Source: a bacterium (lineage in GTDB: Bacteria > Actinomycetota > Acidimicrobiia > Spongiisociales > ZC4RG35). From it: a stretch of DNA of 64,000 nt. Numbering within the stretch: the stretch's first letter is position 1; each line of letters starts with the position of its first letter. This document shows, piece after piece, positions 1 through 64,000 of the stretch. Under the pieces are notes generated by a model that was given only the letters and a program-made list of their open reading frames with translations, was not told the DNA's origin and did not search any database. A program made the translations under genes and the position numbers. The stretch lies in the NCBI GenBank assembly GCA_024638655.1, contig JAHEJW010000007.1, positions 13,706 through 77,705 on the forward strand, given 5' to 3'.

Positions 1-13
1 CAACAGGAGAGAC

Positions 14-394
14 ATGGTCCAGGAGTTCAAAGACTTCATCACGCGCGGCAACCTGATCACTCTCGCCGTGGGCTTCATCATGGGTGTCGCATTCTCAGCC
101 TTGGTGAACTCGTTCGTGGAGGACGTCGTGATGCCCATCGTGGCCATACCCTTTGGCCAGCCCGACTTCTCGAGCCTCACTCTCGAGGTCAATGGCTCGG
201 TTATCGCCTGGGGCTCATTCGTCACCGCAGCAGTCGTTTTCGTGCTTACCGCACTCGCAGTGTTCCTCTTCATCGTCAAGCCCTACAACGCGTATGAGGC
301 GAGGACGAAGGAGGAGGAGCCCGAGGAGGACTCAGGTCCGACCGAGATCGAGCTACTCGCCGAAATCAGGGACACGCTGCTTCGACAGACCTAG
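14..394 (+). CDS. mscL: Large-conductance mechanosensitive channel MscL
   Basis: This 126-residue protein is the right length for MscL, the membrane channel that opens under membrane tension to release solutes during osmotic downshock. The N-terminal amphipathic stretch VQEFKDFITRGN, the first helix containing AVGFIMGVAFSALV and the following VNSFVEDVVMP are characteristic of the family. A second membrane helix lies around residues 66-88, followed by a charged cytoplasmic tail rich in Glu and a last helix (ELLAEIRDTLL). An AGGAGA ribosome-binding site sits directly upstream of the ATG. The gene stands alone; its upstream context lies outside the window. Confidence 0.96.
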   Translation: MVQEFKDFITRGNLITLAVGFIMGVAFSALVNSFVEDVVMPIVAIPFGQPDFSSLTLEVNGSVIAWGSFVTAAVVFVLTALAVFLFIVKPYNAYEARTKEEEPEEDSGPTEIELLAEIRDTLLRQT

Positions 395-610
395 CGGGGA
401 GAGAGGCGGCCGGCTCCGGCCCCCAAGCTGTCGACCTATCCGGTCGCAATAGCTCCTCCGGTGTCGGCCACCTCTGCTCCGCTCTTCCCCGATTCGCCCT
501 ATCGCCCTTCTCGGAGATCTACTAAGCACCCCCGTGCTCGAGGCTCAATACTCACCCACCAGCGCAAGCAAGCACATGAGTCGGGTGGCCCAAATGCCGA
601 GGACGTCCGC
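395..610. other. Convergent intergenic gap after mscL
   Basis: This 216-base gap separates the ends of two convergent genes. It holds a small GC-rich inverted repeat just after the mscL stop (GGCCGG, two bases, CCGGCC) that could help terminate transcription, but no T-run follows. Nothing else was recognised. Confidence 0.4.
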
Positions 611-1471
611 TCAGCGATAGTCGTAGAAGCCCTGACCCGTCTTCCTGCCGTGAAGCCCGGCCTCGACCATGCGTGTGAGGAGTGGGGGAGAGGCGTACAT
701 GGGCTCCTTGTACTCCTCGAACAAGACGTCGGCCACATACTTGGTGGTGTCCAGCCCGACGAAGTCGGTCAGCTCCAGCGGACCCATTGGGTGGTTTGCC
801 CCGAGTCGCATTCCTGAGTCGATGTCTTCCTTCGTGGCATGACCAGCCTCGAACATGCGAATCGCTCCGAGCATGTATGGGATGAGAAGCATGTTGACCA
901 CGAAACCTGCTCGGTCCTTGGCCCGAACAACGGTCTTGCCAACCATCTCGGCGAAGGCTTCGGCCTGGCCGACCACTTGTGGTGATGTCTTGACGGTGGT
1001 CACCAACTCAACAAGCGCCATCACTGGCACCGGGTTGAAGAAGTGCATCCCTATGACGCTCTCCGGGCGCTGTGTGGCCGCAGCCAGTCGAGTGATGGGA
1101 ATCGAGGATGTGTTGGATGCGAGGATCGCCCCCGGATCGGATACGAGTCGATCGAGCTCGGCGAAGATCTCCCTCTTCAGGTCTTCGTTCTCAGTGGCGG
1201 CCTCTATGACGATTTGCCTATCGGACTGCTCACCGATGTCGGTGGAGACGGATATGCGGCCGAGAACCTGATCCCTTTCGTTTTCTTCCATCTTCCCTCG
1301 CTCCACCGCTCGAGCGAGAGAGCGCTGAATTCGCCCCAGAGCGGCCTCGGCGGCTTCGGGATTGATTTCGTGGACGACGACCTTCGCGCCGGCCTTGGCG
1401 GACACCTCAGCTATTCCGGATCCCATCAGCCCGCCACCGATGATCCCGACCCTCTCTATCGACACGGACAC
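611..1471 (-). CDS. 3-hydroxybutyryl-CoA (3-hydroxyacyl-CoA) dehydrogenase
   Basis: The 286-residue protein has the full two-domain architecture of short monofunctional 3-hydroxyacyl-CoA dehydrogenases, which interconvert 3-hydroxyacyl-CoA and 3-ketoacyl-CoA with NAD(P). An N-terminal Rossmann fold shows GIIGGGLMGSG near residue 10. The family signature follows at about residues 140-160 (IGMHFFNPVPVMALVELV), containing the catalytic His. The C-terminal helical domain carries ANHPMGPLELTDFVGLD. The length is typical of Hbd/FadB2-type enzymes of butanoate or beta-oxidation metabolism; the exact chain length preference cannot be read from the sequence. It is not obviously in an operon with its neighbours, although the next gene upstream on the same strand begins only about 50 bases away. 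Confidence 0.93.
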   Translation of the reverse strand: MSVSIERVGIIGGGLMGSGIAEVSAKAGAKVVVHEINPEAAEAALGRIQRSLARAVERGKMEENERDQVLGRISVSTDIGEQSDRQIVIEAATENEDLKREIFAELDRLVSDPGAILASNTSSIPITRLAAATQRPESVIGMHFFNPVPVMALVELVTTVKTSPQVVGQAEAFAEMVGKTVVRAKDRAGFVVNMLLIPYMLGAIRMFEAGHATKEDIDSGMRLGANHPMGPLELTDFVGLDTTKYVADVLFEEYKEPMYASPPLLTRMVEAGLHGRKTGQGFYDYR

Positions 1472-1523
1472 TCCTTAGTCGCTTCCTGGTTGATGATGCA
1501 CGCTCGGTAGCGCGGACGCCACC

Positions 1524-2057
1524 TCACCTGGCTTCGAAGTGACCCGTGACCCCCCGGATGAACTTCGGGATGTTGACGTAGACGAGCCGTCGCCAATCGA
1601 CCAGCGCGGCCAAACTGGCGGCAATGAACGGCGTCCACCAGGTGACTGGCATCCTCTGCCACAGTTCGAGTAGCAGAGGGACGTAGCCCGTCAGCTGAAG
1701 GAGCATCGCCGCGGCGAAATTGCCCACCGCGAAACCAACGAACAGGACCAGTGCTACCGCACCGATCCACAAGGGAAGGACACCGGCGGTGAGAAGCCCG
1801 GCAACGATGCCAACGCCGAAAAGAGTGTCGAACGCCAGGTCGAAACGTCCCAGGTGTGTCTCCACGAGGGACAGCCTTGCCAACCGTCCGTCAAGGAGGT
1901 CCGATATCCACACGGTCGAGACCAGGAGAGCGACCATGGCCCAACGGTCAGAGGCGATCAGGAGAGTCGCGGCGATCGCCCCTGGAAGTCTGGCCGCAGT
2001 CAGGACGTCCGCTGTATTGGCCAGGCGCTGTTGTGCTGTCTGGCCCATTCCTTCCAT
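1524..2057 (-). CDS. CDP-alcohol phosphatidyltransferase-family membrane protein
   Basis: The protein has 177 residues with several hydrophobic helices. Residues about 52-76 carry the CDP-alcohol phosphotransferase signature: SDLLDGRLAR, then eight residues, then GRFDLAFD. This is the metal-binding motif that transfers a phosphoalcohol between CDP-diacylglycerol or CDP-alcohol and a second alcohol in the membrane. The spacing between the last Gly and the third Asp is two residues rather than the usual three, so activity is likely but not certain. It lies in a same-strand run with a PlsY-like acyltransferase upstream and the dehydrogenase downstream, suggesting a lipid-related group. Substrate is not predictable. 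Confidence 0.75.
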   Translation of the reverse strand: MEGMGQTAQQRLANTADVLTAARLPGAIAATLLIASDRWAMVALLVSTVWISDLLDGRLARLSLVETHLGRFDLAFDTLFGVGIVAGLLTAGVLPLWIGAVALVLFVGFAVGNFAAAMLLQLTGYVPLLLELWQRMPVTWWTPFIAASLAALVDWRRLVYVNIPKFIRGVTGHFEAR

Positions 2058-2147
2058 TCTTCTCAGCCGGGTTGCATCAGGACCCTAAGCATCCGTCATC
2101 GATTGGGAATCTTCGAATGGTTGTTTGAGTCTGTCGGCCACCACATG

Positions 2148-2822
2148 TCATTCATCGGGCCTCTCGTAGTCCGGATACTTCGAGAGGTCGCCTATCCGGG
2201 CGGACCACGGACTCTCGTCGTTCCGAAACGAACGCCAGGCCCCCAAGGCTTCGCTGTGACTTCTCCACCAGTAGATGACGTTGGCGAGGACGGCGTATCC
2301 GACTTCGGCGGGTTCGCCGAGAACCAGGAACCACGGGATGAGCCCGATGGGCCAGGTCTCGATGCCTATGAATGCGCTCCCCACAACGAAACCGAACGCC
2401 GCAAAGACCGCGATGGAAGCCAGGGCAGACCATGGATCGATCACCAGCAGCCCGCCCAGGAGTGGTGAGATCCCGAAGCCGCCCACGAACCGGTGATAGA
2501 GCGGGTAGACGTGTCCGAGAAGAGCCCCGGCAGCAACAAATACCTGCACGGCGCTGTCAGGGAATAGCAGGGCGGCAACCAGGGTGGGCACGAAGGCCTT
2601 GGCGATGTCGATCCCTCCCGCTCTGAGGCCTCCCTGGGCCCCGGCTCTCGCCTGAAGCGACGACGCGCTGACACCGCGATTGACAACCGCTGTTCCCGTC
2701 CCGTCGAGTATCACTCTCGTCTTCGAGAGATCTTCGCCCTTGACCAATTCGCGGCCGATGATCCGGGCTCCGGACAGGGAGCCGCACAGATAACCGAGGA
2801 GAACTGACAGTAGGAAGCTCAT
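2148..2822 (-). CDS. PlsY-like glycerol-3-phosphate acyltransferase family membrane protein
   Basis: This 224-residue polytopic membrane protein resembles PlsY, which acylates glycerol-3-phosphate with acyl-phosphate in the first step of phospholipid synthesis. Visible signatures are GYLCGSLSGARIIGR at the N terminus (compare the PlsY GSIPxxxxxGR motif), a DIAKA stretch near residue 73, and GHVYPLYHRFVGGFG near residue 102 (compare GHxxPxxxxFxGGKG). The usual GGKG reads GGFG and the first motif is altered, so it is a divergent member and may use another substrate. It is divergent from the hupE-like gene with only about 60 bases between starts. Confidence 0.72.
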   Translation of the reverse strand: MSFLLSVLLGYLCGSLSGARIIGRELVKGEDLSKTRVILDGTGTAVVNRGVSASSLQARAGAQGGLRAGGIDIAKAFVPTLVAALLFPDSAVQVFVAAGALLGHVYPLYHRFVGGFGISPLLGGLLVIDPWSALASIAVFAAFGFVVGSAFIGIETWPIGLIPWFLVLGEPAEVGYAVLANVIYWWRSHSEALGAWRSFRNDESPWSARIGDLSKYPDYERPDE

Positions 2823-2885
2823 AGGCCGCCGACTTCGACCAGAATGACCGCTTTCAGTGGTTTTCTGCTGCGCAAGGAACTGAAC

Positions 2886-3560
2886 ATGTCTCGATGGGAC
2901 TCTATGGAGGTTGACCGCGAGGTCGACGAGGATGCTCGATCGAGCCCCCAGTATCTCCTAAGCAGGCTGTTGGTCATGGTCTGCTTCTTCTCATGGGCTA
3001 TGGCCCTGTCACTACCAGCGATGGCCCACGAGGGTCAGGTCATCCGGTTCGGGTCGTTTCTTGGCGGTCTTACCCACCCGGTCCTCGGGTTGGATCACTT
3101 CCTCGCCATGGTCTCGGTCGGAATCGTGAGTGCGTTCATCGGGGGTCGGGCAATATGGACCGTCCCTGCGACCTTCGTGGGGGCCATGGCTCTCGGGGGG
3201 TGGATCGGCAGCACCTCTCCTGAGATCTTCGCCGGTTTTGTCGAATGGACTATCGCTGCCTCCGTGATGCTCCTCGGCGGCGTGATCCTCCTCGATCGGC
3301 GTCTCAGGCTCCCAATTGCCATGTCTGCAGTGGCGTTCTTCGGTCTTTCGCATGGGTATGCACACGGATCGGAGATTCCTGAAATCGCTCGTCCACTCGT
3401 GTACGCCGGTGGTTTTCTTCTCGGAACGGCGCTGATTCATCTCTTGGGTGTTCTGATCGGCGATATGGCCCGCCGTTATCCTCGAGGAAGACCCCTCTTG
3501 AGAGGGGTAGGGGGCGTCTTCGTCGTGGCGGGAGCGCTGTTCCTGTTTGGTGGGTTATGA
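2886..3560 (+). CDS. HupE/UreJ family membrane protein
   Basis: The protein (224 residues from this start) has an extended N terminus, a hydrophobic signal-like segment ending AMAHEG, and about six membrane helices. The segment HPVLGLDHFLAMVSVG is the HupE/UreJ signature. Members are inner-membrane proteins linked to nickel or cobalt uptake for hydrogenase or urease. I chose ATG 2886 because AAGGA lies seven bases upstream; an in-frame ATG at 2844 lacks such a site. No urease or hydrogenase genes are in the window. The stop overlaps the next gene by four bases, indicating co-transcription. Confidence 0.88.
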   Translation: MSRWDSMEVDREVDEDARSSPQYLLSRLLVMVCFFSWAMALSLPAMAHEGQVIRFGSFLGGLTHPVLGLDHFLAMVSVGIVSAFIGGRAIWTVPATFVGAMALGGWIGSTSPEIFAGFVEWTIAASVMLLGGVILLDRRLRLPIAMSAVAFFGLSHGYAHGSEIPEIARPLVYAGGFLLGTALIHLLGVLIGDMARRYPRGRPLLRGVGGVFVVAGALFLFGGL

Positions 3561-4210
3561 GCACGACGATGGCGAGCAGATCGAGCGGGAGTGTCACGGC
3601 GCCAAACGGTCAGCCCGTGAATCGTAGGAAGGTCCTTCTCTGGGAGGCCGGGGCATTCGCTTTCATCATGCTCGCCGGTTCGGTTCTTCATTTCGCATAC
3701 GAGTTGTCGGGATTCTCGACTGTCGCCGCCGTCTTCGGCTCGGTCAATGAGAGCACCTTCGAGCATCTGAAACTCTTCTTCTGGCCCGCTCTCGTCTTCG
3801 CCCTGGTTCAACACGCCTACATGCGACAAGAGGCGAACAACTACTGGTGGGGCAAGGGTCTGGCGATGCTCGTCACTCCACTCGGTGTGATTCTGTCCTT
3901 CTACTTCTACCTCGGAATTCTCCTCCCGATTACCGGTCGTGGCTTTCTCGCCGCTGACATCGGCACCGGCGCCTTCGGAGTTCTCCTGGGGAATGTCGTC
4001 TCATACCGCATCCTGACTTCTCCTGACATGGGGCGGTCCCGGCGGTTGGCTGGACTGACGGTCATCGGCCTCCTCGGCGTTGCGATGGCAACTTCGGCCT
4101 GGCTGACCCCGCGATTCTTCCTGTACGAGAACTTCTATGGATATGAGTACAGCGGCGGCTACGGGATTCTGGACGATTACACGCCTTATCTGGTCTTCCC
4201 CGATCGATGA
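3557..4210 (+). CDS. DUF6512-like polytopic membrane protein
   Basis: The 217-residue protein has about five to six hydrophobic helices and the motif SVNESTFEHLKLFFWP at residues about 62-77, which I associate with the uncharacterised DUF6512 membrane family. An N-terminal soluble stretch of about 25 residues rich in Ser/Arg precedes the first helix. It overlaps the HupE-like gene upstream and the phosphotransferase gene downstream by four bases each, so the three are probably translated together. No function is known to me; the tight linkage to HupE may mean a shared transport or metal-related role, which is inference only. Confidence 0.7.
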   Translation: MSTTMASRSSGSVTAPNGQPVNRRKVLLWEAGAFAFIMLAGSVLHFAYELSGFSTVAAVFGSVNESTFEHLKLFFWPALVFALVQHAYMRQEANNYWWGKGLAMLVTPLGVILSFYFYLGILLPITGRGFLAADIGTGAFGVLLGNVVSYRILTSPDMGRSRRLAGLTVIGLLGVAMATSAWLTPRFFLYENFYGYEYSGGYGILDDYTPYLVFPDR

Positions 4211-6417
4211 GGACCCGTCTCTCTAGACGCCGAGAGATCCAGGTCGTCGGCTGCGCCGGCCTGGACATCGGTGGTAAGGCGCGCAACCTCATTTGGCTCG
4301 ACCGAGCCGGCGCCCGAATCCCCCCGACATGGGTGATCTGCGGCTCACCGGAGCTCACGGAACTCAGTCCCGCAGTGCTCAGGTACGCGGTCAGGTCTTC
4401 ATCTCCGGATGAAGACAACCTGAAGAGTGCCCACGCCGGCGAGTTCTTGACTCTCCTCGACGTCGAGCCAGGCGAAGTCGCCGATGCCGTGCGGCACGTG
4501 ATGGGTTCTACAGGTAATGGCAATGCCGTGGTCATCCAACAGATGATCGATGCAGTCGTTTCCGGTGTTGCCTTCTCGAGGGATCCGGTCACTGGCCTCT
4601 CCGACGTCGTAGTCGAGGCAATCCGAGGCCGGGGCGACCAACTGCTTTCCGGCGGGGCAAACCCGTTGCGATGGGTCAACAGGAATGGAGCCTTCGTGGA
4701 GGCACCCGGAACTGCCGACGATCTCGAGGAGGTCATCTCAACGGTTGTCCTGGAGGTGAAGAGACTGGGACGCAAGTATGGGCGACCAGCCGACCTCGAA
4801 TGGGTCTGGGATGGGCAGGACGTGTGGTGGGTGCAGATTCGACCTATCACGGCCATCGAGAATGTGCCGATCTTTTCGCGTCGGATTTCGCGCGATGTGA
4901 TGCCGGGGATGATCAAGCCGCTGGTTTGGTCCGTGAACGTGCCCATGGTCAACACCGCCTGGGTCCGTTTGATCACCGAAGCCATCGGGCCCAACGACAT
5001 ACGACCAGAGCAGTTGGCCGCCTCCTACGCCTATCGCTCCTATTTCGACATGCGCGTCTTCGGCGACATCTTCGAGCGTCTCGGAATGCCGCGGGACTCT
5101 TTGGAGAACCTGCTCGGCCTGCCTGGCGACAGGGGGCGGATGAGACCGGGTTTGGGCTCCCTGGTCGGGCTCCCGAGGCTCCTCGCGTTGTCCTGGAGGT
5201 TGCATCGAGGGACTGACGAGATGTCAGGACAACGAGGGGAGTTGCATAGGCGGTTCATCGAGCTCTCGCAGGCCCGATTGTCGGATCTGGCCGACAGCGA
5301 GCTGGTCGAGCATCTTCGATACGCGGAGAAGCTCGGTGTGGAGGCGGCCTATCTGAACATCGTCATCCCACTTCAGGCCAACCTTTACACCGCGTTGCTC
5401 AGGAGACGCCTGCAACGGTGGGCGGGGCTGGATCTCCAGGACTTGGATCCTCCGCCGAAAGGCGACTGGGACGTCGGTCCGGCTTTGGCCCAGCTTCGAG
5501 AGGCTTTGAGTCGGGTGCCGGCCAAAGACTTGGAGCGGGCCGTAGGAGGCGAGGTCACGCGTCTCGACGAGACCGCGTTGAGCCTGCTTGACCGTTTTCT
5601 GGACCGCTTCGGCCATCTCAGTGAGAGTGTCAACGACATCTCAGTGCCGAGATGGCGGGAGCAGCCATCCTCAGTGCTGCGCCTGGCACTCGCCACCGGC
5701 CCCACGTCCACGGGCCGGACGCGCTCGTGGGCAGAGGTGGAGGGCTCGGTGAGGCGGATCAAGCGGTTGCGATTCCGACGGTTGAGACGAAGAACCGAAG
5801 ACCTGCTCATCCTGCGAGAAGCCGTTGGATCTACCTTCACCCTCGGGTACGGCTTGCTGCGACCGGGTTACCTCGAGGTGGGGCGCCGGCTGCAGGCGAA
5901 GGGCACCATCGACAGGGCTGAAGATGTCTTCTTCATCGGCCAGCAGCCGGCAATCGACTCACTGATCAGCTCAGAGCCCAACGGCTTGCAGGAGCAGGTG
6001 GCGAATGTCAAGCGCGAAATTAAGGAAGTCGCCGACCTGGTCATGCCCGACACCATCGTTGGTGATCATTGGATTCCGGTGTCAGGGAATGTCAAGGATC
6101 GTCTCCAGGGTGTCGGAACGAGCCGGGGTCGCTACCGCGGCATGGCCCGCTATCTCAGTTCCCTCGCCGAAGCGGCTTCGCTCGAACCCGGAGATGTTCT
6201 CGTCATCGAGCGATCCGACGTTGCCTGGACGCCGCTCTTCTCCAAGGCGGGCGCCGTTATAACCGAAGCGGGAGGCCTGTTGGCCCACTCATCCATCACT
6301 GCTCGGGAGATGGGGCTCCCCTGCGTTTCGTCGGTGGCCGGAGCCCGTCGACTCGACGGGGAAACAGTGCTCGTCGATGGGTCGACCGGGGAAGTCTTCC
6401 GTGAGAGCCCCAACTGA
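4207..6417 (+). CDS. PEP-synthase / rifampicin-phosphotransferase-like dikinase
   Basis: The 736-residue protein joins a PPDK-type ATP-grasp N-terminal region to a C-terminal swivelling phosphohistidine domain. ATP-grasp hallmarks are GLDIGGKARNL near the N terminus, AVRSSSPDED at about residues 60-69, and a distal WVWDGQDVWWVQIRPIT at about 200-216. The C-terminal GGLLAHSSITAREMGLPC (about residues 692-709) contains the phospho-accepting His. There is no PEP/pyruvate TIM-barrel after it, so the layout matches rifampicin phosphotransferase (ATP domain, middle substrate domain, His domain) more than true PEP synthase. Such enzymes use ATP to phosphorylate a small molecule via His. The ATP-grasp part is compact, with the early substrate loops shortened. 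The substrate is unknown. The start overlaps the upstream stop (ATGA). Confidence 0.85.
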   Translation: MRTRLSRRREIQVVGCAGLDIGGKARNLIWLDRAGARIPPTWVICGSPELTELSPAVLRYAVRSSSPDEDNLKSAHAGEFLTLLDVEPGEVADAVRHVMGSTGNGNAVVIQQMIDAVVSGVAFSRDPVTGLSDVVVEAIRGRGDQLLSGGANPLRWVNRNGAFVEAPGTADDLEEVISTVVLEVKRLGRKYGRPADLEWVWDGQDVWWVQIRPITAIENVPIFSRRISRDVMPGMIKPLVWSVNVPMVNTAWVRLITEAIGPNDIRPEQLAASYAYRSYFDMRVFGDIFERLGMPRDSLENLLGLPGDRGRMRPGLGSLVGLPRLLALSWRLHRGTDEMSGQRGELHRRFIELSQARLSDLADSELVEHLRYAEKLGVEAAYLNIVIPLQANLYTALLRRRLQRWAGLDLQDLDPPPKGDWDVGPALAQLREALSRVPAKDLERAVGGEVTRLDETALSLLDRFLDRFGHLSESVNDISVPRWREQPSSVLRLALATGPTSTGRTRSWAEVEGSVRRIKRLRFRRLRRRTEDLLILREAVGSTFTLGYGLLRPGYLEVGRRLQAKGTIDRAEDVFFIGQQPAIDSLISSEPNGLQEQVANVKREIKEVADLVMPDTIVGDHWIPVSGNVKDRLQGVGTSRGRYRGMARYLSSLAEAASLEPGDVLVIERSDVAWTPLFSKAGAVITEAGGLLAHSSITAREMGLPCVSSVAGARRLDGETVLVDGSTGEVFRESPN

Positions 6418-6418
6418 G

Positions 6419-7156
6419 TCACTCCCAACGGAAGAACCGAACGGCCAGCAGCGATGCGAGGAGAACGGTTGCGATTGCGATCAGCCAGGAGTTTCCCGGG
6501 TCCAGGTCCAGCCATCCGTCTTGCATGATTTCGATCGTGTGACGCAACGGGGTCCACTCACCGATCGTTCCCAGCGTCCCCGTCAGCACTTCCGGTGGTG
6601 GGCCGGCACCGCCGATCATCAGCATCACGAACCAGAGCATCACGCCGAGAGCTTGGGCTGCCCTGGATGATGGCAACACGGCACCAAGGAGCACACCGAG
6701 CGATGCGAAGACGAGACCGCTGACGAAAAAGCCCAGCAGCACCATCGGTACGGAATTGGCCGCGACGACATCGTGCACCGGAATGCCGACCAATACCAGC
6801 AGGACTGCAGAAACCGCTCCTATCACCAGGGTGACGATGATCTGTGACGTCGCCACGATCGTCGTGGGAAGGCCCGAAGCCCGATAGCGCTTGAGCACTC
6901 CCAACTCACGGTTGGTCGCCAGGTGAGTGGGCAGGCTGATGAGGCCAACCGATGCGACCACGAGAGCGATGTAAGCGGGGATGTAGTAGTCCATCGCTCC
7001 TACATTTCGATATACGTCCGGATCCGACTCATTCCCGAACACACCACCCATCACGAAAAGGATCGTGAACGGGAGTGCGAACGCAAACAGCACCGTGAGC
7101 GGCTCCCGGAGGAACAGCTTCAGCTCGAGCCATGTCATCTTCGCAAGAGTTCTCAT
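6419..7156 (-). CDS. ABC-2 type transporter permease
   Basis: The 245-residue protein has six predicted membrane helices and the ABC-2 export permease layout, with an N-terminal cytoplasmic entry (TWLELKLFLREPLTVLFAFALP) followed by a helix, a loop, and GVLKRYRASGLPT between helices two and three. The four-base overlap with the ATPase gene upstream shows the two are translated as a unit. Together they form an exporter for lipids, drugs or polysaccharide; the substrate cannot be told. It is convergent with the phosphotransferase gene, with one base between the stops. Confidence 0.9.
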   Translation of the reverse strand: MRTLAKMTWLELKLFLREPLTVLFAFALPFTILFVMGGVFGNESDPDVYRNVGAMDYYIPAYIALVVASVGLISLPTHLATNRELGVLKRYRASGLPTTIVATSQIIVTLVIGAVSAVLLVLVGIPVHDVVAANSVPMVLLGFFVSGLVFASLGVLLGAVLPSSRAAQALGVMLWFVMLMIGGAGPPPEVLTGTLGTIGEWTPLRHTIEIMQDGWLDLDPGNSWLIAIATVLLASLLAVRFFRWE

Positions 7157-8064
7157 CGGGGAGTCTCCGAGTTCGAGGTGAGAAGCAGGAACACGTCTTC
7201 GAGTGTGGCCCGCTCAACCCGCAGGTCCGGCGGCTCGAGGCCGCGACTGACAAGGGCCGCGCCCACGTGGGCCAACACAGGGCCGTCACCGGAGACCTCG
7301 TAGCGGGTGCCATCCTGGATCACGCCCGCCACGTGAGGCACATCGCTCAGCCACTCGAGCCCCGAGGGTGGCCCGGTGAAACGCACTCGCACCTGCCCGG
7401 CATGACGGTCGATGAGGCTCTCCGGCGTCCCCTCGGCCACGATGGTTCCTCCGTTGAAGAGAACCAGTCGATCGCATAGGGTCTCGGCCTCGTCCATGAA
7501 GTGGGTTACCAGGACGACGGTGGTGCCCTGGTCGCGGATCCTCCGGATCAGGTCCCACGCAGTTCGACGCGACGAGGGGTCCAGCCCCGTTGTCATCTCG
7601 TCGAGGAATACGAGCTGGGGGTTGTTGACCAAAGACAAGGCGACGAACAGTCTTTGACGCTGGCCCCCAGAGAGCTCGGAGAATTTGGAATCTCTCTTTT
7701 CGCCGAGCCCCCAACTCTTCAGGAGGTGTTCCCAGGAGCTGCCGCCCTGCTTCAGCGAGGCGAACAGGTCCAAGGCTTCCCAGACCCTTACCCGATCCGG
7801 CAGAGCGGACTCTTGGAGTTGTGATCCGATTAGCTGCCTCAGTTTCAATGCATCTCGCCTCGGATCCAGCCCGAGGACCGATACGTCGCCGCCGTCGATC
7901 GACCGGAGCCCCTGCAGGCACTCGACCGTCGTCGTCTTGCCTGCCCCGTTCGGGCCGAGGATGCCGAAGATCTCGCCCTCTTCGACTTCGAAAGAGACAT
8001 CTTTGACTGCGATCAGGTCTTGATACCTCTTCTCGAGATCATGGACAGAGATTGCCGTAGCCAT
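7153..8064 (-). CDS. ABC transporter ATP-binding protein (drug/lipid exporter type)
   Basis: The protein powers the ABC-2 permease encoded immediately downstream. Walker A is GPNGAGKTT, the signature is LSGGQRQR, and Walker B reads LVFLDEMTTGLDP, with Met where many members have Pro. The C-terminal ending LEDVFLLLT is the usual tail of DrrA/CcmA-type exporters. I placed the start at the ATG giving MATAISVHDLEKRY, which leaves a four-base gap to the MMPL gene; an ATG at 8091 would add nine residues and overlap that gene by 23 bases. Neither start has a clear ribosome-binding site. Confidence 0.92.
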   Translation of the reverse strand: MATAISVHDLEKRYQDLIAVKDVSFEVEEGEIFGILGPNGAGKTTTVECLQGLRSIDGGDVSVLGLDPRRDALKLRQLIGSQLQESALPDRVRVWEALDLFASLKQGGSSWEHLLKSWGLGEKRDSKFSELSGGQRQRLFVALSLVNNPQLVFLDEMTTGLDPSSRRTAWDLIRRIRDQGTTVVLVTHFMDEAETLCDRLVLFNGGTIVAEGTPESLIDRHAGQVRVRFTGPPSGLEWLSDVPHVAGVIQDGTRYEVSGDGPVLAHVGAALVSRGLEPPDLRVERATLEDVFLLLTSNSETPR

Positions 8065-8068
8065 GCCG

Positions 8069-10180
8069 TCAGGAAGGAGCTTCTGTTCCATCCCGGGGCA
8101 ACAGCACCGGGATGATCAACAGGGCCGTTAGGGCAGCCGTCATCATCGAGACCCACATGATCGCCGTCACCTGCTCGTGGATCGCCAGAGGTGAGAACAA
8201 CAGAGCAGATAGGCCGATGGCGATCCCGAGGGCGTTGGCGACGATCGGTCTCCCCGCCCTGTCGATGGCCCGGAACACGTAGCCCGGACCTTCGCGTCTG
8301 GCCAGATCGATCGCGGCCACATAGTGGATCGAGTAGTCGATACCGACCCCGATGACGATGCTCGACGCCACCGCGGTGAGCAAGTTCAACTGGATGCCCG
8401 AGGCCGCGAGGAACGCCAGCAAGGTGGCAACCGTGAGAGCAATTGGCACTAGAGAGACAATGGTTTGTCGCCAACGGCGATAGGCCACAAAGAGCATGAT
8501 CGCCACGAGGCCAAAGGCAACGGCAAGAGATGTGACCTGGGCACTCAACACCAGCCTTGCGATCTCATCCCAGACGATGGGCATGCCGGTCAGCGCGGTA
8601 ACCACATCGGAGTCCGAGGCATAGTCGATCCACTGGCGTAGGTCCGAGGTCGAGAACTCTTCGGGGAGCAGCATGAATCGGAGACCGTCTTCGCTCACCA
8701 AACCGCCGATCGGAGATTCGGTGCTCCCGGACAGAATCGCCTGGGACTGTTCGGGGGGCAGAGCATCGGCCAACGTTGCCGCCGAGATGACTCTCCGCAC
8801 ACCGGGGAGTGCTTCGAGGTCGTCGGTAGCCGCCCGGATCGCAGCAAGTTGTGAGCTATCGCCTCCAGAGTCGAAGGAGAATTCACCCATTAGGGGAGTA
8901 GCGCCACCGAACAGGTCCTCGGTGCGCTCGAAGGCCAGCCTCACCGGATCGTCGCCCTTGTAGAAGAACAGTTGGTCGCTGTCGACATCCAGCCGGGGAA
9001 TGAACACGCCTGCGAAGACCACGAGCAAGAGGGCCAATGCCAGCGCGGGGATCCGCAGGCTCACCATTCTCTTGATCCCATCGATGATCCGGGGTCCGAT
9101 CAGCACCTTTGGCTTCGTATCGGCTGGTCGAAGGTGGCCGATCAAAGCAGGAAGCGAGAAGAAGGAGATCACCCCGGCGAAGCCGATCCCGATCGCCGTG
9201 AACAAACCCAGCTGTCTGATCGGGCCTACATCGGTGGCCAGCAGTGAGAGAAACCCAACCGCGGTCGAGACCGTGGTCAAGATCATCGGAATGCCGACAT
9301 GACGCAATGCGTCGGCGACTCGCTCAACCGGATCCTCGGATCTCGCCTCCTGGAAGTGGGTGACGAAGTGGAGACCGTCAGCGGACCCCATCACGATCAC
9401 GAAGATCGGGACGATCACGGTGAGGAGATCTACTTCACGGCCCAGACCGAAGATGAGGCCGAATGTCCACAGCGAGCCGACTATGGCGGGGAAAATCGAG
9501 AGTGCGGCCAGCCGTCGGTCTCCGATGTTGGCGTAGAAGACCAACAACAGCAGCACTATGACAGCCGGTGGGATCACCAAGAGGAACAGGCTGATCAGGT
9601 CGAGGACCGAGGAGAAGATTATCGGGTTTCCGGACAGGACTATCTCTTCCCCGCGGGTGTCTGCCCATTCCGTCACCTCCTGGGCGGCTTCCAGGGAGGC
9701 TTGTCCTGGGGAGACCATCAGTAGCGCATTGCGACCGTCTCCAGAGAGAAACACATCCGCCAGCGGGTTTTGAGACAGCAGCCGGTCGATGGCGGGAGAC
9801 GGCAGAACGGCCAGTTCCTCAGTCGAGAGCCGGGCGCCGGTGAGGGGGTTGACCTCAGGAACGATCGATGCCACGGTCCCCACATTTTCGAGAGCGGCCA
9901 GTTCGTCCCTCGCGGAGGCGATCAAAGCGATGTCCGTGGGCTCATCGAACGCCTCTCCCGCCGGCAGGCTGATGATGACGTTTATCGGGTCGCTCGTGGA
10001 GTACTTCTCCGTCAGCGCGACGAACTGCCTCCCCACTTCGTTGCTTTCGAGGATCGATCCCGCGATGTCTGCGTTGAATTGCATGCGAAACAGCATTGCC
10101 ACCGCAGTGAGTGTGATGATCGCCGTGACGGCGAGAATCACCCTCGAACGATGGACGATGACGTGAGCGATCCGATCCAT
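8069..10180 (-). CDS. MMPL/RND superfamily transporter
   Basis: The 703-residue protein has the duplicated RND/MMPL plan. A first helix (residues about 12-32) is followed by a large outer loop, five helices containing [21 protein letters not shown], then a second helix-loop-helix repeat with [23 protein letters not shown]. The GSADGLHF and GIDYSIHY segments correspond to the proton-relay helix 4 and 10 positions of the family. These proteins export lipids, hopanoids or drugs using the proton gradient. It precedes the ABC ATPase and permease on the same strand with nearly no gap, so the three may form one export operon. Confidence 0.9.
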
Positions 10181-10311
10181 TTCGGGTCACCCTAAGACCG
10201 GATCAACGCGCATCGGAATCCGCTCGAAATAGGGGAGCAGGCCTCGGATCCTGCTGTCGGAGAGTGGATTGGAGGTGTGGGGGATGGAGAGCATTACCCT
10301 CGCGGATTCAG

Positions 10312-12728
<2,417 letters not shown>

Positions 12729-12732
<4 letters not shown>

Positions 12733-13121
12733 ACGCGGCTCGAATCCTGGCTTCAGCGGGTGTTGATCTGGAGAGCTTGAAGACGGAATTGGGGCCGGTG
12801 AACCCGGAGAACGTCAACGTTTGGCCGGCGGCCCGGTTCATCCGGATGCTCTGGAGGTCGGGGATTCGCGGCATGACTCTCTTCCGGCTGGTGCTCGCCG
12901 ATCCCGATGTCTTAGATGCTGGAGAAGCTCGGCTGGCCCGATTCGTGATCCATGAATTGGTTCACGTGCGTCAATTCGCCGAGCTCGGATACGTTCGCTT
13001 CATGATCAGTTACCTGTTCGAGTACTGGAGAGGACGATTTCGAGGCCTCGACCATCGCGACGCATATCTGGCGATCGGCTCCGAGGTCGAAGCGCGCGAG
13101 GTTGCAGCGAGATACGTCTGA
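12729..13121 (+). CDS. Small HExxH-motif protein, function unknown
   Basis: The 130-residue product starts at a GTG that overlaps the leuS stop, implying translational coupling. Residues about 93-102 read [10 protein letters not shown], which has the HExxH zinc-protease pattern followed by the Q seen in DUF4157-like putative peptidase domains, and a later EVEAREV could supply a third ligand. No signal peptide is visible. I do not recognise a named family. It could be a minimal metallopeptidase-like protein or a degenerate structural relative. Confidence 0.65.
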
Positions 13122-13149
13122 GAGCCTCTCAACGGCTGCTGGGGCCGAT

Positions 13150-13962
13150 TCACCTGATGACGACGTCGGTGAGGTCTTGCTCGGGGTCGGGGAACTGGGG
13201 GTTCATGCGCTCGAGGGTCTCGATCAGGATGCTCGAGACGGCGAGGTTGCGATACCACTTCCGGTCGGCCGGCACGACATACCACGGCGCATGGTCGGTC
13301 GACGTTTTCGTGATCGCGTCCTCGTAGGCAGCTCGGTAGGCGTCCCACAAGGCCCGATCCTCCAGGTCCCCCTTCCTGAACTTCCAGTTCTTGTCTGGTT
13401 CGCCGAGGCGAGCCTCGAAACGCTCTTTCTGCTCGTCCTTCGAGATGTTGAGAAAGACCTTCACGATCGTCGTGCCCTCGTGACTGAGCATTTCCTCGAA
13501 TGCTCTGATGTGCTCGTATCGCCTCGACCACACCTCCTTGGGGACCAGTTCTTTGACCCGGACCACTAGTACGTCCTCGTAGTGGGAGCGATTGAAGATT
13601 GCGATCCGACCGTCGGCAGGGGTGTGCTGGTGTACTCGCCAGAGATAATCGTGGGCTAGCTCCTCTTCGGTTGGCACACCAAAGCCGTGTACGTCCACGC
13701 CCTGAGGGTTGACTCCTCTGAAGACATGCCTGATCGTGCCGTCTTTTCCGCCGGTGTCCATGGCTTGCAGAACGACGAGAAGACTCTGCTCGGATTCCGC
13801 CCACAAACGCCTCTGAAGGCCGGCGATCGTCTTGGTCAGGCCGGGGAGTGCCTTCTTCCCGTCTTTCTTGCCACCCTCGAACCCTTTTCGGGAGTTCGGT
13901 TCGTGCCGTGAAAGATCCACTCGCGTGCCCGGTGCTATTCGGAACTGGGATATGTCGATCAT
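13150..13962 (-). CDS. ppk2: Polyphosphate kinase 2 family protein
   Basis: The 270-residue protein matches the PPK2 family, which transfers phosphate between polyphosphate and nucleotides. It shows the Walker A-like MDTGGKDGTIRHV at about residues 66-78, the Walker B-like IFNRSHYEDVLVVRV at about 120-134, and the lid region with R residues around WSRRYEHI. The end YVVPADRKWYRNLAVSSIL is also typical. Whether it prefers AMP, ADP or GDP cannot be settled from sequence alone. It is divergent from comEA with an 80-base spacer. Confidence 0.94.
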   Translation of the reverse strand: MIDISQFRIAPGTRVDLSRHEPNSRKGFEGGKKDGKKALPGLTKTIAGLQRRLWAESEQSLLVVLQAMDTGGKDGTIRHVFRGVNPQGVDVHGFGVPTEEELAHDYLWRVHQHTPADGRIAIFNRSHYEDVLVVRVKELVPKEVWSRRYEHIRAFEEMLSHEGTTIVKVFLNISKDEQKERFEARLGEPDKNWKFRKGDLEDRALWDAYRAAYEDAITKTSTDHAPWYVVPADRKWYRNLAVSSILIETLERMNPQFPDPEQDLTDVVIR

Positions 13963-14042
13963 CGGCGGGACGATAACGGGAGGCTTCCTTCGGCTCGGAT
14001 CGGCATGTATCTAAAAAGAGTGGTCGGCCCGAAGCCAGGACT

Positions 14043-14582
14043 GTGAGCCGCAATCTGTTCCTCGCCGGCCTTGCCGCGATCTGCATTTCGGTCGGCGTGG
14101 GAGTGGCGGCGGTCAACCGCGTTCCGGCGCATCCTCAGGCTCCGGATTTCGATTCGAATCCGACGAGCACGTCGTCGTCCATCCAAGTCCACGTGGCTGG
14201 GTGGGTTCGCTCGGCGGGCGTAGTGAGCCTTCCGGAGGGGTCGATCGTCGCCGATGCGATCGAAGCCTCTGGAGGCCTTCTCCCGGGTGCCGATACCGAA
14301 TCTCTGAACCTCGCATCCGAATTGGTCGACGGCGACCAGGTCGTTGTTGAAGGCCCCGGAGGTGACGGCGGCGAAGCCCAAGGAGAAACGAGGGTGGTCG
14401 TCAATCGGGCAAGCGCGGGCGAACTCGAGACCCTACCTGGCGTTGGGCCCGTACTTGCGCAGCGGATCGTCGACTACAGGGACGAGAACGGACCTTTCGG
14501 CGAAGTCGAGGACCTCCTCGACGTGCCCGGGATCGGGGAATCGAAGCTGTCTTCACTTCGCGACCTGGTCCGCATCCCCTGA
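14043..14582 (+). CDS. comEA: ComEA-like competence DNA receptor
   Basis: The 179-residue protein has an N-terminal membrane anchor (residues about 3-22), a linker, a SLBB domain (VHVAGWVRSAGVV...ADAIEASGG, about 50-110), and tandem helix-hairpin-helix motifs (VNRASAGELETLPGVGPVLA and DLLDVPGIGESKL, about 118-175) that bind double-stranded DNA. It is expected at the outer face of the membrane as the DNA receptor for uptake. The start is GTG with AGGA five bases upstream. Its stop overlaps the comEC start by one base. Confidence 0.95.
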   Translation: MSRNLFLAGLAAICISVGVGVAAVNRVPAHPQAPDFDSNPTSTSSSIQVHVAGWVRSAGVVSLPEGSIVADAIEASGGLLPGADTESLNLASELVDGDQVVVEGPGGDGGEAQGETRVVVNRASAGELETLPGVGPVLAQRIVDYRDENGPFGEVEDLLDVPGIGESKLSSLRDLVRIP

Positions 14583-16543
14583 TGAAGCCCCGGGAGGTGC
14601 TCCCGCCTGTGGTTTCCCGGCCTTGGATCGTCACTGCAATCGTCGTTTGGGGGGTCACCGGCGTCACCTCCTCCATGACGGCACGCCCTCCGAGCTTCTC
14701 CGAAGGATCGATTGAGGCGACCGGGACTCTGGTCACCGACTCATCCCGGGGACTCGGTGGAAACCGCACGGTGGTCGAAACCGATCTGGGGAAGTTTCTT
14801 CTGGAAGTGGAAGAGAACTCGGACCTGTTCCGCGGTGAGGTCGTGACCTTCGAAGGCAGGACTACAGGCGGTCCCGGGTGGCTGTCTACTCACCATTATC
14901 GCAATCGCGTTGCGGTCGGCCGTCTCTCGGTCGTCGAGGATGCTCCGTTTCTCTTTGGGCTCGGGCGAACGGTGCGTGCCCGCGTCTTGGAGCGAGTAAC
15001 ACCCCTAGAAGGGGGTCGGGCCCTGCTGGCCGGTTTTCTGATAGGCGAGACGTCCGGGTTGAGCAGAAATGAAGCTGAGGCGATGAGACGAGCCGGTCTG
15101 TCTCATTTCGTTGCAGTCAGCGGGTCGAACGTTGCTCTTTTCGTCGGGCTTCTGGTCGTGGCCGCCGGGCCGCTCGCTCTCGGTCCTAGACGTCGAGCCA
15201 TCGTCGGATTGCTGGGGCTGCCCGTATACGCCGCAGCGACACGATTCGAGCCTTCAGTGATGAGAGCCACTGCCATGGCTGCCCTGGCCTTTTTCGGGAG
15301 GCTGGTCGGTGTGGTTTTGGAAGCCTGGCAGCTTCTATCGCTTGCTGTGATCGTCCTCCTGATCACCGAACCCATGCTCAGCATCAATGCAGGGTTTCAG
15401 TTGTCTGTGGCAGCAACCAGCGGCGTTCTCATTGGCGCCCGCTGGCCGCTCAAGGGTGGGAAGATCGCTCGCTCCCTTGTCATCACCGTCGGAGCGCAAG
15501 CAGCCGTCGCTCCCTTGATCCTGTTTCATTTCGGCTCCCTCCCTTTGATGGCCCCCCTGGTGAATCTGGTGGCGGCGCCTCTAGTGGCTTTGTCGACGAC
15601 CCTCGGCGCCGTGGGAGTGGCCGGCCCCGAGTTTCTCGTCGACATGGCTTCGGCACTTGCCTCCATCGTCCTCTTCCTCGCAACAGGGTCAGAGGGCTGG
15701 CCCCAGATTGGCCCAAGCGGCCTGTTGGCTGTGGTTCTCTCGGCCCTGTTGGCAGGAAAGTGGCCAAGGGGGCGACCTCTGCTCATAGCGGTCGGGTCGG
15801 GGCTTCTCGTCATATCGGTCATGGGATGGGGACGCCATCCACCCGATGCCTCTGTGATCGTCCTCGACGTGGGGCAAGGGGATGCCATTCTCATACACGG
15901 AGGTGCCGGTCGCTACGCACTGGTCGATGGGGGTCCGGATCCACGCCTTTTGATCGACCGGCTTCGTGGCTATGGCGTCGATGACCTCGAGTTGGTCGTG
16001 CTGACCCACGTGCACGCCGACCATGCCAGTGGCTTGATCGGGCTGGCCGGGCGTATCCACATCGAGAGAGTTTGGGCACGTGCTGCTCCGCACCGGACCG
16101 ATGCATCGGCGCAACTGTTTGCCGCGCTGGCGGACTTCGGGGTCCCTGTCACCGAGCCCATGGTGGGAGAGAATTGGTATTTGGGCCACCTGGAACTGAC
16201 AGTCGAAGCCCCGCTTCGGCGCTACGCCTCTCCAAATGACCAATCCATCGTGCTCACCGTGACAGGTCCATCTGCGGATATGCTGCTTGCAGGGGACATC
16301 GAGATCGTGGCTCAGAGAGAGCTCCAGCACCTGCAGGCCGACATTCTCAAGGTGCCACACCAGGGTGCAGGCACTTCCGATTCCGATTGGCTGCGAACGG
16401 TAGATGCCGGGCTAGCAATCATCTCGGTCGGCCCGAACCAATTCGGTCATCCCGCTGACTGGGTGATCGACCTGCTGGTGGAGTCTGGAGCTCGTGTGCT
16501 GCGCACCGATGTAGACGGGAACATCACCGTGCCTCTCGGTTGA
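14582..16543 (+). CDS. comEC: ComEC/Rec2 DNA-uptake channel with metallo-beta-lactamase domain
   Basis: The 653-residue membrane protein contains an N-terminal DUF4131/OB-like outer domain after two helices, the competence membrane core (GLSHFVAVSGSNVALFVGLL at about residues 174-193), and a C-terminal metallo-beta-lactamase domain with VLDVGQGDAILIHG and LTHVHADHASG (about residues 425-485). It forms the channel carrying single-stranded DNA into the cytoplasm during natural transformation. It follows comEA directly, so both are likely co-expressed. No comEB or late pilus genes are in the window. Confidence 0.95.
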   Translation: MKPREVLPPVVSRPWIVTAIVVWGVTGVTSSMTARPPSFSEGSIEATGTLVTDSSRGLGGNRTVVETDLGKFLLEVEENSDLFRGEVVTFEGRTTGGPGWLSTHHYRNRVAVGRLSVVEDAPFLFGLGRTVRARVLERVTPLEGGRALLAGFLIGETSGLSRNEAEAMRRAGLSHFVAVSGSNVALFVGLLVVAAGPLALGPRRRAIVGLLGLPVYAAATRFEPSVMRATAMAALAFFGRLVGVVLEAWQLLSLAVIVLLITEPMLSINAGFQLSVAATSGVLIGARWPLKGGKIARSLVITVGAQAAVAPLILFHFGSLPLMAPLVNLVAAPLVALSTTLGAVGVAGPEFLVDMASALASIVLFLATGSEGWPQIGPSGLLAVVLSALLAGKWPRGRPLLIAVGSGLLVISVMGWGRHPPDASVIVLDVGQGDAILIHGGAGRYALVDGGPDPRLLIDRLRGYGVDDLELVVLTHVHADHASGLIGLAGRIHIERVWARAAPHRTDASAQLFAALADFGVPVTEPMVGENWYLGHLELTVEAPLRRYASPNDQSIVLTVTGPSADMLLAGDIEIVAQRELQHLQADILKVPHQGAGTSDSDWLRTVDAGLAIISVGPNQFGHPADWVIDLLVESGARVLRTDVDGNITVPLG

Positions 16544-16581
16544 GGTACGACGGTGGCGACCCCGTCTTAACCTGCCGATTG

Positions 16582-17388
16582 ATGGCCGGCATGCTCGAGC
16601 TCGGAGACTCCCAGTTGCCTCTCGGTGAGATCACCTATGTCATGGGTGTCATAAATGCTTCTCCGGACTCGAAAAACCTTCACACCGTGGCGAACTCGGT
16701 AGACGATGCGCTGTTGATGGCGGACCGCTACCGCACATGGGGCGCGACCCTCATCGACCTCGGTGGTCAATCCTCCCACTACGACAATCCCACCATTGCT
16801 TCGGCTGACGAGATAAGCCGAGTCGTGCCGGTGATCGAGGCGCTAGTGACCGAAGATCACCTGGTCGCCATCGACACTTGGAAGCCTGATGTGGCCCGTG
16901 CAGCCGTGGATGCTGGAGCGGTCATCGTCAACGACACCGGGGGCCTCGCCGACATGGAGATGCGCGATGTGGTCGCAACGAAAGGAGTGGCGGCCATCGC
17001 CGTATACATCGAAGGTGACAACCCGCACTCGGTTGGGGCGGTGGAGATCAGAGATGACAAGGCCGTTCACACCGCGGAGGGTTTCGGCCGCCTCCTGGAG
17101 GATCTCGCGAGAGAAGGCATCGTGAACGTGATCCTGGATCCGGGCATAGCTCTCAACTATCGGGGTGACTACGAGTCCTACACCAGAATGCAGCTCGATG
17201 TGATCAGGTCATCGGGCTATCTCAAGGACCTCGGAAGGCCGGTGCTCATCCCGATCCCGCGCAAACGTGACGGCCATCGCGTAGCCGCCTACATCTCCCT
17301 GGCTCTGGAGCACGAGGCGGACATCATCCGGGTCCACGATGTGGCGATGGCTTGTGACCTGGCTCGGCTTTTCGGTCGTAGCCAGTGA
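16582..17388 (+). CDS. Dihydropteroate-synthase-like protein (divergent paralog)
   Basis: The 268-residue protein has the DHPS TIM-barrel order: VMGVINASPDS, LIDLGGQSSHY, VAIDTWKP, VNDTGGLAD, ILDPGIALNY, a PIPRKRD segment, and a final IRVHDVA. True FolP has NVTPDSFSDGG and GGESTRPG; here loop 1 continues SKNLHTV and loop 2 reads GGQSSHY, so the pterin/pABA loops are changed. It may be a folate enzyme or a pterin-binding relative of another role. I chose ATG 16582; the frame is open to a TTG at 16540 overlapping the comEC stop. It sits between comEC and holA, which are normally neighbours. Confidence 0.75.
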   Translation: MAGMLELGDSQLPLGEITYVMGVINASPDSKNLHTVANSVDDALLMADRYRTWGATLIDLGGQSSHYDNPTIASADEISRVVPVIEALVTEDHLVAIDTWKPDVARAAVDAGAVIVNDTGGLADMEMRDVVATKGVAAIAVYIEGDNPHSVGAVEIRDDKAVHTAEGFGRLLEDLAREGIVNVILDPGIALNYRGDYESYTRMQLDVIRSSGYLKDLGRPVLIPIPRKRDGHRVAAYISLALEHEADIIRVHDVAMACDLARLFGRSQ

Positions 17389-17401
17389 CTACCTTGAAGC
17401 T

Positions 17402-18385
17402 GTGGCCCTTCTGATCGTCTCCGGCCCGTCCAATGCCGGTCCCGGCGAACGCGAGCAGATGCTCGATGCAGCCAATCAGCACTTCATGAAGACCAACATG
17501 ACCCGTGAACAGGTCGTCAGGATCGATGTGCCGGGTAGGGGTGGAGGAGAGGCCGGCACAGGTGCGATCAGATCCGAGCTCGAGCCGATGATCCCACTGC
17601 TCCAGTCGGGCTCGCTCTTCGACGAGCCCGAAGGGCTCGAGATCGTCGATGCTCAAAACCTCCAGAAAGCGGAGGTCGATGCCCTTGCCGAGCTTCTCGA
17701 AGACGCCGATCTGATCAAGACCGAAGTGGTCTTGGTCAGCGAGGGATCGCTGGCGAAGCCTCTCGTCGAGGTGGCCAAGGAGCGAGGGAGCACCTTGTCG
17801 GTCAAGAAGATGTGGGAGCGGCAGGCGGCGCAGTGGCTCGACGCCGAGGTCGACAAACGAGAGCTGAAGATCGACAAGGATGCACAGAAAGCGCTCCTGC
17901 AGAGATTCGGGACTGACACGGCCAGCATGGGAAACGCCCTCGATCAGCTTGCCGAGGTACAGGGCAAAGTGACCTCAGAATTGGTCCTGGACTGGTTCAA
18001 GAACCGCCCTGACGAGCCCACATGGCAGATCACAGATGCCATATCGCGGGGAGACGTCGGTTTGGCTCTGCGCAGACTCTCCGACTTCCTGGTGCACGGC
18101 CATCCCTTGGTCTATCTGGCCGCACTGGAGTCCGACCTCAAACGGCGGGCCCTCGCAGCCGCCGCGCCGGACCAGGAGACGTTCAAGGATTGGATGGGCG
18201 GCAAGGGCTCAGACCGCCAGCTGTCCAGGGTTTGGTCGATGCGGGGTCGGGTGAAGGAGTCAGCGCTGCGGAGTGCGCAGGAGGCCCTGGTCAGGGCCGA
18301 TCGCGTGATCAAGACTCTGCCCGAGGAAGCCCATCGTGTGACCCTGGAGCGTCTCACCGTCGCCATGTGTCGCTGGTACGGCTGA
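17402..18385 (+). CDS. holA: DNA polymerase III delta subunit
   Basis: The 327-residue protein matches HolA, the clamp-loader wrench subunit, with the N-terminal LLIVSGPSNAGPGEREQ, a central PLLQSGSLFDEPEGLEIVDA, and a C-terminal collar region with ITDAISRGDVGLALRRLSDFL and HPLVYLAALESDLKRRALA. GTG 17402 is proposed as the start because family members begin just before this strand; an ATG at 17339 would overlap the upstream gene by 50 bases. It ends just before a strong hairpin terminator. The comEA-comEC-holA order is typical of Actinomycetota. Confidence 0.87.
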   Translation: MALLIVSGPSNAGPGEREQMLDAANQHFMKTNMTREQVVRIDVPGRGGGEAGTGAIRSELEPMIPLLQSGSLFDEPEGLEIVDAQNLQKAEVDALAELLEDADLIKTEVVLVSEGSLAKPLVEVAKERGSTLSVKKMWERQAAQWLDAEVDKRELKIDKDAQKALLQRFGTDTASMGNALDQLAEVQGKVTSELVLDWFKNRPDEPTWQITDAISRGDVGLALRRLSDFLVHGHPLVYLAALESDLKRRALAAAAPDQETFKDWMGGKGSDRQLSRVWSMRGRVKESALRSAQEALVRADRVIKTLPEEAHRVTLERLTVAMCRWYG

Positions 18386-18395
18386 GAGCACAGGT

Positions 18396-18432
18396 AGAAG
18401 CCCGGTGCGGAAGAGATACGCACCGGGCTTCT
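18396..18432. terminator. Strong hairpin between holA and a convergent lipoprotein gene
   Basis: A perfect 14-base-pair stem (AGAAGCCCGGTGCG pairing with CGCACCGGGCTTCT) encloses a nine-base loop. It begins 10 bases after the holA stop and ends 20 bases before the stop of the convergent gene. There is no long T-run, so it may act as a two-way actinobacterial-type terminator. Confidence 0.85.
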
Positions 18433-18452
18433 GGTTCGGGGGCCTTTGAGGT

Positions 18453-18824
18453 CTAGCGGAGTCCCGAGGATGGCTCCACGTACTCCTGCTCCGAAGCCTC
18501 GGGCCACATCTGTGGCGCCTCGTATCCGTCGATCCTGAAGGCCTGATTGACGACGGCCGGAAACATCTCCGGAAACTCATAGCCGCGCAGAGCCGAGATG
18601 CTCGGGCTGCCGACTGGAGGAAGCTCGAGGATGAGATTCGAAGGCGCCGGGTTGATGACCGACACGTCCTCGATCGGTCCTCCGCAAGCCGCCAGGATGA
18701 TCCCGGCGACCAGGACTGCCAGCGCTGATCTGCGGAACAAGCCAAGCCCCTCGGCACTCTCTCGCTTGAAGCACTTCCTTCGAGAGGCATCGTGTGCCCT
18801 GACGAGGTTTTCACTCAACAACAT
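18453..18824 (-). CDS. Small lipoprotein
   Basis: The 123-residue protein has a basic N-region (KCFKRES...FRRS), a hydrophobic core LAVLVAGIILAACGG and a lipobox LAAC near residue 47, predicting an outer-face lipoprotein. The mature part of about 75 residues has no family I recognise; it contains YEFPEMFPAV and YEAPQMWPEA, two similar short segments that may be an internal repeat. The long N-region is odd, but the start at 18824 has a strong AAGGAG site; a TTG nearer the hydrophobic core is an alternative. It is divergent from the large regulator and shares its operator-like region. Confidence 0.75.
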   Translation of the reverse strand: MLLSENLVRAHDASRRKCFKRESAEGLGLFRRSALAVLVAGIILAACGGPIEDVSVINPAPSNLILELPPVGSPSISALRGYEFPEMFPAVVNQAFRIDGYEAPQMWPEASEQEYVEPSSGLR

Positions 18825-18885
18825 GTCCGTTCTCCTTCTCTTCGGGTCGCCTTGTTGCGACCGAGAGCCAGAGTCAGGGAGACCG

Positions 18886-18929
18886 GTTCAGGAGTTGCTC
18901 CGATGTTGTTCAGAGGTTGTTCAGGCGGA
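18886..18929 (+). promoter_or_regulatory. 11-bp-periodic direct repeats, PHO-box-like or SARP operator
   Basis: Four consecutive 11-base units begin at 18886, 18897, 18908 and 18919. Three start GTTCAG and the second starts GCTCCG; the first three end in GTT. An inverted TCTGAAC copy is at 18945-18951. One-helix-turn direct repeats of GTTCA are the hallmark of the actinobacterial PhoP PHO box, and SARP activators also bind tandem repeats with 11-base spacing. The site lies between the divergent lipoprotein and SARP-STAND genes. Which regulator binds is inference. Confidence 0.6.
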
Positions 18930-18985
18930 GAATTCGCAGTGCATTCTGAACAAAACCTGAATCCGCTTGACCAACTATCGATGCA

Positions 18986-21900
18986 ATGGTTTCCAACACC
19001 TGGAAGGCTGACAGGCGTAGGGTCGATGTCCCCGTGAACTTCAACGTCCTGGGACCTGTGACGGTCGTTGACGGGAGCGGCCCATTGAACATCGGTGGGC
19101 CCAAGCAGCGCACCGTCCTCGCGATGCTGATCGCCAACTTCGGTCGGCCGGTCTCCAACGACCTGATTGCCGAAGCGGTCTACGGAGAGGACAGTCCGGA
19201 ACGAGCCCGTCGCCGGGTCCAGGTCTATGTCTCCACCCTCAGATCGATCGTCGGCGACGTCATCGCCAAATCGGCGGGAGGTTGGGCGCTATTGGCCGAT
19301 CGTTCCGAGGTGGATGCCCTTCGTTTCGAGGATCTCTACGAGTCTGTTCGAGCCGATTCCGGTTTACCACCCGAGGCAACGGCGAAGGTCTTGAGGGAGG
19401 CTCTTTCCCTCTGGCGGGGCTACCCCTACTCCGATATCGAGTCCCACGGTCATCTCGCTCCGGAGATCTCACGTCTCGCCGAGTTGAGGGTTGCGGTCCA
19501 AGCGGCTCGTATTGAGTCTGATCTTGGATCGGGGCGACATGCCGACTTGATCGGTGAGATCGAAGGCTTGATCTTGGAGCATCCCTATCTGGAGCGACTC
19601 CGTGCCCAGCACATGCTCGCTCTCTATCGAGCGGGCAGACAGCGAGAGGCGCTGCGCTCCTATGAGGAGATGAGGACACTTCTCGTCGATGAGATGGGAG
19701 TCGATCCGACCCCTGAGCTGCAGGAACTAGAGCAACGAATCCTCGAGCAGGACTCCTCGCTGGATCTGACACCCAGGAAGCAGATTCAGAAGAAGGCTGT
19801 CCTTGTGGCCGATCCCGGAGATCCTATCGAGCTGGCTCGCTTGCCTCCTATTGAACGAGAAGAGCTCATCTCGAAGTCGGGTTCGGCCCTGCTGAGAGTG
19901 GTCGGTGAAGACGCACTGCTCCCTGCGGGCACAGCTTCATATGCCGTATTCGACACGGTCGGCGAGGCTGCCGCCGCAGCCGAGAGGGCGACCCTTCTCA
20001 CGGACGGCTCCGCGACGCGGATAGCGATCGACTTCGGGGACGTCGAGGTCTCCGATGGACGCGTGAGCGGTGCTCCCGTGACCAGGGCCTCGGTTCTGGT
20101 CTCTGTGGCTCATCGGGGTCAGGTCCTCCTGTCGGTTGACGCGCAGCGAGCCTTCGTCAGCGGAGAGGAAGGCACCGGGTTGCGTTTCGAGTCTCTTGGC
20201 AGGTTCGACCTCGCTGGGATCCAGGAGCCGACGGCGGTCCATCAGATTCTCATCGGCAATCCGCCCACCTCTTTCCCACCCCTCGATACCGACCGGACAC
20301 CTGTTCCACTTCCCGAGGGAGGTGACCGATCGATGCCCGGCTATGAGCTGAGAGACATCATCGGGCCGGGCTCTGTGGGCACCCTATATCGGGCATATCA
20401 GCCATCGGTAGGGCGGGAAGTGGTGATCGAAGTGATCGCCCGCGCCGAAGCCTCAGATCCCTATTTCATCCGAAACTTCGGAGCCGATGCTCAGCGTCTC
20501 GCTCTCCTCGACCATCCCAATATCAACCCGCTGCTGGACTATTGGAGAGATCCAGATGGTGCCTACCTCGTGTACCGGCACCATCGCGGCGGCCTACTAC
20601 GCCAAAGCTCGGTCGGTGACACCAACCGGCTGATCGAACAAATCGGTAGCGCGCTTGTGCACGCCCACTCCTACGGATTGGTGCACGGGTCTCTACGACC
20701 TGATCGCGTCCTCATGGACGAGTCGGGCAATGGCTATCTGATGGGCTTTCCGCTCGCCGGAATCGCTCCGAAGTCGTCTCCCGAACATGCCGCCTACATC
20801 GCGCCTGAGACCCTCGCTGGCGAGGTAGCGACTGAGGCGACGGATGTGTTCGGTCTCAGCGTTCTCGCTCTGGATCTACGAGAAGGACTGGGAACGAGCG
20901 ATGTGCCCCTGCAGCCCACGTCCCAGGTGATCGCCCGGGCGATGAGCGAAGAGCCTTCTCTCCGATATCGGTCGGTTTCGGCTTTTCTCGATGAGCTCTA
21001 TCCCGGCAACGAGGAGCCCGGCGAGCGCTTCACCGAGACACGTAATCCCTACAAGGGATTGGCAGCATTCCACGAGAGTGACGCCGGGGACTTCTTTGGC
21101 CGTGGCTCCGTGGTCGAAGAGTTGCTGGCGGCGCTGCGCAGGGACTCCTTCTTGGCTCTTGTTGGGCCCTCCGGCATCGGCAAGTCGTCGGTCGTTCGTG
21201 CAGGTCTCATCCCGGGGTTGCGACAGGGAGTAGTCAAGAGCTCCTCTGATTGGGTCATCACCGACATGCTTCCGGGTCCACGGCCTTTCTTGGAGCTGGA
21301 GCGTGCATTGGAGAAGGTGGCCGTAGAACTGCCGCCCGATGTGAGGGAGCGGTTTGCCGAGCGTGATGCCAACGCCCTGGCTGGTTTGGATGGGGTGCTG
21401 CTCCCGGGTTCTGAGCTGCTCGTGGTGATCGATCAGTTCGAGGAGCTGTTCACCATGGCTGACGAAGAGGTTGCGTCAGCCTTCCTCGACCTCCTGGTCA
21501 GTGCAGTACAGCTGAATCAGGTGCGGATCGTGATCACGCTTCGTGCCGACTTCCTCGACCGACCGCTTCTCTATTCAGAGTTCGGTGAGCTGCTTCGGGA
21601 GTCAATGGTCGGATTGCGTTCTCCAAGCCCTGCCGAGCTCAGCGAGGCGATCACGGGCCCGGCGCGCCGAGTTGGAGTGGATGTGGAACCCAGTCTGGTG
21701 GAGAGGTTGGTCTCCGAGGTTCACGACCGTCCTGGTGGGCTGCCTCTCCTCCAATTCGCTCTTGTGGAGTTGTTCGACTCCAGGGAGTCGGATCTACTCA
21801 CCGTTGAGGCCCATGAAAAGGTCGGCGGGGTCGCCGGATCAGTGGCGCGGCGGGCTGAGGCAGTCTACGAAAGCCTCGATGTCGACCAGAGATCGGCCGT

Positions 21901-24751
21901 CAAGCAGTTATTCCTTCGTTTGGTCGCAGTGGCTGATGACGCTACGCCCACTCGAAGACGGGTGAGGCTCGGCGAAGTTGCCGACCTCGAGGCCGAGCCT
22001 TGGATCGAAGCGTTTGCTCGCAACCGGATGCTGGTGTTCGACAACGATCCAGACACGCGAGCCCCAACAGTCGAAGTGGCTCATGAAGCCCTGCTCACAG
22101 AATGGCCCCGTTTGGCCGGTTGGATCGAAGCCGCGCGTGAAGACCTCACGCTCTCCCGAAGACTCGATGAATCGATCACGGACTGGGAGGAGAACGACGA
22201 AGACGACGCCTACCTGCTGACAGCCGGGCGTCTGGCGCAACATCAGGCCTGGACCTCCAATACCAGCCTGATCCTCACCGACCGGGAATCTGACTTTCTA
22301 GAGGCTTCAACGAGTCGCGACCTTGCCCAACGAACCCGGAGGCGGCGACGTCGGAACTTGATCATGGCCGGTTTCGGCGCTGCCGCGTTGATCGCCACTT
22401 TGTTCGGCGTCTCAGCCAATCGGAGCGCCAACGATGCTCGCTCGGAGGCCCTGGCAGCCTCAGCGGTCGCTGCGCTGGAGGTCGATCCTGAGCTCGCTGT
22501 ACTCCTCGGAATCGAAGCGATGGAAGCAAACCCAGATTCAACACCGACGCGAAACGCGCTCAACCAGGCTCTTCAGGCTCACCGGGCCGAGTTCAGGTTG
22601 GTAGGCCCAACAATTGGCTCGATGAGCCCGGACGGGAAATTGCTCGCTGCCTCGACGCAGTTCGTCGCCGGTGTCTGGGATCTCGACGGTTCGACAGACC
22701 AACCACTCTGGGAGTGGAGGGTTTGGGACAATCATGAGATTGGCGACACCTATTTCAGCGATGACAACAGCCTGGTGATCGTGGTCTCCTACGTGTCTCC
22801 TGAGGCAGGTGGGGAATGCTCATGGGATCGATTCACGATGTTCGAAGCGTTGACCGGAGAGCTGGTCAAGGACACCGACTTTGATGATCGGAACATGTAC
22901 TGGGGCGGACCGAGTCAGACCGGTCCGTTTGTTGATATAGCCCGACCGTTCGTGCTGGGGCCTGGCGGTGCTGACGACTGCCGGGCCAATCCCGCCGAAG
23001 GTGAGTTGGTCGCAGCCGATCTCCTGACCGGCGATCTATCCGTCTTGGTTGTGGGCGCCTCGCCCAAGGGCCGCTCTTGGGTCGGAGTTCCGACCCTCAG
23101 CGAAGACGTGACAAGGCTCGCCTGGACCGGAAACAATGGTGGAGGGGTGATCGATCTGGTTACCGGAAACGAGCTCATGCCACTGCCACCCGGACACAGC
23201 TCAGTCAGCCCGGATGGATCCCTCGTCTTGACCGGAAACGACCCTCTTGAGCTTTGGGGCGTGGGGAGCTCGCCTCGGAAGCTTCGGGAGTTCAAAGCAT
23301 CCTTCGGGACTGCATGGTTCAGTTCGTCAGGCTCCATCGTCTACGGCAATACCTATGACGGCCGGGTCCTTGGCTATGACACCTCATTCGGCGATCTCGT
23401 CTTCGAATTGAAGGGTCCAGGTAGTGATGCCAGCAAGGTCCAGATGTCAGACGACGAACGCAAGGTCGCCAGCTCTTCTACGGATGGCATGACCGTATGG
23501 GGAATCGGCGAATCGGTTCAGCCAACCGCGGGCCCTGCTCAGTACTTGCCCAGTTCCGGTGGCGAGCATTCCTTCTTTGTCATCGGAAAGACCTATGTGA
23601 CATCTGAGTATCTGGTGTCATGGAGATTTGTCGTGATCGACGAGCGGGGCTTGTACGAGGACCACCCTTCCGTACCCGGCCATGAGGTGACAGCGGTCTA
23701 CGACATCAACACCGGGGAGGCAGTCAAGACCTATCCAGGCATGTTGCTTGCGGTCTCACCGGATGGGGAGCAAATGGCACTGCAAGCATCTGGTGAGCTC
23801 GTGGAAGCGAAAGAAATCGATTCGACAGCTTCAGACGGTACCTATTTGCCGACTGGAGGCGTGCACATTGTCAATATCGAAACAGGTCAGACTCAAGAGC
23901 TCGAAGGACTCTGCCTGTGGTACGACGGGCCACCTGCGTCACCTGAGAGGTACGTTCCAGATGAATGCGCCAGTTACCCCGAGGAATGGGCAGACCTGGT
24001 CAACCATGCGGTGTTCTCACCGGACGGTGATCGTCTCGCCATGGTTGGGGAAAGCGGTCGCTTCGCCGTATGGGATCTGATGACGGGAAAGATGGAATGG
24101 CATCTCGATAGTCCCGAGGGACTCGAGAGGGCTCTGCTGTTCAACGATGCCAATGTGGCGTTCACGACGGACGGGAGGTTCCTGGTGACAGCGATCTTCA
24201 CCGGCGTACGAGGCAGCGACCAGTCGGGCACAGTGACTGTTCGCCCCGTCGAATCCTTGGATGTCCCCGTAGCCGAGTTCACCACGCTCGTAGGAGGCCC
24301 ATCGAACATCGAATTCACCGCAGATGGCAAGCGCGTCGTATTGAACGACCAGGGTCAGAACTTGTACGTAGTTGACACGAGCCGTTGGGAGATTGTCCGT
24401 ACTCTCAAGGGAGGTCACCAGGCGTCGTTGATCAGCGACATAGCTGTCGATCCGTCGGGGCAATGGGTGGCCACGGCGGGCCGTGATGGCATCTCAGTGG
24501 TATGGGATATCGAATCGGGCGAGGAGGTGCAGCGATTCGACTTCTCGGCGACACCGCTCGGTCTGAGAAACGTGGAGTGGGTCGACGAGGACACACTGCT
24601 GTTGGGGACGCGGTCTTGGGCGGCGCAAATGACGGTCGATCCGGATATCTTGATCGACCACGCCCGCCAGCGCCTCACCCGCTCTTTCACAGAGGCGGAG
24701 TGCGCCACCTACGACATCGACCCCTGTCCGACTCTCGGGGAACTGAGGTGA
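18986..24751 (+). CDS. Giant SARP/BTAD - cyclase-like - pseudokinase - STAND NTPase - WD40 regulator
   Basis: The 1921-residue protein is a multidomain signalling regulator. Residues about 18-260 are an OmpR-type winged helix plus BTAD, as in SARP activators (FNVLGPVTVV, KQRTVLAMLI, then HPYLERLRAQHMLALYRAGR). About 265-430 resemble a nucleotidyl cyclase domain without clear catalytic residues. About 450-690 are a protein-kinase fold with key residues lost: VVIEVI replaces the AxK lysine, HGSLRPDRVL replaces HRDLKPxN, and MGF replaces DFG. About 695-1115 are a STAND-type NTPase starting NPYKGLAAFHESDAGDFFGR, with Walker A GPSGIGKSS and LVVIDQFEELF. A membrane-like helix lies near 1125-1143, and WD40 repeats (SPDGKLLA, FSPDGDRLA, VVWDIESGE) fill about 1200-1915. 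A GTG at 19034 giving MNFNVLGPV is an alternative start. Confidence 0.87.
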   Translation: MVSNTWKADRRRVDVPVNFNVLGPVTVVDGSGPLNIGGPKQRTVLAMLIANFGRPVSNDLIAEAVYGEDSPERARRRVQVYVSTLRSIVGDVIAKSAGGWALLADRSEVDALRFEDLYESVRADSGLPPEATAKVLREALSLWRGYPYSDIESHGHLAPEISRLAELRVAVQAARIESDLGSGRHADLIGEIEGLILEHPYLERLRAQHMLALYRAGRQREALRSYEEMRTLLVDEMGVDPTPELQELEQRILEQDSSLDLTPRKQIQKKAVLVADPGDPIELARLPPIEREELISKSGSALLRVVGEDALLPAGTASYAVFDTVGEAAAAAERATLLTDGSATRIAIDFGDVEVSDGRVSGAPVTRASVLVSVAHRGQVLLSVDAQRAFVSGEEGTGLRFESLGRFDLAGIQEPTAVHQILIGNPPTSFPPLDTDRTPVPLPEGGDRSMPGYELRDIIGPGSVGTLYRAYQPSVGREVVIEVIARAEASDPYFIRNFGADAQRLALLDHPNINPLLDYWRDPDGAYLVYRHHRGGLLRQSSVGDTNRLIEQIGSALVHAHSYGLVHGSLRPDRVLMDESGNGYLMGFPLAGIAPKSSPEHAAYIAPETLAGEVATEATDVFGLSVLALDLREGLGTSDVPLQPTSQVIARAMSEEPSLRYRSVSAFLDELYPGNEEPGERFTETRNPYKGLAAFHESDAGDFFGRGSVVEELLAALRRDSFLALVGPSGIGKSSVVRAGLIPGLRQGVVKSSSDWVITDMLPGPRPFLELERALEKVAVELPPDVRERFAERDANALAGLDGVLLPGSELLVVIDQFEELFTMADEEVASAFLDLLVSAVQLNQVRIVITLRADFLDRPLLYSEFGELLRESMVGLRSPSPAELSEAITGPARRVGVDVEPSLVERLVSEVHDRPGGLPLLQFALVELFDSRESDLLTVEAHEKVGGVAGSVARRAEAVYESLDVDQRSAVKQLFLRLVAVADDATPTRRRVRLGEVADLEAEPWIEAFARNRMLVFDNDPDTRAPTVEVAHEALLTEWPRLAGWIEAAREDLTLSRRLDESITDWEENDEDDAYLLTAGRLAQHQAWTSNTSLILTDRESDFLEASTSRDLAQRTRRRRRRNLIMAGFGAAALIATLFGVSANRSANDARSEALAASAVAALEVDPELAVLLGIEAMEANPDSTPTRNALNQALQAHRAEFRLVGPTIGSMSPDGKLLAASTQFVAGVWDLDGSTDQPLWEWRVWDNHEIGDTYFSDDNSLVIVVSYVSPEAGGECSWDRFTMFEALTGELVKDTDFDDRNMYWGGPSQTGPFVDIARPFVLGPGGADDCRANPAEGELVAADLLTGDLSVLVVGASPKGRSWVGVPTLSEDVTRLAWTGNNGGGVIDLVTGNELMPLPPGHSSVSPDGSLVLTGNDPLELWGVGSSPRKLREFKASFGTAWFSSSGSIVYGNTYDGRVLGYDTSFGDLVFELKGPGSDASKVQMSDDERKVASSSTDGMTVWGIGESVQPTAGPAQYLPSSGGEHSFFVIGKTYVTSEYLVSWRFVVIDERGLYEDHPSVPGHEVTAVYDINTGEAVKTYPGMLLAVSPDGEQMALQASGELVEAKEIDSTASDGTYLPTGGVHIVNIETGQTQELEGLCLWYDGPPASPERYVPDECASYPEEWADLVNHAVFSPDGDRLAMVGESGRFAVWDLMTGKMEWHLDSPEGLERALLFNDANVAFTTDGRFLVTAIFTGVRGSDQSGTVTVRPVESLDVPVAEFTTLVGGPSNIEFTADGKRVVLNDQGQNLYVVDTSRWEIVRTLKGGHQASLISDIAVDPSGQWVATAGRDGISVVWDIESGEEVQRFDFSATPLGLRNVEWVDEDTLLLGTRSWAAQMTVDPDILIDHARQRLTRSFTEAECATYDIDPCPTLGELR

Positions 24752-24793
24752 GCCCTGGCTGCTGATGACCCAATGTCAATCTCGAGACCCGGC

Positions 24794-24809
24794 GTGCCGC
24801 ATATGGCAC
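24794..24809. terminator. Candidate small terminator hairpin between convergent genes
   Basis: GTGCC and GGCAC pair around a six-base loop (GCATAT) in the 78-base gap between the regulator gene and rpsT, which converge here. On the + strand a T-rich GTTTGTGTTT follows 13 bases later. The stem is short, so this is a weak call. Confidence 0.35.
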
Positions 24810-24829
24810 CCCGTACCTGAGGTTTGTGT

Positions 24830-25081
24830 TTACGCGCTGATGGAGGCGGCCAGACGGGACTTCTTGCGGTCGGCTGCGTTTGGGTGGATGACGCCTTTGG
24901 CGGCGGCGGTGTCGATCTTCTTCTGGGCGTCTTGGAACAACTGCTCGGTGGGCTCCCCGGCCGCAGCCGCGGCTTCCACCTTCTTTATCGCGGTGTTCAG
25001 GTCGCTCTTGACCGACTTGTTGCGCATCCGCCTCTTCTCGTTCTGGCGATTTCGCTTCTTCTGTGACTCGATGTTGGCCAT
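24830..25081 (-). CDS. rpsT: 30S ribosomal protein S20
   Basis: This 83-residue basic protein has the S20 pattern: [18 protein letters not shown] at the N terminus, [11 protein letters not shown], and the C-terminal [21 protein letters not shown]20 binds 16S rRNA early in small-subunit assembly. It lies next to lepA in the opposite orientation, the usual actinobacterial arrangement. Confidence 0.97.
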
Positions 25082-25179
25082 GTGAAACTCAGATCTCGTT
25101 AGGAATCGGACACGTTGAGCAGGTCTGCGTGTCGGGCGTGCATGGTAACAGGGGCCGATTGGCTAGGCGAGACCGGTTC

Positions 25180-25682
25180 TCATGCCTTGAACGTTCCGGG
25201 CCGTGGCTGTGTAACAGGGTCGCCAAAGCCGTCGTCCCATGGGTAGAGCCCGTTCTCGTCGGAATATGTGAGTTGTAGTACCGGCACCGAGAACTCGTCG
25301 GGACGCTGATAGAAACGGTTGGCGCTGAACACGATGTCCCCGGGATTGGGCACCTCTTCGGCAACGACCTTTCGCGGCCATGCCCCGACACCGAACTCGA
25401 TCCCCGGGATCACGTCTCCCCCCTCTCGAATCTGATCGCCGACCGTGTTCAACAAACCCTGGCTGTCGTGCATGTCGAGACCAAACACCAGCAACTCGGG
25501 GTGGCCAAGCCCGAACAGTCCCACTGTGTAGGCAAACGGGGGCTCGTCCACCGCGCCGCCATCACAGTCCGGAGCCGAACAGCAACCACCCCGATGTACT
25601 CGATGGCCCAACCGTGCTTTCTGATGGTTTCCCGAAGCCGGGCGTCCTCCTGATCCAACCATGCCTCGATCCGAGATGACAT
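25180..25682 (-). pseudogene. DUF4262-domain protein interrupted by a frameshift
   Basis: Two frames together encode one DUF4262-like protein of about 167 residues. The first, starting at 25682, reads MSSRIEAWLDQEDARLRE... then HGWAIEYIG. The second, from about 25590 to 25180, reads CCSAPDCDGGAVDEPPFAYT, then VGLFGLGHPELLVFGLD, ending near QLTYSDENGLYPWDDG. They join if one base is added to the run of four C on the + strand at 25589-25592, giving IGGGCCSAP. The intact halves on both sides suggest either a recent mutation or a base-call error. Family function is unknown to me. Confidence 0.75.
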
Positions 25683-25756
25683 CTCCTACCTCCTCTCGCC
25701 TGATTCCGTGACCGTATGACCTGGCACCGACAGAATTCATCGCGTGCAAACCCCGG

Positions 25757-25762
25757 TAGAAT
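25757..25762 (+). promoter_or_regulatory. Candidate -10 box (TAGAAT) of lepA
   Basis: TAGAAT occurs in CCCGGTAGAAT, 20 bases before the chosen lepA start. The same 11 bases precede phoH. No clear -35 box is visible at 16-18 bases. A promoter here would place transcription start just before ATG 25783 and would argue against the upstream in-frame GTG. Confidence 0.5.
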
Positions 25763-25782
25763 CGAGGCGACCCCCCGTCTCC

Positions 25783-27591
25783 ATGACTGACCAAACGCGC
25801 ATACGCAACTTCTCGATCATCGCCCACATCGACCACGGCAAGTCGACTCTGGCCGATCGTCTCCTCGAGATGACGGGTGCCATCACGGAGCGGGAGATGC
25901 GTGAGCAAATACTCGACTCGATGGATCTGGAGCGGGAAAGGGGCATCACAATCAAGGCCCAAAGCGTCCGCTTGAAGTACATGGCAGCCGATGGTCACGA
26001 GTACATCCTCAACCTGATCGACACCCCGGGCCATGTCGATTTCTCCTATGAGGTGAGCAGATCGCTCGCCGCCTGCGAAGGCGCCCTTCTCCTCGCCGAC
26101 GCTGCTCAGGGCGTTCAAGCTCAGACGCTGGCCAACGCCTATCTGGCGATCAACGCCGGCCTCGAGGTCCTCCCCGCGGTCAACAAGATCGATCTCCCTG
26201 CGGCCGATCCGGAACGTTCGGCTCAGGAGCTCGTCGGCATACTCGGTGGTCGTGCTGAGGACGTCATGCGCGTGTCGGCCAAGACGGGCGAAGGCGTGGA
26301 TCGTTTGCTGGAAGCACTCGTGGAGGAGATCCCACCACCGCAGGGTGATCGCAGCGCTCCTCTACGGGCCTTGGTGTTCGACTCCTATTTCGACGCGTAT
26401 CGCGGTGTTGTCTGTTACGTGAGGATCGTGGATGGGGAGATGGCGGCAGGGGACAGACTCAGGTTCATGGCTACGGGCGAGGTCCACGATGCCGATGAAA
26501 TCGGCTTTCTCCAGCCTAAGACGTTCGAGGTTGCCCGAATGGGCCCAGGCGAGGTTGGTTACCTGATCACAGGCGTCAAGGAGATCGACCGAATAAAGGT
26601 CGGTGACACGATCACCACCGCCGATCGACCCGCCGACAGGCCACTTCCCGGATACGACGAGCCCAAGCCGATGGTCTACTCCGGGCTCTTTCCGACCGAT
26701 GGCGACGATTTTGAGCGTTTGCGCGAGGCGCTCGAGAAGCTGCGACTGAACGACGCATCACTCGTCTGGCAGCCGGAAACCTCCAAGGCACTCGGATTCG
26801 GGTTCCGCTGTGGGTTCCTAGGTCTGCTGCACATGGAGATCGTGAGGGAGCGACTCGAGCGAGAATACGACCTAGACCTGGTAGCCACGGCCCCCTCGGT
26901 TGCGTACGAGGTCACACTTCCTGATGGCTTGGTCAGCGAGATCCGCTCACCTCACGACCTCCCCGATCCCGCCAATCGGATCAGCGTCTCCGAGCCGTAT
27001 GTGCAGGCAATGATCCTCACCCCGAGCGAATACGTAGGCCCGATCATGGAGCTGGTGACGAGGCGACGTGGCATCGTCGGCACCATGAACTACCTGAGCC
27101 CGGAACGAGTCGAGCTGCACTACGAGATCCCCCTGGGCGAAATCGTCTTCGACTTCTTCGACCTTCTCAAGTCGAAGACAAAGGGTTATGCCACCCTGGA
27201 CTATGAGCCTGCCGGTTACAAGGAATCCGACCTGGTGAAAGTCGACATCCTGTTGAACGGTCAGCCCGTGGATGCCTTCTCAGCGATCGTCCATCGTGAC
27301 AACGCCGATGACTACGGGAAGAAGATGACCGGCCGGCTTCGTGAGCTGATCCCTCGTCAGCTGTTCGACGTGCCCATTCAGGCGGCCATAGGTGGCCGCA
27401 TCATCAGCCGTGAGACGGTTAAGGCCACCCGCAAGGATGTCACGGCGAAGTGCTACGGCGGCGACATAAGCCGCAAGAAGAAACTGCTGCAGCGACAGAA
27501 AGAGGGCAAGAAGCGAATGAAGATGGTGGGGTCGGTCGAGGTCCCCCAGGAGGCGTTCGTGGCCGCTCTGCAGGTGGACGCCGAAACGTGA
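25783..27591 (+). CDS. lepA: Elongation factor 4 (ribosome back-translocating GTPase)
   Basis: The 602-residue GTPase has the EF4 layout: G1 [15 protein letters not shown]3 [15 protein letters not shown]4 NKIDLP, EF-G-like domains, and the LepA-specific C-terminal domain with [15 protein letters not shown] and [14 protein letters not shown], then [16 protein letters not shown]4 acts on stalled or wrongly translocated ribosomes. The ATG giving [19 protein letters not shown] is preferred over a GTG 39 bases upstream because of the candidate promoter and family length. hemW, often next in this gene order, is missing between lepA and hrcA. Confidence 0.97.
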
Positions 27592-27723
27592 CACTTGCAG
27601 AGGCTTGGCGGCCCTGGCCCAGGCCGCGGCTGACCGACGACGCACATCGGGCCCTCGTCGGGCTCCTGCCACACCATGGGTGCGCTGAAGCCACCAGGGG
27701 CGATATCGTGTTTGTTGAGGAAG

Positions 27724-28731
27724 ATGCTTGAGGACAGACGCTCAGAGGTTTTGCGTGCCCTCGTCGAGGAGCACATCAGGACGGGCGAGCCCGTCAGTTC
27801 CCGCGCGATTGTCGAGCGTGCCGGGCTGCAAGTGTCCTCGGCGACGGTCAGAAACGACCTAGCTGCGCTGGAGAACGAGGGTTATGCGGTGCAGCCGCAC
27901 ACTTCCGCCGGGAGGGTTCCCACGGCCTCGGCGTATCGCTATTACGTGGATCATCTCGGGCCAGGCCGGCTGAGGTTCGCTGCCCAGGCCAAGATCAACG
28001 AGGTATTCGGAGACGTTCATCTCGAGCTTTCGAAATTGCTGAAAGCGACCTCGGACCTGTTGGTAGAGCTCACTGATCTTCCAGCCGTCGTTGTGGCGCC
28101 CGGCGTATCCCATGATCGTGTGAGGGCGTTGCACAGCCTCCAGGTGACGACTGATCAGGTTCTCGTGGTCGTCATCACTGAGGGCGGGCGTGTGGTCCAA
28201 CAGCGCGGAAGGGTGCGGGTGCCGATCATCCCAGTCGAGGTGGAGGAGGCACAACGGCGGGTTGCCGACAAGGCCGTCGGGGTCGAGCTCGGGTCCTCCC
28301 TCGGTTGGACCGACGAGGAACTGGCCGATATTTCGGAGCCGGTCAAGGAAGCTGTGCTGACCATCATCGACTGTCTGCACCTCGCAGCCAGTTCGGGGAC
28401 CGAGATGTTTGTCGGTGGAACGCAGAAGATGACCTCGCTCTGGGAAGACCTCACCTCGGTTCACAAGGTCCTGGAGATCCTCGAGAGGGAAGCGGAGGTC
28501 ATGAAACTACTGGCCGGAGCATCTGGTACCGCAGTTCACCTCGGCAGCGAACTGCATCCCAGTGACATAGTCGATCTCGCCGTGGTGTCGAAGGCCTACG
28601 ACAGCAGTGGTGAGACAGGTTCGATCGGGGTGCTTGGCCCGATGCGCATGAACTATCGCAGAGCCATCTCCGCGGTGGAGGAAGTGACCAGGGAGCTGGA
28701 GGATCAGATCAGCTCACAGACGGCCGAATAA
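27724..28731 (+). CDS. hrcA: Heat-inducible transcription repressor HrcA
   Basis: The 335-residue protein begins MLEDRRSEVLRALVEEHIRTG and continues EPVSSRAIVERAGLQVSSAT with VRNDLAALE, the HrcA winged helix that binds CIRCE. The motif GYAVQPHTSAGRVPTASAYR is diagnostic. HrcA represses chaperone genes and is usually next to dnaJ, as here. I saw no CIRCE inverted repeat upstream, so its targets are likely elsewhere, such as groEL. In-frame TTG and ATG codons upstream (27715 and 27676) are less favoured starts. Confidence 0.95.
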   Translation: MLEDRRSEVLRALVEEHIRTGEPVSSRAIVERAGLQVSSATVRNDLAALENEGYAVQPHTSAGRVPTASAYRYYVDHLGPGRLRFAAQAKINEVFGDVHLELSKLLKATSDLLVELTDLPAVVVAPGVSHDRVRALHSLQVTTDQVLVVVITEGGRVVQQRGRVRVPIIPVEVEEAQRRVADKAVGVELGSSLGWTDEELADISEPVKEAVLTIIDCLHLAASSGTEMFVGGTQKMTSLWEDLTSVHKVLEILEREAEVMKLLAGASGTAVHLGSELHPSDIVDLAVVSKAYDSSGETGSIGVLGPMRMNYRRAISAVEEVTRELEDQISSQTAE

Positions 28732-28740
28732 CTCCAGCTG

Positions 28741-29811
28741 ATGGCACGCGACTACTACGAGACTCTTGGGGTGTCCAGAGACGCCAGCACAGAGGACATC
28801 AAGAAAGCCTTCCGCCGGATAGCGCGAGAGACACACCCCGACGCCAATCCCGGCGATGCGGCCGCCGAGGAGAAGTTCCGGCAAGCAGCCGAAGCCTACG
28901 AGGTCCTATCCGACCCCAACCGCCGGGCCCGATATGACCGCGGAGACACCATCGACCTCGGGGACATCTTTCGCGGCATGGGTGGGATAGATGACCTGCT
29001 CCGGTCGGTTTTCGGCGACGGCGGTCTCTTCGGTGGCGCGGTCAGACAACCGCGACGAGGCCGAGATTTGCTGGTGACGGCTGACATAACCCTCGAAGAG
29101 GCTGCCTTCGGGACCGAGGCGGCTGTGGAGTTCGAAGCTCCACAAACCTGCTCTGTTTGTGATGGTGGTGGGGCCGAGCCGGGCTCAGAGCCCCAAACCT
29201 GTCTCGAGTGTGCCGGGGCCGGCCGGGTGAGGGTGTCGCAACGATCACTCTTCGGAACGATGATGTCGGTCGCGACGTGCCCACGATGTCAGGGTGAGGG
29301 CATGGTCATCAGCGATCCGTGCTCCAACTGTGGCGGAGATGGCGCTGTGACCCAGAAGGTCGAGGTGAATGTCGAGATCCCGCCGGGAGTCACAACCGGC
29401 ACACGGTTGCGGCTGAGCGGACGGGGCGAGTCGGGTGGGCGGCACGGCCCGCCAGGAGATCTCTTCGTGGAGCTATCAGTCGCACGTGACCCCAGGTTCG
29501 AGCGGAGTGACTCCAACCTCATCCATCATGTCTCTGTCGGGCTTGCTGAGGCCGCTCTGGGCAGCAGGATCGAGGTGCCATTGATCGAGGGTGGTACGAC
29601 CGACGTGGAGATTCCCGCGGGAACCCAGCCCGGTACCTCCATTCTCATGAAAGGACTGGGCGCGCACCGCCTCGGCCAGAGATCGAGGGGTGACCTGATC
29701 GTCATGGTCGACATCTCAGTCCCGTCGGAGCTCACAGCGCAGGAAGAAGATCTATTGAGGCGATTCGCCGAGCTTCGCGGCGAGAAGATCAATCGACCGG
29801 CCGAGACCTGA
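28741..29811 (+). CDS. dnaJ: Chaperone protein DnaJ
   Basis: The 356-residue co-chaperone of DnaK carries a J domain with [12 protein letters not shown] and the HPD motif in [10 protein letters not shown], a short Gly/Phe-rich linker around [10 protein letters not shown], and four CxxCxGxG zinc repeats ([32 protein letters not shown]), followed by the two client-binding domains. It starts nine bases after hrcA and overlaps rsmE by one base. A second DnaJ is common in this phylum; this copy is the hrcA-linked type. Confidence 0.97.
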
Positions 29812-30452
29812 TGAAGCACGTGCCTCACCTGGTGGTTGGGGCTCCTTGGGACAGCGATGAGCTCGAACTGTCTCTCATTCAGTGGAGACACCTGACCAAG
29901 GTCCTCCGATTGCGTCGCGGAGATGCCGTCAGCTACACCGATGGGCTTGGGCGGATGGGTACCGGGCGCCTGACCAATCAGGCTGTGGAGCGCGGAGAGG
30001 AAACCGATGTGCCGCGACCCTCTCTTCTGACTGTTGCGGTTGCTCCGCCGGCAAGTAAGGACAGGCAGAGATATCTCGTAGAAAAGCTCGCAGAGCTGGG
30101 TGTATTCAGTCTCCGATGGCTTGCCACCAGGCACGGGAAGGAGAGAATCGCATCCACTTCCAAGATTTTCTCTTGGGTGCTATCCGCCACCGAGCAGTCG
30201 AGGGGAGCCTGGCTGATGGAGACTGCCAAGGACGCCGTGAGTCTCTCCGATCTCGCCCCACCTCTGGTCGTTTGCCATCCCGGAGGGACCGGCCATCCAC
30301 CGGTAGAGGTCGCGACAGTCGTGGTCGGGCCGGAAGGCGGATTTGCCGAAGACGAGATCCCGAAGGACGTGGCGACATGGGACCTGGGACCCACGATCCT
30401 GAGGGTGGAGACAGCTGCCGTGGTTGCCACCGCTCGAATACTTTCCCGATGA
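29811..30452 (+). CDS. rsmE: 16S rRNA m3U1498 methyltransferase
   Basis: The 213-residue SPOUT-family protein has an N-terminal PUA-like part (HLTKVLRLRRGDAVSYTDG) and a knotted C-terminal domain with VVVGPEGGFAEDEI and ILRVETAAVVATARIL, which bind AdoMet. RsmE methylates U1498 in 16S rRNA. It is somewhat shorter than the usual 240-250 residues, mainly in the middle. The one-base overlap with dnaJ is common in Actinomycetota. Confidence 0.93.
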   Translation: MKHVPHLVVGAPWDSDELELSLIQWRHLTKVLRLRRGDAVSYTDGLGRMGTGRLTNQAVERGEETDVPRPSLLTVAVAPPASKDRQRYLVEKLAELGVFSLRWLATRHGKERIASTSKIFSWVLSATEQSRGAWLMETAKDAVSLSDLAPPLVVCHPGGTGHPPVEVATVVVGPEGGFAEDEIPKDVATWDLGPTILRVETAAVVATARILSR

Positions 30453-30460
30453 TCATGGCG

Positions 30461-30490
30461 AGCGACATCCGATGCCGATAGGATGTCGCT
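30461..30490. promoter_or_regulatory. Perfect inverted repeat upstream of the BldD-like gene
   Basis: AGCGACATCC and GGATGTCGCT form a perfect 10-base inverted repeat around a 10-base spacer. A TAGGAT -10-like hexamer (30478-30483) overlaps the second arm, and the regulator gene starts 18 bases after it. This could be an operator for autoregulation, as BldD does in Streptomyces, or an rsmE terminator lacking a T-run. Confidence 0.55.
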
Positions 30491-30508
30491 GGCAAGGGAG
30501 CGCTATCC

Positions 30509-30910
30509 GTGGTTGAACATTTCAATGTTTCCTTAGGTCAACGTCTTCGCGCAGCCAGGCGCCAGCGCGGCTGGTCCCTTGGTGACGTCGAGACGAGGAC
30601 CGATGGGGAATTCAAGGCTTCGGTAGTTGGGGCCTACGAGAGGGGTGAGCGTGCGATCTCGGTTCAGCGCTTCGTCCGCCTCGCCGAGTCCTATGCAGTC
30701 CCGGCGTCAGAGCTACTCCCGCCAACGCCGTCGGACGAAGGGTTGATCATCGATCTCGACGCCCTCGCCGAAGAGGGAGCCAACGACTTGGTCGAGCGCT
30801 ACCTCGCAGCGATACAGCTGCTTCGCCGGGAGCCCGGCGATATGGAGGTTCGGAACTCCGACCGGGCGATCATCAACTCTCTGGCACGGGCGAAGACACC
30901 CACTGACTGA
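30509..30910 (+). CDS. BldD-like helix-turn-helix regulator
   Basis: The 133-residue protein has an XRE-type N-terminal HTH strongly reminiscent of BldD: LGQRLRAARRQRGWSLGDVE followed by VVGAYERGERAISVQRFVRL and YAVPASELLP. The C-terminal half (IIDLDALAEE...ERYLAAIQLLRREPGDMEVR) also follows BldD. BldD dimerises through two c-di-GMP copies using an RxD-x8-RxxD motif; here RNSD could be the RxxD half, but the RxD half is not at the right distance, so nucleotide binding is uncertain. The GTG start has AAGGGAG upstream. It sits between rsmE and phoH. Confidence 0.85.
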   Translation: MVEHFNVSLGQRLRAARRQRGWSLGDVETRTDGEFKASVVGAYERGERAISVQRFVRLAESYAVPASELLPPTPSDEGLIIDLDALAEEGANDLVERYLAAIQLLRREPGDMEVRNSDRAIINSLARAKTPTD

Positions 30911-30936
30911 TTTCTGGCTGTTCCCGCCAGGCCCGG

Positions 30937-30942
30937 TAGAAT
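30937..30942 (+). promoter_or_regulatory. Candidate -10 box (TAGAAT) of phoH
   Basis: TAGAAT lies within CCCGGTAGAAT, the same 11 bases found before lepA. It is in the 67-base gap between the regulator and phoH, 35 bases before the phoH start. The -35 region is poor. It would start a transcript for the phoH-to-era block. Confidence 0.5.
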
Positions 30943-30977
30943 GAGAGGGACGCCTCAACGACGGCGTTGTCACCACC

Positions 30978-31946
30978 TTGCTCTCTGATCAATTCGAAGC
31001 GCGTCTTCGCGTACCGAGCCACCACCTCATGTTGGATCTCATTGGAGAGGCCGACCGACACCTTCGTCAGGTCGAAGCGCTCTTCCCAGAGGTCCGGTTT
31101 GTCGCGCGTGGCGACCAGATCTCCCTGACAGGTCCCGAACAGTTGGTCGAGCAAGCACGCACGGCGCTCGACGAGCTCCTGATTCTCGTCCAGGAGGGCC
31201 AGGCATTGGACGAGGGCCGGGTGACCGAGGTCGTCAAGATGGTTCGCGACGAGGTTCCGAGCCCCTCCGGCGTCCTTTCCGACGGAATACCGGTGGGCCG
31301 TGGCCGGATGGTCCGGCCGAAGACTCACGGTCAGCAGATCTACATGGAGGCAATTCGGGAGAACACGCTGACCTTCGGGATAGGTCCCGCGGGAACGGGC
31401 AAGACCTATCTGGCGATGGCCGCGGCCGTCGACAACCTGATTCAGGGCTCGGTTCGGCGCATAATCCTCACCCGGCCGGCTGTGGAGGCAGGGGAGCGGT
31501 TGGGGTTTCTACCGGGTGACATGGCCGCGAAAGTCGACCCGTATCTCAGGCCTCTATACGACGCTTTGTGGGACATGTTGGGGCCAGACGAGACCGCCTC
31601 ACTGATCGACCGGGGAACCATCGAGATAGCTCCACTCGCTTATATGCGTGGAAGGACGCTGAATGATGCCTGTGTCATCCTCGACGAGGCCCAGAACACC
31701 ACGCCCGAGCAAATGAAGATGTTTCTGACGCGTTTGGGCTTCAATTCCAAAATGATCATCACGGGCGACGTCTCCCAGACCGACCTACCAACGGGTCGCC
31801 ACTCCGGTCTTCGGATCGTGAGGGACATCCTCCGTGGCATCCCTGGTGTCGCCTTCATCGAGTTGGGTGCCCGAGACGTGGTGAGACATCGGATCGTCGC
31901 CTCGATCGTCGAGGCTTATGAGCGATTCGAGACGAGGAAGAAGTGA
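30978..31946 (+). CDS. phoH: PhoH-family ATPase
   Basis: The 322-residue protein has a PhoH-type P-loop fold: an N-terminal KH-like segment, Walker A GPAGTGKTYLA at about residues 136-146, LTRPAVEAGERLGFLPGD, and Walker B VILDEAQNTTPEQMKMFLTR with TGDVSQTDLP. It is the PhoL/YbeZ type that pairs with YbeY, encoded two genes downstream, and is thought to act in RNA or ribosome metabolism. The start is a TTG. It overlaps the HD-phosphohydrolase gene by four bases. Confidence 0.94.
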   Translation: MLSDQFEARLRVPSHHLMLDLIGEADRHLRQVEALFPEVRFVARGDQISLTGPEQLVEQARTALDELLILVQEGQALDEGRVTEVVKMVRDEVPSPSGVLSDGIPVGRGRMVRPKTHGQQIYMEAIRENTLTFGIGPAGTGKTYLAMAAAVDNLIQGSVRRIILTRPAVEAGERLGFLPGDMAAKVDPYLRPLYDALWDMLGPDETASLIDRGTIEIAPLAYMRGRTLNDACVILDEAQNTTPEQMKMFLTRLGFNSKMIITGDVSQTDLPTGRHSGLRIVRDILRGIPGVAFIELGARDVVRHRIVASIVEAYERFETRKK

Positions 31947-34477
31947 TCTCCCGTCCCACTGTCGTCAGGCTGGCCATCTTCCTGGCCACAGTTGTCGCCG
32001 CCTGGGGTGTGCTCTCCTTGGGCACCGCCGCCTCAGAGCCGGAATTGATGGTCGGTCAGCCCGCGGCCAGAGAGTACGAGGCGGAAAACCCGGCGACCGT
32101 CGAAGACAAGACGGCGACCGAGGCGGAGCGCGAGCTTGCCCGTGAGAGTGTCGAGCCTGTCCGCGAATCGGATCCCGAGATCGAAGCGTCGGTGGAAGCA
32201 TCCATCAACGAAGTCTTCGACGAGACCGAAGCACTCGTCATCGCAGACGACCCAGTCCCATCGGTCACGACTGTTCCGACGCTTCCAACCACGACTACCA
32301 CCACCACTCAGGCGTCTGGAGACGACTCCACAACCACGACCACGACAACCGAGCAGGCAATTCCGGCACAAATCAGTGGGCGCGTTTTCCTCGATGTGGA
32401 TGGCGATTCCTCATACAACCCGGATGCCGAGGGTGACAGGGTCGACAAGGGCCTCGCTCAGGTCACCGTCCAAATCCGCACCGATGGCGACGTCGAAAGC
32501 GTCAGAACTGACGACCTGGGCGTTTGGGCCTTCGAGCTGACCAGTGGAGCTGCCGTCGTCACAGTTAGCGCAGAGGCTCCGGAGATACCTAGAGGTTGGG
32601 TTCTGGGAACCGACAATTTCGCACAGCTGATCGAGTGTCCGCTCGGTGAGGTGTGTGAGGCGACAGCCGTTGGCTTCGTGCCCAATCTCAATCCCACCGA
32701 GGACGTTTCGAATGCGATAGTCGGCATGTTCTCTGATCTCCCGGCCGACACGGCGATGTACCTTGCCGCTACCGCATCAGACGATGTGATCCGGGCGGCC
32801 TTGGGCGAGCCGCTTCATCTGCCGACGGTCAGGCAGGCTGCATTGTCGAGGATGCGCGAGGAGTTTGGTCGCAACATCCAGCCCGATCAGATTCAGGAGG
32901 CGAGGGCTCGTCTCCGAACAGCGCCTCCACTGGTTTTCCACAGTGACACGCTCCAGGACGTCCCGGGTGGGGAGGCGTCCGGCGAGATTGTGGCAAGCCT
33001 CCTCCAGCCCAACTACCTGATCGATCAGGAGCGCACTGAAGAGCGGCGTGAAGAGGCCGCGGATGCCGTGGACCCGGTGATGGTGGACTTCGTCGAGGGG
33101 GAGGTGATAGTCAACGAGGGCCAGCGTCTGACCGAACTCCACATCGACGCAATAAACGCGACGACCTCGCTAGGCACGAGAGTGGAGACTCAAGGTGGCC
33201 TGCTCGCTGTGGTGGCTGTGCTGGTTGGCTTGATCGGCCTCTACCTGGCCCGTTTCCGACCCGAGTTCTGGTCTCGTCCGCGCATGGTCGCGCTGCTCGG
33301 GATCATCGTTCTTCTTGCGGCCGCGTCTGTTCGGGGGACAAGTCTCATTGCGGAATCGACCAGCTGGTACGCATTGCCGGCGGTGGCCTTTGGATTCATG
33401 ACCGCAGTCCTCTTCGACTCGCGCATAGCGGTGCTCATCTCTCTCTCCGTGGGTGTGCTCGCCGCCGCCGGGTCACTAGATGCCGGCATGGCCGTCTATG
33501 GCGTCTTAGCCACGATGGCTCCCATACCTTTCGTCAGCTCGGTCAGCTCTCGCGGGGCCTTTCGCAACGCGGTCGTCCTGTCCTCGGCAACGGCCGCAGC
33601 TGTTGCAGCCGCCACCTCGTGGTTCTTCGATGTCGGCGCCACCGACGTAGTGCTCGAGATTGTCGGGGTGTCGGTTGCATGGTCGTTCGGAGTGTCGGTG
33701 GTGGCGTCCCTCGTCGGGTTGGCCGCACTCCAGTTCTTCGAATCCTCCTTCGACGTCACTACGACGCTCAGCCTGCTCGATCTGACCGATCGGAACCACG
33801 CCGCCCTGCAACTGCTCCAGGAGAAGGCGTTTGGGACCTTCAACCACTCGCTGATGGTGGGTACTTTGGCCGATGCCGCCGCAAGGGCGATAGGCGCCAA
33901 CGCCCTGCTTGCCAGAGCGATGGCTTACTACCACGACCTGGGCAAGACAGAGCACCCAACGTTCTTCATCGAGAACCAGTTCGGCGCGGCCAACCCGCAT
34001 GACGAGCTCGATCCCACTGAGTCGGCCCAGATCATCCGGAATCACGTCACGGCCGGTGTCGCATTGGCCAAGAGGTTCAAGATCCCCACCGATGTGACCC
34101 AGGGAATCGTCAGCCACCACGGCGACGGGGTCATGCGGTACTTCTACGAGAAGGCCCGTCAGATACACGGAGACGACGTCGACACCGACGACTTCCGCCA
34201 TATCGGCCACAAGCCTCGAATGGCCGAAACAGCCATCCTCATGCTCGCCGATGCGCTCGAAGCTGCCTGTCGGGCGGTGTTCCAGACCGAGGAGCCGTCA
34301 CCGGATGCCATCGAGAAGGTCGTCGACAGGATCATGAACGAGAAGCTCGAGGACGGCCAGCTCTCCGAGTCGCCGCTGACACTTGCCGAGCTGACCAAGA
34401 TTCGAAAGGCCTTCCTGGACTCGCTGATCGGTCATTACCATCAACGCATCGCCTACCCGAACTTCCCTGGCAGCTGA
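31943..34477 (+). CDS. PgpH-type HD membrane phosphodiesterase with SdrD_B-like insertion
   Basis: The 844-residue protein has an N-terminal helix, a large outer region, about seven membrane helices (about residues 410-600) and a cytoplasmic HD domain with FNHSLMVGTLADAAA, YYHDLGKTEHPTFFIENQ, HVTAGVALAKRFKIP and SHHGDG. These are PgpH/7TMR-HD hallmarks; PgpH hydrolyses c-di-AMP. Unusually, residues about 114-136 are two Thr runs, followed by an extra domain at about 143-226 (ISGRVFLDVDGDSSYNPDAE ... TDDLGVWAF) resembling SdrD_B/Cna-B beta-sandwiches of surface proteins. The length exceeds the usual 700-odd residues by roughly this insertion. It is coupled to phoH by a four-base overlap, the standard location. 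Confidence 0.9.
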   Translation: MISRPTVVRLAIFLATVVAAWGVLSLGTAASEPELMVGQPAAREYEAENPATVEDKTATEAERELARESVEPVRESDPEIEASVEASINEVFDETEALVIADDPVPSVTTVPTLPTTTTTTTQASGDDSTTTTTTTEQAIPAQISGRVFLDVDGDSSYNPDAEGDRVDKGLAQVTVQIRTDGDVESVRTDDLGVWAFELTSGAAVVTVSAEAPEIPRGWVLGTDNFAQLIECPLGEVCEATAVGFVPNLNPTEDVSNAIVGMFSDLPADTAMYLAATASDDVIRAALGEPLHLPTVRQAALSRMREEFGRNIQPDQIQEARARLRTAPPLVFHSDTLQDVPGGEASGEIVASLLQPNYLIDQERTEERREEAADAVDPVMVDFVEGEVIVNEGQRLTELHIDAINATTSLGTRVETQGGLLAVVAVLVGLIGLYLARFRPEFWSRPRMVALLGIIVLLAAASVRGTSLIAESTSWYALPAVAFGFMTAVLFDSRIAVLISLSVGVLAAAGSLDAGMAVYGVLATMAPIPFVSSVSSRGAFRNAVVLSSATAAAVAAATSWFFDVGATDVVLEIVGVSVAWSFGVSVVASLVGLAALQFFESSFDVTTTLSLLDLTDRNHAALQLLQEKAFGTFNHSLMVGTLADAAARAIGANALLARAMAYYHDLGKTEHPTFFIENQFGAANPHDELDPTESAQIIRNHVTAGVALAKRFKIPTDVTQGIVSHHGDGVMRYFYEKARQIHGDDVDTDDFRHIGHKPRMAETAILMLADALEAACRAVFQTEEPSPDAIEKVVDRIMNEKLEDGQLSESPLTLAELTKIRKAFLDSLIGHYHQRIAYPNFPGS

Positions 34478-34578
34478 CAAGCACAGATGGACGACCCCTC
34501 CTCTAGAAAGCCCTCACAACCCCGACCTCAGGCACCCGGGCTGAGGCGTGGGCCGAATCGGGTCGGGTTTGGGCTCGG

Positions 34579-35043
34579 ATGAGCATCTTCCTTGCAAACG
34601 AACAGCCGTTGAAGGTCGATGTCGAGGAACTTCGCGATCTGGCGGTCCTCGTCCTTTCCGAAGAGGGGTATCCGGAGAGCACCGAGGTGGCGATCCTGCT
34701 GGTCAGCGAGAGCGAGATGGCCGGTTACAACGAACGCTTCCTCGATCGCGAGGGGCCGACCGACGTACTGGCGTTTCCTGTAGAGACCCTCCTGCCCGGC
34801 ATCGTGCCCGACCTCGATCCACACGGCCCACCGCTCATCACAGGTGATGTGATCATCGCTCCCGCATATGTCGAAAAGCAGGCGCAAGCCCACGGAGTGA
34901 CCTCTGGAGACGAGATGGCCCTCATGGTGACCCATGGCATGCTCCACTTGCTCGGCTATGACCACGCAACCGACGAGGAGGCCGAGCGGATGGAGCAACG
35001 TGAGAGGGAGCTATTGGCGAAGGTCGGGAGGACGAGGCGTTGA
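34579..35043 (+). CDS. ybeY: Endoribonuclease YbeY
   Basis: The 154-residue metalloprotein has the zinc motif HGMLHLLGYDH at about residues 114-124 and the LNxxFRxxxxPTDVLAFP equivalent YNERFLDREGPTDVLAFP. YbeY takes part in 16S rRNA 3' end maturation and ribosome quality control. A loop around LDPHGPPLITGD is typical. It overlaps the downstream CBS-domain gene by four bases. Confidence 0.95.
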   Translation: MSIFLANEQPLKVDVEELRDLAVLVLSEEGYPESTEVAILLVSESEMAGYNERFLDREGPTDVLAFPVETLLPGIVPDLDPHGPPLITGDVIIAPAYVEKQAQAHGVTSGDEMALMVTHGMLHLLGYDHATDEEAERMEQRERELLAKVGRTRR

Positions 35044-36224
35044 CAGCGGGAGTCATCACCATCGCCATGGTCTTTCTGCTGCTGGCCTTCTGGCTTCGCG
35101 CCGCCGGGACGGCCATAGGGAGGGTGCCGCGTGCAGATGCTCTCCGTGACGCCGCCGACGGCATATCGGGGGCTGCAGATGTTGCCGACCTGCTCGATCA
35201 GCGCGAAGTGATCAGCCCCGCCGTGGGGGTAGTCGCTTCTGCGCTGCTGATAGCAGGTTCGGTGATCGCCACGGCTGTGCTCGTGGGTGAGGCCAGTGGC
35301 CTCAATGCGGTTCTCATCGCCATCGGTATCGGAACGATTGCGTTTCTCGTGGGCGATCTCGTGCCACGCCAGGCGGGACGTCTCAACGAGCGTGCTCTTG
35401 CCTACCGATCGGCACGGCTGCTCGGACTGGCGGTCAAGATGGGAGGTTGGGCCAACGATTTGCTTCCTGAGCTCGAGTACGAGCCGGGTCAGGTCCACGA
35501 GGACGCGGCCGAGGGGGCCGACGAGCACGAGAGGGAGTTGATCGACTCGGTCCTCGAGTTCACCGAGACGGTCGTGCGTGAGGTCATGACGCCGAGGCCG
35601 GACATGATCACAGTCGCCCGAGATGCACCAATCGACCAGTTGATCGAGATCGCCAGCGACGAGGGCTACTCCAGGGTTCCAGTCGTCTCCGGCGACGACA
35701 TCGTGGGCCAGGTGATCGTCAAGGACCTCTTGCCCATGCTCACCGAAGACACCAGGCCTTCGACCGTGTCCGAAGTGATGAGACCCGTTGAGTTCGTACC
35801 GGAGACCAAGCTCGCCTCGTCGCTGCTTGCAGAGATGCAGGAGAGCCACACCCACCAGGTGATCGTGGTCGACGAGTACGGGGATGTGGTCGGCCTGGTC
35901 ACTATCGAAGACCTTCTCGAGGAGCTGGTTGGCGAAATCGCCGATGAGACCGATTTTGAGGAGACGCTGGTGGCCCAGGAAGGCGACGGATGGAAGGTAG
36001 ACGCCCGCCTCGCGGTTCACGACCTGATCAAGCTCACCGGAGTCGAGCTCCCTGTGGCGGAATGGGACACCGTTGGCGGCCTGGTGTTCGGGCTTGCCGA
36101 GAGAGTCCCTGAAGAGAACGAAGTCTTCACGTTCGACCGCCTGTTGGTTCGTGTGACGAGGATGCAAGGTCGCCGGGTGTCGGAAGTCAATGTGGTCGTG
36201 GTCGACCAGATAGAAGCCGTGTGA
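35040..36224 (+). CDS. CNNM/CorC-family membrane protein with CBS pair
   Basis: The 394-residue protein has an N-terminal DUF21-like membrane region with about three helices, a CBS pair beginning at VREVMTPRPDMITV and continuing through VVDEYGDVVGLVTIEDLLEE, and a C-terminal CorC_HlyC domain with VDARLAVHDLIKL and TVGGLVFGLAERVP. Such proteins are implicated in Mg2+/Co2+ transport or its regulation; hemolysin is a historical name. The DUF21 part is short. The start is a TTG overlapping the ybeY stop. The phoH-ybeY-corC-era order is conserved in bacteria. Confidence 0.9.
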   Translation: MTAGVITIAMVFLLLAFWLRAAGTAIGRVPRADALRDAADGISGAADVADLLDQREVISPAVGVVASALLIAGSVIATAVLVGEASGLNAVLIAIGIGTIAFLVGDLVPRQAGRLNERALAYRSARLLGLAVKMGGWANDLLPELEYEPGQVHEDAAEGADEHERELIDSVLEFTETVVREVMTPRPDMITVARDAPIDQLIEIASDEGYSRVPVVSGDDIVGQVIVKDLLPMLTEDTRPSTVSEVMRPVEFVPETKLASSLLAEMQESHTHQVIVVDEYGDVVGLVTIEDLLEELVGEIADETDFEETLVAQEGDGWKVDARLAVHDLIKLTGVELPVAEWDTVGGLVFGLAERVPEENEVFTFDRLLVRVTRMQGRRVSEVNVVVVDQIEAV

Positions 36225-37120
36225 AGTCGGGCTTCGTTGCCGTCGTCGGACGGCCGAATGTGGGCAAGTCGACCCTTGTCAACCGGATGGTGGGCTCGAA
36301 GGTAGCCATAACCTCGTCGCGTCCTCAGACGACCCGAAACGCCATCCGCGGTGTGGTCAATGGGCCCGAACCCACGAGCCCCGAGTATCAGATCATCCTC
36401 GTCGACACGCCGGGAGTCCACCGTCCTAGGACCGAGCTCGGCAACAGGCTGAATTCGATCGTCTACGGGACGCTGGCCGAGTCCGATGCCGTGCTGTTCG
36501 TCATCGATGCAACGATGCCCATCGGTCCCGGTGATCGTCTGATCGCCGAGCGGCTGGTCAAGGCCGGGGCCGACAGCGTCGTAGTCGCGGTCAACAAGGT
36601 CGATGCGGCTTCGAAGAAGGCCACTGTGGAGCAACTCGTAGAGGCGGCCGATTGGCCTTTTCAGGAGATCTATCCGGTGTCCGCACTGACAGGTGAGGGG
36701 GTTCCGGATCTGGTGGCAGAGCTGGCCGCTCGGATTCCCGAGGGGCCCATGTACTTTCCGGAAGGGATGGTCACGGACCAGCCCGAGATCCTGGTGATCG
36801 CCGAGATCATCCGTGAGAAGTTCTTGGATCGGCTGCATGAGGAGCTGCCCCACTCACTCGTCGTTCGCGTGAAGGAAGTCGAGGAGCGAGACAACGGTTT
36901 GGTCGATGTGATCGCCGAGGCTCTGGTCGAGAGAGACAGTCAGAAAGGGATTGTGATCGGCAAAGGAGGATCGCTGATACGGGACGCCGGTACGGAGGCG
37001 CGGCTGGAGCTGGAGGCCCTGTTGGGCGCCAAGGTGAACCTCGACCTGAGAGTCGCTGTCGAGAAGGATTGGCAGAGGAGACCCCAGATGTTGGACCGGC
37101 TCGGATTCGAGTCCGGTTAG
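36221..37120 (+). CDS. era: GTPase Era
   Basis: The 299-residue ribosome-assembly GTPase has G1 GRPNVGKSTLVN, switch PQTTRNAIRG, G3 DTPGVHRPR, G4 NKVD, and a C-terminal KH domain with QKGIVIGKGGSLIRDAGTEA that binds the 16S rRNA 3' end. It starts with GTG overlapping the upstream stop. The protein ends with the expected LGFESG tail. Confidence 0.97.
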   Translation: MKSGFVAVVGRPNVGKSTLVNRMVGSKVAITSSRPQTTRNAIRGVVNGPEPTSPEYQIILVDTPGVHRPRTELGNRLNSIVYGTLAESDAVLFVIDATMPIGPGDRLIAERLVKAGADSVVVAVNKVDAASKKATVEQLVEAADWPFQEIYPVSALTGEGVPDLVAELAARIPEGPMYFPEGMVTDQPEILVIAEIIREKFLDRLHEELPHSLVVRVKEVEERDNGLVDVIAEALVERDSQKGIVIGKGGSLIRDAGTEARLELEALLGAKVNLDLRVAVEKDWQRRPQMLDRLGFESG

Positions 37121-37131
37121 CGTCACAGGCC

Positions 37132-37917
37132 ATGGATTTGGATGCCTACGAGTACCTCGGGTTGCACCTGCACCCGGACGGTGTGCTCAACATCACGTTG
37201 GGCAATCCCGACAGACTCAACTCTGTAACTGACATCGGGCACTCCGAGCTCGTCAACGTCTGGCCCGAGGTCGATGCCGATCCCGACGTCAAGGTCGTGC
37301 TGCTCCGTGCCGAGGGTCGAGCGTTCTCGGCCGGCGGCGACTTCGAGATGATCTCGGAGATCATGACCGACATGGCCACGCACCGCCGGGTCCTGAAGGA
37401 GGCCCGCGAGCTCGTCCGCAACATCATCGAATGCTCGAAGCCAATCGTGTCGGCGATAAACGGGCCTGCAGTGGGCGCAGGGCTAGCCGCTGCCTTAATG
37501 GCAGATATCCCGGTAGCGGCGAGGTCCGCCCGGATCATCGATGGTCACACGACCATCGGCGTGACCGCCGGCGACCATGCCGCCGTCATTTGGCCCCTCT
37601 TGATCGGCATGGCGAAATCCAAGTTCTACCTGATGACCAACGAGCCCCTGGACGGAACCGAGGCGGAGAGAATCGGCCTGGTCGCAAAGGCCGTCGAGGA
37701 CGAGGATCTGGGTCACTACACAGAGAGCCTGGCTTCGAGGCTGGCGGCGGGATCGGCCGAAGCGCTCCAATGGACCAAACACACACTGAACCACTGGTTG
37801 CGGATGGCTTATCCGATCTTCGATGCGTCGGTTGCCTACGAGTTCCTCGGCTTCCATGGAGTCGACGCCGCCGAGGGTTTGACGGCCATGAGAGAGAAGC
37901 GTCAGCCTGAGTTTTGA
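37132..37917 (+). CDS. Enoyl-CoA hydratase/isomerase family protein
   Basis: The 261-residue crotonase-fold protein shows VLNITLGNPDRLNSVT, the oxyanion-hole stretch AEGRAFSAGGDFEMI (about residues 61-75), and INGPAVGAGLAAALMADIPV. At the usual catalytic Glu positions the sequence reads TTIGVTAGDHAAVIWP, with Asp-His rather than the typical Glu pair of classical hydratases, so the reaction is uncertain. The frame is open to 37069 inside era, but ATG 37132 fits the family start. Its end overlaps the convergent dehydratase gene by 16 bases. Confidence 0.88.
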   Translation: MDLDAYEYLGLHLHPDGVLNITLGNPDRLNSVTDIGHSELVNVWPEVDADPDVKVVLLRAEGRAFSAGGDFEMISEIMTDMATHRRVLKEARELVRNIIECSKPIVSAINGPAVGAGLAAALMADIPVAARSARIIDGHTTIGVTAGDHAAVIWPLLIGMAKSKFYLMTNEPLDGTEAERIGLVAKAVEDEDLGHYTESLASRLAAGSAEALQWTKHTLNHWLRMAYPIFDASVAYEFLGFHGVDAAEGLTAMREKRQPEF

Positions 37918-38198
37918 TGGCCGGAGAGGCCGTCGGCTGTGTCAGCGAGGTCGAGGTCTCTGGTGGTGATGCCGCCTTCACTGTGGGTGGAGAGTGTGAG
38001 GGTCACTTTGCTCCAGCGGATGTCGATGTCTGGATGGTGATTGGCTTTCTCGGCTTCCAATGCCACGCGGGTGACAAACCCCATCGACTGACCGAAGTCG
38101 GAGAACTCGTATGTGCGACTAATCCCCTCTCCGTCGCGGCTCCAGGCAGGGTGGGCCTCGATGAATGCATCGATTTCTGTATCTGATACGAGCGCCAT
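37902..38198 (-). CDS. Pterin-4a-carbinolamine dehydratase
   Basis: The 98-residue protein matches PCD/DCoH: an AHPAWSRDGEGISRTYEFSD segment, FVTRVALEAEKANHHPDIDI containing the [E/K]xxxHHP motif, and a final HSEGGITTRDLDLA. The enzyme dehydrates 4a-hydroxytetrahydrobiopterin. The reading frame is open much further upstream across recO, but the ATG at 38198 gives the family length. It is divergent from recO with 40 bases between starts and convergent with the crotonase gene. Confidence 0.93.
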   Translation of the reverse strand: MALVSDTEIDAFIEAHPAWSRDGEGISRTYEFSDFGQSMGFVTRVALEAEKANHHPDIDIRWSKVTLTLSTHSEGGITTRDLDLADTADGLSGHQNSG

Positions 38199-38238
38199 AA
38201 CGTCGAGACTAGGTCGTCGCCCGAATACCCTGTCGCCG

Positions 38239-38955
38239 ATGGGTCTCAAACACGACCAGGGCATCGTGCTCCGCTCGTATCCGTTCGGGGAGGCTGATCG
38301 GGTTGTCGTCTTGCTCAGCCCGAACAGCGGCAAGGTTCGCACGGTTGCCAAGGGAGTGCGCAAGACCAAGAGCCGATTTGGCGGACGTCTGGAGCCATTT
38401 ACCCACGTCGATCTGGTCCTCTATGAGGGTCGCAATCTCGACACCATCACCCAGGTGGCCGTCCTGGAGCCGTTTCCCAGGCTGCGGGCCGACCTCGATG
38501 CGGTCATCGCGGCAGGGACGATGGTCGAGGCGGCCGACGCCGTCGCTCAAGAGGAGGAGTCGTCGGTGCGTCTCTTCCTGTTGCTGCAAAGGGGTCTCAG
38601 AGCATTGGAGGCCGGCAAGTTCGCCCCTGACCTGATAACCAGTTTCCTACTGAAACTGGCCGACGTGGTCGGGGTCGCACCTGCTCTCGTCCAGTGCGCT
38701 TCCTGCGGGAGGCTCGATGGGCTCCACCGTTTTTCGTTCGGAGCCGGTGGAGTCGTCTGTGATGCATGCGTCGTTGAGGGGACCGTCCGTCTCCGAGATG
38801 GCATCACCATGTATCTCGCCGGCCTGGCCGAGGCCGACCTGAGCGCCCTTCCGGTCTCCGACGTGTCGTTTTCGGGTGAGGCCATGGGAATCGCCCGCCG
38901 GTTCGTCGAGTATCACCTCGATCGCAAGCTCACCTCTTTGGCGGTGATGGAGTGA
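38239..38955 (+). CDS. recO: DNA repair protein RecO
   Basis: The 238-residue protein has an N-terminal OB fold with LKHDQGIVLRSYPFGEADRV and KVRTVAKGVRKTKSRFGGRL, and a C-terminal helical region with a zinc-type motif CASCGRLDGLHRFSF...GGVVCDAC. RecO loads RecA onto SSB-coated DNA with RecR. The start at ATG 38239 gives the standard N terminus. The stop overlaps uppS by four bases, a common actinobacterial pairing. Confidence 0.95.
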   Translation: MGLKHDQGIVLRSYPFGEADRVVVLLSPNSGKVRTVAKGVRKTKSRFGGRLEPFTHVDLVLYEGRNLDTITQVAVLEPFPRLRADLDAVIAAGTMVEAADAVAQEEESSVRLFLLLQRGLRALEAGKFAPDLITSFLLKLADVVGVAPALVQCASCGRLDGLHRFSFGAGGVVCDACVVEGTVRLRDGITMYLAGLAEADLSALPVSDVSFSGEAMGIARRFVEYHLDRKLTSLAVME

Positions 38956-39713
38956 CCCTCGATCTCGACCGGCTCGACCCCGATCGAATCCCCGCTCATG
39001 TGGGGCTGATCCTCGACGGCAATGGTCGCTGGGCAAATGCCCGGGGGCTTCCTCGCACCGCCGGGCACCTCGCAGGAGAGGAGGCGCTCTTCGACAGCGT
39101 TCAGGGAGCTCTCGAAATCGGGATCAAATGGGTCACTGCGTTCACCTTCTCCACCGAGAACTGGTCACGCTCGGAAGACGAGGTCGAGTTCCTGATGTGG
39201 TTCAACGAAGACCTGTTAACTCGCCGCCGAGACGAACTCCACCAGGAGGGGGTGCGCATGCGGTTTGCGGGTGACATGGATGACTCCCGAATCCCTGACC
39301 GCAATCGCAAACATATGGCTGAGGCCGAAGATCTGACGAGGGAGAACGATCGGCTCAATCTGGTGTTTGCCTTCAACTACGGCAGCCGGCGAGAGATAAC
39401 AGAGGCTGCGCGTGCCGTCGCAGACTGGGTGTCCACCGGTGATCTGGAGGTGGCCGACATAGACGAGAGAGTTTTGTCAGGAGCGATGTACGTACCGGAG
39501 ATGCCCGACTTGGACCTTGTCATCAGGTCTTCGGGGGAGCACCGCCTGTCCAACTTCCTCTTGTGGCAGGCCGCCTACGCCGAGTTCTACTTCCCCGGCA
39601 TCCTTTGGCCCGACTTCAATCGCTATTCGCTCCTGGACGCCGTCGTCGAGTACCAGACGCGCGACCGTCGATTCGGCGCGGCCGACGACCATCCCGAGGC
39701 CCAGATTGACTAG
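38952..39713 (+). CDS. uppS: Isoprenyl (undecaprenyl) diphosphate synthase
   Basis: The 253-residue cis-prenyltransferase shows HVGLILDGNGRWANARGLPR, including the catalytic Asp, TAFTFSTENWSR, and the C-terminal PDLDLVIRSSGEHRLSNFLL with WQAAYAEFYF. It extends farnesyl diphosphate to the lipid carrier for cell-wall synthesis. Whether the product is C50 or C55 cannot be read. The start is GTG. Confidence 0.95.
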   Translation: MTLDLDRLDPDRIPAHVGLILDGNGRWANARGLPRTAGHLAGEEALFDSVQGALEIGIKWVTAFTFSTENWSRSEDEVEFLMWFNEDLLTRRRDELHQEGVRMRFAGDMDDSRIPDRNRKHMAEAEDLTRENDRLNLVFAFNYGSRREITEAARAVADWVSTGDLEVADIDERVLSGAMYVPEMPDLDLVIRSSGEHRLSNFLLWQAAYAEFYFPGILWPDFNRYSLLDAVVEYQTRDRRFGAADDHPEAQID

Positions 39714-39746
39714 GCGGGGGATCCAGGCCACCGTTGACCCCGGCAA

Positions 39747-41054
39747 ATGGCAGAAGTGACACTCGACACAATCTCGAATCTCGCCAAGAGGCGCGGATTC
39801 GTCTTCCAGTCTTCTGAAATCTACGGAGGGCTTAGGTCTGCATACGACTACGGGCCGCTCGGAGCCGAACTGCTCCGCAACGTCAAGGCCGAATGGTGGC
39901 ACACCATGGTCCAGATCCGCCCGGACGTCGTGGGTCTCGACTCGGCCATCATCCAAGCTCGTCAGGTCTGGCAAGCCTCGGGCCACGAGGAAGTCTTCAC
40001 CGACCCGATGGTGGAATGCCGCAACTGCAACTCCCGACACCGGCTCGACAAGCTCGAGGATCCGAGTCAGTGCCCGACATGCGGGGTAAGGGGCGAGCTC
40101 ACCGATCCCCGGAACTTCAACCTGATGCTCAGGACGCACATGGGCCCAGTCGAGTCCGAGGAGAACCTGGTGTACTTGAGACCGGAGACGGCTCAAGGGA
40201 TATTCATCAACTACGAGAGCATCCGACGCACCAACCGTCTCAAGCTGCCTTTCGGGATCGCCCAGATCGGGAAGGCGTTTCGCAACGAAATCACGCCGGG
40301 TCAGTTCGTCTTCCGGACCAGAGAGTTCGAGCAGATGGAAATGGAGTTCTTCTGCCGGCCCGAGGAGGCAGACCAATGGTTCGAGTACTGGAGGGAGCAC
40401 CGGTTCCAGTGGTATGTCGACCTTGGCATCGATCCGGAGAACCTCCGCCTGAGAGCCCACGAGAACGACGAGCTCAGCCACTACTCGGCGGGGACCGCCG
40501 ATGTCGAATACCGGTTCCCCTGGGGTTGGGATGAGTTGGAGGGTTTGGCAAACCGCACCGACTTCGATCTACGCCAGCACACGGAGCACGCCGGGGAGGA
40601 TCTCCGCTATTTCGACCAGGAATCGGATGAGCGTTTCTTCCCTTATGTGATCGAGCCGGCTGCCGGAGCCACCAGAGCAATGTTCGCTTTCATGATCGAC
40701 GCCTACACAGAGGAAATGGTCAACGACGAGTCCAGGGTGGTCCTCAAGCTGGACCACCGGCTGGCTCCGTACAAGGTTGCGGTACTCCCGCTGTCGAAGA
40801 AGGACGAGCTGATCCAACCTGCCGAGAAACTGGCGGAGTCGCTCCGTCGCAGGTGGATGGTCGAACTCGACGTGACTCAGTCGATTGGTCGGAGGTACCG
40901 CCGCCAGGACGAGATCGGGACACCTTGGTGCGTCACCGTGGACTTCGACACCCTGGAGGACAATGCTGTGACCGTCCGTGACCGGGACACCATGGACCAG
41001 GATCGTGTTTCGATCGATGGGGTCGAGGATTACCTGGCCGCAAGGCTCGGGTGA
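39747..41054 (+). CDS. glyS: Glycyl-tRNA synthetase (alpha2 type)
   Basis: The 435-residue class II synthetase has [19 protein letters not shown], the motif 2 region [20 protein letters not shown], and motif 3 [15 protein letters not shown] Cys cluster CRNCNSRH...CPTCG suggests a zinc-binding insertion. The C-terminal anticodon-binding domain begins at [17 protein letters not shown]. It is the eukaryote-like single-chain dimer type usual in Actinomycetota. Confidence 0.97.
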
Positions 41055-41127
41055 GTCCGGCGAACCGGATTGGGCCCAGATCCGTAATGCCTTTCGGTAG
41101 GAGAGCCTGTGTCTCATCGAGGCTGTG

Positions 41128-41916
41128 ATGGAACCCGATCTTCGAGGTGAGAGTGTGAGATGGTCGATTGTCGGATGGATAGCCGCCGCAATAGTCGTGG
41201 TAGTCGGAGGCGCATATGCATGGTTCTGGTTCGCCGGAGGCTCGGGTGAGCCGTCGACCGAACTGACGACCCCGACGATCGCTGGAACCGACACCACCCT
41301 CGGCACAACGGCGAGCACTCGATCCACAACCGAAACGACCGTGGGAACGACGACGGGTGCGTCGTCCACCGGTCCCGCCTCCTTTGTGCTCGATTCGACG
41401 CGAAGCCTGGCGAGTTTCGAACTAGACGAAGAGTTGCGGGGCTCCCCTCAGCGTGTCGTCGGAACGACCGACCAGGTTGCCGGCCAGGTGCGTCTCGACA
41501 TAACTGATCTGTCCACGGTCGAGTTCTCCGAGATAGTGATCAACGCCCGCACCTTTCAAACCGACTCGGGCCAGCGGGACCGAGCAATTCGAGGTCCGGT
41601 GATTTTGGACTCGGCAAGCGACGAGTTCGAGTTCATAACGTTTTCGGTCAAATCGGTGGACGGCTTACCCGACGAGGTGGTCCCCGGTGACACTCTCGAG
41701 CTCACCGTCACCGGCGATCTCACAGTAAAAGGCATTACCAACGAAGAGACGTTCGACGTGTCCGCCACGCTCGTCGACCAGGAGAACATCGAAGGTTCGG
41801 CGGGCGCCATCATTTCCAGGGATCGATACGGAATCGGGATACCCAACGTTCCCAGCGTGGCCAATGTGAGTGACGAGGTGGCTCTGATCTTGGAGTTCGT
41901 CCTAACCGCGAGTTGA
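41128..41916 (+). CDS. Membrane-anchored YceI-like domain protein
   Basis: The 262-residue protein has one N-terminal membrane helix (VGWIAAAIVVVVGGAYAWFW), a Thr/Ser-rich linker to about residue 85, and a YceI-like lipocalin domain (SLASFELDEELRG, VAGQVRLDITDLSTVEFSEI, and the final DRYGIGIPNVPSVANVSDE). YceI proteins bind isoprenoid-type lipids in the cell envelope. A GTG three bases upstream is an equal alternative start. The Thr-rich linker resembles that of the HD phosphodiesterase in this window. It overlaps the open frame of dnaG. Confidence 0.88.
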   Translation: MEPDLRGESVRWSIVGWIAAAIVVVVGGAYAWFWFAGGSGEPSTELTTPTIAGTDTTLGTTASTRSTTETTVGTTTGASSTGPASFVLDSTRSLASFELDEELRGSPQRVVGTTDQVAGQVRLDITDLSTVEFSEIVINARTFQTDSGQRDRAIRGPVILDSASDEFEFITFSVKSVDGLPDEVVPGDTLELTVTGDLTVKGITNEETFDVSATLVDQENIEGSAGAIISRDRYGIGIPNVPSVANVSDEVALILEFVLTAS

Positions 41917-41963
41917 GCAAGCCCGGCACGAGATTCGGCCCTCGACCTTATTATCGAGTCGAG

Positions 41964-43712
41964 ATGGCAGACCGCGGCGATATCGATCGAGTGCGAGAGG
42001 CCACCGATCTGGTCGACCTGTTCGCCGAAGTGACCAAGGTGCGACGATCCGGCCGCTCTTTCATGGCGGTCTGCCCGTTCCATCAGGAGAAGACTCCTTC
42101 GATGTCACTGGATCGAGCCAGAGGCCTTTACCACTGCTTCGGTTGTGGCGAGGGTGGCGACGTGTTCACCTTTCTCCAGAAGACTCAGGGGCTGGAGTTC
42201 ACTGAGGCGCTCGAAAGCCTCGCCCGTAGGGCCGGGATCACCATCACGAGAGATCCAGAGGCGGCTCGCAAGCGGGGCAGGAGGGACGCAGCCGTTGCTG
42301 CCCTCAGGAGGGCGATCGACGTCTACCACGACCGTCTGAAGCGGTCGTCTGAAGCGGGCCCTGCCCGCGCCTACCTGCGTGGGCGTGGATACGACATCGA
42401 TCTCATCGAAGAGTGGAAGCTTGGCTTCGCAGGAGTGGACTGGGACACAGCGGTGAAGGCATTACGAACGGCGGGTGTGGACGACCGTGCGATGCTCGAG
42501 GCAGGCCTAGCCAGACGTGGCCGACATGGTCTCTACGACGTCTTCAGGGGTCGTCTGATGTTCCCCATACACGACGTCAGGGGTGATGCCGTCGGCTTCG
42601 GAGGCAGACGGCTGGAAGAGATCGACGCCCAGGCGACCAACAATCCGGACGCCAAATACGTCAACTCCGCAGATTCGATCGTCTACCAGAAGGCGCGGCT
42701 GCTCTTCGGATTGGACCGCGCTCGCGGGCCAATCGCAGACGAAGGCCGGGCTGTCGTAGTAGAGGGGTACACCGATGTGATCGCCATGCATCGAGCGGGG
42801 GTCAAAACGGCGGTCGCCACCTGCGGGACGGCACTCGGGGATGGCCACTTCGATCTGTTGAGGCGCTTCACCGAGCAGGTGGTTCTGGCCTTCGACTCCG
42901 ATGAGGCCGGAACCAAGGCGGCCCTGCGCAGCGATGACCTTGAATCGCCGTTCCGACTCGATCTCGATCTCCGAGTTGCTGTCATGCCTGATGGGCTTGA
43001 TCCGGCCGACCTGGTCCAGGAGGGCCGGTCGGCCGAGTTGATAGAGGCGGTCGAGTCGGCACGACCTCTCCTCGAGCACCGTATCGAGCACGATGTCGAG
43101 CGTTTCGACGTATCGGGCCCGGAGGGGCGCGCTCGGGCGCTCCATGCCGCGGTCGCACAACTCAAGCGGGTCAATGACGATATCGCCCGCACCGAATATG
43201 CGCGGTTTGTGGCCCGACTGATCGGGGTCGACCTGGACACCGTCCGGCGGGCTCTCGGGACTCGGTTGGCTGGAGCCAGGGGAAATGGCGCTGCACCCGG
43301 CAGGCCGCTTGATCGGGCGGAGGCGGAGTTGCTTCGAGTGGTCTTGCACAACCCTCCTGATCGGGGCGATGTTCGGCCTGAGGACTTCACGGATGAGCGT
43401 CTGCGGCGCGCATACCTAGCCGTCGCGGACGAGCTTGCCGATCTCGACGCCGGGACCTCCGTCGACCTGACCTCACTTGAAGACGAGTCGACCGCAGGGC
43501 TCTTGCGGTCGCTCGCTATGGACGATCGACCGCTGCCCGACTGGACGGACCTGGAAAGAAGGCTGAAAGGCAAGCGTCTCGACGTCGAGATCGACGCACT
43601 TGAGTCGAGACTCGCCTCTCTCGACTCGGCAACGGACGATCACTCCGCAGCACTGAGAGAGCTCACGGAGCTCCAGAGGCAGAAGCGTGCTCTGACCCAG
43701 GAGCCGAGCTAG
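41964..43712 (+). CDS. dnaG: DNA primase
   Basis: The 582-residue protein has the DnaG zinc-binding domain (VCPFHQEKTPSM ... YHCFGCGEGGDVF), the TOPRIM core with VVVEGYTDVIAMHRAG and VVLAFDSDEAGTKAA, and a C-terminal DnaB-interacting region. It makes RNA primers at the replication fork. The frame is open to TTG 41913, overlapping the upstream stop, but ATG 41964 gives MADRGDIDRVREATDLVDL, the family N terminus. It precedes rpoD as in most Actinomycetota. Confidence 0.96.
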   Translation: MADRGDIDRVREATDLVDLFAEVTKVRRSGRSFMAVCPFHQEKTPSMSLDRARGLYHCFGCGEGGDVFTFLQKTQGLEFTEALESLARRAGITITRDPEAARKRGRRDAAVAALRRAIDVYHDRLKRSSEAGPARAYLRGRGYDIDLIEEWKLGFAGVDWDTAVKALRTAGVDDRAMLEAGLARRGRHGLYDVFRGRLMFPIHDVRGDAVGFGGRRLEEIDAQATNNPDAKYVNSADSIVYQKARLLFGLDRARGPIADEGRAVVVEGYTDVIAMHRAGVKTAVATCGTALGDGHFDLLRRFTEQVVLAFDSDEAGTKAALRSDDLESPFRLDLDLRVAVMPDGLDPADLVQEGRSAELIEAVESARPLLEHRIEHDVERFDVSGPEGRARALHAAVAQLKRVNDDIARTEYARFVARLIGVDLDTVRRALGTRLAGARGNGAAPGRPLDRAEAELLRVVLHNPPDRGDVRPEDFTDERLRRAYLAVADELADLDAGTSVDLTSLEDESTAGLLRSLAMDDRPLPDWTDLERRLKGKRLDVEIDALESRLASLDSATDDHSAALRELTELQRQKRALTQEPS

Positions 43713-43748
43713 ACAACAACCCCCTTACGAACCGATTCGGGTTGCGTC

Positions 43749-43774
43749 ACACTGCTGAAGAGGGACAACAGTGT
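43749..43774. other. Inverted repeat between dnaG and rpoD
   Basis: ACACTGCTG and CAACAGTGT form a nine-base stem with one G-T pair and an eight-base loop in the 119-base gap upstream of rpoD. No T-run follows, so it may be a weak terminator of dnaG or a regulatory site for rpoD. Confidence 0.4.
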
Positions 43775-43831
43775 TCGAGATCTTCAGAGACGGACTAGCT
43801 TGGATGGCGGGATGAAGGCCTTTGTAGCCTG

Positions 43832-44959
43832 ATGAGTACAGACCTGACACGGGTCACCAGCCTGCTGGTCAAACGAGCCAATCACCGCGGCTTCTTGACG
43901 ATGGCCGAAGTCCAGCAGGAGCTGGAGGACATCGAGGCTCCAGGCGAGGCGTTCGAGAAGGTCGCCGACGAGCTTCGTCTCAAGGGAATCAAGCTCGTCG
44001 AGGAGGGGCCGGCCGTTGGCGAGGAGGTCGTCGAGGTCAGCCAGATCTCGGTGTCCGACCCGGTCAGGCTTTACTTGAACGAAATCGGCCGTTACCCCTT
44101 GCTCACCGCCCAGCAAGAAGTAGAGCTTGCCATGCGCATGGAAGGCGGCAGGAGGGCTCTGGCACGACTAACCAGTGATGAGCTCGACGACGACGATCGA
44201 GCGTTCCTCAAGCACGAGGTCGAGATCGGGGAAGGAGCCCATCATCAGCTGGTCCAGTCCAACCTGAGACTGGTGGTCGCTCTGGCCAGGCGGTACGTCG
44301 GGCGAGGGATGTCTCTCCTCGACCTGATACAGGAGGGGAACGTGGGCTTGATGAGAGCCGTGGAGCGGTTCGACTACCGCCGTGGCTTCAAGTTCTCTAC
44401 CTATGCGACCTGGTGGATACGCCAAGCGATCTCTCGGGCCATGGCCGACCAGGGGCGGACCATACGGATGCCGATCCATGTGCTCGATGCGGTCAACAAA
44501 CTGACGAGGGCACAACGAGAGCTGACACAGACCCTGGGGCGGTCGCCCACACTCGAAGAGTTGGCCGAAGACCTCGACCTGGAAGTGACGCGGGTTGCCG
44601 AGCTGCGCCGAATCGCTCAGGACACCGTGTCTTTGGAGACGCCGGTCGGTGAGGACGAGGACGGGACTCTCGGAGACCTCGTCGAAGATCACGACTCCCT
44701 CGCTCCTGCAGACGTGGCCACTTTCACTTCCCTCCAGGACCAGCTCTCCGAGGCATTGGAGGGACTGAACGAGAGGGAGCGTCAGGTGCTCATCATGAGG
44801 TTCGGACTGGCCGATGGCCGAACCCGAACGCTTGAAGAGGTGGGTGCCCACTTCAACGTCACCAGGGAGAGGATCCGCCAATTGGAGACCAAGGCCCTCG
44901 CGAAGCTCCGCCATCCGGACAAGTCGGGCAAGCTGGAGGGTTTCCTGGAGAGCATTTAG
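43832..44959 (+). CDS. rpoD: Primary RNA polymerase sigma factor
   Basis: The 375-residue sigma-70 protein has region 1.2 ([20 protein letters not shown]), region 2 ([38 protein letters not shown]), region 3 and region 4 with [18 protein letters not shown] and [20 protein letters not shown]. It lacks a long region 1.1 acidic extension, and an N-terminal part of about 70 residues precedes region 1.2. It directs most housekeeping transcription. It lies immediately upstream of the tRNA-Asn gene. Confidence 0.96.
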
Positions 44960-45027
44960 CTGCTCAACGGCCAACTCGGTGTTTCCGGTCCCGATTGGTA
45001 ACCTGTGGCTTCGCCAGCCGGCGACCT

Positions 45028-45100
45028 TCCGCGGTAGCTCAATTGGCAGAGCAGTGGACTGTTAATCCATTGGTTGTAGGTTCGAGTCCTACCCGCGGAG
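45028..45100 (+). tRNA. tRNA-Asn (anticodon GTT)
   Basis: This 73-nucleotide cloverleaf has an acceptor stem TCCGCGG pairing with CCGCGGA, discriminator G, a D arm with AGCTCAATTGGCAGAGCA, an anticodon stem GTGGA/TCCAT around loop CTGTTAA with GTT at 45061-45063, and a T arm with GTAGGTTCGAGTCCTAC. CCA is not encoded. Its 3' half from position 45055 is repeated four times downstream, marking it as an integration site. Confidence 0.97.
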
Positions 45101-45101
45101 C
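45055..45101 (+). repeat. Repeat R0: 3' half of tRNA-Asn (reference copy)
   Basis: These 47 bases run from the anticodon stem to one base past the tRNA end. This is the kind of segment used as attB by tyrosine recombinases. Copies R1 to R4 lie downstream in the same orientation, without the tRNA 5' half. Confidence 0.9.
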
Positions 45102-45224
45102 TATCTCAGTCAGGAAGCCCTCCAGTACTACACAGCCGGATAAGGTCGAGGCACTTCCGATCAACGAACAAGCTCGAAAAGAGACCAAGGTCTCGTCCGA
45201 GGAGCCTTTCAAGGAGACCGCGAC

Positions 45225-45662
45225 ATGAGAATCACCGAGGCCGTCGTGATCGATCGGCCGTTGGAGGAGGTTTGGGCGGCCTTCGACAACCCGGAGACCT
45301 TGAAACGATGGCAACCAACCCTGGAGAGCTTCGAGCACATGTCGGGTGAGCCCGGCCAGCCAGGCGCCCAGTCGCGGCTGGTCTACGTCGAAGGGAAGCG
45401 CACAATCGAGATGACGGAAACCGTGCTCGAACGGGGTGAGGGTTACCTGTCCGGCGAGTACCTGGTGGGCGGTTCGGTGTCACCCACTGTCAACCGGGTC
45501 GACAATGTCTTCGAGAGACTGGACAGCTCTACCAGATGGCGCATGGTGTCCGAGTTTCGCTTCAGTGGCATTGAGCGATTCGTGATGCCTCTGATGAAGG
45601 CCATGTTTGCCAAGCGCATTCGCGACGATATGCGGCGGTTCAAAGAAGTGGTTGAGGCCTAA
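45225..45662 (+). CDS. SRPBCC (START/polyketide cyclase-like) protein
   Basis: The 145-residue protein has the SRPBCC lipid/ligand-binding fold: an opening ITEAVVIDRPLEEVWAAFDN, a central TIEMTETVLERGEGYLSGEY, and an end MKAMFAKRIRDDMRRFKEVV forming the long C-terminal helix. Members bind hydrophobic ligands in a cavity; no catalytic residue can be assigned. It is the first cargo gene after the tRNA-Asn and lies between repeat copies R0 and R1. Confidence 0.88.
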   Translation: MRITEAVVIDRPLEEVWAAFDNPETLKRWQPTLESFEHMSGEPGQPGAQSRLVYVEGKRTIEMTETVLERGEGYLSGEYLVGGSVSPTVNRVDNVFERLDSSTRWRMVSEFRFSGIERFVMPLMKAMFAKRIRDDMRRFKEVVEA

Positions 45663-45777
45663 GGCATAGCGACACGCCCTAGCCACCCGCAACGACACCG
45701 GGCGGGAATCTGTGCCGGTGGTTGGCGGCGTGCGACGATCTTGCCGCTCCGGGTTCTTCGGCTGGCTCAACCCTCTC

Positions 45778-46293
45778 TCAAAAGAACCAGGGGTAGTCGC
45801 CGCGAATCAAGACGAACACGATCAAGAAGATCCCAAAGACCAGACTCAACGCCCCGAGTGATCCTCCGGCTAACGCCCGGCCCCTCCCCAGCCCGGTTTC
45901 GTGAGCACGTTTGAGCCCTTCCCTCGCCAGAAGAACGGCCGCCGGGCCGATCAAGAAGGGAGCCCAGATGAAGTAGGCACCATACGAAACGACGGACAGG
46001 ATGCCTGCCCACATTCCGGCGGAGGCTGGTCGGTTCCTACCGTCTTCGGCTTTCTTCATACCCCCGCGGACCAATAGCCCGTAGACCAGACCCACCACGA
46101 TCAACCCAGAGACCGCGATGAACGCGAGGTTCTCCCAGAAGATGCTCCACCCCTCCCACTCATTAACCACCACTGCCACCACAGCGTGGACCACTTCGAC
46201 GGTCAGAAACACCCATGTTGCCCAGACAAGCCATGTTCGCCGTTGAACCCGCCGCTCCGCTGGGATGTTGGTCGGCCTGACTGCCGCATTCAT
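45778..46293 (-). CDS. Four-helix membrane protein, function unknown
   Basis: The 171-residue protein has a short basic N terminus (IPAERRVQRRTW), a pair of helices at about residues 20-75, and a second pair containing GILSVVSYGAYFIWAPFLIG and ALSLVFGIFLIVFVLI, ending YPWFF. The segment between pairs and the Gly/Ala pattern resemble DUF4190-like membrane proteins, but I cannot be firm. ATG 46293 has AAGGGAGA upstream and is preferred over an open frame to 46368. It is convergent with the SRPBCC gene within the same inter-repeat module. Confidence 0.7.
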   Translation of the reverse strand: MNAAVRPTNIPAERRVQRRTWLVWATWVFLTVEVVHAVVAVVVNEWEGWSIFWENLAFIAVSGLIVVGLVYGLLVRGGMKKAEDGRNRPASAGMWAGILSVVSYGAYFIWAPFLIGPAAVLLAREGLKRAHETGLGRGRALAGGSLGALSLVFGIFLIVFVLIRGDYPWFF

Positions 46294-46638
46294 ATTCCAT
46301 CTCCCTTCGGTGATGTCCGCGCAAGCCGCGGTGCTCTCGATGACGCGAGGCGTCCAATAACTCAACAATGCATCGCAGAGTCGAGAGGGCAGGTCGGCCT
46401 CAAAGATCGACGCCGGTGGTTGCCACCCCGGGGCTGCTCGTCGGTTGGGCCTTAGATGCAGCGCCGCGGACCGGGCCGCCTAAGTAGCCCGAATCATACA
46501 ACTCGCAGGGTTGCATCGCGCACCACCCTGAAAAGGTGCGAAGGCCTGACCGATAGGCTGCAGGGTCGCGGGTGATATCGAGGCCCTGAGATAGTTGGCT
46601 GCGGCTTTTGTGGCTTTGGTACAAGGGTTCTCGGGTTC
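46294..46638. other. Non-coding end of first module
   Basis: This 345-base stretch upstream of the membrane-protein gene probably holds its promoter. I see no gene in it. Short GC-rich inverted segments occur around 46410-46440, but none is long enough to name. It ends at repeat R1. Confidence 0.4.
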
Positions 46639-46683
46639 GGACTCTCAATCATTGGTTGTGGGTTCGAGTCCTACTCGCCGAGC
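46639..46683 (+). repeat. Repeat R1: diverged tRNA-Asn 3' end copy
   Basis: The copy matches R0 with about five substitutions and a one-base gap, including ATTGGTTGTGGGTTCGAGTC in the T-arm region and TACTCGCCGAGC at the end. It is the most diverged copy although it is nearest to the tRNA. The 5' half of a tRNA is absent. Confidence 0.75.
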
Positions 46684-47107
46684 CTTCTCACCTGGTAGTT
46701 GCCCGATGAACGGTCGCTTCGGCCGACTCATAGACGATGTCACCGTCGCACTACTCCTTGCCGCCAGATCTCTCTATTGACAGCTTGAGGCTCTTTCGGA
46801 TATCTTCTCGCATGACTCATGGTCGCGATGCTTTGCGCCACGTCCCAGGTTGGCGCGGGAGACCAGGACGTCGATAGGCGGCCGACCTCGAAGGAGTGTG
46901 CAAAGGCGACGGCACAAGGATGACTACGCCGGGTGGCCATCCGCCCGGATTTGGCCTGGTGCCCTGGAGGACAGACGTCGACTCACCTGGTGACCGGCGG
47001 ATGGCGCTTCCACAGACACCCAACTTTGCACCATTTGGACACCTACCTCTCCACCATTCAACGGGTTGAACGGCGGCCCAACCGGTGCCTCTGATTTAGG
47101 AGTAGTA
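46684..47107. other. Leader region of second module
   Basis: This 424-base stretch contains a near-consensus promoter (46777-46806) and no convincing gene. A 21-codon frame begins at ATG 46812 and stops soon after; I do not call it a gene. The real start of the secreted-protein gene is 300 bases after the promoter, so the transcript would have a long leader. Confidence 0.45.
46777..46806 (+). promoter_or_regulatory. Near-consensus sigma-70 promoter
   Basis: TTGACA at 46777-46782 is followed after 18 bases by TATCTT at 46801-46806. The first hexamer is a perfect -35 and the second matches four of six in the -10 box. It points toward the secreted-protein gene. It is the best-looking promoter seen in the window. 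Confidence 0.6.
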
Positions 47108-47692
47108 GTGAAGCAACGATTTCGCACCCTTATTGGATTCTTGGCAGTCACAGTTGTGTTGGGAGCGCTGCCAGCCCTGGCTGATCCACCTGAGACCTCG
47201 GAAGAACCGATCTTCGTGTTGTTCCCGGACTTCGAGCATGACATGGTCGTGTTCTGGAATATCACTCGAGCGGATTTCTGTGACTGGTCCGACATAGGTT
47301 TCGAGGGCGATCCGCCGGTCATCGAGCTGGTCGAGGCCAAAGGCAAGGAAACCGGCCAAGGGGCCTTTGTCGCATCGTGGCAGGCGTCCCGCGACCTCGA
47401 GTTGTGGAAACTCGACGATCCAGGGAACCCTCAGAACGCCTGTGCTGATACCGACGGTCAGGATGGCCCCTGGGCTAGCGGCTCTGCGAGGGTCACCGGC
47501 AATGACAACGATCTTGATGTGTCCGGAACCCGCCGCAACTCATTTGGTCACCGAGGACAAGGAAAGGTCACCGACGTAAGTGGCGATCGGTGGCACTACT
47601 CGTGGAACTTCACGGCTCAGTGCTCTGTTGACTGCTCCGTCGACTTCGTGGTGAGGACCCAGAACACCAATCTTCACAAGATCAAGAAGTAG
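47108..47692 (+). CDS. Secreted protein of unknown family
   Basis: The 194-residue protein starts at GTG with TAGGAG upstream and has a clear signal peptide (KQRFRTLIGFLAVTVVLGAL, ending PALADP). The mature part contains FVLFPDFEHDMVVFWNITRA, AFVASWQASRDLELWKLDDP and a C-terminal HYSWNFTAQCSVDCSVDFVV with a Cys pair; its alternating pattern suggests a beta-rich fold. I do not recognise the family. It is the only gene of the second module and is followed by a hairpin terminator. Confidence 0.78.
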   Translation: MKQRFRTLIGFLAVTVVLGALPALADPPETSEEPIFVLFPDFEHDMVVFWNITRADFCDWSDIGFEGDPPVIELVEAKGKETGQGAFVASWQASRDLELWKLDDPGNPQNACADTDGQDGPWASGSARVTGNDNDLDVSGTRRNSFGHRGQGKVTDVSGDRWHYSWNFTAQCSVDCSVDFVVRTQNTNLHKIKK

Positions 47693-47705
47693 CGGGACCT
47701 AGCTG

Positions 47706-47737
47706 GCTGCTCCCCGGTGATGAGTTCGGGGAGCAGC
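47706..47737 (+). terminator. Hairpin terminator after secreted-protein gene
   Basis: GCTGCTCCCCG pairs perfectly with CGGGGAGCAGC around a 10-base loop, starting 13 bases after the stop codon. It lacks a T-run but is a strong stem. Confidence 0.75.
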
Positions 47738-47739
47738 TG

Positions 47740-47801
47740 CCGGAGGCCTCGTGACCATGATTGCCTCCGGTAGAGTGCTGCTGAGGCCTCCGCTACAGCA
47801 G
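47740..47801 (+). repeat. Two further hairpins upstream of repeat R2
   Basis: CCGGAGGC (47740-47747) pairs with GCCTCCGG (47763-47770), and CTGCTG (47778-47783) pairs with CAGCAG (47796-47801). GAGGCCTC-type words occur in both. They lie 70-130 bases before R2 and may be termination or recombination-related structures. Confidence 0.5.
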
Positions 47802-47868
47802 ATGACTTTCGCTGTTCGGTAGGCCGTCACCTGGACTTATGACCTGTGAACACACCGGTGATTGCCGC

Positions 47869-47915
47869 TGGACTGTTAATCCATTGGTTGTAGGTTCGAG
47901 TCCTACCCGCGGAGC
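47869..47915 (+). repeat. Repeat R2: perfect tRNA-Asn 3' half
   Basis: All 47 bases are identical to 45055-45101, from the anticodon stem to one base past the tRNA end. The preceding sequence has no tRNA 5' half, so this is a recombination-site copy and not a tRNA gene. Confidence 0.95.
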
Positions 47916-48667
47916 CCCGGTCTTGGTCGACATCCGTTGGTGATTCGCTGAAACCGAGCTCCGAACATTTGTTCTCTGTGAGCCGATGTGTAGCAAGTGT
48001 GTAGTCGCGAGTCGGCCTGAGGGATTGCCGCGATAATTGCCAACCCAAGCCCACTCACCTCTTGGCGCATCCCTTCCCGCTTCGTGAATCTGCCTCTGCG
48101 TACAGCGAAGGAGCGGACTTGGACCCCGTAGGACAGATTGTTACAGCCCGAGTGAGGGAGCGAGGCACCCGGTGCTGCGCTCTCGCGGGTACGGAAATCC
48201 TCGATTCTGAGGATCCAAACCGGACGTTCGTACACGCGACAATGCCCCTTGATACGGTTTCAACTATGCATCCGATGTGGCTCTGTTCAGGTGCCCAAAG
48301 TTCCTGCACTTTTTCCGGAGAGGACCGAATACCCCATTACTAAGCCGTCTGCCAGCCGCCATATGCGCTATCGCGGCCTATCCGGTCAGCACCGAACGCG
48401 ACTCTCCGAGGTGCTGACGAGACAGTCCGCGATCAGAAAGACTGCGGTAGCGCAGAATGCCGGATATCGGGTGGGTCGTTCGGTCGATTTCGGGCTTGGT
48501 GGCCGCATTATGCGCAGTGAGTACTGCGCCGCAGACAACTGTGTAGAGGTGACCGGCCGGGCCTCCCTCGTTTGTGTCCTGGTTGGTCGTCGCCAGGAAC
48601 GTCCAGCGCAGGCCGCTGTTGGGCCAGGCTACGATCTGCTCCATCGTCGCTGCCGAGGAGGCATTCT
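47916..48667. other. Non-coding start of third module
   Basis: About 750 bases precede the flavoprotein gene. A minus-strand frame at 48378-48644 (88 codons) is open but has no recognisable features. The sequence may carry decayed genes or the flavoprotein promoter; nothing was identified with confidence. Confidence 0.4.
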
Positions 48668-49948
48668 CTGGATCATTTCGATGTTGTGGTCATCGGCGGT
48701 GGGCAGGCCGGTCTGGGCGTCGGCTATTACCTGCGAGCAGCTAGGAGCAAGTTCGTCATTTTCGAGCGCGGCCGGGTCGGTGAGACCTGGCGCGCCCAGC
48801 GTTGGGATTCGTTTTCGGTCAACACGCCCAACTGGGCGAATGCCCTGCCGGGCGACCCGTACGAAGGTGACAAACCCGACGGTTTCTATCACCGAGACGA
48901 GCTCGTCGAATACTTCGAGCAATACGCCGGTAAGTTCGACCTTCCGGTGACTGAGGGAGTAACTGTGAGAGCGGTCGATGCCGACGGCGACGTCTTTCGT
49001 GTCACCTATGAAGTTGCGGGTGCGGTCGAAACCGTTACGGCTGCGAACGTTGTGGTTGCATCCGGGATAATGCAGGCGCCCAAGATCCCGGCGATTCGGG
49101 AGCGGTTCCCTGAGTGGCTCCACCAGTTACATGCGTCTGAATATCGGTCTTCGGAGGATCTGCCGCCGGGAGCGGTCGTCGTTATCGGAGGGGGCCAGTC
49201 GGGCTGTCAGATTTCGATGGACCTGATTCATGCGGGCCGAGACGTCTACCTTTGCACCAGCAAGGTGGGACGTCTCCGTCGAAGGTATCGACAACGTGAC
49301 GTAGTGGAGTGGGGCGAAGACATGGGGTTCTGGGATGTTGCTGTCGAAGAGCTGTCGGATCCGGCGATCCAATTTGCCGCTCAGCCGCAAGTGTCTGGGG
49401 TGGGACGGTATGGGAGCACCCTCAGCCTCCAGTCCATGGCCCGTGACGGAGTGCATCTCATGGGACGCCTCAGCAATGTGGAAGATGGTGTGCTGAAAAC
49501 CGACGACTCGCTTGCAGAGCACGTCGCCTTCGCCGACGAGCGTTCAGCGGAGTTCACCAGAATGATCGAGGATTGGATCAGCTCCAACGGCATAAGCGCG
49601 GCGCCCGTCGAGGAAGATCCCAACGACGAGCCCGCCAGCGAAGAAGTCGCCGGGTTTGGCACCACCACCCTCGACCTCGAGAAAGCAGGTGTCGGATCAG
49701 TCATATGGTGCACCGGATTCACCGCCGACTTCGACTGGATCCACGCTCCCTTAACGGACGAAAATGGGCAACCCGTACATGAGAGGGGAGTCTCTCCCAT
49801 ACCCGGGATCTATTTCCTCGGCTTTCCGTGGCTGCACTCCCGCAAGTCTGGGATCATCCACGGCGTCGGCGAAGACGCCCGCTTCATCGCCGAAGCCATC
49901 GCTTCTAGGACCGCACCAACAGGAAGCAGTGTGGAACCCGCGACCTAA
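48668..49948 (+). CDS. FAD-dependent NAD(P)H oxidoreductase, flavin-monooxygenase-like
   Basis: The roughly 426-residue protein has an FAD Rossmann motif VVVIGGGQAGLGVGYYLR close to its N terminus, the FMO-type VGETWRAQRWDSFSVNTPNW, and a second nucleotide motif VVVIGGGQSGCQISMDLIHA at mid-protein. A late CTGFTADFDWI matches the C-terminal FAD-contacting segment. It probably oxygenates or oxidises a small substrate. The start is uncertain: GAGGAGG at 48655-48661 points to CTG 48668, while the next upstream start codon in frame is GTG 48572 and adds 32 residues unlike the family. The 5' end may have been altered. It belongs to the module between R2 and R3. Confidence 0.85.
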   Translation: MDHFDVVVIGGGQAGLGVGYYLRAARSKFVIFERGRVGETWRAQRWDSFSVNTPNWANALPGDPYEGDKPDGFYHRDELVEYFEQYAGKFDLPVTEGVTVRAVDADGDVFRVTYEVAGAVETVTAANVVVASGIMQAPKIPAIRERFPEWLHQLHASEYRSSEDLPPGAVVVIGGGQSGCQISMDLIHAGRDVYLCTSKVGRLRRRYRQRDVVEWGEDMGFWDVAVEELSDPAIQFAAQPQVSGVGRYGSTLSLQSMARDGVHLMGRLSNVEDGVLKTDDSLAEHVAFADERSAEFTRMIEDWISSNGISAAPVEEDPNDEPASEEVAGFGTTTLDLEKAGVGSVIWCTGFTADFDWIHAPLTDENGQPVHERGVSPIPGIYFLGFPWLHSRKSGIIHGVGEDARFIAEAIASRTAPTGSSVEPAT

Positions 49949-50069
49949 CGCAGATCAACCGGGCCCGGGCGATAACGAACATTTCTCAGGGTGCGCGTGA
50001 ACGTGCCGTTATGAGCGGCTCTGGAACACGGAAGTACCGTTGGCGTTTCTACGGTCGTGTTGCGGACGT
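49949..50069. other. Short spacer between convergent module genes
   Basis: This 121-base spacer separates the flavoprotein stop from the end of the minus-strand truncated gene. No clear terminator was seen. Confidence 0.4.
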
Positions 50070-50423
50070 CTAGGGAGTTGCCACGACACTTACCTCGCCT
50101 GCTCCGAAGACCACTGGTACGCCACCCGTCCACGGTGCCGTGACCTCCCATCGCCATTCGTAGTCGCCCGCCGAAACGTTCTCGAAGACTACGTACCGAT
50201 GGTTGTAGAGAAGCTTGCCAAACAGGGGACTCACGTTGTCCTTCATCTTCCCGACAGTCACCTCGACCTCGTCTAGCGGTCCGCCGAGTGGTCCCCAATA
50301 CACGTGATCCACGATCGCCTCCAGGTCTGCTATCCCATCGGTTCGAGAAATACCCTCGTCCTTGTAGAAGGAGAAGAAGAAGATCCCACCTAGGAATTGA
50401 TCATCAGTTGTGAAGACGTGAGG
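50070..50423 (-). pseudogene. Gene fragment cut at repeat R3
   Basis: A frame of about 118 codons runs from the edge of R3 to a stop at 50070 without a start at its head. It reads DDQFLGGIFFFSFYKDEG, then ADLEAIVDHVYWGPLGGPLD, then VVFENVSAGDYEWRWEVTAP and EVSVVATP, which looks like real protein with a beta-sandwich end. A GTG at 50312 with GGAGG upstream could still give an 80-residue product. The simplest reading is a gene whose 5' part was lost where R3 was formed. No family is recognised. Confidence 0.55.
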
Positions 50424-50450
50424 TGTAGGTTCGAGTCCTACCCGCGGAGC
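50424..50450 (+). repeat. Repeat R3: short tRNA-Asn 3' end copy
   Basis: These 27 bases match the T arm and 3' acceptor strand of the tRNA (TGTAGGTTCGAGTCCTACCC and the following GCGGAGC) exactly. The anticodon-arm part is missing. The boundary at the T stem suggests crossover or attP of a different length from R2. Confidence 0.85.
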
Positions 50451-50592
50451 CCAGATTCATCCGACATCGCCTTGCGACATCGCCGAGCTTCCGACTTGAA
50501 ACACGCGTCCATCTGTAACCATCAGAGCCGGCTCATGATCGAGGCGCCCTTGTTCGGGCCCAGCGCATATCGCCGGTGATGGAGCGGGTGCC

Positions 50593-51456
50593 CTAGTTGC
50601 TTGCGAGCAACTCGTCGAGCATGGTTGGGAAGTTCTGCCATAGCGACAGGTGGCCTTCGCCTGCGTAGAGGTGGGCTGCCGCTCTTGGAATGTTGTCAGC
50701 GAGCCACCTGCCGTGGGAGAAGGGATTGAAGAGGTCTTCTGATCCGTGCCAGATCATTGTTGGTATCGCGATCTCATCGAGTTCGAAACCCCACGGGCTG
50801 ACGAAGGCGAGGTCGTCGTCGAGCCAGCCGTCGACTCCGTTCCGTAGAGCTTCTTGAATCCCGGCTATGGCGTCTTCACCGAATTCGTCGGTGAGGGCTG
50901 AGCGGTCGACGTCGGGAAGCATCGATGAGAAGGCCTGCATGAGCTGGTCGACGGTCACATCCAGAAGCTGTTCTCGTTCTGCTTCTAGATAGAGGCGGAG
51001 GCTTTCCTCACCGTTGAGCGCAGCAGAGTATTCGGCAACGTTGTCTTCTCCCATGCCTGCCAGGAAGTCCAAGCCCTCTGCTTCATATGGTCCGTGGCTG
51101 GCAACGACCAACGCCGCCGAGGCGGCGTCGAGCCGGGCAGCACAAGCAAGCGAATGCGGTCCTCCACTCGACCCGCCTCCGACCACGCATGAATCCACGC
51201 GAAGGCCTGCCAGGACTTCGGCTGTGTCGGAGACAACGTCGACGACCTTCCGGCCTGGTTGACGGGTGGAATCCCCATAGCCGGGCCGTGACCATGCCAC
51301 AACACGCATCCCTCGGTCGTGGGCCGGCTTCAAGACCGACCTGTCGTTGACCGCGGAGCCCGGTGTGCCGTGGAAGAAGACCAGCACGGGCCCGTCCTCA
51401 GGTCCAGATGTGCGGACATCCAGACGCCTACCGTCGCTCAGTTTGAAGCTGTCCAC
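50593..51456 (-). CDS. Alpha/beta hydrolase
   Basis: The 287-residue protein has the alpha/beta-hydrolase fold with the oxyanion segment FFHGTPGSAVN, nucleophile elbow GGGSSGGP at about residue 94, the acid region IWHGSEDLFNP and the catalytic His in GEGHLSLW. A helical cap lies between. It is likely an esterase, lipase or epoxide/haloalkane-type hydrolase; the substrate is unknown. It is divergent from the MocA-type gene with 28 bases between starts, sharing a promoter region in the module between R3 and R4. Confidence 0.92.
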   Translation of the reverse strand: MDSFKLSDGRRLDVRTSGPEDGPVLVFFHGTPGSAVNDRSVLKPAHDRGMRVVAWSRPGYGDSTRQPGRKVVDVVSDTAEVLAGLRVDSCVVGGGSSGGPHSLACAARLDAASAALVVASHGPYEAEGLDFLAGMGEDNVAEYSAALNGEESLRLYLEAEREQLLDVTVDQLMQAFSSMLPDVDRSALTDEFGEDAIAGIQEALRNGVDGWLDDDLAFVSPWGFELDEIAIPTMIWHGSEDLFNPFSHGRWLADNIPRAAAHLYAGEGHLSLWQNFPTMLDELLASN

Positions 51457-51484
51457 AGGCCCGGGACGCTAGCTTCGCTGATCG

Positions 51485-52423
51485 ATGACATTACGAGTGG
51501 CGGTTGTCGGAACTGGGGTCATGGGTCGTCGGATGCTCGGCGAGATGGAGCGACACCCAGATGTCGAGCCCGTATGGGCGTGGGACAACAACCCGGCGGT
51601 TCGTGCAGCCACTGCATCCGAACACCCCGAGCTTGTCTTTGTTGAGGAGATTTTCAACCAGCCTGCCGACATGTTCTACATAGCGACGCCGCCCGCAACA
51701 CACATCCCACTAGCCCGCAACGCAACAGGCGCCGTCCTCTGCGAAAAGCCCCTGGCCATCGACGTGACCGAAGCGCGGAAGCTGGTAGCCGGGATCGACA
51801 TCCCTAATGCCGTGAACTTCCCCTTTGCAACGCAGCCCATCATCGACACCCTGGAGGAGGAGATCAGACAAGGACGCCACGGCCAGGCGCAGCGCCTCGA
51901 TATTCGGCTGTTCTTCAACACCTGGCCCCGCAAATGGCAGCAAGAGGCTGCGTCGTGGCTCGCCAAACCAGAGCAAGGCGGCTTCATCCGAGAAGTCTTC
52001 TCACATTTCGCCTACCTGACCGACCGGCTGGTCGGATCCCTCCAACTCTTGGAAGCATCGGTGCACCGCGGACCAGCAGGCACAGAATCGACTGTTCGCG
52101 CCCGGCTCCTAGCTGGAGATACCCCAGTGTTGCTCACCGGGGACGTCGGAGGTCGCGCACCGGACTACAACGAATGGACCCTTTACGGCAGTCAGGCTTC
52201 ATACCGTCTGCACGACTGGAACAAGCTCACGATCGGCACCGACGAGCGATGGGACGAGCATCCCCCAGACCCACCACCAACCGACGGCCTCCATCGACAG
52301 CTCGACGCGGTCATCCAGATGGTCAACGGCCAACCGCATCAGCTTCCCACCTTCAACGATGCACTACGCATCCAAGAAGTCGTGGAGGCAATCCTCGGCT
52401 ATCAAGCGCACGATCACCTTTAG
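51485..52423 (+). CDS. Gfo/Idh/MocA family oxidoreductase
   Basis: The 312-residue protein has an N-terminal Rossmann fold (VAVVGTGVMGRRMLGEME), the MFYIATPPATHIPLA strand, and the family signature CEKPLAIDVTEA with the catalytic Lys. The C-terminal half forms the substrate-binding sheet (LFFNTWPRKWQQEAASW). These enzymes oxidise or reduce sugars or cyclitols with NAD(P). It pairs divergently with the alpha/beta hydrolase. Confidence 0.92.
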   Translation: MTLRVAVVGTGVMGRRMLGEMERHPDVEPVWAWDNNPAVRAATASEHPELVFVEEIFNQPADMFYIATPPATHIPLARNATGAVLCEKPLAIDVTEARKLVAGIDIPNAVNFPFATQPIIDTLEEEIRQGRHGQAQRLDIRLFFNTWPRKWQQEAASWLAKPEQGGFIREVFSHFAYLTDRLVGSLQLLEASVHRGPAGTESTVRARLLAGDTPVLLTGDVGGRAPDYNEWTLYGSQASYRLHDWNKLTIGTDERWDEHPPDPPPTDGLHRQLDAVIQMVNGQPHQLPTFNDALRIQEVVEAILGYQAHDHL

Positions 52424-52621
52424 TCGATCGACAAGAAGCCCGACACTCCAAACCGCACGTAACGGCACATGTCCAGCTGCAATCCCGTGGGATGGACCCG
52501 TGGCCAAGTGTGTAGCCGTACCAGGCCCCGCTGCACGACACGGGACGGCACGGGGGCTCAGCCTCCGCGGACAGAAACACACGTCACAGCAACGCATAGG
52601 ACTGTACGGATGTCCGCTACA
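52424..52621. other. Non-coding end of fourth module
   Basis: This 198-base stretch between the MocA-type gene and R4 contains no gene. Several GC-rich inverted words occur (for example around the CCGCGGA at 52568), but none was long enough to call. Confidence 0.4.
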
Positions 52622-52667
52622 GGACTGTTGATCCATTGGTTGTAGGTTCGAGTCCTACCCGCGGAGC
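52622..52667 (+). repeat. Repeat R4: near-perfect tRNA-Asn 3' half
   Basis: The 46 bases match the tRNA copy with one substitution (GTTGATCC for GTTAATCC in the anticodon loop side). No tRNA 5' half precedes it. It is the last copy found in the window. Confidence 0.93.
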
Positions 52668-52897
52668 ATCAGTACGGGAATACTCATTCGAGTTCGCTGT
52701 CCGCATAGGACTGCGTTTCTTACATGGCCCTCGAGTCATCCAAGAGCGGTTGGCCGTTGACCGACGGCCAGATCAGTGGACACGGCCGATAAGAACGCCG
52801 GGGTGGGATTCGCTTTGCAGCCACATGTCAATTGGATCGCAAAGCAGGGCAACGAGGAAGACTGAGACGAGAAAAGCCAAACCTACCGATCCGCTTG
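52668..52897. other. Non-coding stretch after R4
   Basis: This 230-base stretch lies between R4 and the stop of the WbdD-like gene. I see no gene or strong terminator in it. Confidence 0.4.
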
Positions 52898-54775
52898 TCA
52901 ACGATCCCGTTTGAATATAGACCGAGCTCGACGTAGTGGTTGGGTCAATCGCCAGCTCTTGCTTCCCTTAACCAGATTGAGATCTGCAGTGAGCTGCCTG
53001 ATCTCGTCCAGCAGCGCTCCTTCAGCTTCTTCGTAGGCCTCGACTCTTTGTGCAAGCTGGCGTGCGACCTCGTTAACCCGGATTTCGGCCCTCTGATACT
53101 CAGATGTCACGGCGTCCAATCGGGTTTCCAGCTCGTCGCGTTCTGCAATCGCAGCATCTGTCTGGGCAGACAGATCGGAGCATTGAGACGTGAGAACCTT
53201 TACCTGGTCGGCGAGATCCTCTCTGAGGCGAGCATGTTCGCGCTGCAGTTGTTGGAGAGAGGAAGAGATCTCGTCGCTGTTTGCCAGTGCTTCATCTCGT
53301 TGCTCCTCGACGGCTGCGAGCCAGTTCCAGGCAAGTGGGACTCGGGGCCAACTGGATGAACCGGTATCCGTCAAATCACGCCATCGGTCGTAGACATCAG
53401 CAATGACTCTTTCGTCTCTCGGGTGTGCAAGCAAATACCCGACGAGCGCAATCACGCGGGGCGGAAGTACCGCCTTCCCGATGCGCGAAGACCTTGGCAA
53501 CCTCAGACCCGTCTGATCGGAAGAAGCCCCCCAGAGTGCCGTCAGGAACGTGAGTACAGAGAAGTACCCGTCTCCGGGCCATGCGGTGTCGCTTGGCGTG
53601 TCGACGACCGAGCCATAGTCGATCAAATGAGCCTGACCCAGTGAAGAGTCCCACAACACATTCCAGAGGCGCAAATCCTCGTGGTACAAACCTTGCTCCT
53701 CCAGCGTCGCCAGGGCCTCGAGAACCTGACCAGTGACATCCACGCGATCTCTCTCGTCGAGAAACTCAGCGACTTCGTCAAGTCTGTCGCCCGGCTTGAG
53801 ACCCTGCACAAGCACAGATTCGTCGACACCTTCGGCGTACTCTATGAGGCGAGGAGCATCGACCTCAGTGTCGGCGAGGACTTCCAGCACATGGGCACAG
53901 CGCCTCGATTCAGCCCTCCGTTCGTTGATCACGCGATCCAAAACTGCGTCGTTGTATCGGGCAGTGATCATCGCGACCCCATCGTCGAGAAAGAAGTATC
54001 TCTTGGCCCCCAGCGCCACACCCTGGGCCGCGAGATGTGGTTCTTCGAACCATGATCGGATGTTGTGCATGGTGTTGGCGACCAAGGCCAGATCGCGGCT
54101 GCAATACAGGGTAGGGCGCCGAACATCGGAGAGGTGGGTTGCGGTTCGGCCGACTACACGAATGAACGGATAGGCCTGCAGCGTGATCCTTGGGTCCTTG
54201 GGAAGCGCCTCAGCCCAATACACCGGCTCTGAAGCCAGGGCCATCTCGAACACTCCGTGCGGGATTGTGTTCGCGAGTCTGGTGGCAAGATCGACTGCGG
54301 TTGAGTGGCCGTCTCTATAGGCCACGTGGTGGAGCACCGAATACCCCAACACCAGGTCAAAGCCATGCAAATCGACGAGCTCCGCAACGTTGGCTACATC
54401 CCCCTCGATGAATTTCACGTCCAAGTGGGGATGAAGATCTGCGATCGCATCGGCAACCGCGATGTTCTGCGCGAGGTAGTCGAGGCCGATGACCCGATGT
54501 CTTCTCTCGGCTAAGAGGAAGTCGATATAGCCCTGGGCCGACCCGAGGTCCAACACCCGAAGCGGGCGTCCAAAGTAGGCGGCAAGAGCATCGGTGATCT
54601 CAAGGAGGCGGTCAACGCGCGCCGAATCCTCATGCCTGGAACTGACCAGATCTGGTCGGCCGTAGATTGGCTGATAGACCTCTGGAAGCTCGCCAATCAG
54701 CTTGTCCAGCGTCATCCCCCGGTCACGCATATGCCCATGGGCTTTGCCGCGGTCTGTTGCTTCCTGGGAACTCAC
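52898..54775 (-). CDS. WbdD-like methyltransferase-kinase-coiled-coil protein
   Basis: The 625-residue protein has an N-terminal class I methyltransferase domain (VLDLGSAQGYIDFLLAERR at about residues 73-91, then LVLGYSVLHHVAY), a kinase-like domain with YHEDLRLWNVLWD (about 361-373) and the metal-site HLIDYGSVV, and a coiled coil at about 490-605. This is the order in WbdD, the enzyme that methylates and phosphorylates the end of O-antigen polymannose and uses its coiled coil as a length ruler. The end SKSWRLTQPLRRARS is common in glycan-synthesis proteins. Later ATG codons (residues 16 and 21) are alternative starts. No glycan-synthesis cluster is adjacent. It is probably accessory cargo just outside R4. 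Confidence 0.8.
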   Translation of the reverse strand: MSSQEATDRGKAHGHMRDRGMTLDKLIGELPEVYQPIYGRPDLVSSRHEDSARVDRLLEITDALAAYFGRPLRVLDLGSAQGYIDFLLAERRHRVIGLDYLAQNIAVADAIADLHPHLDVKFIEGDVANVAELVDLHGFDLVLGYSVLHHVAYRDGHSTAVDLATRLANTIPHGVFEMALASEPVYWAEALPKDPRITLQAYPFIRVVGRTATHLSDVRRPTLYCSRDLALVANTMHNIRSWFEEPHLAAQGVALGAKRYFFLDDGVAMITARYNDAVLDRVINERRAESRRCAHVLEVLADTEVDAPRLIEYAEGVDESVLVQGLKPGDRLDEVAEFLDERDRVDVTGQVLEALATLEEQGLYHEDLRLWNVLWDSSLGQAHLIDYGSVVDTPSDTAWPGDGYFSVLTFLTALWGASSDQTGLRLPRSSRIGKAVLPPRVIALVGYLLAHPRDERVIADVYDRWRDLTDTGSSSWPRVPLAWNWLAAVEEQRDEALANSDEISSSLQQLQREHARLREDLADQVKVLTSQCSDLSAQTDAAIAERDELETRLDAVTSEYQRAEIRVNEVARQLAQRVEAYEEAEGALLDEIRQLTADLNLVKGSKSWRLTQPLRRARSIFKRDR

Positions 54776-55406
54776 GTCTGGGCCTCTGGACTGGGCGGCG
54801 TATCACCGATTGTCATCGGAAGGCGAGATTAGGCCTTCGGCATTGCCGCGTGAAGGACTCCCGCCGCACGATACGGCGTCGCTTCGTAAAGGGGAACCCC
54901 CGGGTGCCAATGCCTGGATGGTATTGAGCGCCGCAAGTTCAATCGTCACTAGGAGTCCTCTGATGTGAGCTCAGCGGCGAGAGCGGCCGCGCTCCATGCA
55001 CCACTCGGAGAAGACTCGAAGATCAGACTCGCACGCTCTGAGTATCGCCTGCGATCGAGACGCCTGAGATCCGTCGCCTTTGCGTGAAGATTCTCTATAC
55101 CCGCGCTCTGTAACTCGGGCCGGGGGGAGGGGGGAGGACAAATCGATCCTCGAATCTCGCGGCGCCGCAATGCCTCTTCTCATGCCCCCGAGGTTCGAGC
55201 TCCACCCTCAGAGCCAGGCCAGCTCACTCGCACACGTGGAGAGGTCGTTGACCAACGCTGTCGCAGTACATATATTCACGCGCATCGGCTCGGGAGACGG
55301 TGGGGGACAAGCAAACCCCGGCGTTGTCATCGCCTTCCCGACCTGCTGAAGGTGTGGTTCGTCGACCGGTGGCCGCAGCCCCGGTCTATGTGGATGGTGG
55401 GCGATT
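54776..55406. other. Long non-coding gap before the cyclase gene
   Basis: About 630 bases contain no intact gene. The only suggestive content is a possible integrase remnant on the minus strand near 54950-55090, described separately, and a G-rich run around 55121-55137. The rest is probably decayed accessory DNA and the cyclase promoter. Confidence 0.45.
54950..55090 (-). pseudogene. Possible decayed tyrosine-recombinase N-terminal fragment
   Basis: One minus-strand frame reads ILRACESDLRVFSEWCMERG, close to the N-terminal SAM-like core-binding motif of tyrosine recombinases (a T-x-x-AY-x-x-DLR-x-F-x-x-WC pattern). The frame stops soon after, and a neighbouring frame reads ALAAELTSEDS before a stop. 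No catalytic R-H-R-Y domain remains. The match is short, about 20 residues. Confidence 0.35.
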
Positions 55407-56711
55407 ATGCGACGGTTCAACCGAGCGATGTTGGCCTCGAAGATCGACAAACTGATCGACGAGGGGACCGGTACTGCAGCGACCCATTCAGAGGAGCGCC
55501 GGGTACGAACTGTCAATGTGGTGACCGTCGGCTGCATGGTCGTCAGTACCGCATTTGCCTGCTTCTACCTTCTGATCGGCTACGAGCCACTGATCCCGAT
55601 CGTTGTGGCCAACCTGTTGCTCAACTTCGGCTACGCAAGTGTGATCTGGCTCAACGGTCGGGGAGAGGTCAAAAAGGCGATCTGGATCCTCCTGGTGACT
55701 GGATGGTTCAACACGATCATCCCGGCTGCGATCCTGGGCGTCGACACCGGCGTCTACCTGTATCTCATGCTCATCCCGATGGTCGGCGTACTGCTGACAC
55801 GGCCGGGAGACAAGCTGATGATGTTCGTGATGGTCTTCTTCGGCGTCCTCTTCTTCGCCACAATCCCCATCGTTTTCACCCGAACACCTGGGGTTGTCCG
55901 GGACTCCTGGGTGGAGCAATCCCTCTTTGTCTTTTCGACGATGGGCGTCGGAGCATTTGGCTCGTTGTTTGCCCTGTACTACCGATGGTTGGTCGACCGG
56001 GCGGAGACGAGGCTGGCCGAGGCAAAAGAGGTATCGGAGAATCTGCTTCTCAACATCCTCCCCAGGTCGGTCGCCGAGCGGCTCAAGGTCGGGGAATCGC
56101 CTATTGCCGACCGGGTCGATGAGGTGACGGTGCTCTTTGCCGACCTGGTCGGATCGACGGCTCTTGCTGAACGAGTTTCGCCGGACGCGCTGGTGATGTT
56201 CCTCGACCGGCTGTTCTCCGAGTTCGACGATCTCGCCGATCTTCATGGCTTGGAGAAGATCACCACCATCGGAGACGGCTACCTCGCAGTAGCGGGCTTG
56301 CCCAAGCCGCGCGCGGATCACATGGACGCTGCGGCGTCGATGGCGCTATCGATGATGAAAGTCGTGGAGAACTGCTCCGCTCCAGACGGTTTCGACTTGG
56401 CCATGAGAGTCGGGCTTGCATCCGGTTCTGTAGTGGCAGGAGTCATCGGAAAGCGGAAGTTCCGGTATGACGTTTGGGGTGACACGGTGAACACGGCAAG
56501 TCGGATGGAGTCGCATTCGGAGCCCGGTGCGATCCATGTGACGGTAGAGATCCGACAGGGTCTGTCTGGGCGCTTTCGGTTTCGACCGCGGGGCCTCGTC
56601 GCAATCAAGGGCAAGGGGCATCTGGAGACCTATTTCCTGGAGGGAATTGCCGAGCCCAGGCAAGACGACGATCCCACAGGCAGCGACCTTCCCGTGCTCA
56701 TCCCAACCTGA
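55407..56711 (+). CDS. Membrane class III adenylate/guanylate cyclase
   Basis: The 434-residue protein has about six membrane helices (residues about 35-200), a linker helix (ETRLAEAKEVSENLLLNILP) and a class III cyclase domain. Catalytic elements are present: VLFADLVGSTALAE for the first metal Asp, KITTIGDGYLAVAG with substrate Lys and second metal Asp, and FRYDVWGDTVNTASRMES with Asp, Asn and Arg. The Lys/Asp pair suggests ATP and cAMP over GTP. It is likely active. The next gene, 91 bases downstream on the same strand, may be its partner. Confidence 0.93.
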   Translation: MRRFNRAMLASKIDKLIDEGTGTAATHSEERRVRTVNVVTVGCMVVSTAFACFYLLIGYEPLIPIVVANLLLNFGYASVIWLNGRGEVKKAIWILLVTGWFNTIIPAAILGVDTGVYLYLMLIPMVGVLLTRPGDKLMMFVMVFFGVLFFATIPIVFTRTPGVVRDSWVEQSLFVFSTMGVGAFGSLFALYYRWLVDRAETRLAEAKEVSENLLLNILPRSVAERLKVGESPIADRVDEVTVLFADLVGSTALAERVSPDALVMFLDRLFSEFDDLADLHGLEKITTIGDGYLAVAGLPKPRADHMDAAASMALSMMKVVENCSAPDGFDLAMRVGLASGSVVAGVIGKRKFRYDVWGDTVNTASRMESHSEPGAIHVTVEIRQGLSGRFRFRPRGLVAIKGKGHLETYFLEGIAEPRQDDDPTGSDLPVLIPT

Positions 56712-56802
56712 GTGAATGCCCTGCAAGCGGCTTGAAAGAGCCTGAACCAGACTATGAGCATGCGGAACTCGCGCTTGGCCGGCAACTACTAAGTTCTTGC
56801 CA

Positions 56803-59800
56803 ATGGCCGACACCCCTCGAGTATCAGAATCCACCTCGGACCCGTCGAACGGATGGTCAGCTGAGCTGGCCAACGCCTTGGAGCGTTTCACCTCCGGAGG
56901 TTGCGTGGTGGTTCTTGCCGAGGCTGAGGATGGCTCGGCGTCGAGGCTGGTCGAGCGGCTACCAGCAGAGATCAAGGTACATGCGAATGTCGTCGCTGCT
57001 CGAGCCAGCAAGGCGAGAGTCGGAGCAGTGGCCGAAGAGCTGCGTCTGGATGAGCTGGAGAACGGACAGGTCATCGTCGTCGAGGAGGCCCAATGGGCAG
57101 ACCCCACCTCTTTGGGGCGCCTGGAGCGGCTCGTCGCTGAAGGTTCGAAGAACGTGCTCCTGATGATCGCCCACCGACCGCTGTCAGATGTAGACGGCTG
57201 GTGGTTGAGCCAATTCTCTGAAGAAGCCAGCCGTCATGCACGACTCCTCGAGGTCGAGCTGGAGCCAGTTGAGTCCCAACCCGCGGGCCCTGAGCTGAAC
57301 AAGCGGGCCGCCGACCTGGTCATCGCCACGAGGCTCCTTACGGGTCCGATCGCGGTGCCCATCGTCGCGGAGCTACTCGGGATAGGGGAAGAAGAAGTGC
57401 TCGAACTGGGTGAGAACCTCTCAGAGCAGGGTTGGATCCGTCAGGAACGCGGCGGGTTCGCGTGCGTCGCCGATGCCACGGGCTTCCTTCCCGGAGATGT
57501 GCGGACCGGATATGTCGCCGACAGACTTGCCGGGGTCATGGAGGGGCGAGGTGCGTCAGAATCTGTGGTTGGCAGTCTCAGGTTCGCTGCCGGTCAATCC
57601 GAACAGGCCTTTCCACTCCTTGCTGCGGCTGCGAGTGACGCGGAGGCGCGACATGCTGCGGGCGAGGCATTTCATCTTGCTGAAGACGCTCTGGCGGCGG
57701 CACACGACGCCGGCATTGCAGAGGACGAGCGTCTCGGGCAGCTCCATCTGATCTGTGGGAGATTTCTTCGGTCCGCGGGGCGGACGGACTGGGCTCGAAT
57801 GCATCTGGAGAGCGCCACTTCCTTTCTCGAGGGGGCAGCTCGGGTCGATGCTCTTGGGTTTGCTGCGGCGGTGGCCGATGACAGCCAGCATCCCCAGGAG
57901 GCAGAACGGATCATTGCAATGGCCGAGTGGGAGGCGATTCGGCTGGGTGAGACCGCGAAGCTCGGCTCTCTCTCTACGTTCCGAGCCAGGACGCTCAGTC
58001 GCATCGGATTCGCCGAGGAGGCGGACAGCACCTTCTCAAAGGGGCAAGCTTTGCTCGAGCTGGGCTCATCCCCGCATCAGCGGTTCCACGCTTCGCTCAA
58101 CAAGGCCTGGATTCATTTCGATCGGGGAGAGGCCAGCGCTGCCGAAGCCGAATTCACCCACCTTCGCGATGAGGCGGCTCAGCTCGAAGGGGAAGTGTCC
58201 CTAGCCGACAAAGAAGCCTGGCGGGCCAGGTCATTGTTCGCCTCGGGGCAACCCGGTGAGGCGATCGAAGCCATAGGTCGAGTCGAGGAGCTCGCTGCGC
58301 GCAATGATGTGGAAGCACCGTTGTTCCTTGCCCAGCTCGCCCTCACCGAGGGGGGGCTGCTCTTTGGCCGATACGAGGAGGCACTTGCGGCATCGGAGAA
58401 GGTGCTCGACCTGGTTCGTCGCCAGCTTCCGGCCTGGCAGAACAGTGTCAGGTCCTATCGAGCCGAAGCCCTGCTCCGGCTTGGTCGGCTCGACGAGGCT
58501 GCAGAGGAGATCGCCAAGGCGATCGAGGCTTCGCCTCCTGGGGCGGACGGTTGGAGGTGGCGGATCCGAAGCCGGGCGCTGCAGATGGAGATCGCTGCTG
58601 AAGCCGGTCAACGGTTCGCGGTGAGAGAGGCAGAGGACCTGGCCGATCTCATGCTTCAGAGCAGGTTCTATCACTGGGCTGCTGATCTGCTCTCTGCGAT
58701 CGCAATTCACGGGAAACGAAAGGGCGCCGCGACCGAGGCTATGGCCATAGCTGTGAAGATCGGCCGCCCGATGGCCGCCGCCCGTGCAGCGTCGATAGGG
58801 TCCCTTTGGAGAGATCCTGCGGCAGCTCCGGTCATCAACGCAGTTCGGTCCATCGAGTCGGTCATCCCCTCAGATTGGGAGGACGAGTGGCGAGGGCTCG
58901 TCTGGGTCCAGGAGGGTTTGGATGCTCCCCAGCCAACCGACGACGCCGACACCTTGGCTGCGACTGCTGCTTTGGACGATGCCCTGCACAAGGCGGGCCT
59001 AGCCGGTGAGGAAATGGTCTTCAGCCCTGCGCAGCGCCGAAGTCGGGGACTGGTACGTCGTCCCAAGGCACTCCGACCGCTACAACTGGCCGCGGCGGCA
59101 CTCGGCGTCGTGGTCCTGGCGGGTGGAACAGCTCTCGCCGTGGTCTCGCTCAACGCCGATGAGCCAAAACCGGGGGCCACCGCTCCTCCCGTGGTGCTGC
59201 AAACCACGGTTCCACCACCGCCCCCTACGTTGGAGGAAACGCGTATCGAGGTTCCCGGGGAGGTGGTGATGTTCGCCGGGGTGGCCGAGCATCGCGGAGG
59301 TGCTGGGCGGTCAGGCGTGGTGGAAGCTGAGGGCCCGAGGGAAGTGGACGGTTACTACTGGCAGTTCACTGCAGACAGTGCCGTTCAGACGACTCCGTTG
59401 GCGACCGGACAGAACATCGTCTTCGCTAGCCGGGATGGCACGGTTTATGCGATCAATATGACGACAGGGGAGCGTGCCTGGCCGGATCTTCCGCCGGAGG
59501 GGACCATCGCGACTGCCCCTGCGCTCGGTCAGGCTGATTTTGGGGAGGGCCCACTTCGTCCCATGCTGATCATTGGTGACGACTCAGGGGTGGTTCGGAG
59601 CTATCGGGCTGACAACGGCGAGTTCCAGTGGCGGGCGGAGTTGCCGGGCACGCGGATCAGGTCGTCTCCTGTCGTGGCTGAGGGGTATGTCTATGTCGCG
59701 ACGACCACCGGGTTCATCCATAGCTTCGAGTTGATCGGCGAGGGCGACGCGGTGGCGAGTTTCCCGAGCGAGGGGGAGGGGATCGGCTTGGTTGATGCCG

Positions 59801-60429
59801 ATCTTGCCTACAGCGATGGATATCTGTATGTCGGTACGGACGAGGGGGTTCTGCATGTCCTCGAAGTATCGAACGGGAACATGACCGAAGTCTGCAATGT
59901 CGATGCGGGTGCCACTATCCGGGTAGCGCCGATCGTTGCCGATGGCGTCGTGTACGTCGCCACCATGGGCCAACAGATTCTGACCTACACCGCCGGAACG
60001 TGCGACGGTCCTGCGTCCGACCGTGATCTCTTCTACTTCGCTGAGGCGCCAATGGACGTGGAGTCGTCGGTGGCGGATGGGGTGATCTACATCCCTGCCG
60101 GACGTTTCTTGAACTCACGCAGGCTCTCCTCCTCGGCCACCGCCGGCCTGACCGGCAATGATCTCTTCCTGTGGCCACCATCTGAGGTCACTGGCGAGGT
60201 CAAGATCACCGGTGACCCGGTGGTGGCCGGCGACACTCTCTATTTCGGGGATCAGGAGGGGACCCTCTACGCAGTTGACCGCTCGACCGGGGAGGAGCTT
60301 TGGCGGTGGCAGACAGGTGGAGCCATCAGCGCGGCTCCGGCAGTCATCGACGGGATGGTTGTCATCGCCAGTGAGGACGGGAGCGTCTACGCAGTTGGCC
60401 AGGGCGAGGTGGTCGAGGGCGAGGGTTAG
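56803..60429 (+). CDS. One-pass protein: P-loop-deficient ATPase-like, TPR-like helices, PQQ-type propeller
   Basis: The roughly 1208-residue protein starts with an ATPase-like region where VVVLAEAEDGSASRLVERL stands in place of a Walker A loop, while VIVVEEAQWADPTSLGRLER keeps the Walker B form seen in MalT/cyclase-linked ATPases. Long alpha-helical repeats follow (about residues 260-700, for example EEALAASEKVLDLVRRQL). A membrane helix (AAAALGVVVLAGGTALAVV, about 765-785) and a Pro-rich linker lead to an outer PQQ-like beta-propeller (ASRDGTVYAINMTTGERAW, GDQEGTLYAVDRSTGEELW). In many actinomycetes such ATPase-TPR parts are fused to a cyclase; here the cyclase is the preceding gene. A TTG two codons upstream is an alternative start. 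Confidence 0.8.
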   Translation: MADTPRVSESTSDPSNGWSAELANALERFTSGGCVVVLAEAEDGSASRLVERLPAEIKVHANVVAARASKARVGAVAEELRLDELENGQVIVVEEAQWADPTSLGRLERLVAEGSKNVLLMIAHRPLSDVDGWWLSQFSEEASRHARLLEVELEPVESQPAGPELNKRAADLVIATRLLTGPIAVPIVAELLGIGEEEVLELGENLSEQGWIRQERGGFACVADATGFLPGDVRTGYVADRLAGVMEGRGASESVVGSLRFAAGQSEQAFPLLAAAASDAEARHAAGEAFHLAEDALAAAHDAGIAEDERLGQLHLICGRFLRSAGRTDWARMHLESATSFLEGAARVDALGFAAAVADDSQHPQEAERIIAMAEWEAIRLGETAKLGSLSTFRARTLSRIGFAEEADSTFSKGQALLELGSSPHQRFHASLNKAWIHFDRGEASAAEAEFTHLRDEAAQLEGEVSLADKEAWRARSLFASGQPGEAIEAIGRVEELAARNDVEAPLFLAQLALTEGGLLFGRYEEALAASEKVLDLVRRQLPAWQNSVRSYRAEALLRLGRLDEAAEEIAKAIEASPPGADGWRWRIRSRALQMEIAAEAGQRFAVREAEDLADLMLQSRFYHWAADLLSAIAIHGKRKGAATEAMAIAVKIGRPMAAARAASIGSLWRDPAAAPVINAVRSIESVIPSDWEDEWRGLVWVQEGLDAPQPTDDADTLAATAALDDALHKAGLAGEEMVFSPAQRRSRGLVRRPKALRPLQLAAAALGVVVLAGGTALAVVSLNADEPKPGATAPPVVLQTTVPPPPPTLEETRIEVPGEVVMFAGVAEHRGGAGRSGVVEAEGPREVDGYYWQFTADSAVQTTPLATGQNIVFASRDGTVYAINMTTGERAWPDLPPEGTIATAPALGQADFGEGPLRPMLIIGDDSGVVRSYRADNGEFQWRAELPGTRIRSSPVVAEGYVYVATTTGFIHSFELIGEGDAVASFPSEGEGIGLVDADLAYSDGYLYVGTDEGVLHVLEVSNGNMTEVCNVDAGATIRVAPIVADGVVYVATMGQQILTYTAGTCDGPASDRDLFYFAEAPMDVESSVADGVIYIPAGRFLNSRRLSSSATAGLTGNDLFLWPPSEVTGEVKITGDPVVAGDTLYFGDQEGTLYAVDRSTGEELWRWQTGGAISAAPAVIDGMVVIASEDGSVYAVGQGEVVEGEG

Positions 60430-61367
60430 AGGTCGGGGACCCGAGGTTGGGCCGGGTCCACGCCTTCGTCGAGTTCGAGGATGGCACACATGGTCCGGGC
60501 GAGCTGGGCCATTGCCATGGCCTGATCCGTGTCCATCTCGCCACGCTCGACCTGACTCAGCGCCTTGTCGAGTCGTGAGTAGACGCGGCCGAGCCGTGTC
60601 GCCCTCTTGCTGTGGAGTCTGGCACGCGCCTCCTGTGCGTCTTTGAAGGTCTTGCCGACCGGATTGGTGGGATCGTGCGGATAGCAGAATCCCGACTTGC
60701 TCACTATGGGCGACTCACACGGAAGCCCGTCGTTGCGCAACGCCTTGCAGGTCTCGGTCTGCTGTCCGGCTGTGCCTCTCGGTGGAGGCGGTTCGACGGA
60801 GTCGTGGTCCCATTCGGTTTCAGGTTGGTAGCCCCGCGGCTGGGTCGGATCAGGTTCCGTCAGCATAAGGGAGTCAGGAGGCGGGTCCATGTCCCGGTTC
60901 CGGCCCTGATCGGGAGTGTCAACGTTCCAAGCCTGGACCTCCTCGGTGAGGTCGAGGGTGCCCTGTTCGGACTCCACAATGCTCGAATCGGGTGGATTGC
61001 TGTCAGTAGCGGTATCGGAGGTCGGAGCTTGTCCTAGCCACAATCCGTCCTCCCAGCCGAACAACCCTTTCAGGCCCTTCAGGACGGCCCTGTGGCCACG
61101 CGGAGTTGGATTCCTCCGCTCGATCGCCGTTATCCCGTCGTAGGCGAACGAGATGGTGTCTTCTGCGACGAAGTGGAGGTCCTCGCCGGCGACCTCCATT
61201 GCGAACATGTCGCCGGCGAGGCGCCGGACTCTCACCGATTCGAGCGGCCAAACCCCCAACGTTTCGGCTTCGGTGACCACAGAGAGTTGTCGCCCTTCGA
61301 CTTGCAGGTCGACCGGTAGTCCCGGGCCGCCTTCCGCAGGGATCAGTAGCTGACCCTTGAACCTCAT
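60426..61367 (-). CDS. PH/GRAM-like domain protein with Cys/His motif
   Basis: The 313-residue protein begins with a compact beta-rich domain (FKGQLLIPAEGGPG ... LGVWPLESVRVRRL ... LHFVAEDTISFAYDG) that resembles PH/GRAM-type folds. An acidic, Pro-rich disordered linker follows (about residues 115-205). A segment CKALRNDGLPCESPIVSKSG, continuing FCYPHDP, has three Cys and a His arranged like a small zinc finger. A C-terminal helix ends the protein. ATG 61367 is preferred over an open frame to 61436. No named family is certain. It is convergent with the propeller gene, overlapping by four bases. Confidence 0.65.
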   Translation of the reverse strand: MRFKGQLLIPAEGGPGLPVDLQVEGRQLSVVTEAETLGVWPLESVRVRRLAGDMFAMEVAGEDLHFVAEDTISFAYDGITAIERRNPTPRGHRAVLKGLKGLFGWEDGLWLGQAPTSDTATDSNPPDSSIVESEQGTLDLTEEVQAWNVDTPDQGRNRDMDPPPDSLMLTEPDPTQPRGYQPETEWDHDSVEPPPPRGTAGQQTETCKALRNDGLPCESPIVSKSGFCYPHDPTNPVGKTFKDAQEARARLHSKRATRLGRVYSRLDKALSQVERGEMDTDQAMAMAQLARTMCAILELDEGVDPAQPRVPDL

Positions 61368-61439
61368 CGGTGGACACCTCGAGGCGTCGGCAGGGGCTTT
61401 CCCTCCATCGAATAATGGTCGGCATCGGCACCGCAATTC

Positions 61440-63995
61440 TTGAAGATCTTTGTGCCGCGCGCGAAGTCGTTTCGGATCGAATCAACTTCAGTGAATGAGC
61501 TGCTGGGTCGATCAGATCATGTGGGCCGAAGAACTCAATCTCGTGCGGGGTTCCTACCTGCTCTGAGCGGTGCTTTGACTGTGGTGCTGTTGGTCCTGGC
61601 GCTCACCGCAGTCGTGGAGCGCTACGCAGGCGACGCCTATGCGGCCGACATTCGCGCCGTGGTCGCCTCGGACACAGACGAGCTTGCGCGCCACCTCAGC
61701 GATCTGATTGCGCGCGAGTCGGCATCTGTCGACGCTCTGGTCGCCTTCGTCGAGAACCATGCTGAGGAAGGGGACCACCTCGTCGAGGAGTTCCCCGGCT
61801 TTGCCGGTGCATTGATGGAGTTAGGTGAGACGATCAGGTCAGTCCAGCTGGCCCCCGGCGGAATCCTGGAATACGTGTATCCGATCGAAGGCAATGAGGA
61901 GGCCGTCGGTCTGGATCTGATGGCGGATGAGAGCAGGCGCATATTGCTCGAGGCAGCCATCGAATCCGGATCCACCGTGATCCAGGGCCCGGTTGAACTG
62001 GTTCAGGGGGGCACAGGGCTGATCGTTAGACGTCCGATCTACATCGACGAGGCGTACTGGGGCCTGAGCGCCGTCGTGCTGGACTGGCCGGCCGTGAGCG
62101 AACTCACCGGCCTCGTGTCCAAGGGGCTGTTCGACCTTGCCGGGATAAAGGTCGCCGACTCGGGTGAGATCATCGCCGGATCTGCCGATGCATTCGAAGA
62201 TGACCCGGTGCTTCGTGAGCTGAACGTCGGTGGCACCGACACCTCATGGGTGCTCGCCCAGCGACCCGTGGACGGCTGGCCGTCACATTCGTCTGAGACC
62301 CCGATCATCTGGGCCGCGGGGGTGCTTGTGGCTCTCCTCGCAGGGATCTTCTCGTTCTCCCTGATCCGCCGTCCCGACATGCTCCGACGGGAGAGACAGA
62401 AGGCGCTCGACGAGCTTCGCGCACTCGAGGCGCGATACCAGGCAACCTTCGAAAACGCCGGCGTGGGGATTGTCCTTGCCGACAGCAGGGGAGTTCCCAT
62501 ATCCGCCAATCCGAAATTCCGGGAGATCGCGGGCATAGGTTCCGACGATCCTGTCGAAGACGTGGATGTGCTGGCGATGTTGGGCGAGCCCGATCGTCAG
62601 GCCTACCTCGAAGGCATGAAGCGCCTCTTCGGGGGTGCTCAGGTGTTCGAAGTCGAGGTCAGGCTGATGACCGCAGAGGTTGATCGCTGGTGCCGGGTGC
62701 GCACGTCATTGGTGAGCGGCTCGAGCCCGGCCGGCTCCCTCGTCATTGCCGTAGTCGAGGACTCGACCGAGAGGCGCCATGCCGAGGAAGCTCTCGCTGC
62801 GAGTGAACTGCGCTATCGACAACTGTTCGAGCTCGCTCCAATTGCGATCCAACGTGAGGACCACACCGCCGTAGCTGAGGAGGTTCGAAGGCTGAGACGA
62901 ACCGGAGTGACCAACATCAGGGCATACGCCGAGAAGAGCCCGGGTTGGTTGGAAGGCCTTCTCGCCAGGGTTCCGATTGTTGACGAGAACCCGGCCGCAG
63001 CTGCACTTCAAGAGACAATCGAGGAGCAGGGCAGCCGTGTCACTCTTCTGGACAGATACACCGAGGAGGCAAAAAGCACCTTCATAGAGAGCATCGTCGC
63101 CATCGACGAAGGTCGAGCTCGGATCACACAAAACGTCGAGAGTCGACGGTCAGATGGCTCGCCTCTCTTCTTGAACCTCAAGTGGCAAGCCCCGGTCGCC
63201 AACGGCGTTCCGGACTACTCAAACGTGATGGTCACGTTGTTTGACGTCACCGATTTGCGTGAGACCGAGCGCCGATTGCGGGCTCTCATGGAATCCAAGG
63301 ACCGCTTCCTTGCTTCGGTCGCCCACGAATTGCGCACGCCACTCACTGCCGTGGTCGGTTTCGCAGAAGAACTGCGAGACCCCGGGGGTATCTACAGCTC
63401 TCGAGAGAAGTCAGAGTTTCAAGAGTTGATTGCCTTCCACGGCGCGGAGATGGCCAACATCATCGAAGACCTCCTCGTTTGGGCGCGGGGTGATATCGGT
63501 GAGGTGCAGGTCATGCCCGAACCGATCGACCTCACCCTCTGCGTGAAGAGCTCGCTCAGGTTGATGCCCCAAGTCGAAATCCCCCTTGCCGAGTCCGATG
63601 AGTCGGTTTGGGCGATGGCCGATCCAACAAGAGTTCGCCAGATCGCCCGCAATCTCGCCACGAACGCCATACGCCACGGGGGCGACAGGATCGAAGCAAG
63701 AGTCACCACAACACAGGGCGTTGCAGTCGTCGAGGTGAAGGACGACGGTCCGGAGATCCCGCCAGCGGTCGCCCGCAGGATCTTCGAGCCTTACGAGCGC
63801 GGAGAACTGGACTCGGGCAAACCAGGTTCGATCGGGTTGGGTCTGACGGTCGCCCGGACACTGGCAAGGCTGCAGCAGGGCGATCTCATCTACGTGAGAG
63901 AGGGCGCTAGCAATGCATTTCGCATCACGCTGCCCTTGGCGCCAGACGGAGATCGGGTCGAGGTGACTGCCGGTCTCGCGTCCGTTTCCGACTGA
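61440..63995 (+). CDS. CHASE-like/PAS sensor histidine kinase
   Basis: The 851-residue protein has two membrane helices flanking an outer sensor domain of about 230 residues with CHASE-like features (SSVTS-type arrangement around LSDLIARESASVDALVAFVE and VGLDLMADESRR). Inside are two PAS domains (YQATFENAGVGIVLADSRGV; ELRYRQLFELAPIAIQRED), a HisKA box ASVAHELRTPLTAVVGF with the phospho-His, and an HATPase domain with NLATNAIRHGG, VKDDGPEIP and GSIGLGLTVA. No response regulator gene is visible before the window ends. The TTG start is tentative; GTG 61491 is an alternative. Confidence 0.88.
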   Translation: MKIFVPRAKSFRIESTSVNELLGRSDHVGRRTQSRAGFLPALSGALTVVLLVLALTAVVERYAGDAYAADIRAVVASDTDELARHLSDLIARESASVDALVAFVENHAEEGDHLVEEFPGFAGALMELGETIRSVQLAPGGILEYVYPIEGNEEAVGLDLMADESRRILLEAAIESGSTVIQGPVELVQGGTGLIVRRPIYIDEAYWGLSAVVLDWPAVSELTGLVSKGLFDLAGIKVADSGEIIAGSADAFEDDPVLRELNVGGTDTSWVLAQRPVDGWPSHSSETPIIWAAGVLVALLAGIFSFSLIRRPDMLRRERQKALDELRALEARYQATFENAGVGIVLADSRGVPISANPKFREIAGIGSDDPVEDVDVLAMLGEPDRQAYLEGMKRLFGGAQVFEVEVRLMTAEVDRWCRVRTSLVSGSSPAGSLVIAVVEDSTERRHAEEALAASELRYRQLFELAPIAIQREDHTAVAEEVRRLRRTGVTNIRAYAEKSPGWLEGLLARVPIVDENPAAAALQETIEEQGSRVTLLDRYTEEAKSTFIESIVAIDEGRARITQNVESRRSDGSPLFLNLKWQAPVANGVPDYSNVMVTLFDVTDLRETERRLRALMESKDRFLASVAHELRTPLTAVVGFAEELRDPGGIYSSREKSEFQELIAFHGAEMANIIEDLLVWARGDIGEVQVMPEPIDLTLCVKSSLRLMPQVEIPLAESDESVWAMADPTRVRQIARNLATNAIRHGGDRIEARVTTTQGVAVVEVKDDGPEIPPAVARRIFEPYERGELDSGKPGSIGLGLTVARTLARLQQGDLIYVREGASNAFRITLPLAPDGDRVEVTAGLASVSD

Positions 63996-64000
63996 GAACG

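Follow-up and report, generated by a model that had tools for sequence, protein, structure and literature searches.

How a transcriptional activator could act on DNA when a membrane helix lies between its DNA-binding half and a large C-terminal WD40 half, and what enzyme-like domains in the same chain would contribute, are the questions raised by the gene at positions 18986-24751 (+) of the window, which is the whole 64,000-nucleotide (64-kb) stretch of DNA that was analyzed. The gene is a single unbroken open reading frame (ORF) of 1921 amino acids, in which a SARP domain is followed in order by a cyclase-like domain, a pseudokinase, an nSTAND1 ATPase, a transmembrane helix and a WD40 part. 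A first-pass annotation had described this as an unusual fusion, had taken both inserted domains for sensors and not enzymes, and had suggested that cleavage might be needed for the activator to reach DNA. In the reading that we consider rather probable, the protein would be a CadC/ToxR-like, membrane-tethered SARP activator that is switched by its STAND ATPase and drives its own promoter together with that of a divergently encoded exported protein.

The domain anatomy of the protein can be assigned with high confidence. An AlphaFold2 model of residues 1-690 was confident (mean pLDDT 87.4), and the nearest folds found by Foldseek and VIA-align were AfsR and EmbR for the SARP part and PknI/PknA for the kinase part. 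The SARP domain (residues 15-258; 19028-19759), an OmpR-type winged helix followed by BTAD as in other members of the SARP class, was recognized by Pfam (Trans_reg_C at 39-91, E 1.8e-7; BTAD at 109-253, E 6e-39) and by VIA-align superposition on AfsR in its transcription complex (8k60_I; Z 25.8, r.m.s.d. 2.7, 243 residues aligned) and on EmbR (2ff4_B; Z 24.1, r.m.s.d. 2.0, 244 residues aligned). The protein is nevertheless not an AfsR orthologue, as the match to the NCBIfam AfsR equivalog covers residues 11-266 only and scores 180 bits, the cut-off being 1430. The Hanks-type bilobal fold of the pseudokinase (residues 449-679; 20330-21022) was likewise found by Pfam (Pkinase at 453-632, E 5.7e-16), by alignments and by the structural match to mycobacterial PknI (5m09_B; Z 24.1, r.m.s.d. 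3.3, 225 residues aligned). The nSTAND1 domain (residues 686-1078; 21041-22219) has both the profile of a STAND NTPase (Pfam at 688-1074, E 8.8e-114) and intact motifs, namely the Walker A sequence GPSGIGKSS at 727-735 and a Walker B-like sequence, LLVVIDQFEELF, at 811-822. Pfam WD40 families were matched at about 1670-1880 within the WD40 beta-propeller part (residues about 1164-1921; 22475-24748), and the model of the C-terminal half, which is of moderate confidence (pLDDT 73.9, with low stretches), matched tandem WD40 propellers and Apaf-1 in Foldseek.

The assignment of the class III nucleotide-cyclase-like domain (residues 264-425; 19775-20260) draws on a family profile as well as on the AlphaFold2 model and alignments. 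As a single sequence, this stretch reached only E 0.026 against cyclases in the PDB, and Pfam searched with the protein alone gave no cyclase-domain match. A profile built from 13 aligned family members, six of which match the Pfam family Guanylate_cyc unaided, matched solved class III cyclases with a best E of 1.9e-24, and it is through this profile that the catalytic-domain homology of the fold is recognized. No cyclases were among the matches listed for the 690-residue model; SARP and kinase matches fill that list, so their absence there is uninformative on the cyclase fold. The domain order given in the first-pass annotation is thus borne out by Pfam, AlphaFold2 and the family profile, and the structure prediction that it had called for over residues 265-690 gave a kinase fold within a confident model.

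The VAIK lysine, the HRD aspartate and the DFG aspartate of the kinases and the metal-binding aspartates of the cyclases are the catalytic motifs of the two families. In alignments, the three kinase positions are occupied by Glu482, Ser569 and Gly587, and the protein therefore lacks the triad of an active Hanks-type kinase; the loss of all three residues had been read from the sequence beforehand. The first metal-binding aspartate of the cyclase-like domain is kept as Asp276, the second is replaced by Thr316 and the NR pair reads TR; the two aspartates of an active class III cyclase are thus incomplete, in agreement with the dead cyclase proposed earlier.

The architecture was confirmed, but it also recurs in relatives. 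Sixty near relatives, genome contigs that were scanned and 296 genomes of the class together yielded 93 distinct ORFs with this kinase plus nSTAND or cyclase; DNA was retrieved at selected places (20, 16 and 20) and not for every match. The 93 ORFs comprise 37 kinase-nSTAND, 27 SARP-kinase-nSTAND, 24 SARP-cyclase-kinase-nSTAND (including the present protein), 3 SARP-cyclase-kinase and 2 cyclase-kinase-nSTAND ORFs, and contig ends truncate some members of the last two groups. A match at E 1e-25 or better was obtained in 29 of the 296 class genomes. The named SARP-cyclase-kinase loci belong to Acidimicrobiia or Actinomycetota MAGs, and the SARP-cyclase-kinase-nSTAND and SARP-kinase-nSTAND ORFs are nearly all from Acidimicrobiia, with one SARP-kinase-nSTAND locus (L057) labelled Anaerolinea; the loci without SARP are mostly from Chloroflexota, with one labelled Bacteroidetes. 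No description of a SARP-kinase-STAND-WD40 protein came up among the open-access papers listed, most subscription journals lying outside that search, and the protein appears to be a variant of the large SARP-STAND regulators with an apparently undescribed architecture. The genome that carries the gene has three more SARP-kinase-nSTAND paralogues. In one same-genome paralogue (G000:C25, locus L110), the WD40 part is 43% identical to that of the present protein while its kinase and SARP are no closer to it than those of other members, a possible sign that the ectodomain has been exchanged. Locus L090 contains two tandem SARP-cyclase-kinase-nSTAND genes (626-6208 and 7019-12553) and the apparent start of a third (12642-13029), and L163 likewise contains two such genes.

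Across this family, all three triad residues are present in 36 of the 37 kinase-nSTAND proteins that lack SARP, compared with 33 of the 54 proteins that have it (Fisher p 2.9e-5). The sequences compared are related and hence not independent, the altered row L119 is truncated inside the kinase, and two kinase-intact cyclase-kinase-nSTAND ORFs in which no SARP is visible are omitted. The triad is altered in 21 of the 54 SARP members; the Walker A motif is intact in all 49 assessed, which indicates that the ATPase is retained and that kinase catalysis is dispensable. An nSTAND tree was built from 61 rows, of which 51 have SARP or cyclase and 10 were drawn at random from the 37 kinase-nSTAND proteins. 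On this tree, the kinase state switches at least 10 times when any alteration is counted and at least five times when only rows that have lost two or three triad residues are counted, and a single clade for the 10 latter rows, a group named after the tree had been seen, was rejected (AU p 2.2e-4). As far as can be judged from sequence, loss of catalytic residues is a repeated event in the SARP family. The present protein clusters with both L090 copies, each of which is kinase-altered (support 96, quick tree). The cyclase aspartate pair is complete in 12 of 29 members and incomplete in 17 (for L095, solely through a truncated start), and joint loss of kinase and cyclase residues amounts to three independent pairs only. 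Since relatives often keep the catalytic residues of the kinase or cyclase, the description as sensors and not enzymes fits this copy and some others as a derived state and is not a trait of the whole architecture; many relatives probably retain a working kinase, in the manner of the AfsK-AfsR kinase/SARP pair but within one chain.

The hydrophobic helix at residues 1124-1144 (22355-22417), with six arginines on its N-terminal side, lies between the DNA-binding and WD40 halves, where the first-pass annotation had placed a membrane-like helix near residue 1130. With a Kyte-Doolittle mean of at least 1.6 over 19 residues as the criterion, a hydrophobic stretch after nSTAND was present in all 80 assessable family members (10 ORFs were too short to assess), and the charge bias placed the N-terminus inside in 77 of them. 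Cysteine parity provides evidence on topology that is independent of these predictions. Of the 69 complete proteins with any cysteine beyond the helix, 66 have an even number there and 3 an odd number (two others have none there, and three proteins cut at a contig end were dropped), compared with 16 even and 27 odd counts on the cytosolic side, and 124 of 136 consecutive pairs beyond the helix lie within 60 residues of each other. The present protein has six cysteines after the helix (1278, 1332, 1643, 1661, 1906 and 1914) and none before it. The even counts argue for disulfides outside the cell, and the WD40 part is predicted with good confidence to lie outside the cytoplasmic membrane. The helix, charge bias and cysteine parity observed here would fit a ToxR-like layout of a single transmembrane segment with an external sensor, and an intramolecular disulfide has been described for CadC (excerpts of PMC3096576).

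The intergenic region between the gene and a divergent ORF is 161 bp long and contains four consecutive 11-bp units, GTTCAGGAGTT GCTCCGATGTT GTTCAGAGGTT GTTCAGGCGGA, at 18886-18929 (+), proposed here as a SARP operator, and two more 11-bp-spaced TTCAG units, TTCAGGTTTTGTTCAG, at 18946-18961 (-). The lag-11 score of this upstream array was never reached in 5000 Markov shuffles. The any-lag statistic for it alone was not significant (0.06), so the value of this single array as evidence depends on the prior expectation of an 11-bp spacing: direct repeats at intervals of 11 or 22 bp are what SARPs bind (excerpts of PMC10936776), and the AfsR repeats, CGTT(T/C)ATCGNN (excerpts of PMC10972967), have GTTCA or GTTTA in common with the units found here. 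Furthermore, the spacing recurs in the family. Over 33 upstream regions, lag 11 ranked first of 25 lags (Fisher p 1.1e-7), and it remained first without the present gene (n=32, p 7.5e-6), after thinning (n=23, p 1.7e-4) and in nine loci found later (p 1.1e-4); it ranked third (p 0.19) for 35 kinase-nSTAND genes without SARP and eleventh for 120 other ORFs sampled at random. Individual regions mostly have no clear array (7 of 33 below 0.05), and the repeat sequences differ between members. A promoter and terminator scan of 18380-19000 found nothing, and no clear -10 element at the 8-bp spacing described for SARPs was seen near the array by reading. With up to two mismatches the pattern occurs at 15 places in the genome, compared with 4 for a reversed control, and as the zero- and one-mismatch matches both lie within this one intergenic region, no wider regulon emerged.

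With fair confidence, the array may thus be taken as a candidate operator for the SARP domain. It is unlikely that the array is instead the site of a different OmpR-type regulator, for instance a PhoP homologue, and not of the present protein: overlapping direct repeats are recognized by AfsR and PhoP in Streptomyces (excerpts of PMC10972967), but the confinement of the two best genome matches to this intergenic region speaks against such a regulator, as does an 11-bp signal that is more a feature of SARP genes than of kinase-nSTAND genes lacking SARP and whose sequence differs from member to member.

The divergent ORF at 18453-18824 (-) encodes a lipoprotein-like protein of 123 amino acids (95 amino acids, with an LAAC lipobox, from a likelier start near 18740) and is the proposed co-regulated partner. 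Its codon use resembles that of its neighbours. It has no Pfam match and, without a strong homologue in the 60 relatives, is an orphan; matches at E 0.01 or better in 12 of the 60, possibly counting the copy of its own genome, with a best E other than itself of 4.5e-4, probably reflect signal-peptide similarity. By a crude signal-peptide rule, an exported product is predicted for 17 of the 48 ORFs directly 5' of SARP genes and for 21 of the 238 other ORFs in the same loci (p 1.0e-5), the corresponding figures for kinase-nSTAND genes being 6 of 31 and 37 of 244; the two kinds of gene do not differ significantly in this respect (p 0.10). Eight of the SARP-gene neighbours form one family of about 200 amino acids with a signal peptide, two conserved cysteines, an HExxH motif and a later conserved glutamate (L121:7899-8498, L045:2041-2823, L120:744-1373, L170:1946-2632, L161:2183-2854, L122:4561-5151, L123:5017-5616 and L166:1465-2124). 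These are putatively gluzincin-like; Pfam gave only sub-threshold similarity to Peptidase_M78 (two of three members scanned), and no PDB match was found. The family occurs at 55 places in 24 of the 296 class genomes. Where DNA was fetched, 16 of 30 places adjoin a SARP gene, divergent every time (9 of 23 among non-seeds), and 16 of 30 is a lower bound because the flanking DNA is short at some of the remaining 14. Taken together, a relation of the SARP gene to an exported divergent partner is suggested with modest confidence. At L196, L199, L208 and L210, the SARP gene beside the HExxH partner encodes SARP and then nSTAND without a detected kinase. A second small exported family (L104:1350-1790 and L174:7723-8163, 49% identical, with no Pfam match for the one member scanned) lies beside SARP-kinase-nSTAND genes, and a third exported homologous pair (L158:853-1398 and L099:3043-3549, E 1e-9) adjoins SARP-cyclase-kinase genes.

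If the tether were cut, an outside protease and then intramembrane cleavage would free the SARP-STAND half for DNA. Such a course would suit a putative protease that is exported and encoded next to a membrane-bound activator, and the HExxH gene is indeed divergent from the SARP gene at the 16 loci above. The genome of the present gene has no member of that family at E 1e-6, however, and the partner here is a small lipoprotein; nothing in the analysis shows cleavage, and cleavage is not required for access to DNA, as CadC and ToxR are described as integral membrane winged-helix proteins that activate transcription. We regard cutting of the tether as distinctly unlikely.

For the tethered activator, the course of signalling that we infer from the computed domains, lost residues, intact Walker A motif, helix, cysteine parity, 11-bp repeats and family-wide pattern would begin outside the cytoplasmic membrane, where the WD40 part may sense a ligand or partner. 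The signal would cross the single helix and reach the nSTAND1 ATPase; by its nucleotide switch, this ATPase would lift autoinhibition of, or cluster, the N-terminal SARP domain. While still tethered, this domain would bind the 11-bp array in the divergent promoter and recruit RNA polymerase, and the output would be higher expression of its own gene and of the divergent exported lipoprotein. A comparable restraint is described for AfsR, in which the SARP domain is held by the C-terminal NOD/TPR domains and freed by ATP binding (excerpts of PMC10936776). Hanks-type kinases phosphorylate SARPs in the AfsK-AfsR and PknH-EmbR pairs (excerpts of PMC1262709 and PMC2877116); with the kinase step gone here, signalling should travel as a conformational change across the helix to the STAND switch. 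The loss is easier to understand in view of the small effect that phosphorylation is reported to have on AfsR activation in vitro (excerpts of PMC10936776). The cyclase-like and kinase-like domains would then be one-time enzymes that persist in a structural or allosteric role. That they are instead decaying relics without a role seems quite improbable: both are inactive by sequence in this protein, the catalytic residues have been lost many times on the tree and SARP-nSTAND genes without a detected kinase exist, but the folds are well formed in the model, with kinase blocks mostly at pLDDT 72-97, and the kinase region is 44% identical to that of the kinase-intact L046. The family was chosen through its kinase, so loss of the whole kinase domain could not appear in it.

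PQQ repeats are of the propeller type, EmbR and PknH are two proteins with an FHA domain and no known STAND or WD40 parts, and CadC and ToxR are not known to have a BTAD, ATPase, kinase or cyclase domain. With AfsR/AfsK of Streptomyces coelicolor the present protein shares the SARP fold, a STAND ATPase behind it, a link to a kinase and, as a candidate, an 11-bp direct-repeat site (excerpts of PMC10972967 and PMC10936776), and AfsK has C-terminal PQQ repeats (excerpts of PMC1262709). However, AfsR consists of SARP, NB-ARC and TPR with a separate kinase, whereas here nSTAND1 stands in the place of NB-ARC, the kinase and cyclase are in the chain, the helix and WD40 part replace the TPR, and the kinase is dead. 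EmbR/PknH of Mycobacterium tuberculosis also combines a SARP-type regulator with a Hanks-type kinase (excerpts of PMC1262709 and PMC2877116), and the EmbR fold matches. With CadC and ToxR, compared by architecture only, the shared features would be a cytoplasmic OmpR-type winged helix, a transmembrane helix and an external sensor. The 37 kinase-nSTAND1-TM-WD40 proteins have the same order from the kinase on, but lack the SARP domain and, with one exception, keep the triad.

A wider reading, which is possible but which we hold only tentatively, is that the SARP receptors of Acidimicrobiia form a closed circuit, in which the propeller would read the divergent exported partner (here the lipoprotein, in many relatives a metallopeptidase-like HExxH protein) and expression of that partner would be set by the SARP domain; an AfsK-like kinase in cis would be ancestral and replaced by allostery in several lineages. 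If so, the family would offer a natural series on one scaffold, from signalling driven by phosphorylation to signalling without it. SARPs have mostly been studied as soluble antibiotic regulators with separate kinases, and here they would span the membrane with the kinase in the same chain. The presence of intact and dead kinases within one family makes the role of phosphorylation in AfsR-type regulators testable by comparison and provides a tractable set of bacterial pseudokinases, in which a signalling enzyme may have turned into a structural switch. In addition, the uncharacterized exported HExxH family comes with a regulator attached.

Very improbable is an NLR-like conflict protein in which WD40 detects an invader, STAND oligomerizes and a defence regulon is the output of the SARP half. 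In its favour, STAND and WD40 domains, and also inactive enzyme modules, are described from proposed conflict systems (excerpts of PMC7159879), PADLOC models match the kinase stretch (C3a189 covers kinase plus nSTAND) and Apaf-1 is among the Foldseek WD40 matches. Against it, the WD40 part is predicted to lie outside the cell, there are no defence neighbours (lepA lies downstream by Pfam) and the output is a transcription factor with its own likely operator. The conflict-system link of the first-pass annotation, and an anti-phage link generally, are unsupported: the PADLOC matches of the protein cover the kinase or kinase-plus-nSTAND stretch only, and the near neighbours are housekeeping genes. 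These include holA-like and rpsT-like genes, which we take to be such by reading. Among seven other large ORFs of the window, PADLOC gave only apparent shared-domain matches; an RT_UG29/RTasDnaG-like match at 41913-43709 looks, by reading, like an ordinary primase. The ORF at 52901-54775 (-) has weak PADLOC matches to mad2 and to a kinase stretch (E 6e-8 and 3e-6).

Follow-up and report, generated by a model that had tools for sequence, protein, structure and literature searches.

Probable stepwise filling of a tRNA-Asn insertion hotspot by small integrase-less elements in "Ca. Spongiisociales"

The window, the whole 64,000-nt stretch of DNA analysed here, contains a tandem array of tRNA-Asn 3'-half copies that delimit small modules devoid of recombinase genes. 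Most probably, the array is a hotspot at a single tRNA-Asn 3' end that was filled stepwise by small non-autonomous integrative elements, recombined by the integrase of another element.

The tRNA-Asn(GTT) gene (45028-45101, plus strand), identified with ARAGORN and taken as the attB/attL of the array, is the only full-length tRNA-Asn among the core matches in a search of its own assembly. Its 23-nt 3' core, GGTTCGAGTCCTACCCGCGGAGC, occurs at 45079 and again at 46661 (with two mismatches), 47893, 50428 and 52645, with core-to-core spacings of 1582, 1232, 2535 and 2217 bp. All five cores are on the plus strand, 100 dinucleotide shuffles of the window yielded no core match, and the whole assembly (2.87 Mb, 93% complete) contains no further copy with two or fewer mismatches and one, on another contig, with three. 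The array is read as a filled hotspot because the five same-strand copies are confined to this locus and do not occur in the shuffles; the array itself is real. These searches bear out the first-pass annotation, made from the sequence alone, which had described the tRNA-Asn 3' half at the tRNA and at four downstream sites in one orientation and had proposed looking for others across the genome.

In a 47-nt register, copies 2, 3, 4 and 5 are 74, 100, 77 and 96% identical to the tRNA, respectively. Copy 3 (47869-47915, plus strand) is identical to the tRNA 3' half, and copy 5 (52621-52667, plus strand) forms the right end of the array. Copy 2 (46637-46683, plus strand) is decayed, with substitutions and a 1-nt deletion. 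Copy 4 occupies 50404-50450 in the 47-nt register, its likeness to the tRNA being confined to the last ~27 nt (50424-50450, plus strand; T arm and acceptor), which represents a different crossover type. The copies thus fall into two kinds and differ in age. A possible sixth core (55192-55214, plus strand), with 5 of 23 positions mismatched, is very degraded and uncertain.

Module 1 (45102-46683; 1582 bp) encodes an SRPBCC/Polyketide_cyc2 protein (PF10604; 45225-45662, plus strand) and a small membrane protein (45778-46368, minus strand); module 2 (46684-47915; 1232 bp), a secreted protein with no assigned family (47066-47692, plus strand); module 3 (47916-50450; 2535 bp), an MSMEG_0569-like flavoprotein (48686-49948, plus strand) and a gene fragment (50070-50424, minus strand); and module 4 (50451-52667; 2217 bp), an alpha/beta hydrolase (50593-51456, minus strand) and a GFO/IDH/MocA oxidoreductase (51485-52423, plus strand). 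The families and domains agree with the first-pass description for all four intervals and, as it had stated for these tiny elements, none of them encodes a recombinase; no integrase remnant was detected in any of the four either. A distinct base composition of the modules was rejected, their G+C content (58.5-61.0%) being close to that of the host (61.4 +/- 1.2%). The flavoprotein gene moves, because its product is 76-83% identical to proteins from other taxonomic families, whereas the RpoD tested there is 59-62% identical. The minus-strand frame of module 3 runs into copy 4 and has lost its N-terminus; a search across the order found no homologue that would reveal the intact gene.

Putative attachment arms flank part of the array. 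At the start of module 3, two TGTGTAG sites 11 bp apart (47987-48004, plus strand), 71 and 82 nt past the core, form a putative P' arm; in 2.67 Mb of loci, this tandem was found in only two distinct places, the other being the end arm of module B of G020, a relative. The end of module 4 carries a putative P arm (52495-52619, plus strand), 125 bp of homology to the end arms of integrase-less modules in another genus (z = 8.3 and 7.2; 0/1000 shuffles); the same comparison at copies 2-4 gave no match. Within this arm, TGTGTAG (52509-52515, plus strand) lies as far from the core as it does in the G020 arms, and so does the arm motif TGTGTAGCC, which is also present in the other arm of module B. 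Modules A and B have unrelated cargo and common end arms (z 38-50). Two integrase-carrying elements (G022 and G092) contain AGGACGCG repeats 11 bp apart, 60-82 nt past the core, and the integrase-less G084 and G095 also bear these repeats. The window arm geometry resembles that of G022 and G092, and the window arms look like candidate attachment arms for an integrase that is not present.

Because matching arms follow copy 3 and precede copy 5, modules 3 and 4 may be a single 4.75-kb element, and copy 4 may be a later joint inside it that cut a gene. Judging from the arms, the intact unit in the window most likely extends from copy 3 to copy 5 (47916-52667), with arms on both sides and the copy-4 joint between them, and modules 1 and 2, in which no recognisable arms were found, are most likely older or of another arm type. 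The four modules proposed initially thus stand as repeat-bounded intervals, but not as four equal cassettes.

Direct repeats within arms were significant in G020_3, G019_2 and the phage arms, and not significant in the window arms at k = 20. BLAST searches for the G019/G020 arm across the order gave convincing matches only in G019 and G020. An 18-nt piece of this arm had IMG/VR matches and was discarded, the match lying in sequence without an att core; the second arm family had no match in IMG/VR. One arm family adjoins both tRNA-Asn and tRNA-Arg cores.

The relatives compared belong to the order "Ca. Spongiisociales" (Acidimicrobiia), in which the genus of the window is represented by one genome. 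The dnaG-rpoD flank (41913-44959, plus strand) is syntenic ahead of tRNA-Asn and conserved in relatives, whereas the content downstream varies: the distance to a chorismate-mutase-like gene and leuD beyond the variable part is 2.3 kb in G008, 4.8 kb in G018 and 20.9 kb in G000, and alternative contigs of single MAGs differ past the same tRNA flank (G019 C54/C102; G137, G110). The locus is occupied in nine genomes, with 14 bounded modules of 0.7-7.5 kb, 13 of them without an integrase by HMM search. The repeats in relatives lie only downstream of tRNA-Asn, with none upstream and none on the opposite strand. By this comparison, the tRNA-Asn locus is an order-wide insertion hotspot, and the core-bounded modules of the relatives support the earlier proposal of tyrosine-recombinase-type insertion at tRNA-Asn with serial accumulation. 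Contig C1 of G133 was considered as an integrase-less module sharing an arm with the integrase-bearing G119 element; this reading was dropped because C1 and C25 both end within what is probably one integrase-bearing element.

The presence or absence of modules with clean repeat boundaries, put forward in the first-pass annotation as a check, was observed in relatives, with exact core-to-core boundaries, and one integrase-less module has passed between species. Module B (3117 bp), second in the array of G020 and first in that of G019, is 96.8% identical between the two, versus 76.6% for the dnaG-rpoD DNA of these species. The likeness ends exactly at the cores, and the flanking DNA is 75-77% identical. 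No integrase-bearing neighbour was found in the window or in the G019 and G020 contigs. The alignments thus document the exchange of an integrase-less module between species, exactly core to core.

The genome of the window encodes two PF00589 proteins, one XerD-like and one XerC-like; both fall below the integron-integrase cut-offs and score best as Xer recombinases. No other integrase, and no serine recombinase or resolvase, was found in this 93% complete assembly, so an integrase could sit in the missing part; the genome search for a tyrosine recombinase proposed earlier thus returned XerC/XerD-like proteins only. In relatives, elements with an integrase and HTH/Xis are present at tRNA-Asn, those of G050 and G022 (the latter from the same family as the window genome) also encoding a TrwC relaxase, and in two IMG/VR phages the exact 46-bp core adjoins an integrase. 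The phage arms (L268, L269) were rejected as the origin of the module arms, there being no homology between them, and none of the integrase-bearing elements found has arms of the TGTGTAG type.

Mobilisation in trans is the best reading of these data; from the sequences, we infer that an integrase acts in trans, that the modules pass through a circular intermediate and that some vehicle carries them between cells. Each element would retain the core, that is, the tRNA-Asn 3' half, plus arms with short repeated arm-type motifs where these are still visible, and none has an integrase gene. An integrase from another element in the same cell would recombine the modules, and integration would rebuild the tRNA, with a copy of its 3' half left at the distal end of the element. 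The packages probably borrow the integrase from phages or other mobile elements, the candidate helpers being temperate phages with the exact core in attP, or the integrative mobilizable elements (Int/Xis/TrwC) for which tRNA-Asn is the insertion site in relatives.

The modules could instead be integrase-deleted derivatives that move only with an integrase-bearing tandem neighbour, as proposed for CIMEs and the integrase-less Dehalococcoides ssrA islands (PMC3146451). The tandem arrangement fits such accretion, as does this precedent, and the integrase-less G095 element, which starts with 157 bp homologous to the arm and the integrase-gene 3' end of G092, is a derivative of this kind. We nevertheless consider this unlikely for the window, whose modules keep no trace of an integrase, and module B moved alone in G019/G020 with no integrase-bearing neighbour in either assembled array. 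It is less likely still that the modules are remains of larger tRNA-Asn elements (prophages or IMEs) that lost most genes and are now immobile, with boundaries kept by chance: the decay of copy 2, the loss of the 5' half of copy 4, which truncates a gene, and the host-like G+C content would suit such fossils, but preservation is good in copies 3 and 5 and in their arms, and modules of the same arm family, in the same condition, are mobile between species. Homologous recombination after DNA uptake, with the tRNA copies and flanks serving as homology and an integrase no longer involved, appears very improbable. The repeats do offer short homology and no resident integrase was found; however, the likeness of module B stops at the cores despite flanks that are 75-77% identical, and repeated motifs are kept at fixed distances across different cargos, although RecA needs no such arms.

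Compared with known systems, the array is a variant within the tRNA/tmRNA cassette islands (additive flexible genomic islands, Dehalococcoides ssrA islands and CIMEs), not a separate kind. In additive flexible genomic islands, a tRNA gains small strain-variable gene cassettes, and a direct repeat of the tRNA 3' end marks each of them (PMC4119200, PMC7771536, PMC10872708); examples come from Alteromonas, "Ca. Actinomarinales" (the same class, another order) and Methylophilaceae (tRNA-Lys, 20-bp repeats). The window array likewise occupies a fixed tRNA site, with content varying in relatives and tRNA-3'-end repeats bounding the cassettes. The available text of those reports gives neither the att-arm anatomy of the cassettes nor the recombinase, whereas here arms are common to integrase-less modules of different cargo and integrase-bearing elements are present at the same tRNA. 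The Dehalococcoides ssrA islands lie in tandem downstream of one RNA gene, with 20-bp direct repeats and 15 islands lacking an integration module (PMC3146451), but involve a serine recombinase (DsiB) and tmRNA, in contrast to the tyrosine-integrase-type tRNA-Asn site and mostly much smaller modules described here. CIMEs have att sites, neither integrase nor transfer genes, and a tandem arrangement, and the window modules are likewise bounded by attL/attR and contain neither integrase nor transfer genes; however, single integrase-less modules here seem to move with no integrase-bearing element next to them. CALINs are integron cassette arrays without an integrase, which is supplied in trans (PMC11389934), a dependence that the window array would share. 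In place of attC, however, its site combines a tRNA 3' half with arms like those of tyrosine integrases: the 47-nt repeat contains no attC core GTTRRRY, and no integron integrase was found. Of the initial comparison with integron cassettes or satellites moved in trans, trans movement is therefore retained, whereas the integron resemblance is only behavioural, because both the attC core site and IntI are absent. Tycheposons are also tRNA-associated integrative elements with cargo, but are described as 4-200 kb long, and the Methylophilaceae examples encode a tyrosine recombinase, whereas the modules here measure 1-3 kb and lack one. Satellite genes (integrase, replication, packaging interference; PICI, PICMI and others) were not found in the window modules, whose cargo is metabolic or unassigned. 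Overall, the first-pass interpretation is partly supported.

Earlier work on aquatic bacteria noted cassette-like tRNA islands but often did not settle their enzyme and vehicle. The arms of the integrase-less modules analysed here are recognisable, comparable across species and geometrically matched to those of integrase-bearing elements at the same tRNA, so that a loosely defined "cassette" becomes a substrate/helper system open to testing. Our results suggest that one- or two-gene packages can spread without a recombinase of their own; such packages would escape island finders that depend on an integrase. More tentatively, and with the balance still somewhat against it, there might be an order-wide tRNA-based cassette system, in which arm-defined families of integrase-less cargo cassettes would use the tRNA as a landing platform and integrases borrowed from phages or mobilizable elements, such that genes would be stacked, swapped and passed between species in an integron-like manner.

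A single tRNA gene, tRNA-Asn(GTT), was found in the window by ARAGORN (positions 45028-45101, plus strand). Its 3' segment, here denoted the core, recurs downstream at 46661, 47893, 50428 and 52645 (copies 2-5), on the plus strand every time, which agrees with the four sites in one orientation of the first-pass annotation. Shuffled sequence yielded no matches to the core, and no further copy with two or fewer mismatches was detected in the rest of the 2.87-Mb assembly (75 contigs, 93% complete; the window's contig is 107 kb), so the tRNA-Asn fragments appear confined to the array. The four downstream copies differ in kind. Copies 3 and 5 correspond to the tRNA (100 and 96%, respectively) along the 47 nt that extend from the anticodon stem to its 3' end; copy 2 belongs to this type in decayed form, and copy 4 is tRNA-like in its last ~27 nt only. 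A minus-strand frame of ~115 residues enters copy 4 and lacks its N-terminus from there; copy 4 is therefore probably a true recombination joint, of T-arm type. A possible sixth copy, strongly degraded, is located at 55192-55214, in the intergenic region after a methyltransferase/kinase gene.

The DNA between successive copies (modules 1-4) encodes an SRPBCC protein and a small membrane protein (module 1); a secreted protein of no family (module 2); an MSMEG_0569-like flavoprotein (48686-49948) and a gene fragment (module 3); and an alpha/beta hydrolase and a GFO/IDH/MocA oxidoreductase (module 4). As previously suggested, these modules carry no recombinase, detectable either by Pfam or by an HMM built from the integrases collected in this analysis. 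The only two PF00589 proteins in the window's genome score best as XerD and XerC; the gene of one is near an ScpA-like gene, that of the other is flanked by a DprA-like gene and a sigma factor gene, and no PF00239 recombinase was found in this genome. The module 3 flavoprotein is 76-83% identical to proteins from other families of the order, encoded in several distinct genomic neighbourhoods; in the two tested genomes with a homologue, G042 and G135, RpoD is 59-62% identical to that of the window. In G042, the homologue adjoins a tyrosine-recombinase-like gene (locus L286:3313-3951).

The relatives of the window's DnaG come from uncultured Acidimicrobiia, and dnaG-rpoD, left of the tRNA, is kept in relatives, with variable DNA after the tRNA. 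A flank with a chorismate-mutase-like gene and leuD follows the tRNA at a distance of 2.3 kb in G008 and 4.8 kb in G018; in the window's genome the distance is 20.9 kb, and in G011 this flank starts 0.6 kb past a distal core copy. Tandem core copies occur in several families of the order (138 genomes), and in all tRNA-Asn contexts collected every repeat is located downstream, in the orientation of the tRNA. Nine genomes yielded fourteen modules, of 0.7 to 7.5 kb, that are bounded by two cores on the same contig; that of G119 alone encodes an integrase. Several further features of this site were observed. G018 has a cargo-free 47-bp core unit immediately after tRNA-Asn (L036:11177-11246). Many contigs of metagenome-assembled genomes end at tRNA-Asn or no more than a few hundred bases away from it (L042:14365; L040; L035; L081:1-90), which would be expected of populations that are mixed in the DNA after the tRNA. 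G095 has its own tRNA-Asn of another allele and a second tRNA-Asn-like core with the allele of the window's family (L094:4025-4098), followed by DNA resembling that of G024; this core may be foreign DNA or may result from a binning error.

A module lacking an integrase gene (Int-less) has moved between genomes, as judged by sequence comparison. This module B directly follows tRNA-Asn in G019 and occupies the second position in G020; its products are a sigma-70-like protein and one of 700 aa, and it has no integrase gene. The two versions are 96.8% identical over 3117 bp, against 76.6% for dnaG-rpoD (contig C54 on the G019 side) and 75% for the rpoD-to-tRNA DNA, and the match stops at the cores on both sides. 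Clean repeat boundaries in relatives had been named as a check in the first-pass annotation. G019 also contains two contigs with a common tRNA flank (98.5%) and different downstream DNA. In both G137 and G110, one contig joins the tRNA to a sequence X, and in another the same X is preceded by an element end and a core. These contig pairs look like occupied and empty, or differently occupied, sites within populations.

Modules A and B (G020/G019) differ in cargo and share ~105 bp ahead of the distal core, a putative integrase-attachment arm. The end of module 4 contains 125 bp homologous to the module A/B arms (z = 8.3, 7.2 and 4.6; 0/1000 shuffles each); no match to these end arms was found at copies 2, 3 and 4. 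The motif GTGTAGCC occurs at equal offset in module 4 and both G020 arms, and module B has it in its other arm as well. The start of module 3 contains two TGTGTAG repeats 11 bp apart, a tandem found at two distinct places in 2.67 Mb of collected loci, the module 3 start and the G020 module B arm; the arm motif was derived from the module A, B and 4 arms, so that module 3 is a separate match, but to a pattern chosen after seeing it. Given the module 4 end arm and this tandem, we propose that the stretch from copy 3 to copy 5 (47916-52667) may be a single element that has an arm at each end and was subsequently interrupted at copy 4. The four intervals of the first-pass annotation thus stand as intervals between copies, whereas modules 3 and 4 would not be separate units.

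A second conserved element end (GTTTCATTGAAAACTGGTG...) is present in at least eight genomes (L081:7515-7635 and 1155-1275; L260:7587-7707; L261:5-125; L263:60-180; L264:8332-8406; L093; L266), mostly adjoining tRNA-Asn-like cores and, in two genomes, tRNA-Arg(TCT)-like cores instead. This family seems to have switched target with its arm retained; no integrase is visible near these ends.

Integrase-bearing elements occupy tRNA-Asn in G133, G119, G050, G111, G092 and G022, several with an HTH/Xis gene adjoining the integrase. Those of G050 and G022, the latter from the window's own family, carry TrwC relaxases (L151:2298-5042; L158:2-235) and therefore look integrative mobilizable or AICE-like. 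In G022 and G092, the arm adjoining the tRNA contains AGGACGCG repeats with 11 bp spacing, 60-82 nt from the core; these repeats recur in the far arm of Int-less elements from G084 and G095. The first 157 bp of the G095 element (L082:6519-6676) are homologous to the arm of G092 and the 3' end of its integrase gene, and an IS3-like fragment comes next. By this homology, the start is a remnant of a deleted integrase, which indicates that some Int-less elements derive from integrase-bearing ones. Two phage contigs in IMG/VR, both from the same metagenome, contain an attP with the exact 46-bp tRNA-Asn core of the window's family, adjoining a tyrosine integrase (L268, core 4539-4584, integrase 5510-6628; L269, core 2558-2603, integrase 1049-2170), along with genes for excisionase, head maturation protease, exonuclease and endolysin. 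Their integrases are 90% identical, with similar P arms and unrelated P' arms. The phage arms show no homology to the module arms; these phages therefore establish the existence in phages of an integrase for the exact tRNA-Asn site, not its service to the modules.

Sequence comparison demonstrates the site, the arms and the transfer. We infer that the window modules are non-autonomous integrative elements: a tyrosine integrase from elsewhere would recombine them in trans, presumably through a circular intermediate brought by some vehicle, and each insertion would restore the tRNA. The main rival explanation is that modules move in cis, by accretion; the 15 Dehalococcoides ssrA islands without integration genes have been read as possible cis-mobilizable elements, CIMEs (PMC3146451). 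The integron counterpart of such arrays is the CALIN, a cassette array without an integrase (PMC11389934). Alteromonas (PMC4119200), Methylophilaceae (PMC10872708) and, within the window's own class, 'Ca. Actinomarinales' (PMC7771536) have published examples of additive flexible islands marked by repeats of a tRNA 3' end. To these, the present analysis adds an arm anatomy that ties Int-less modules together across cargo and species, and integrase-bearing users of the same tRNA-Asn.
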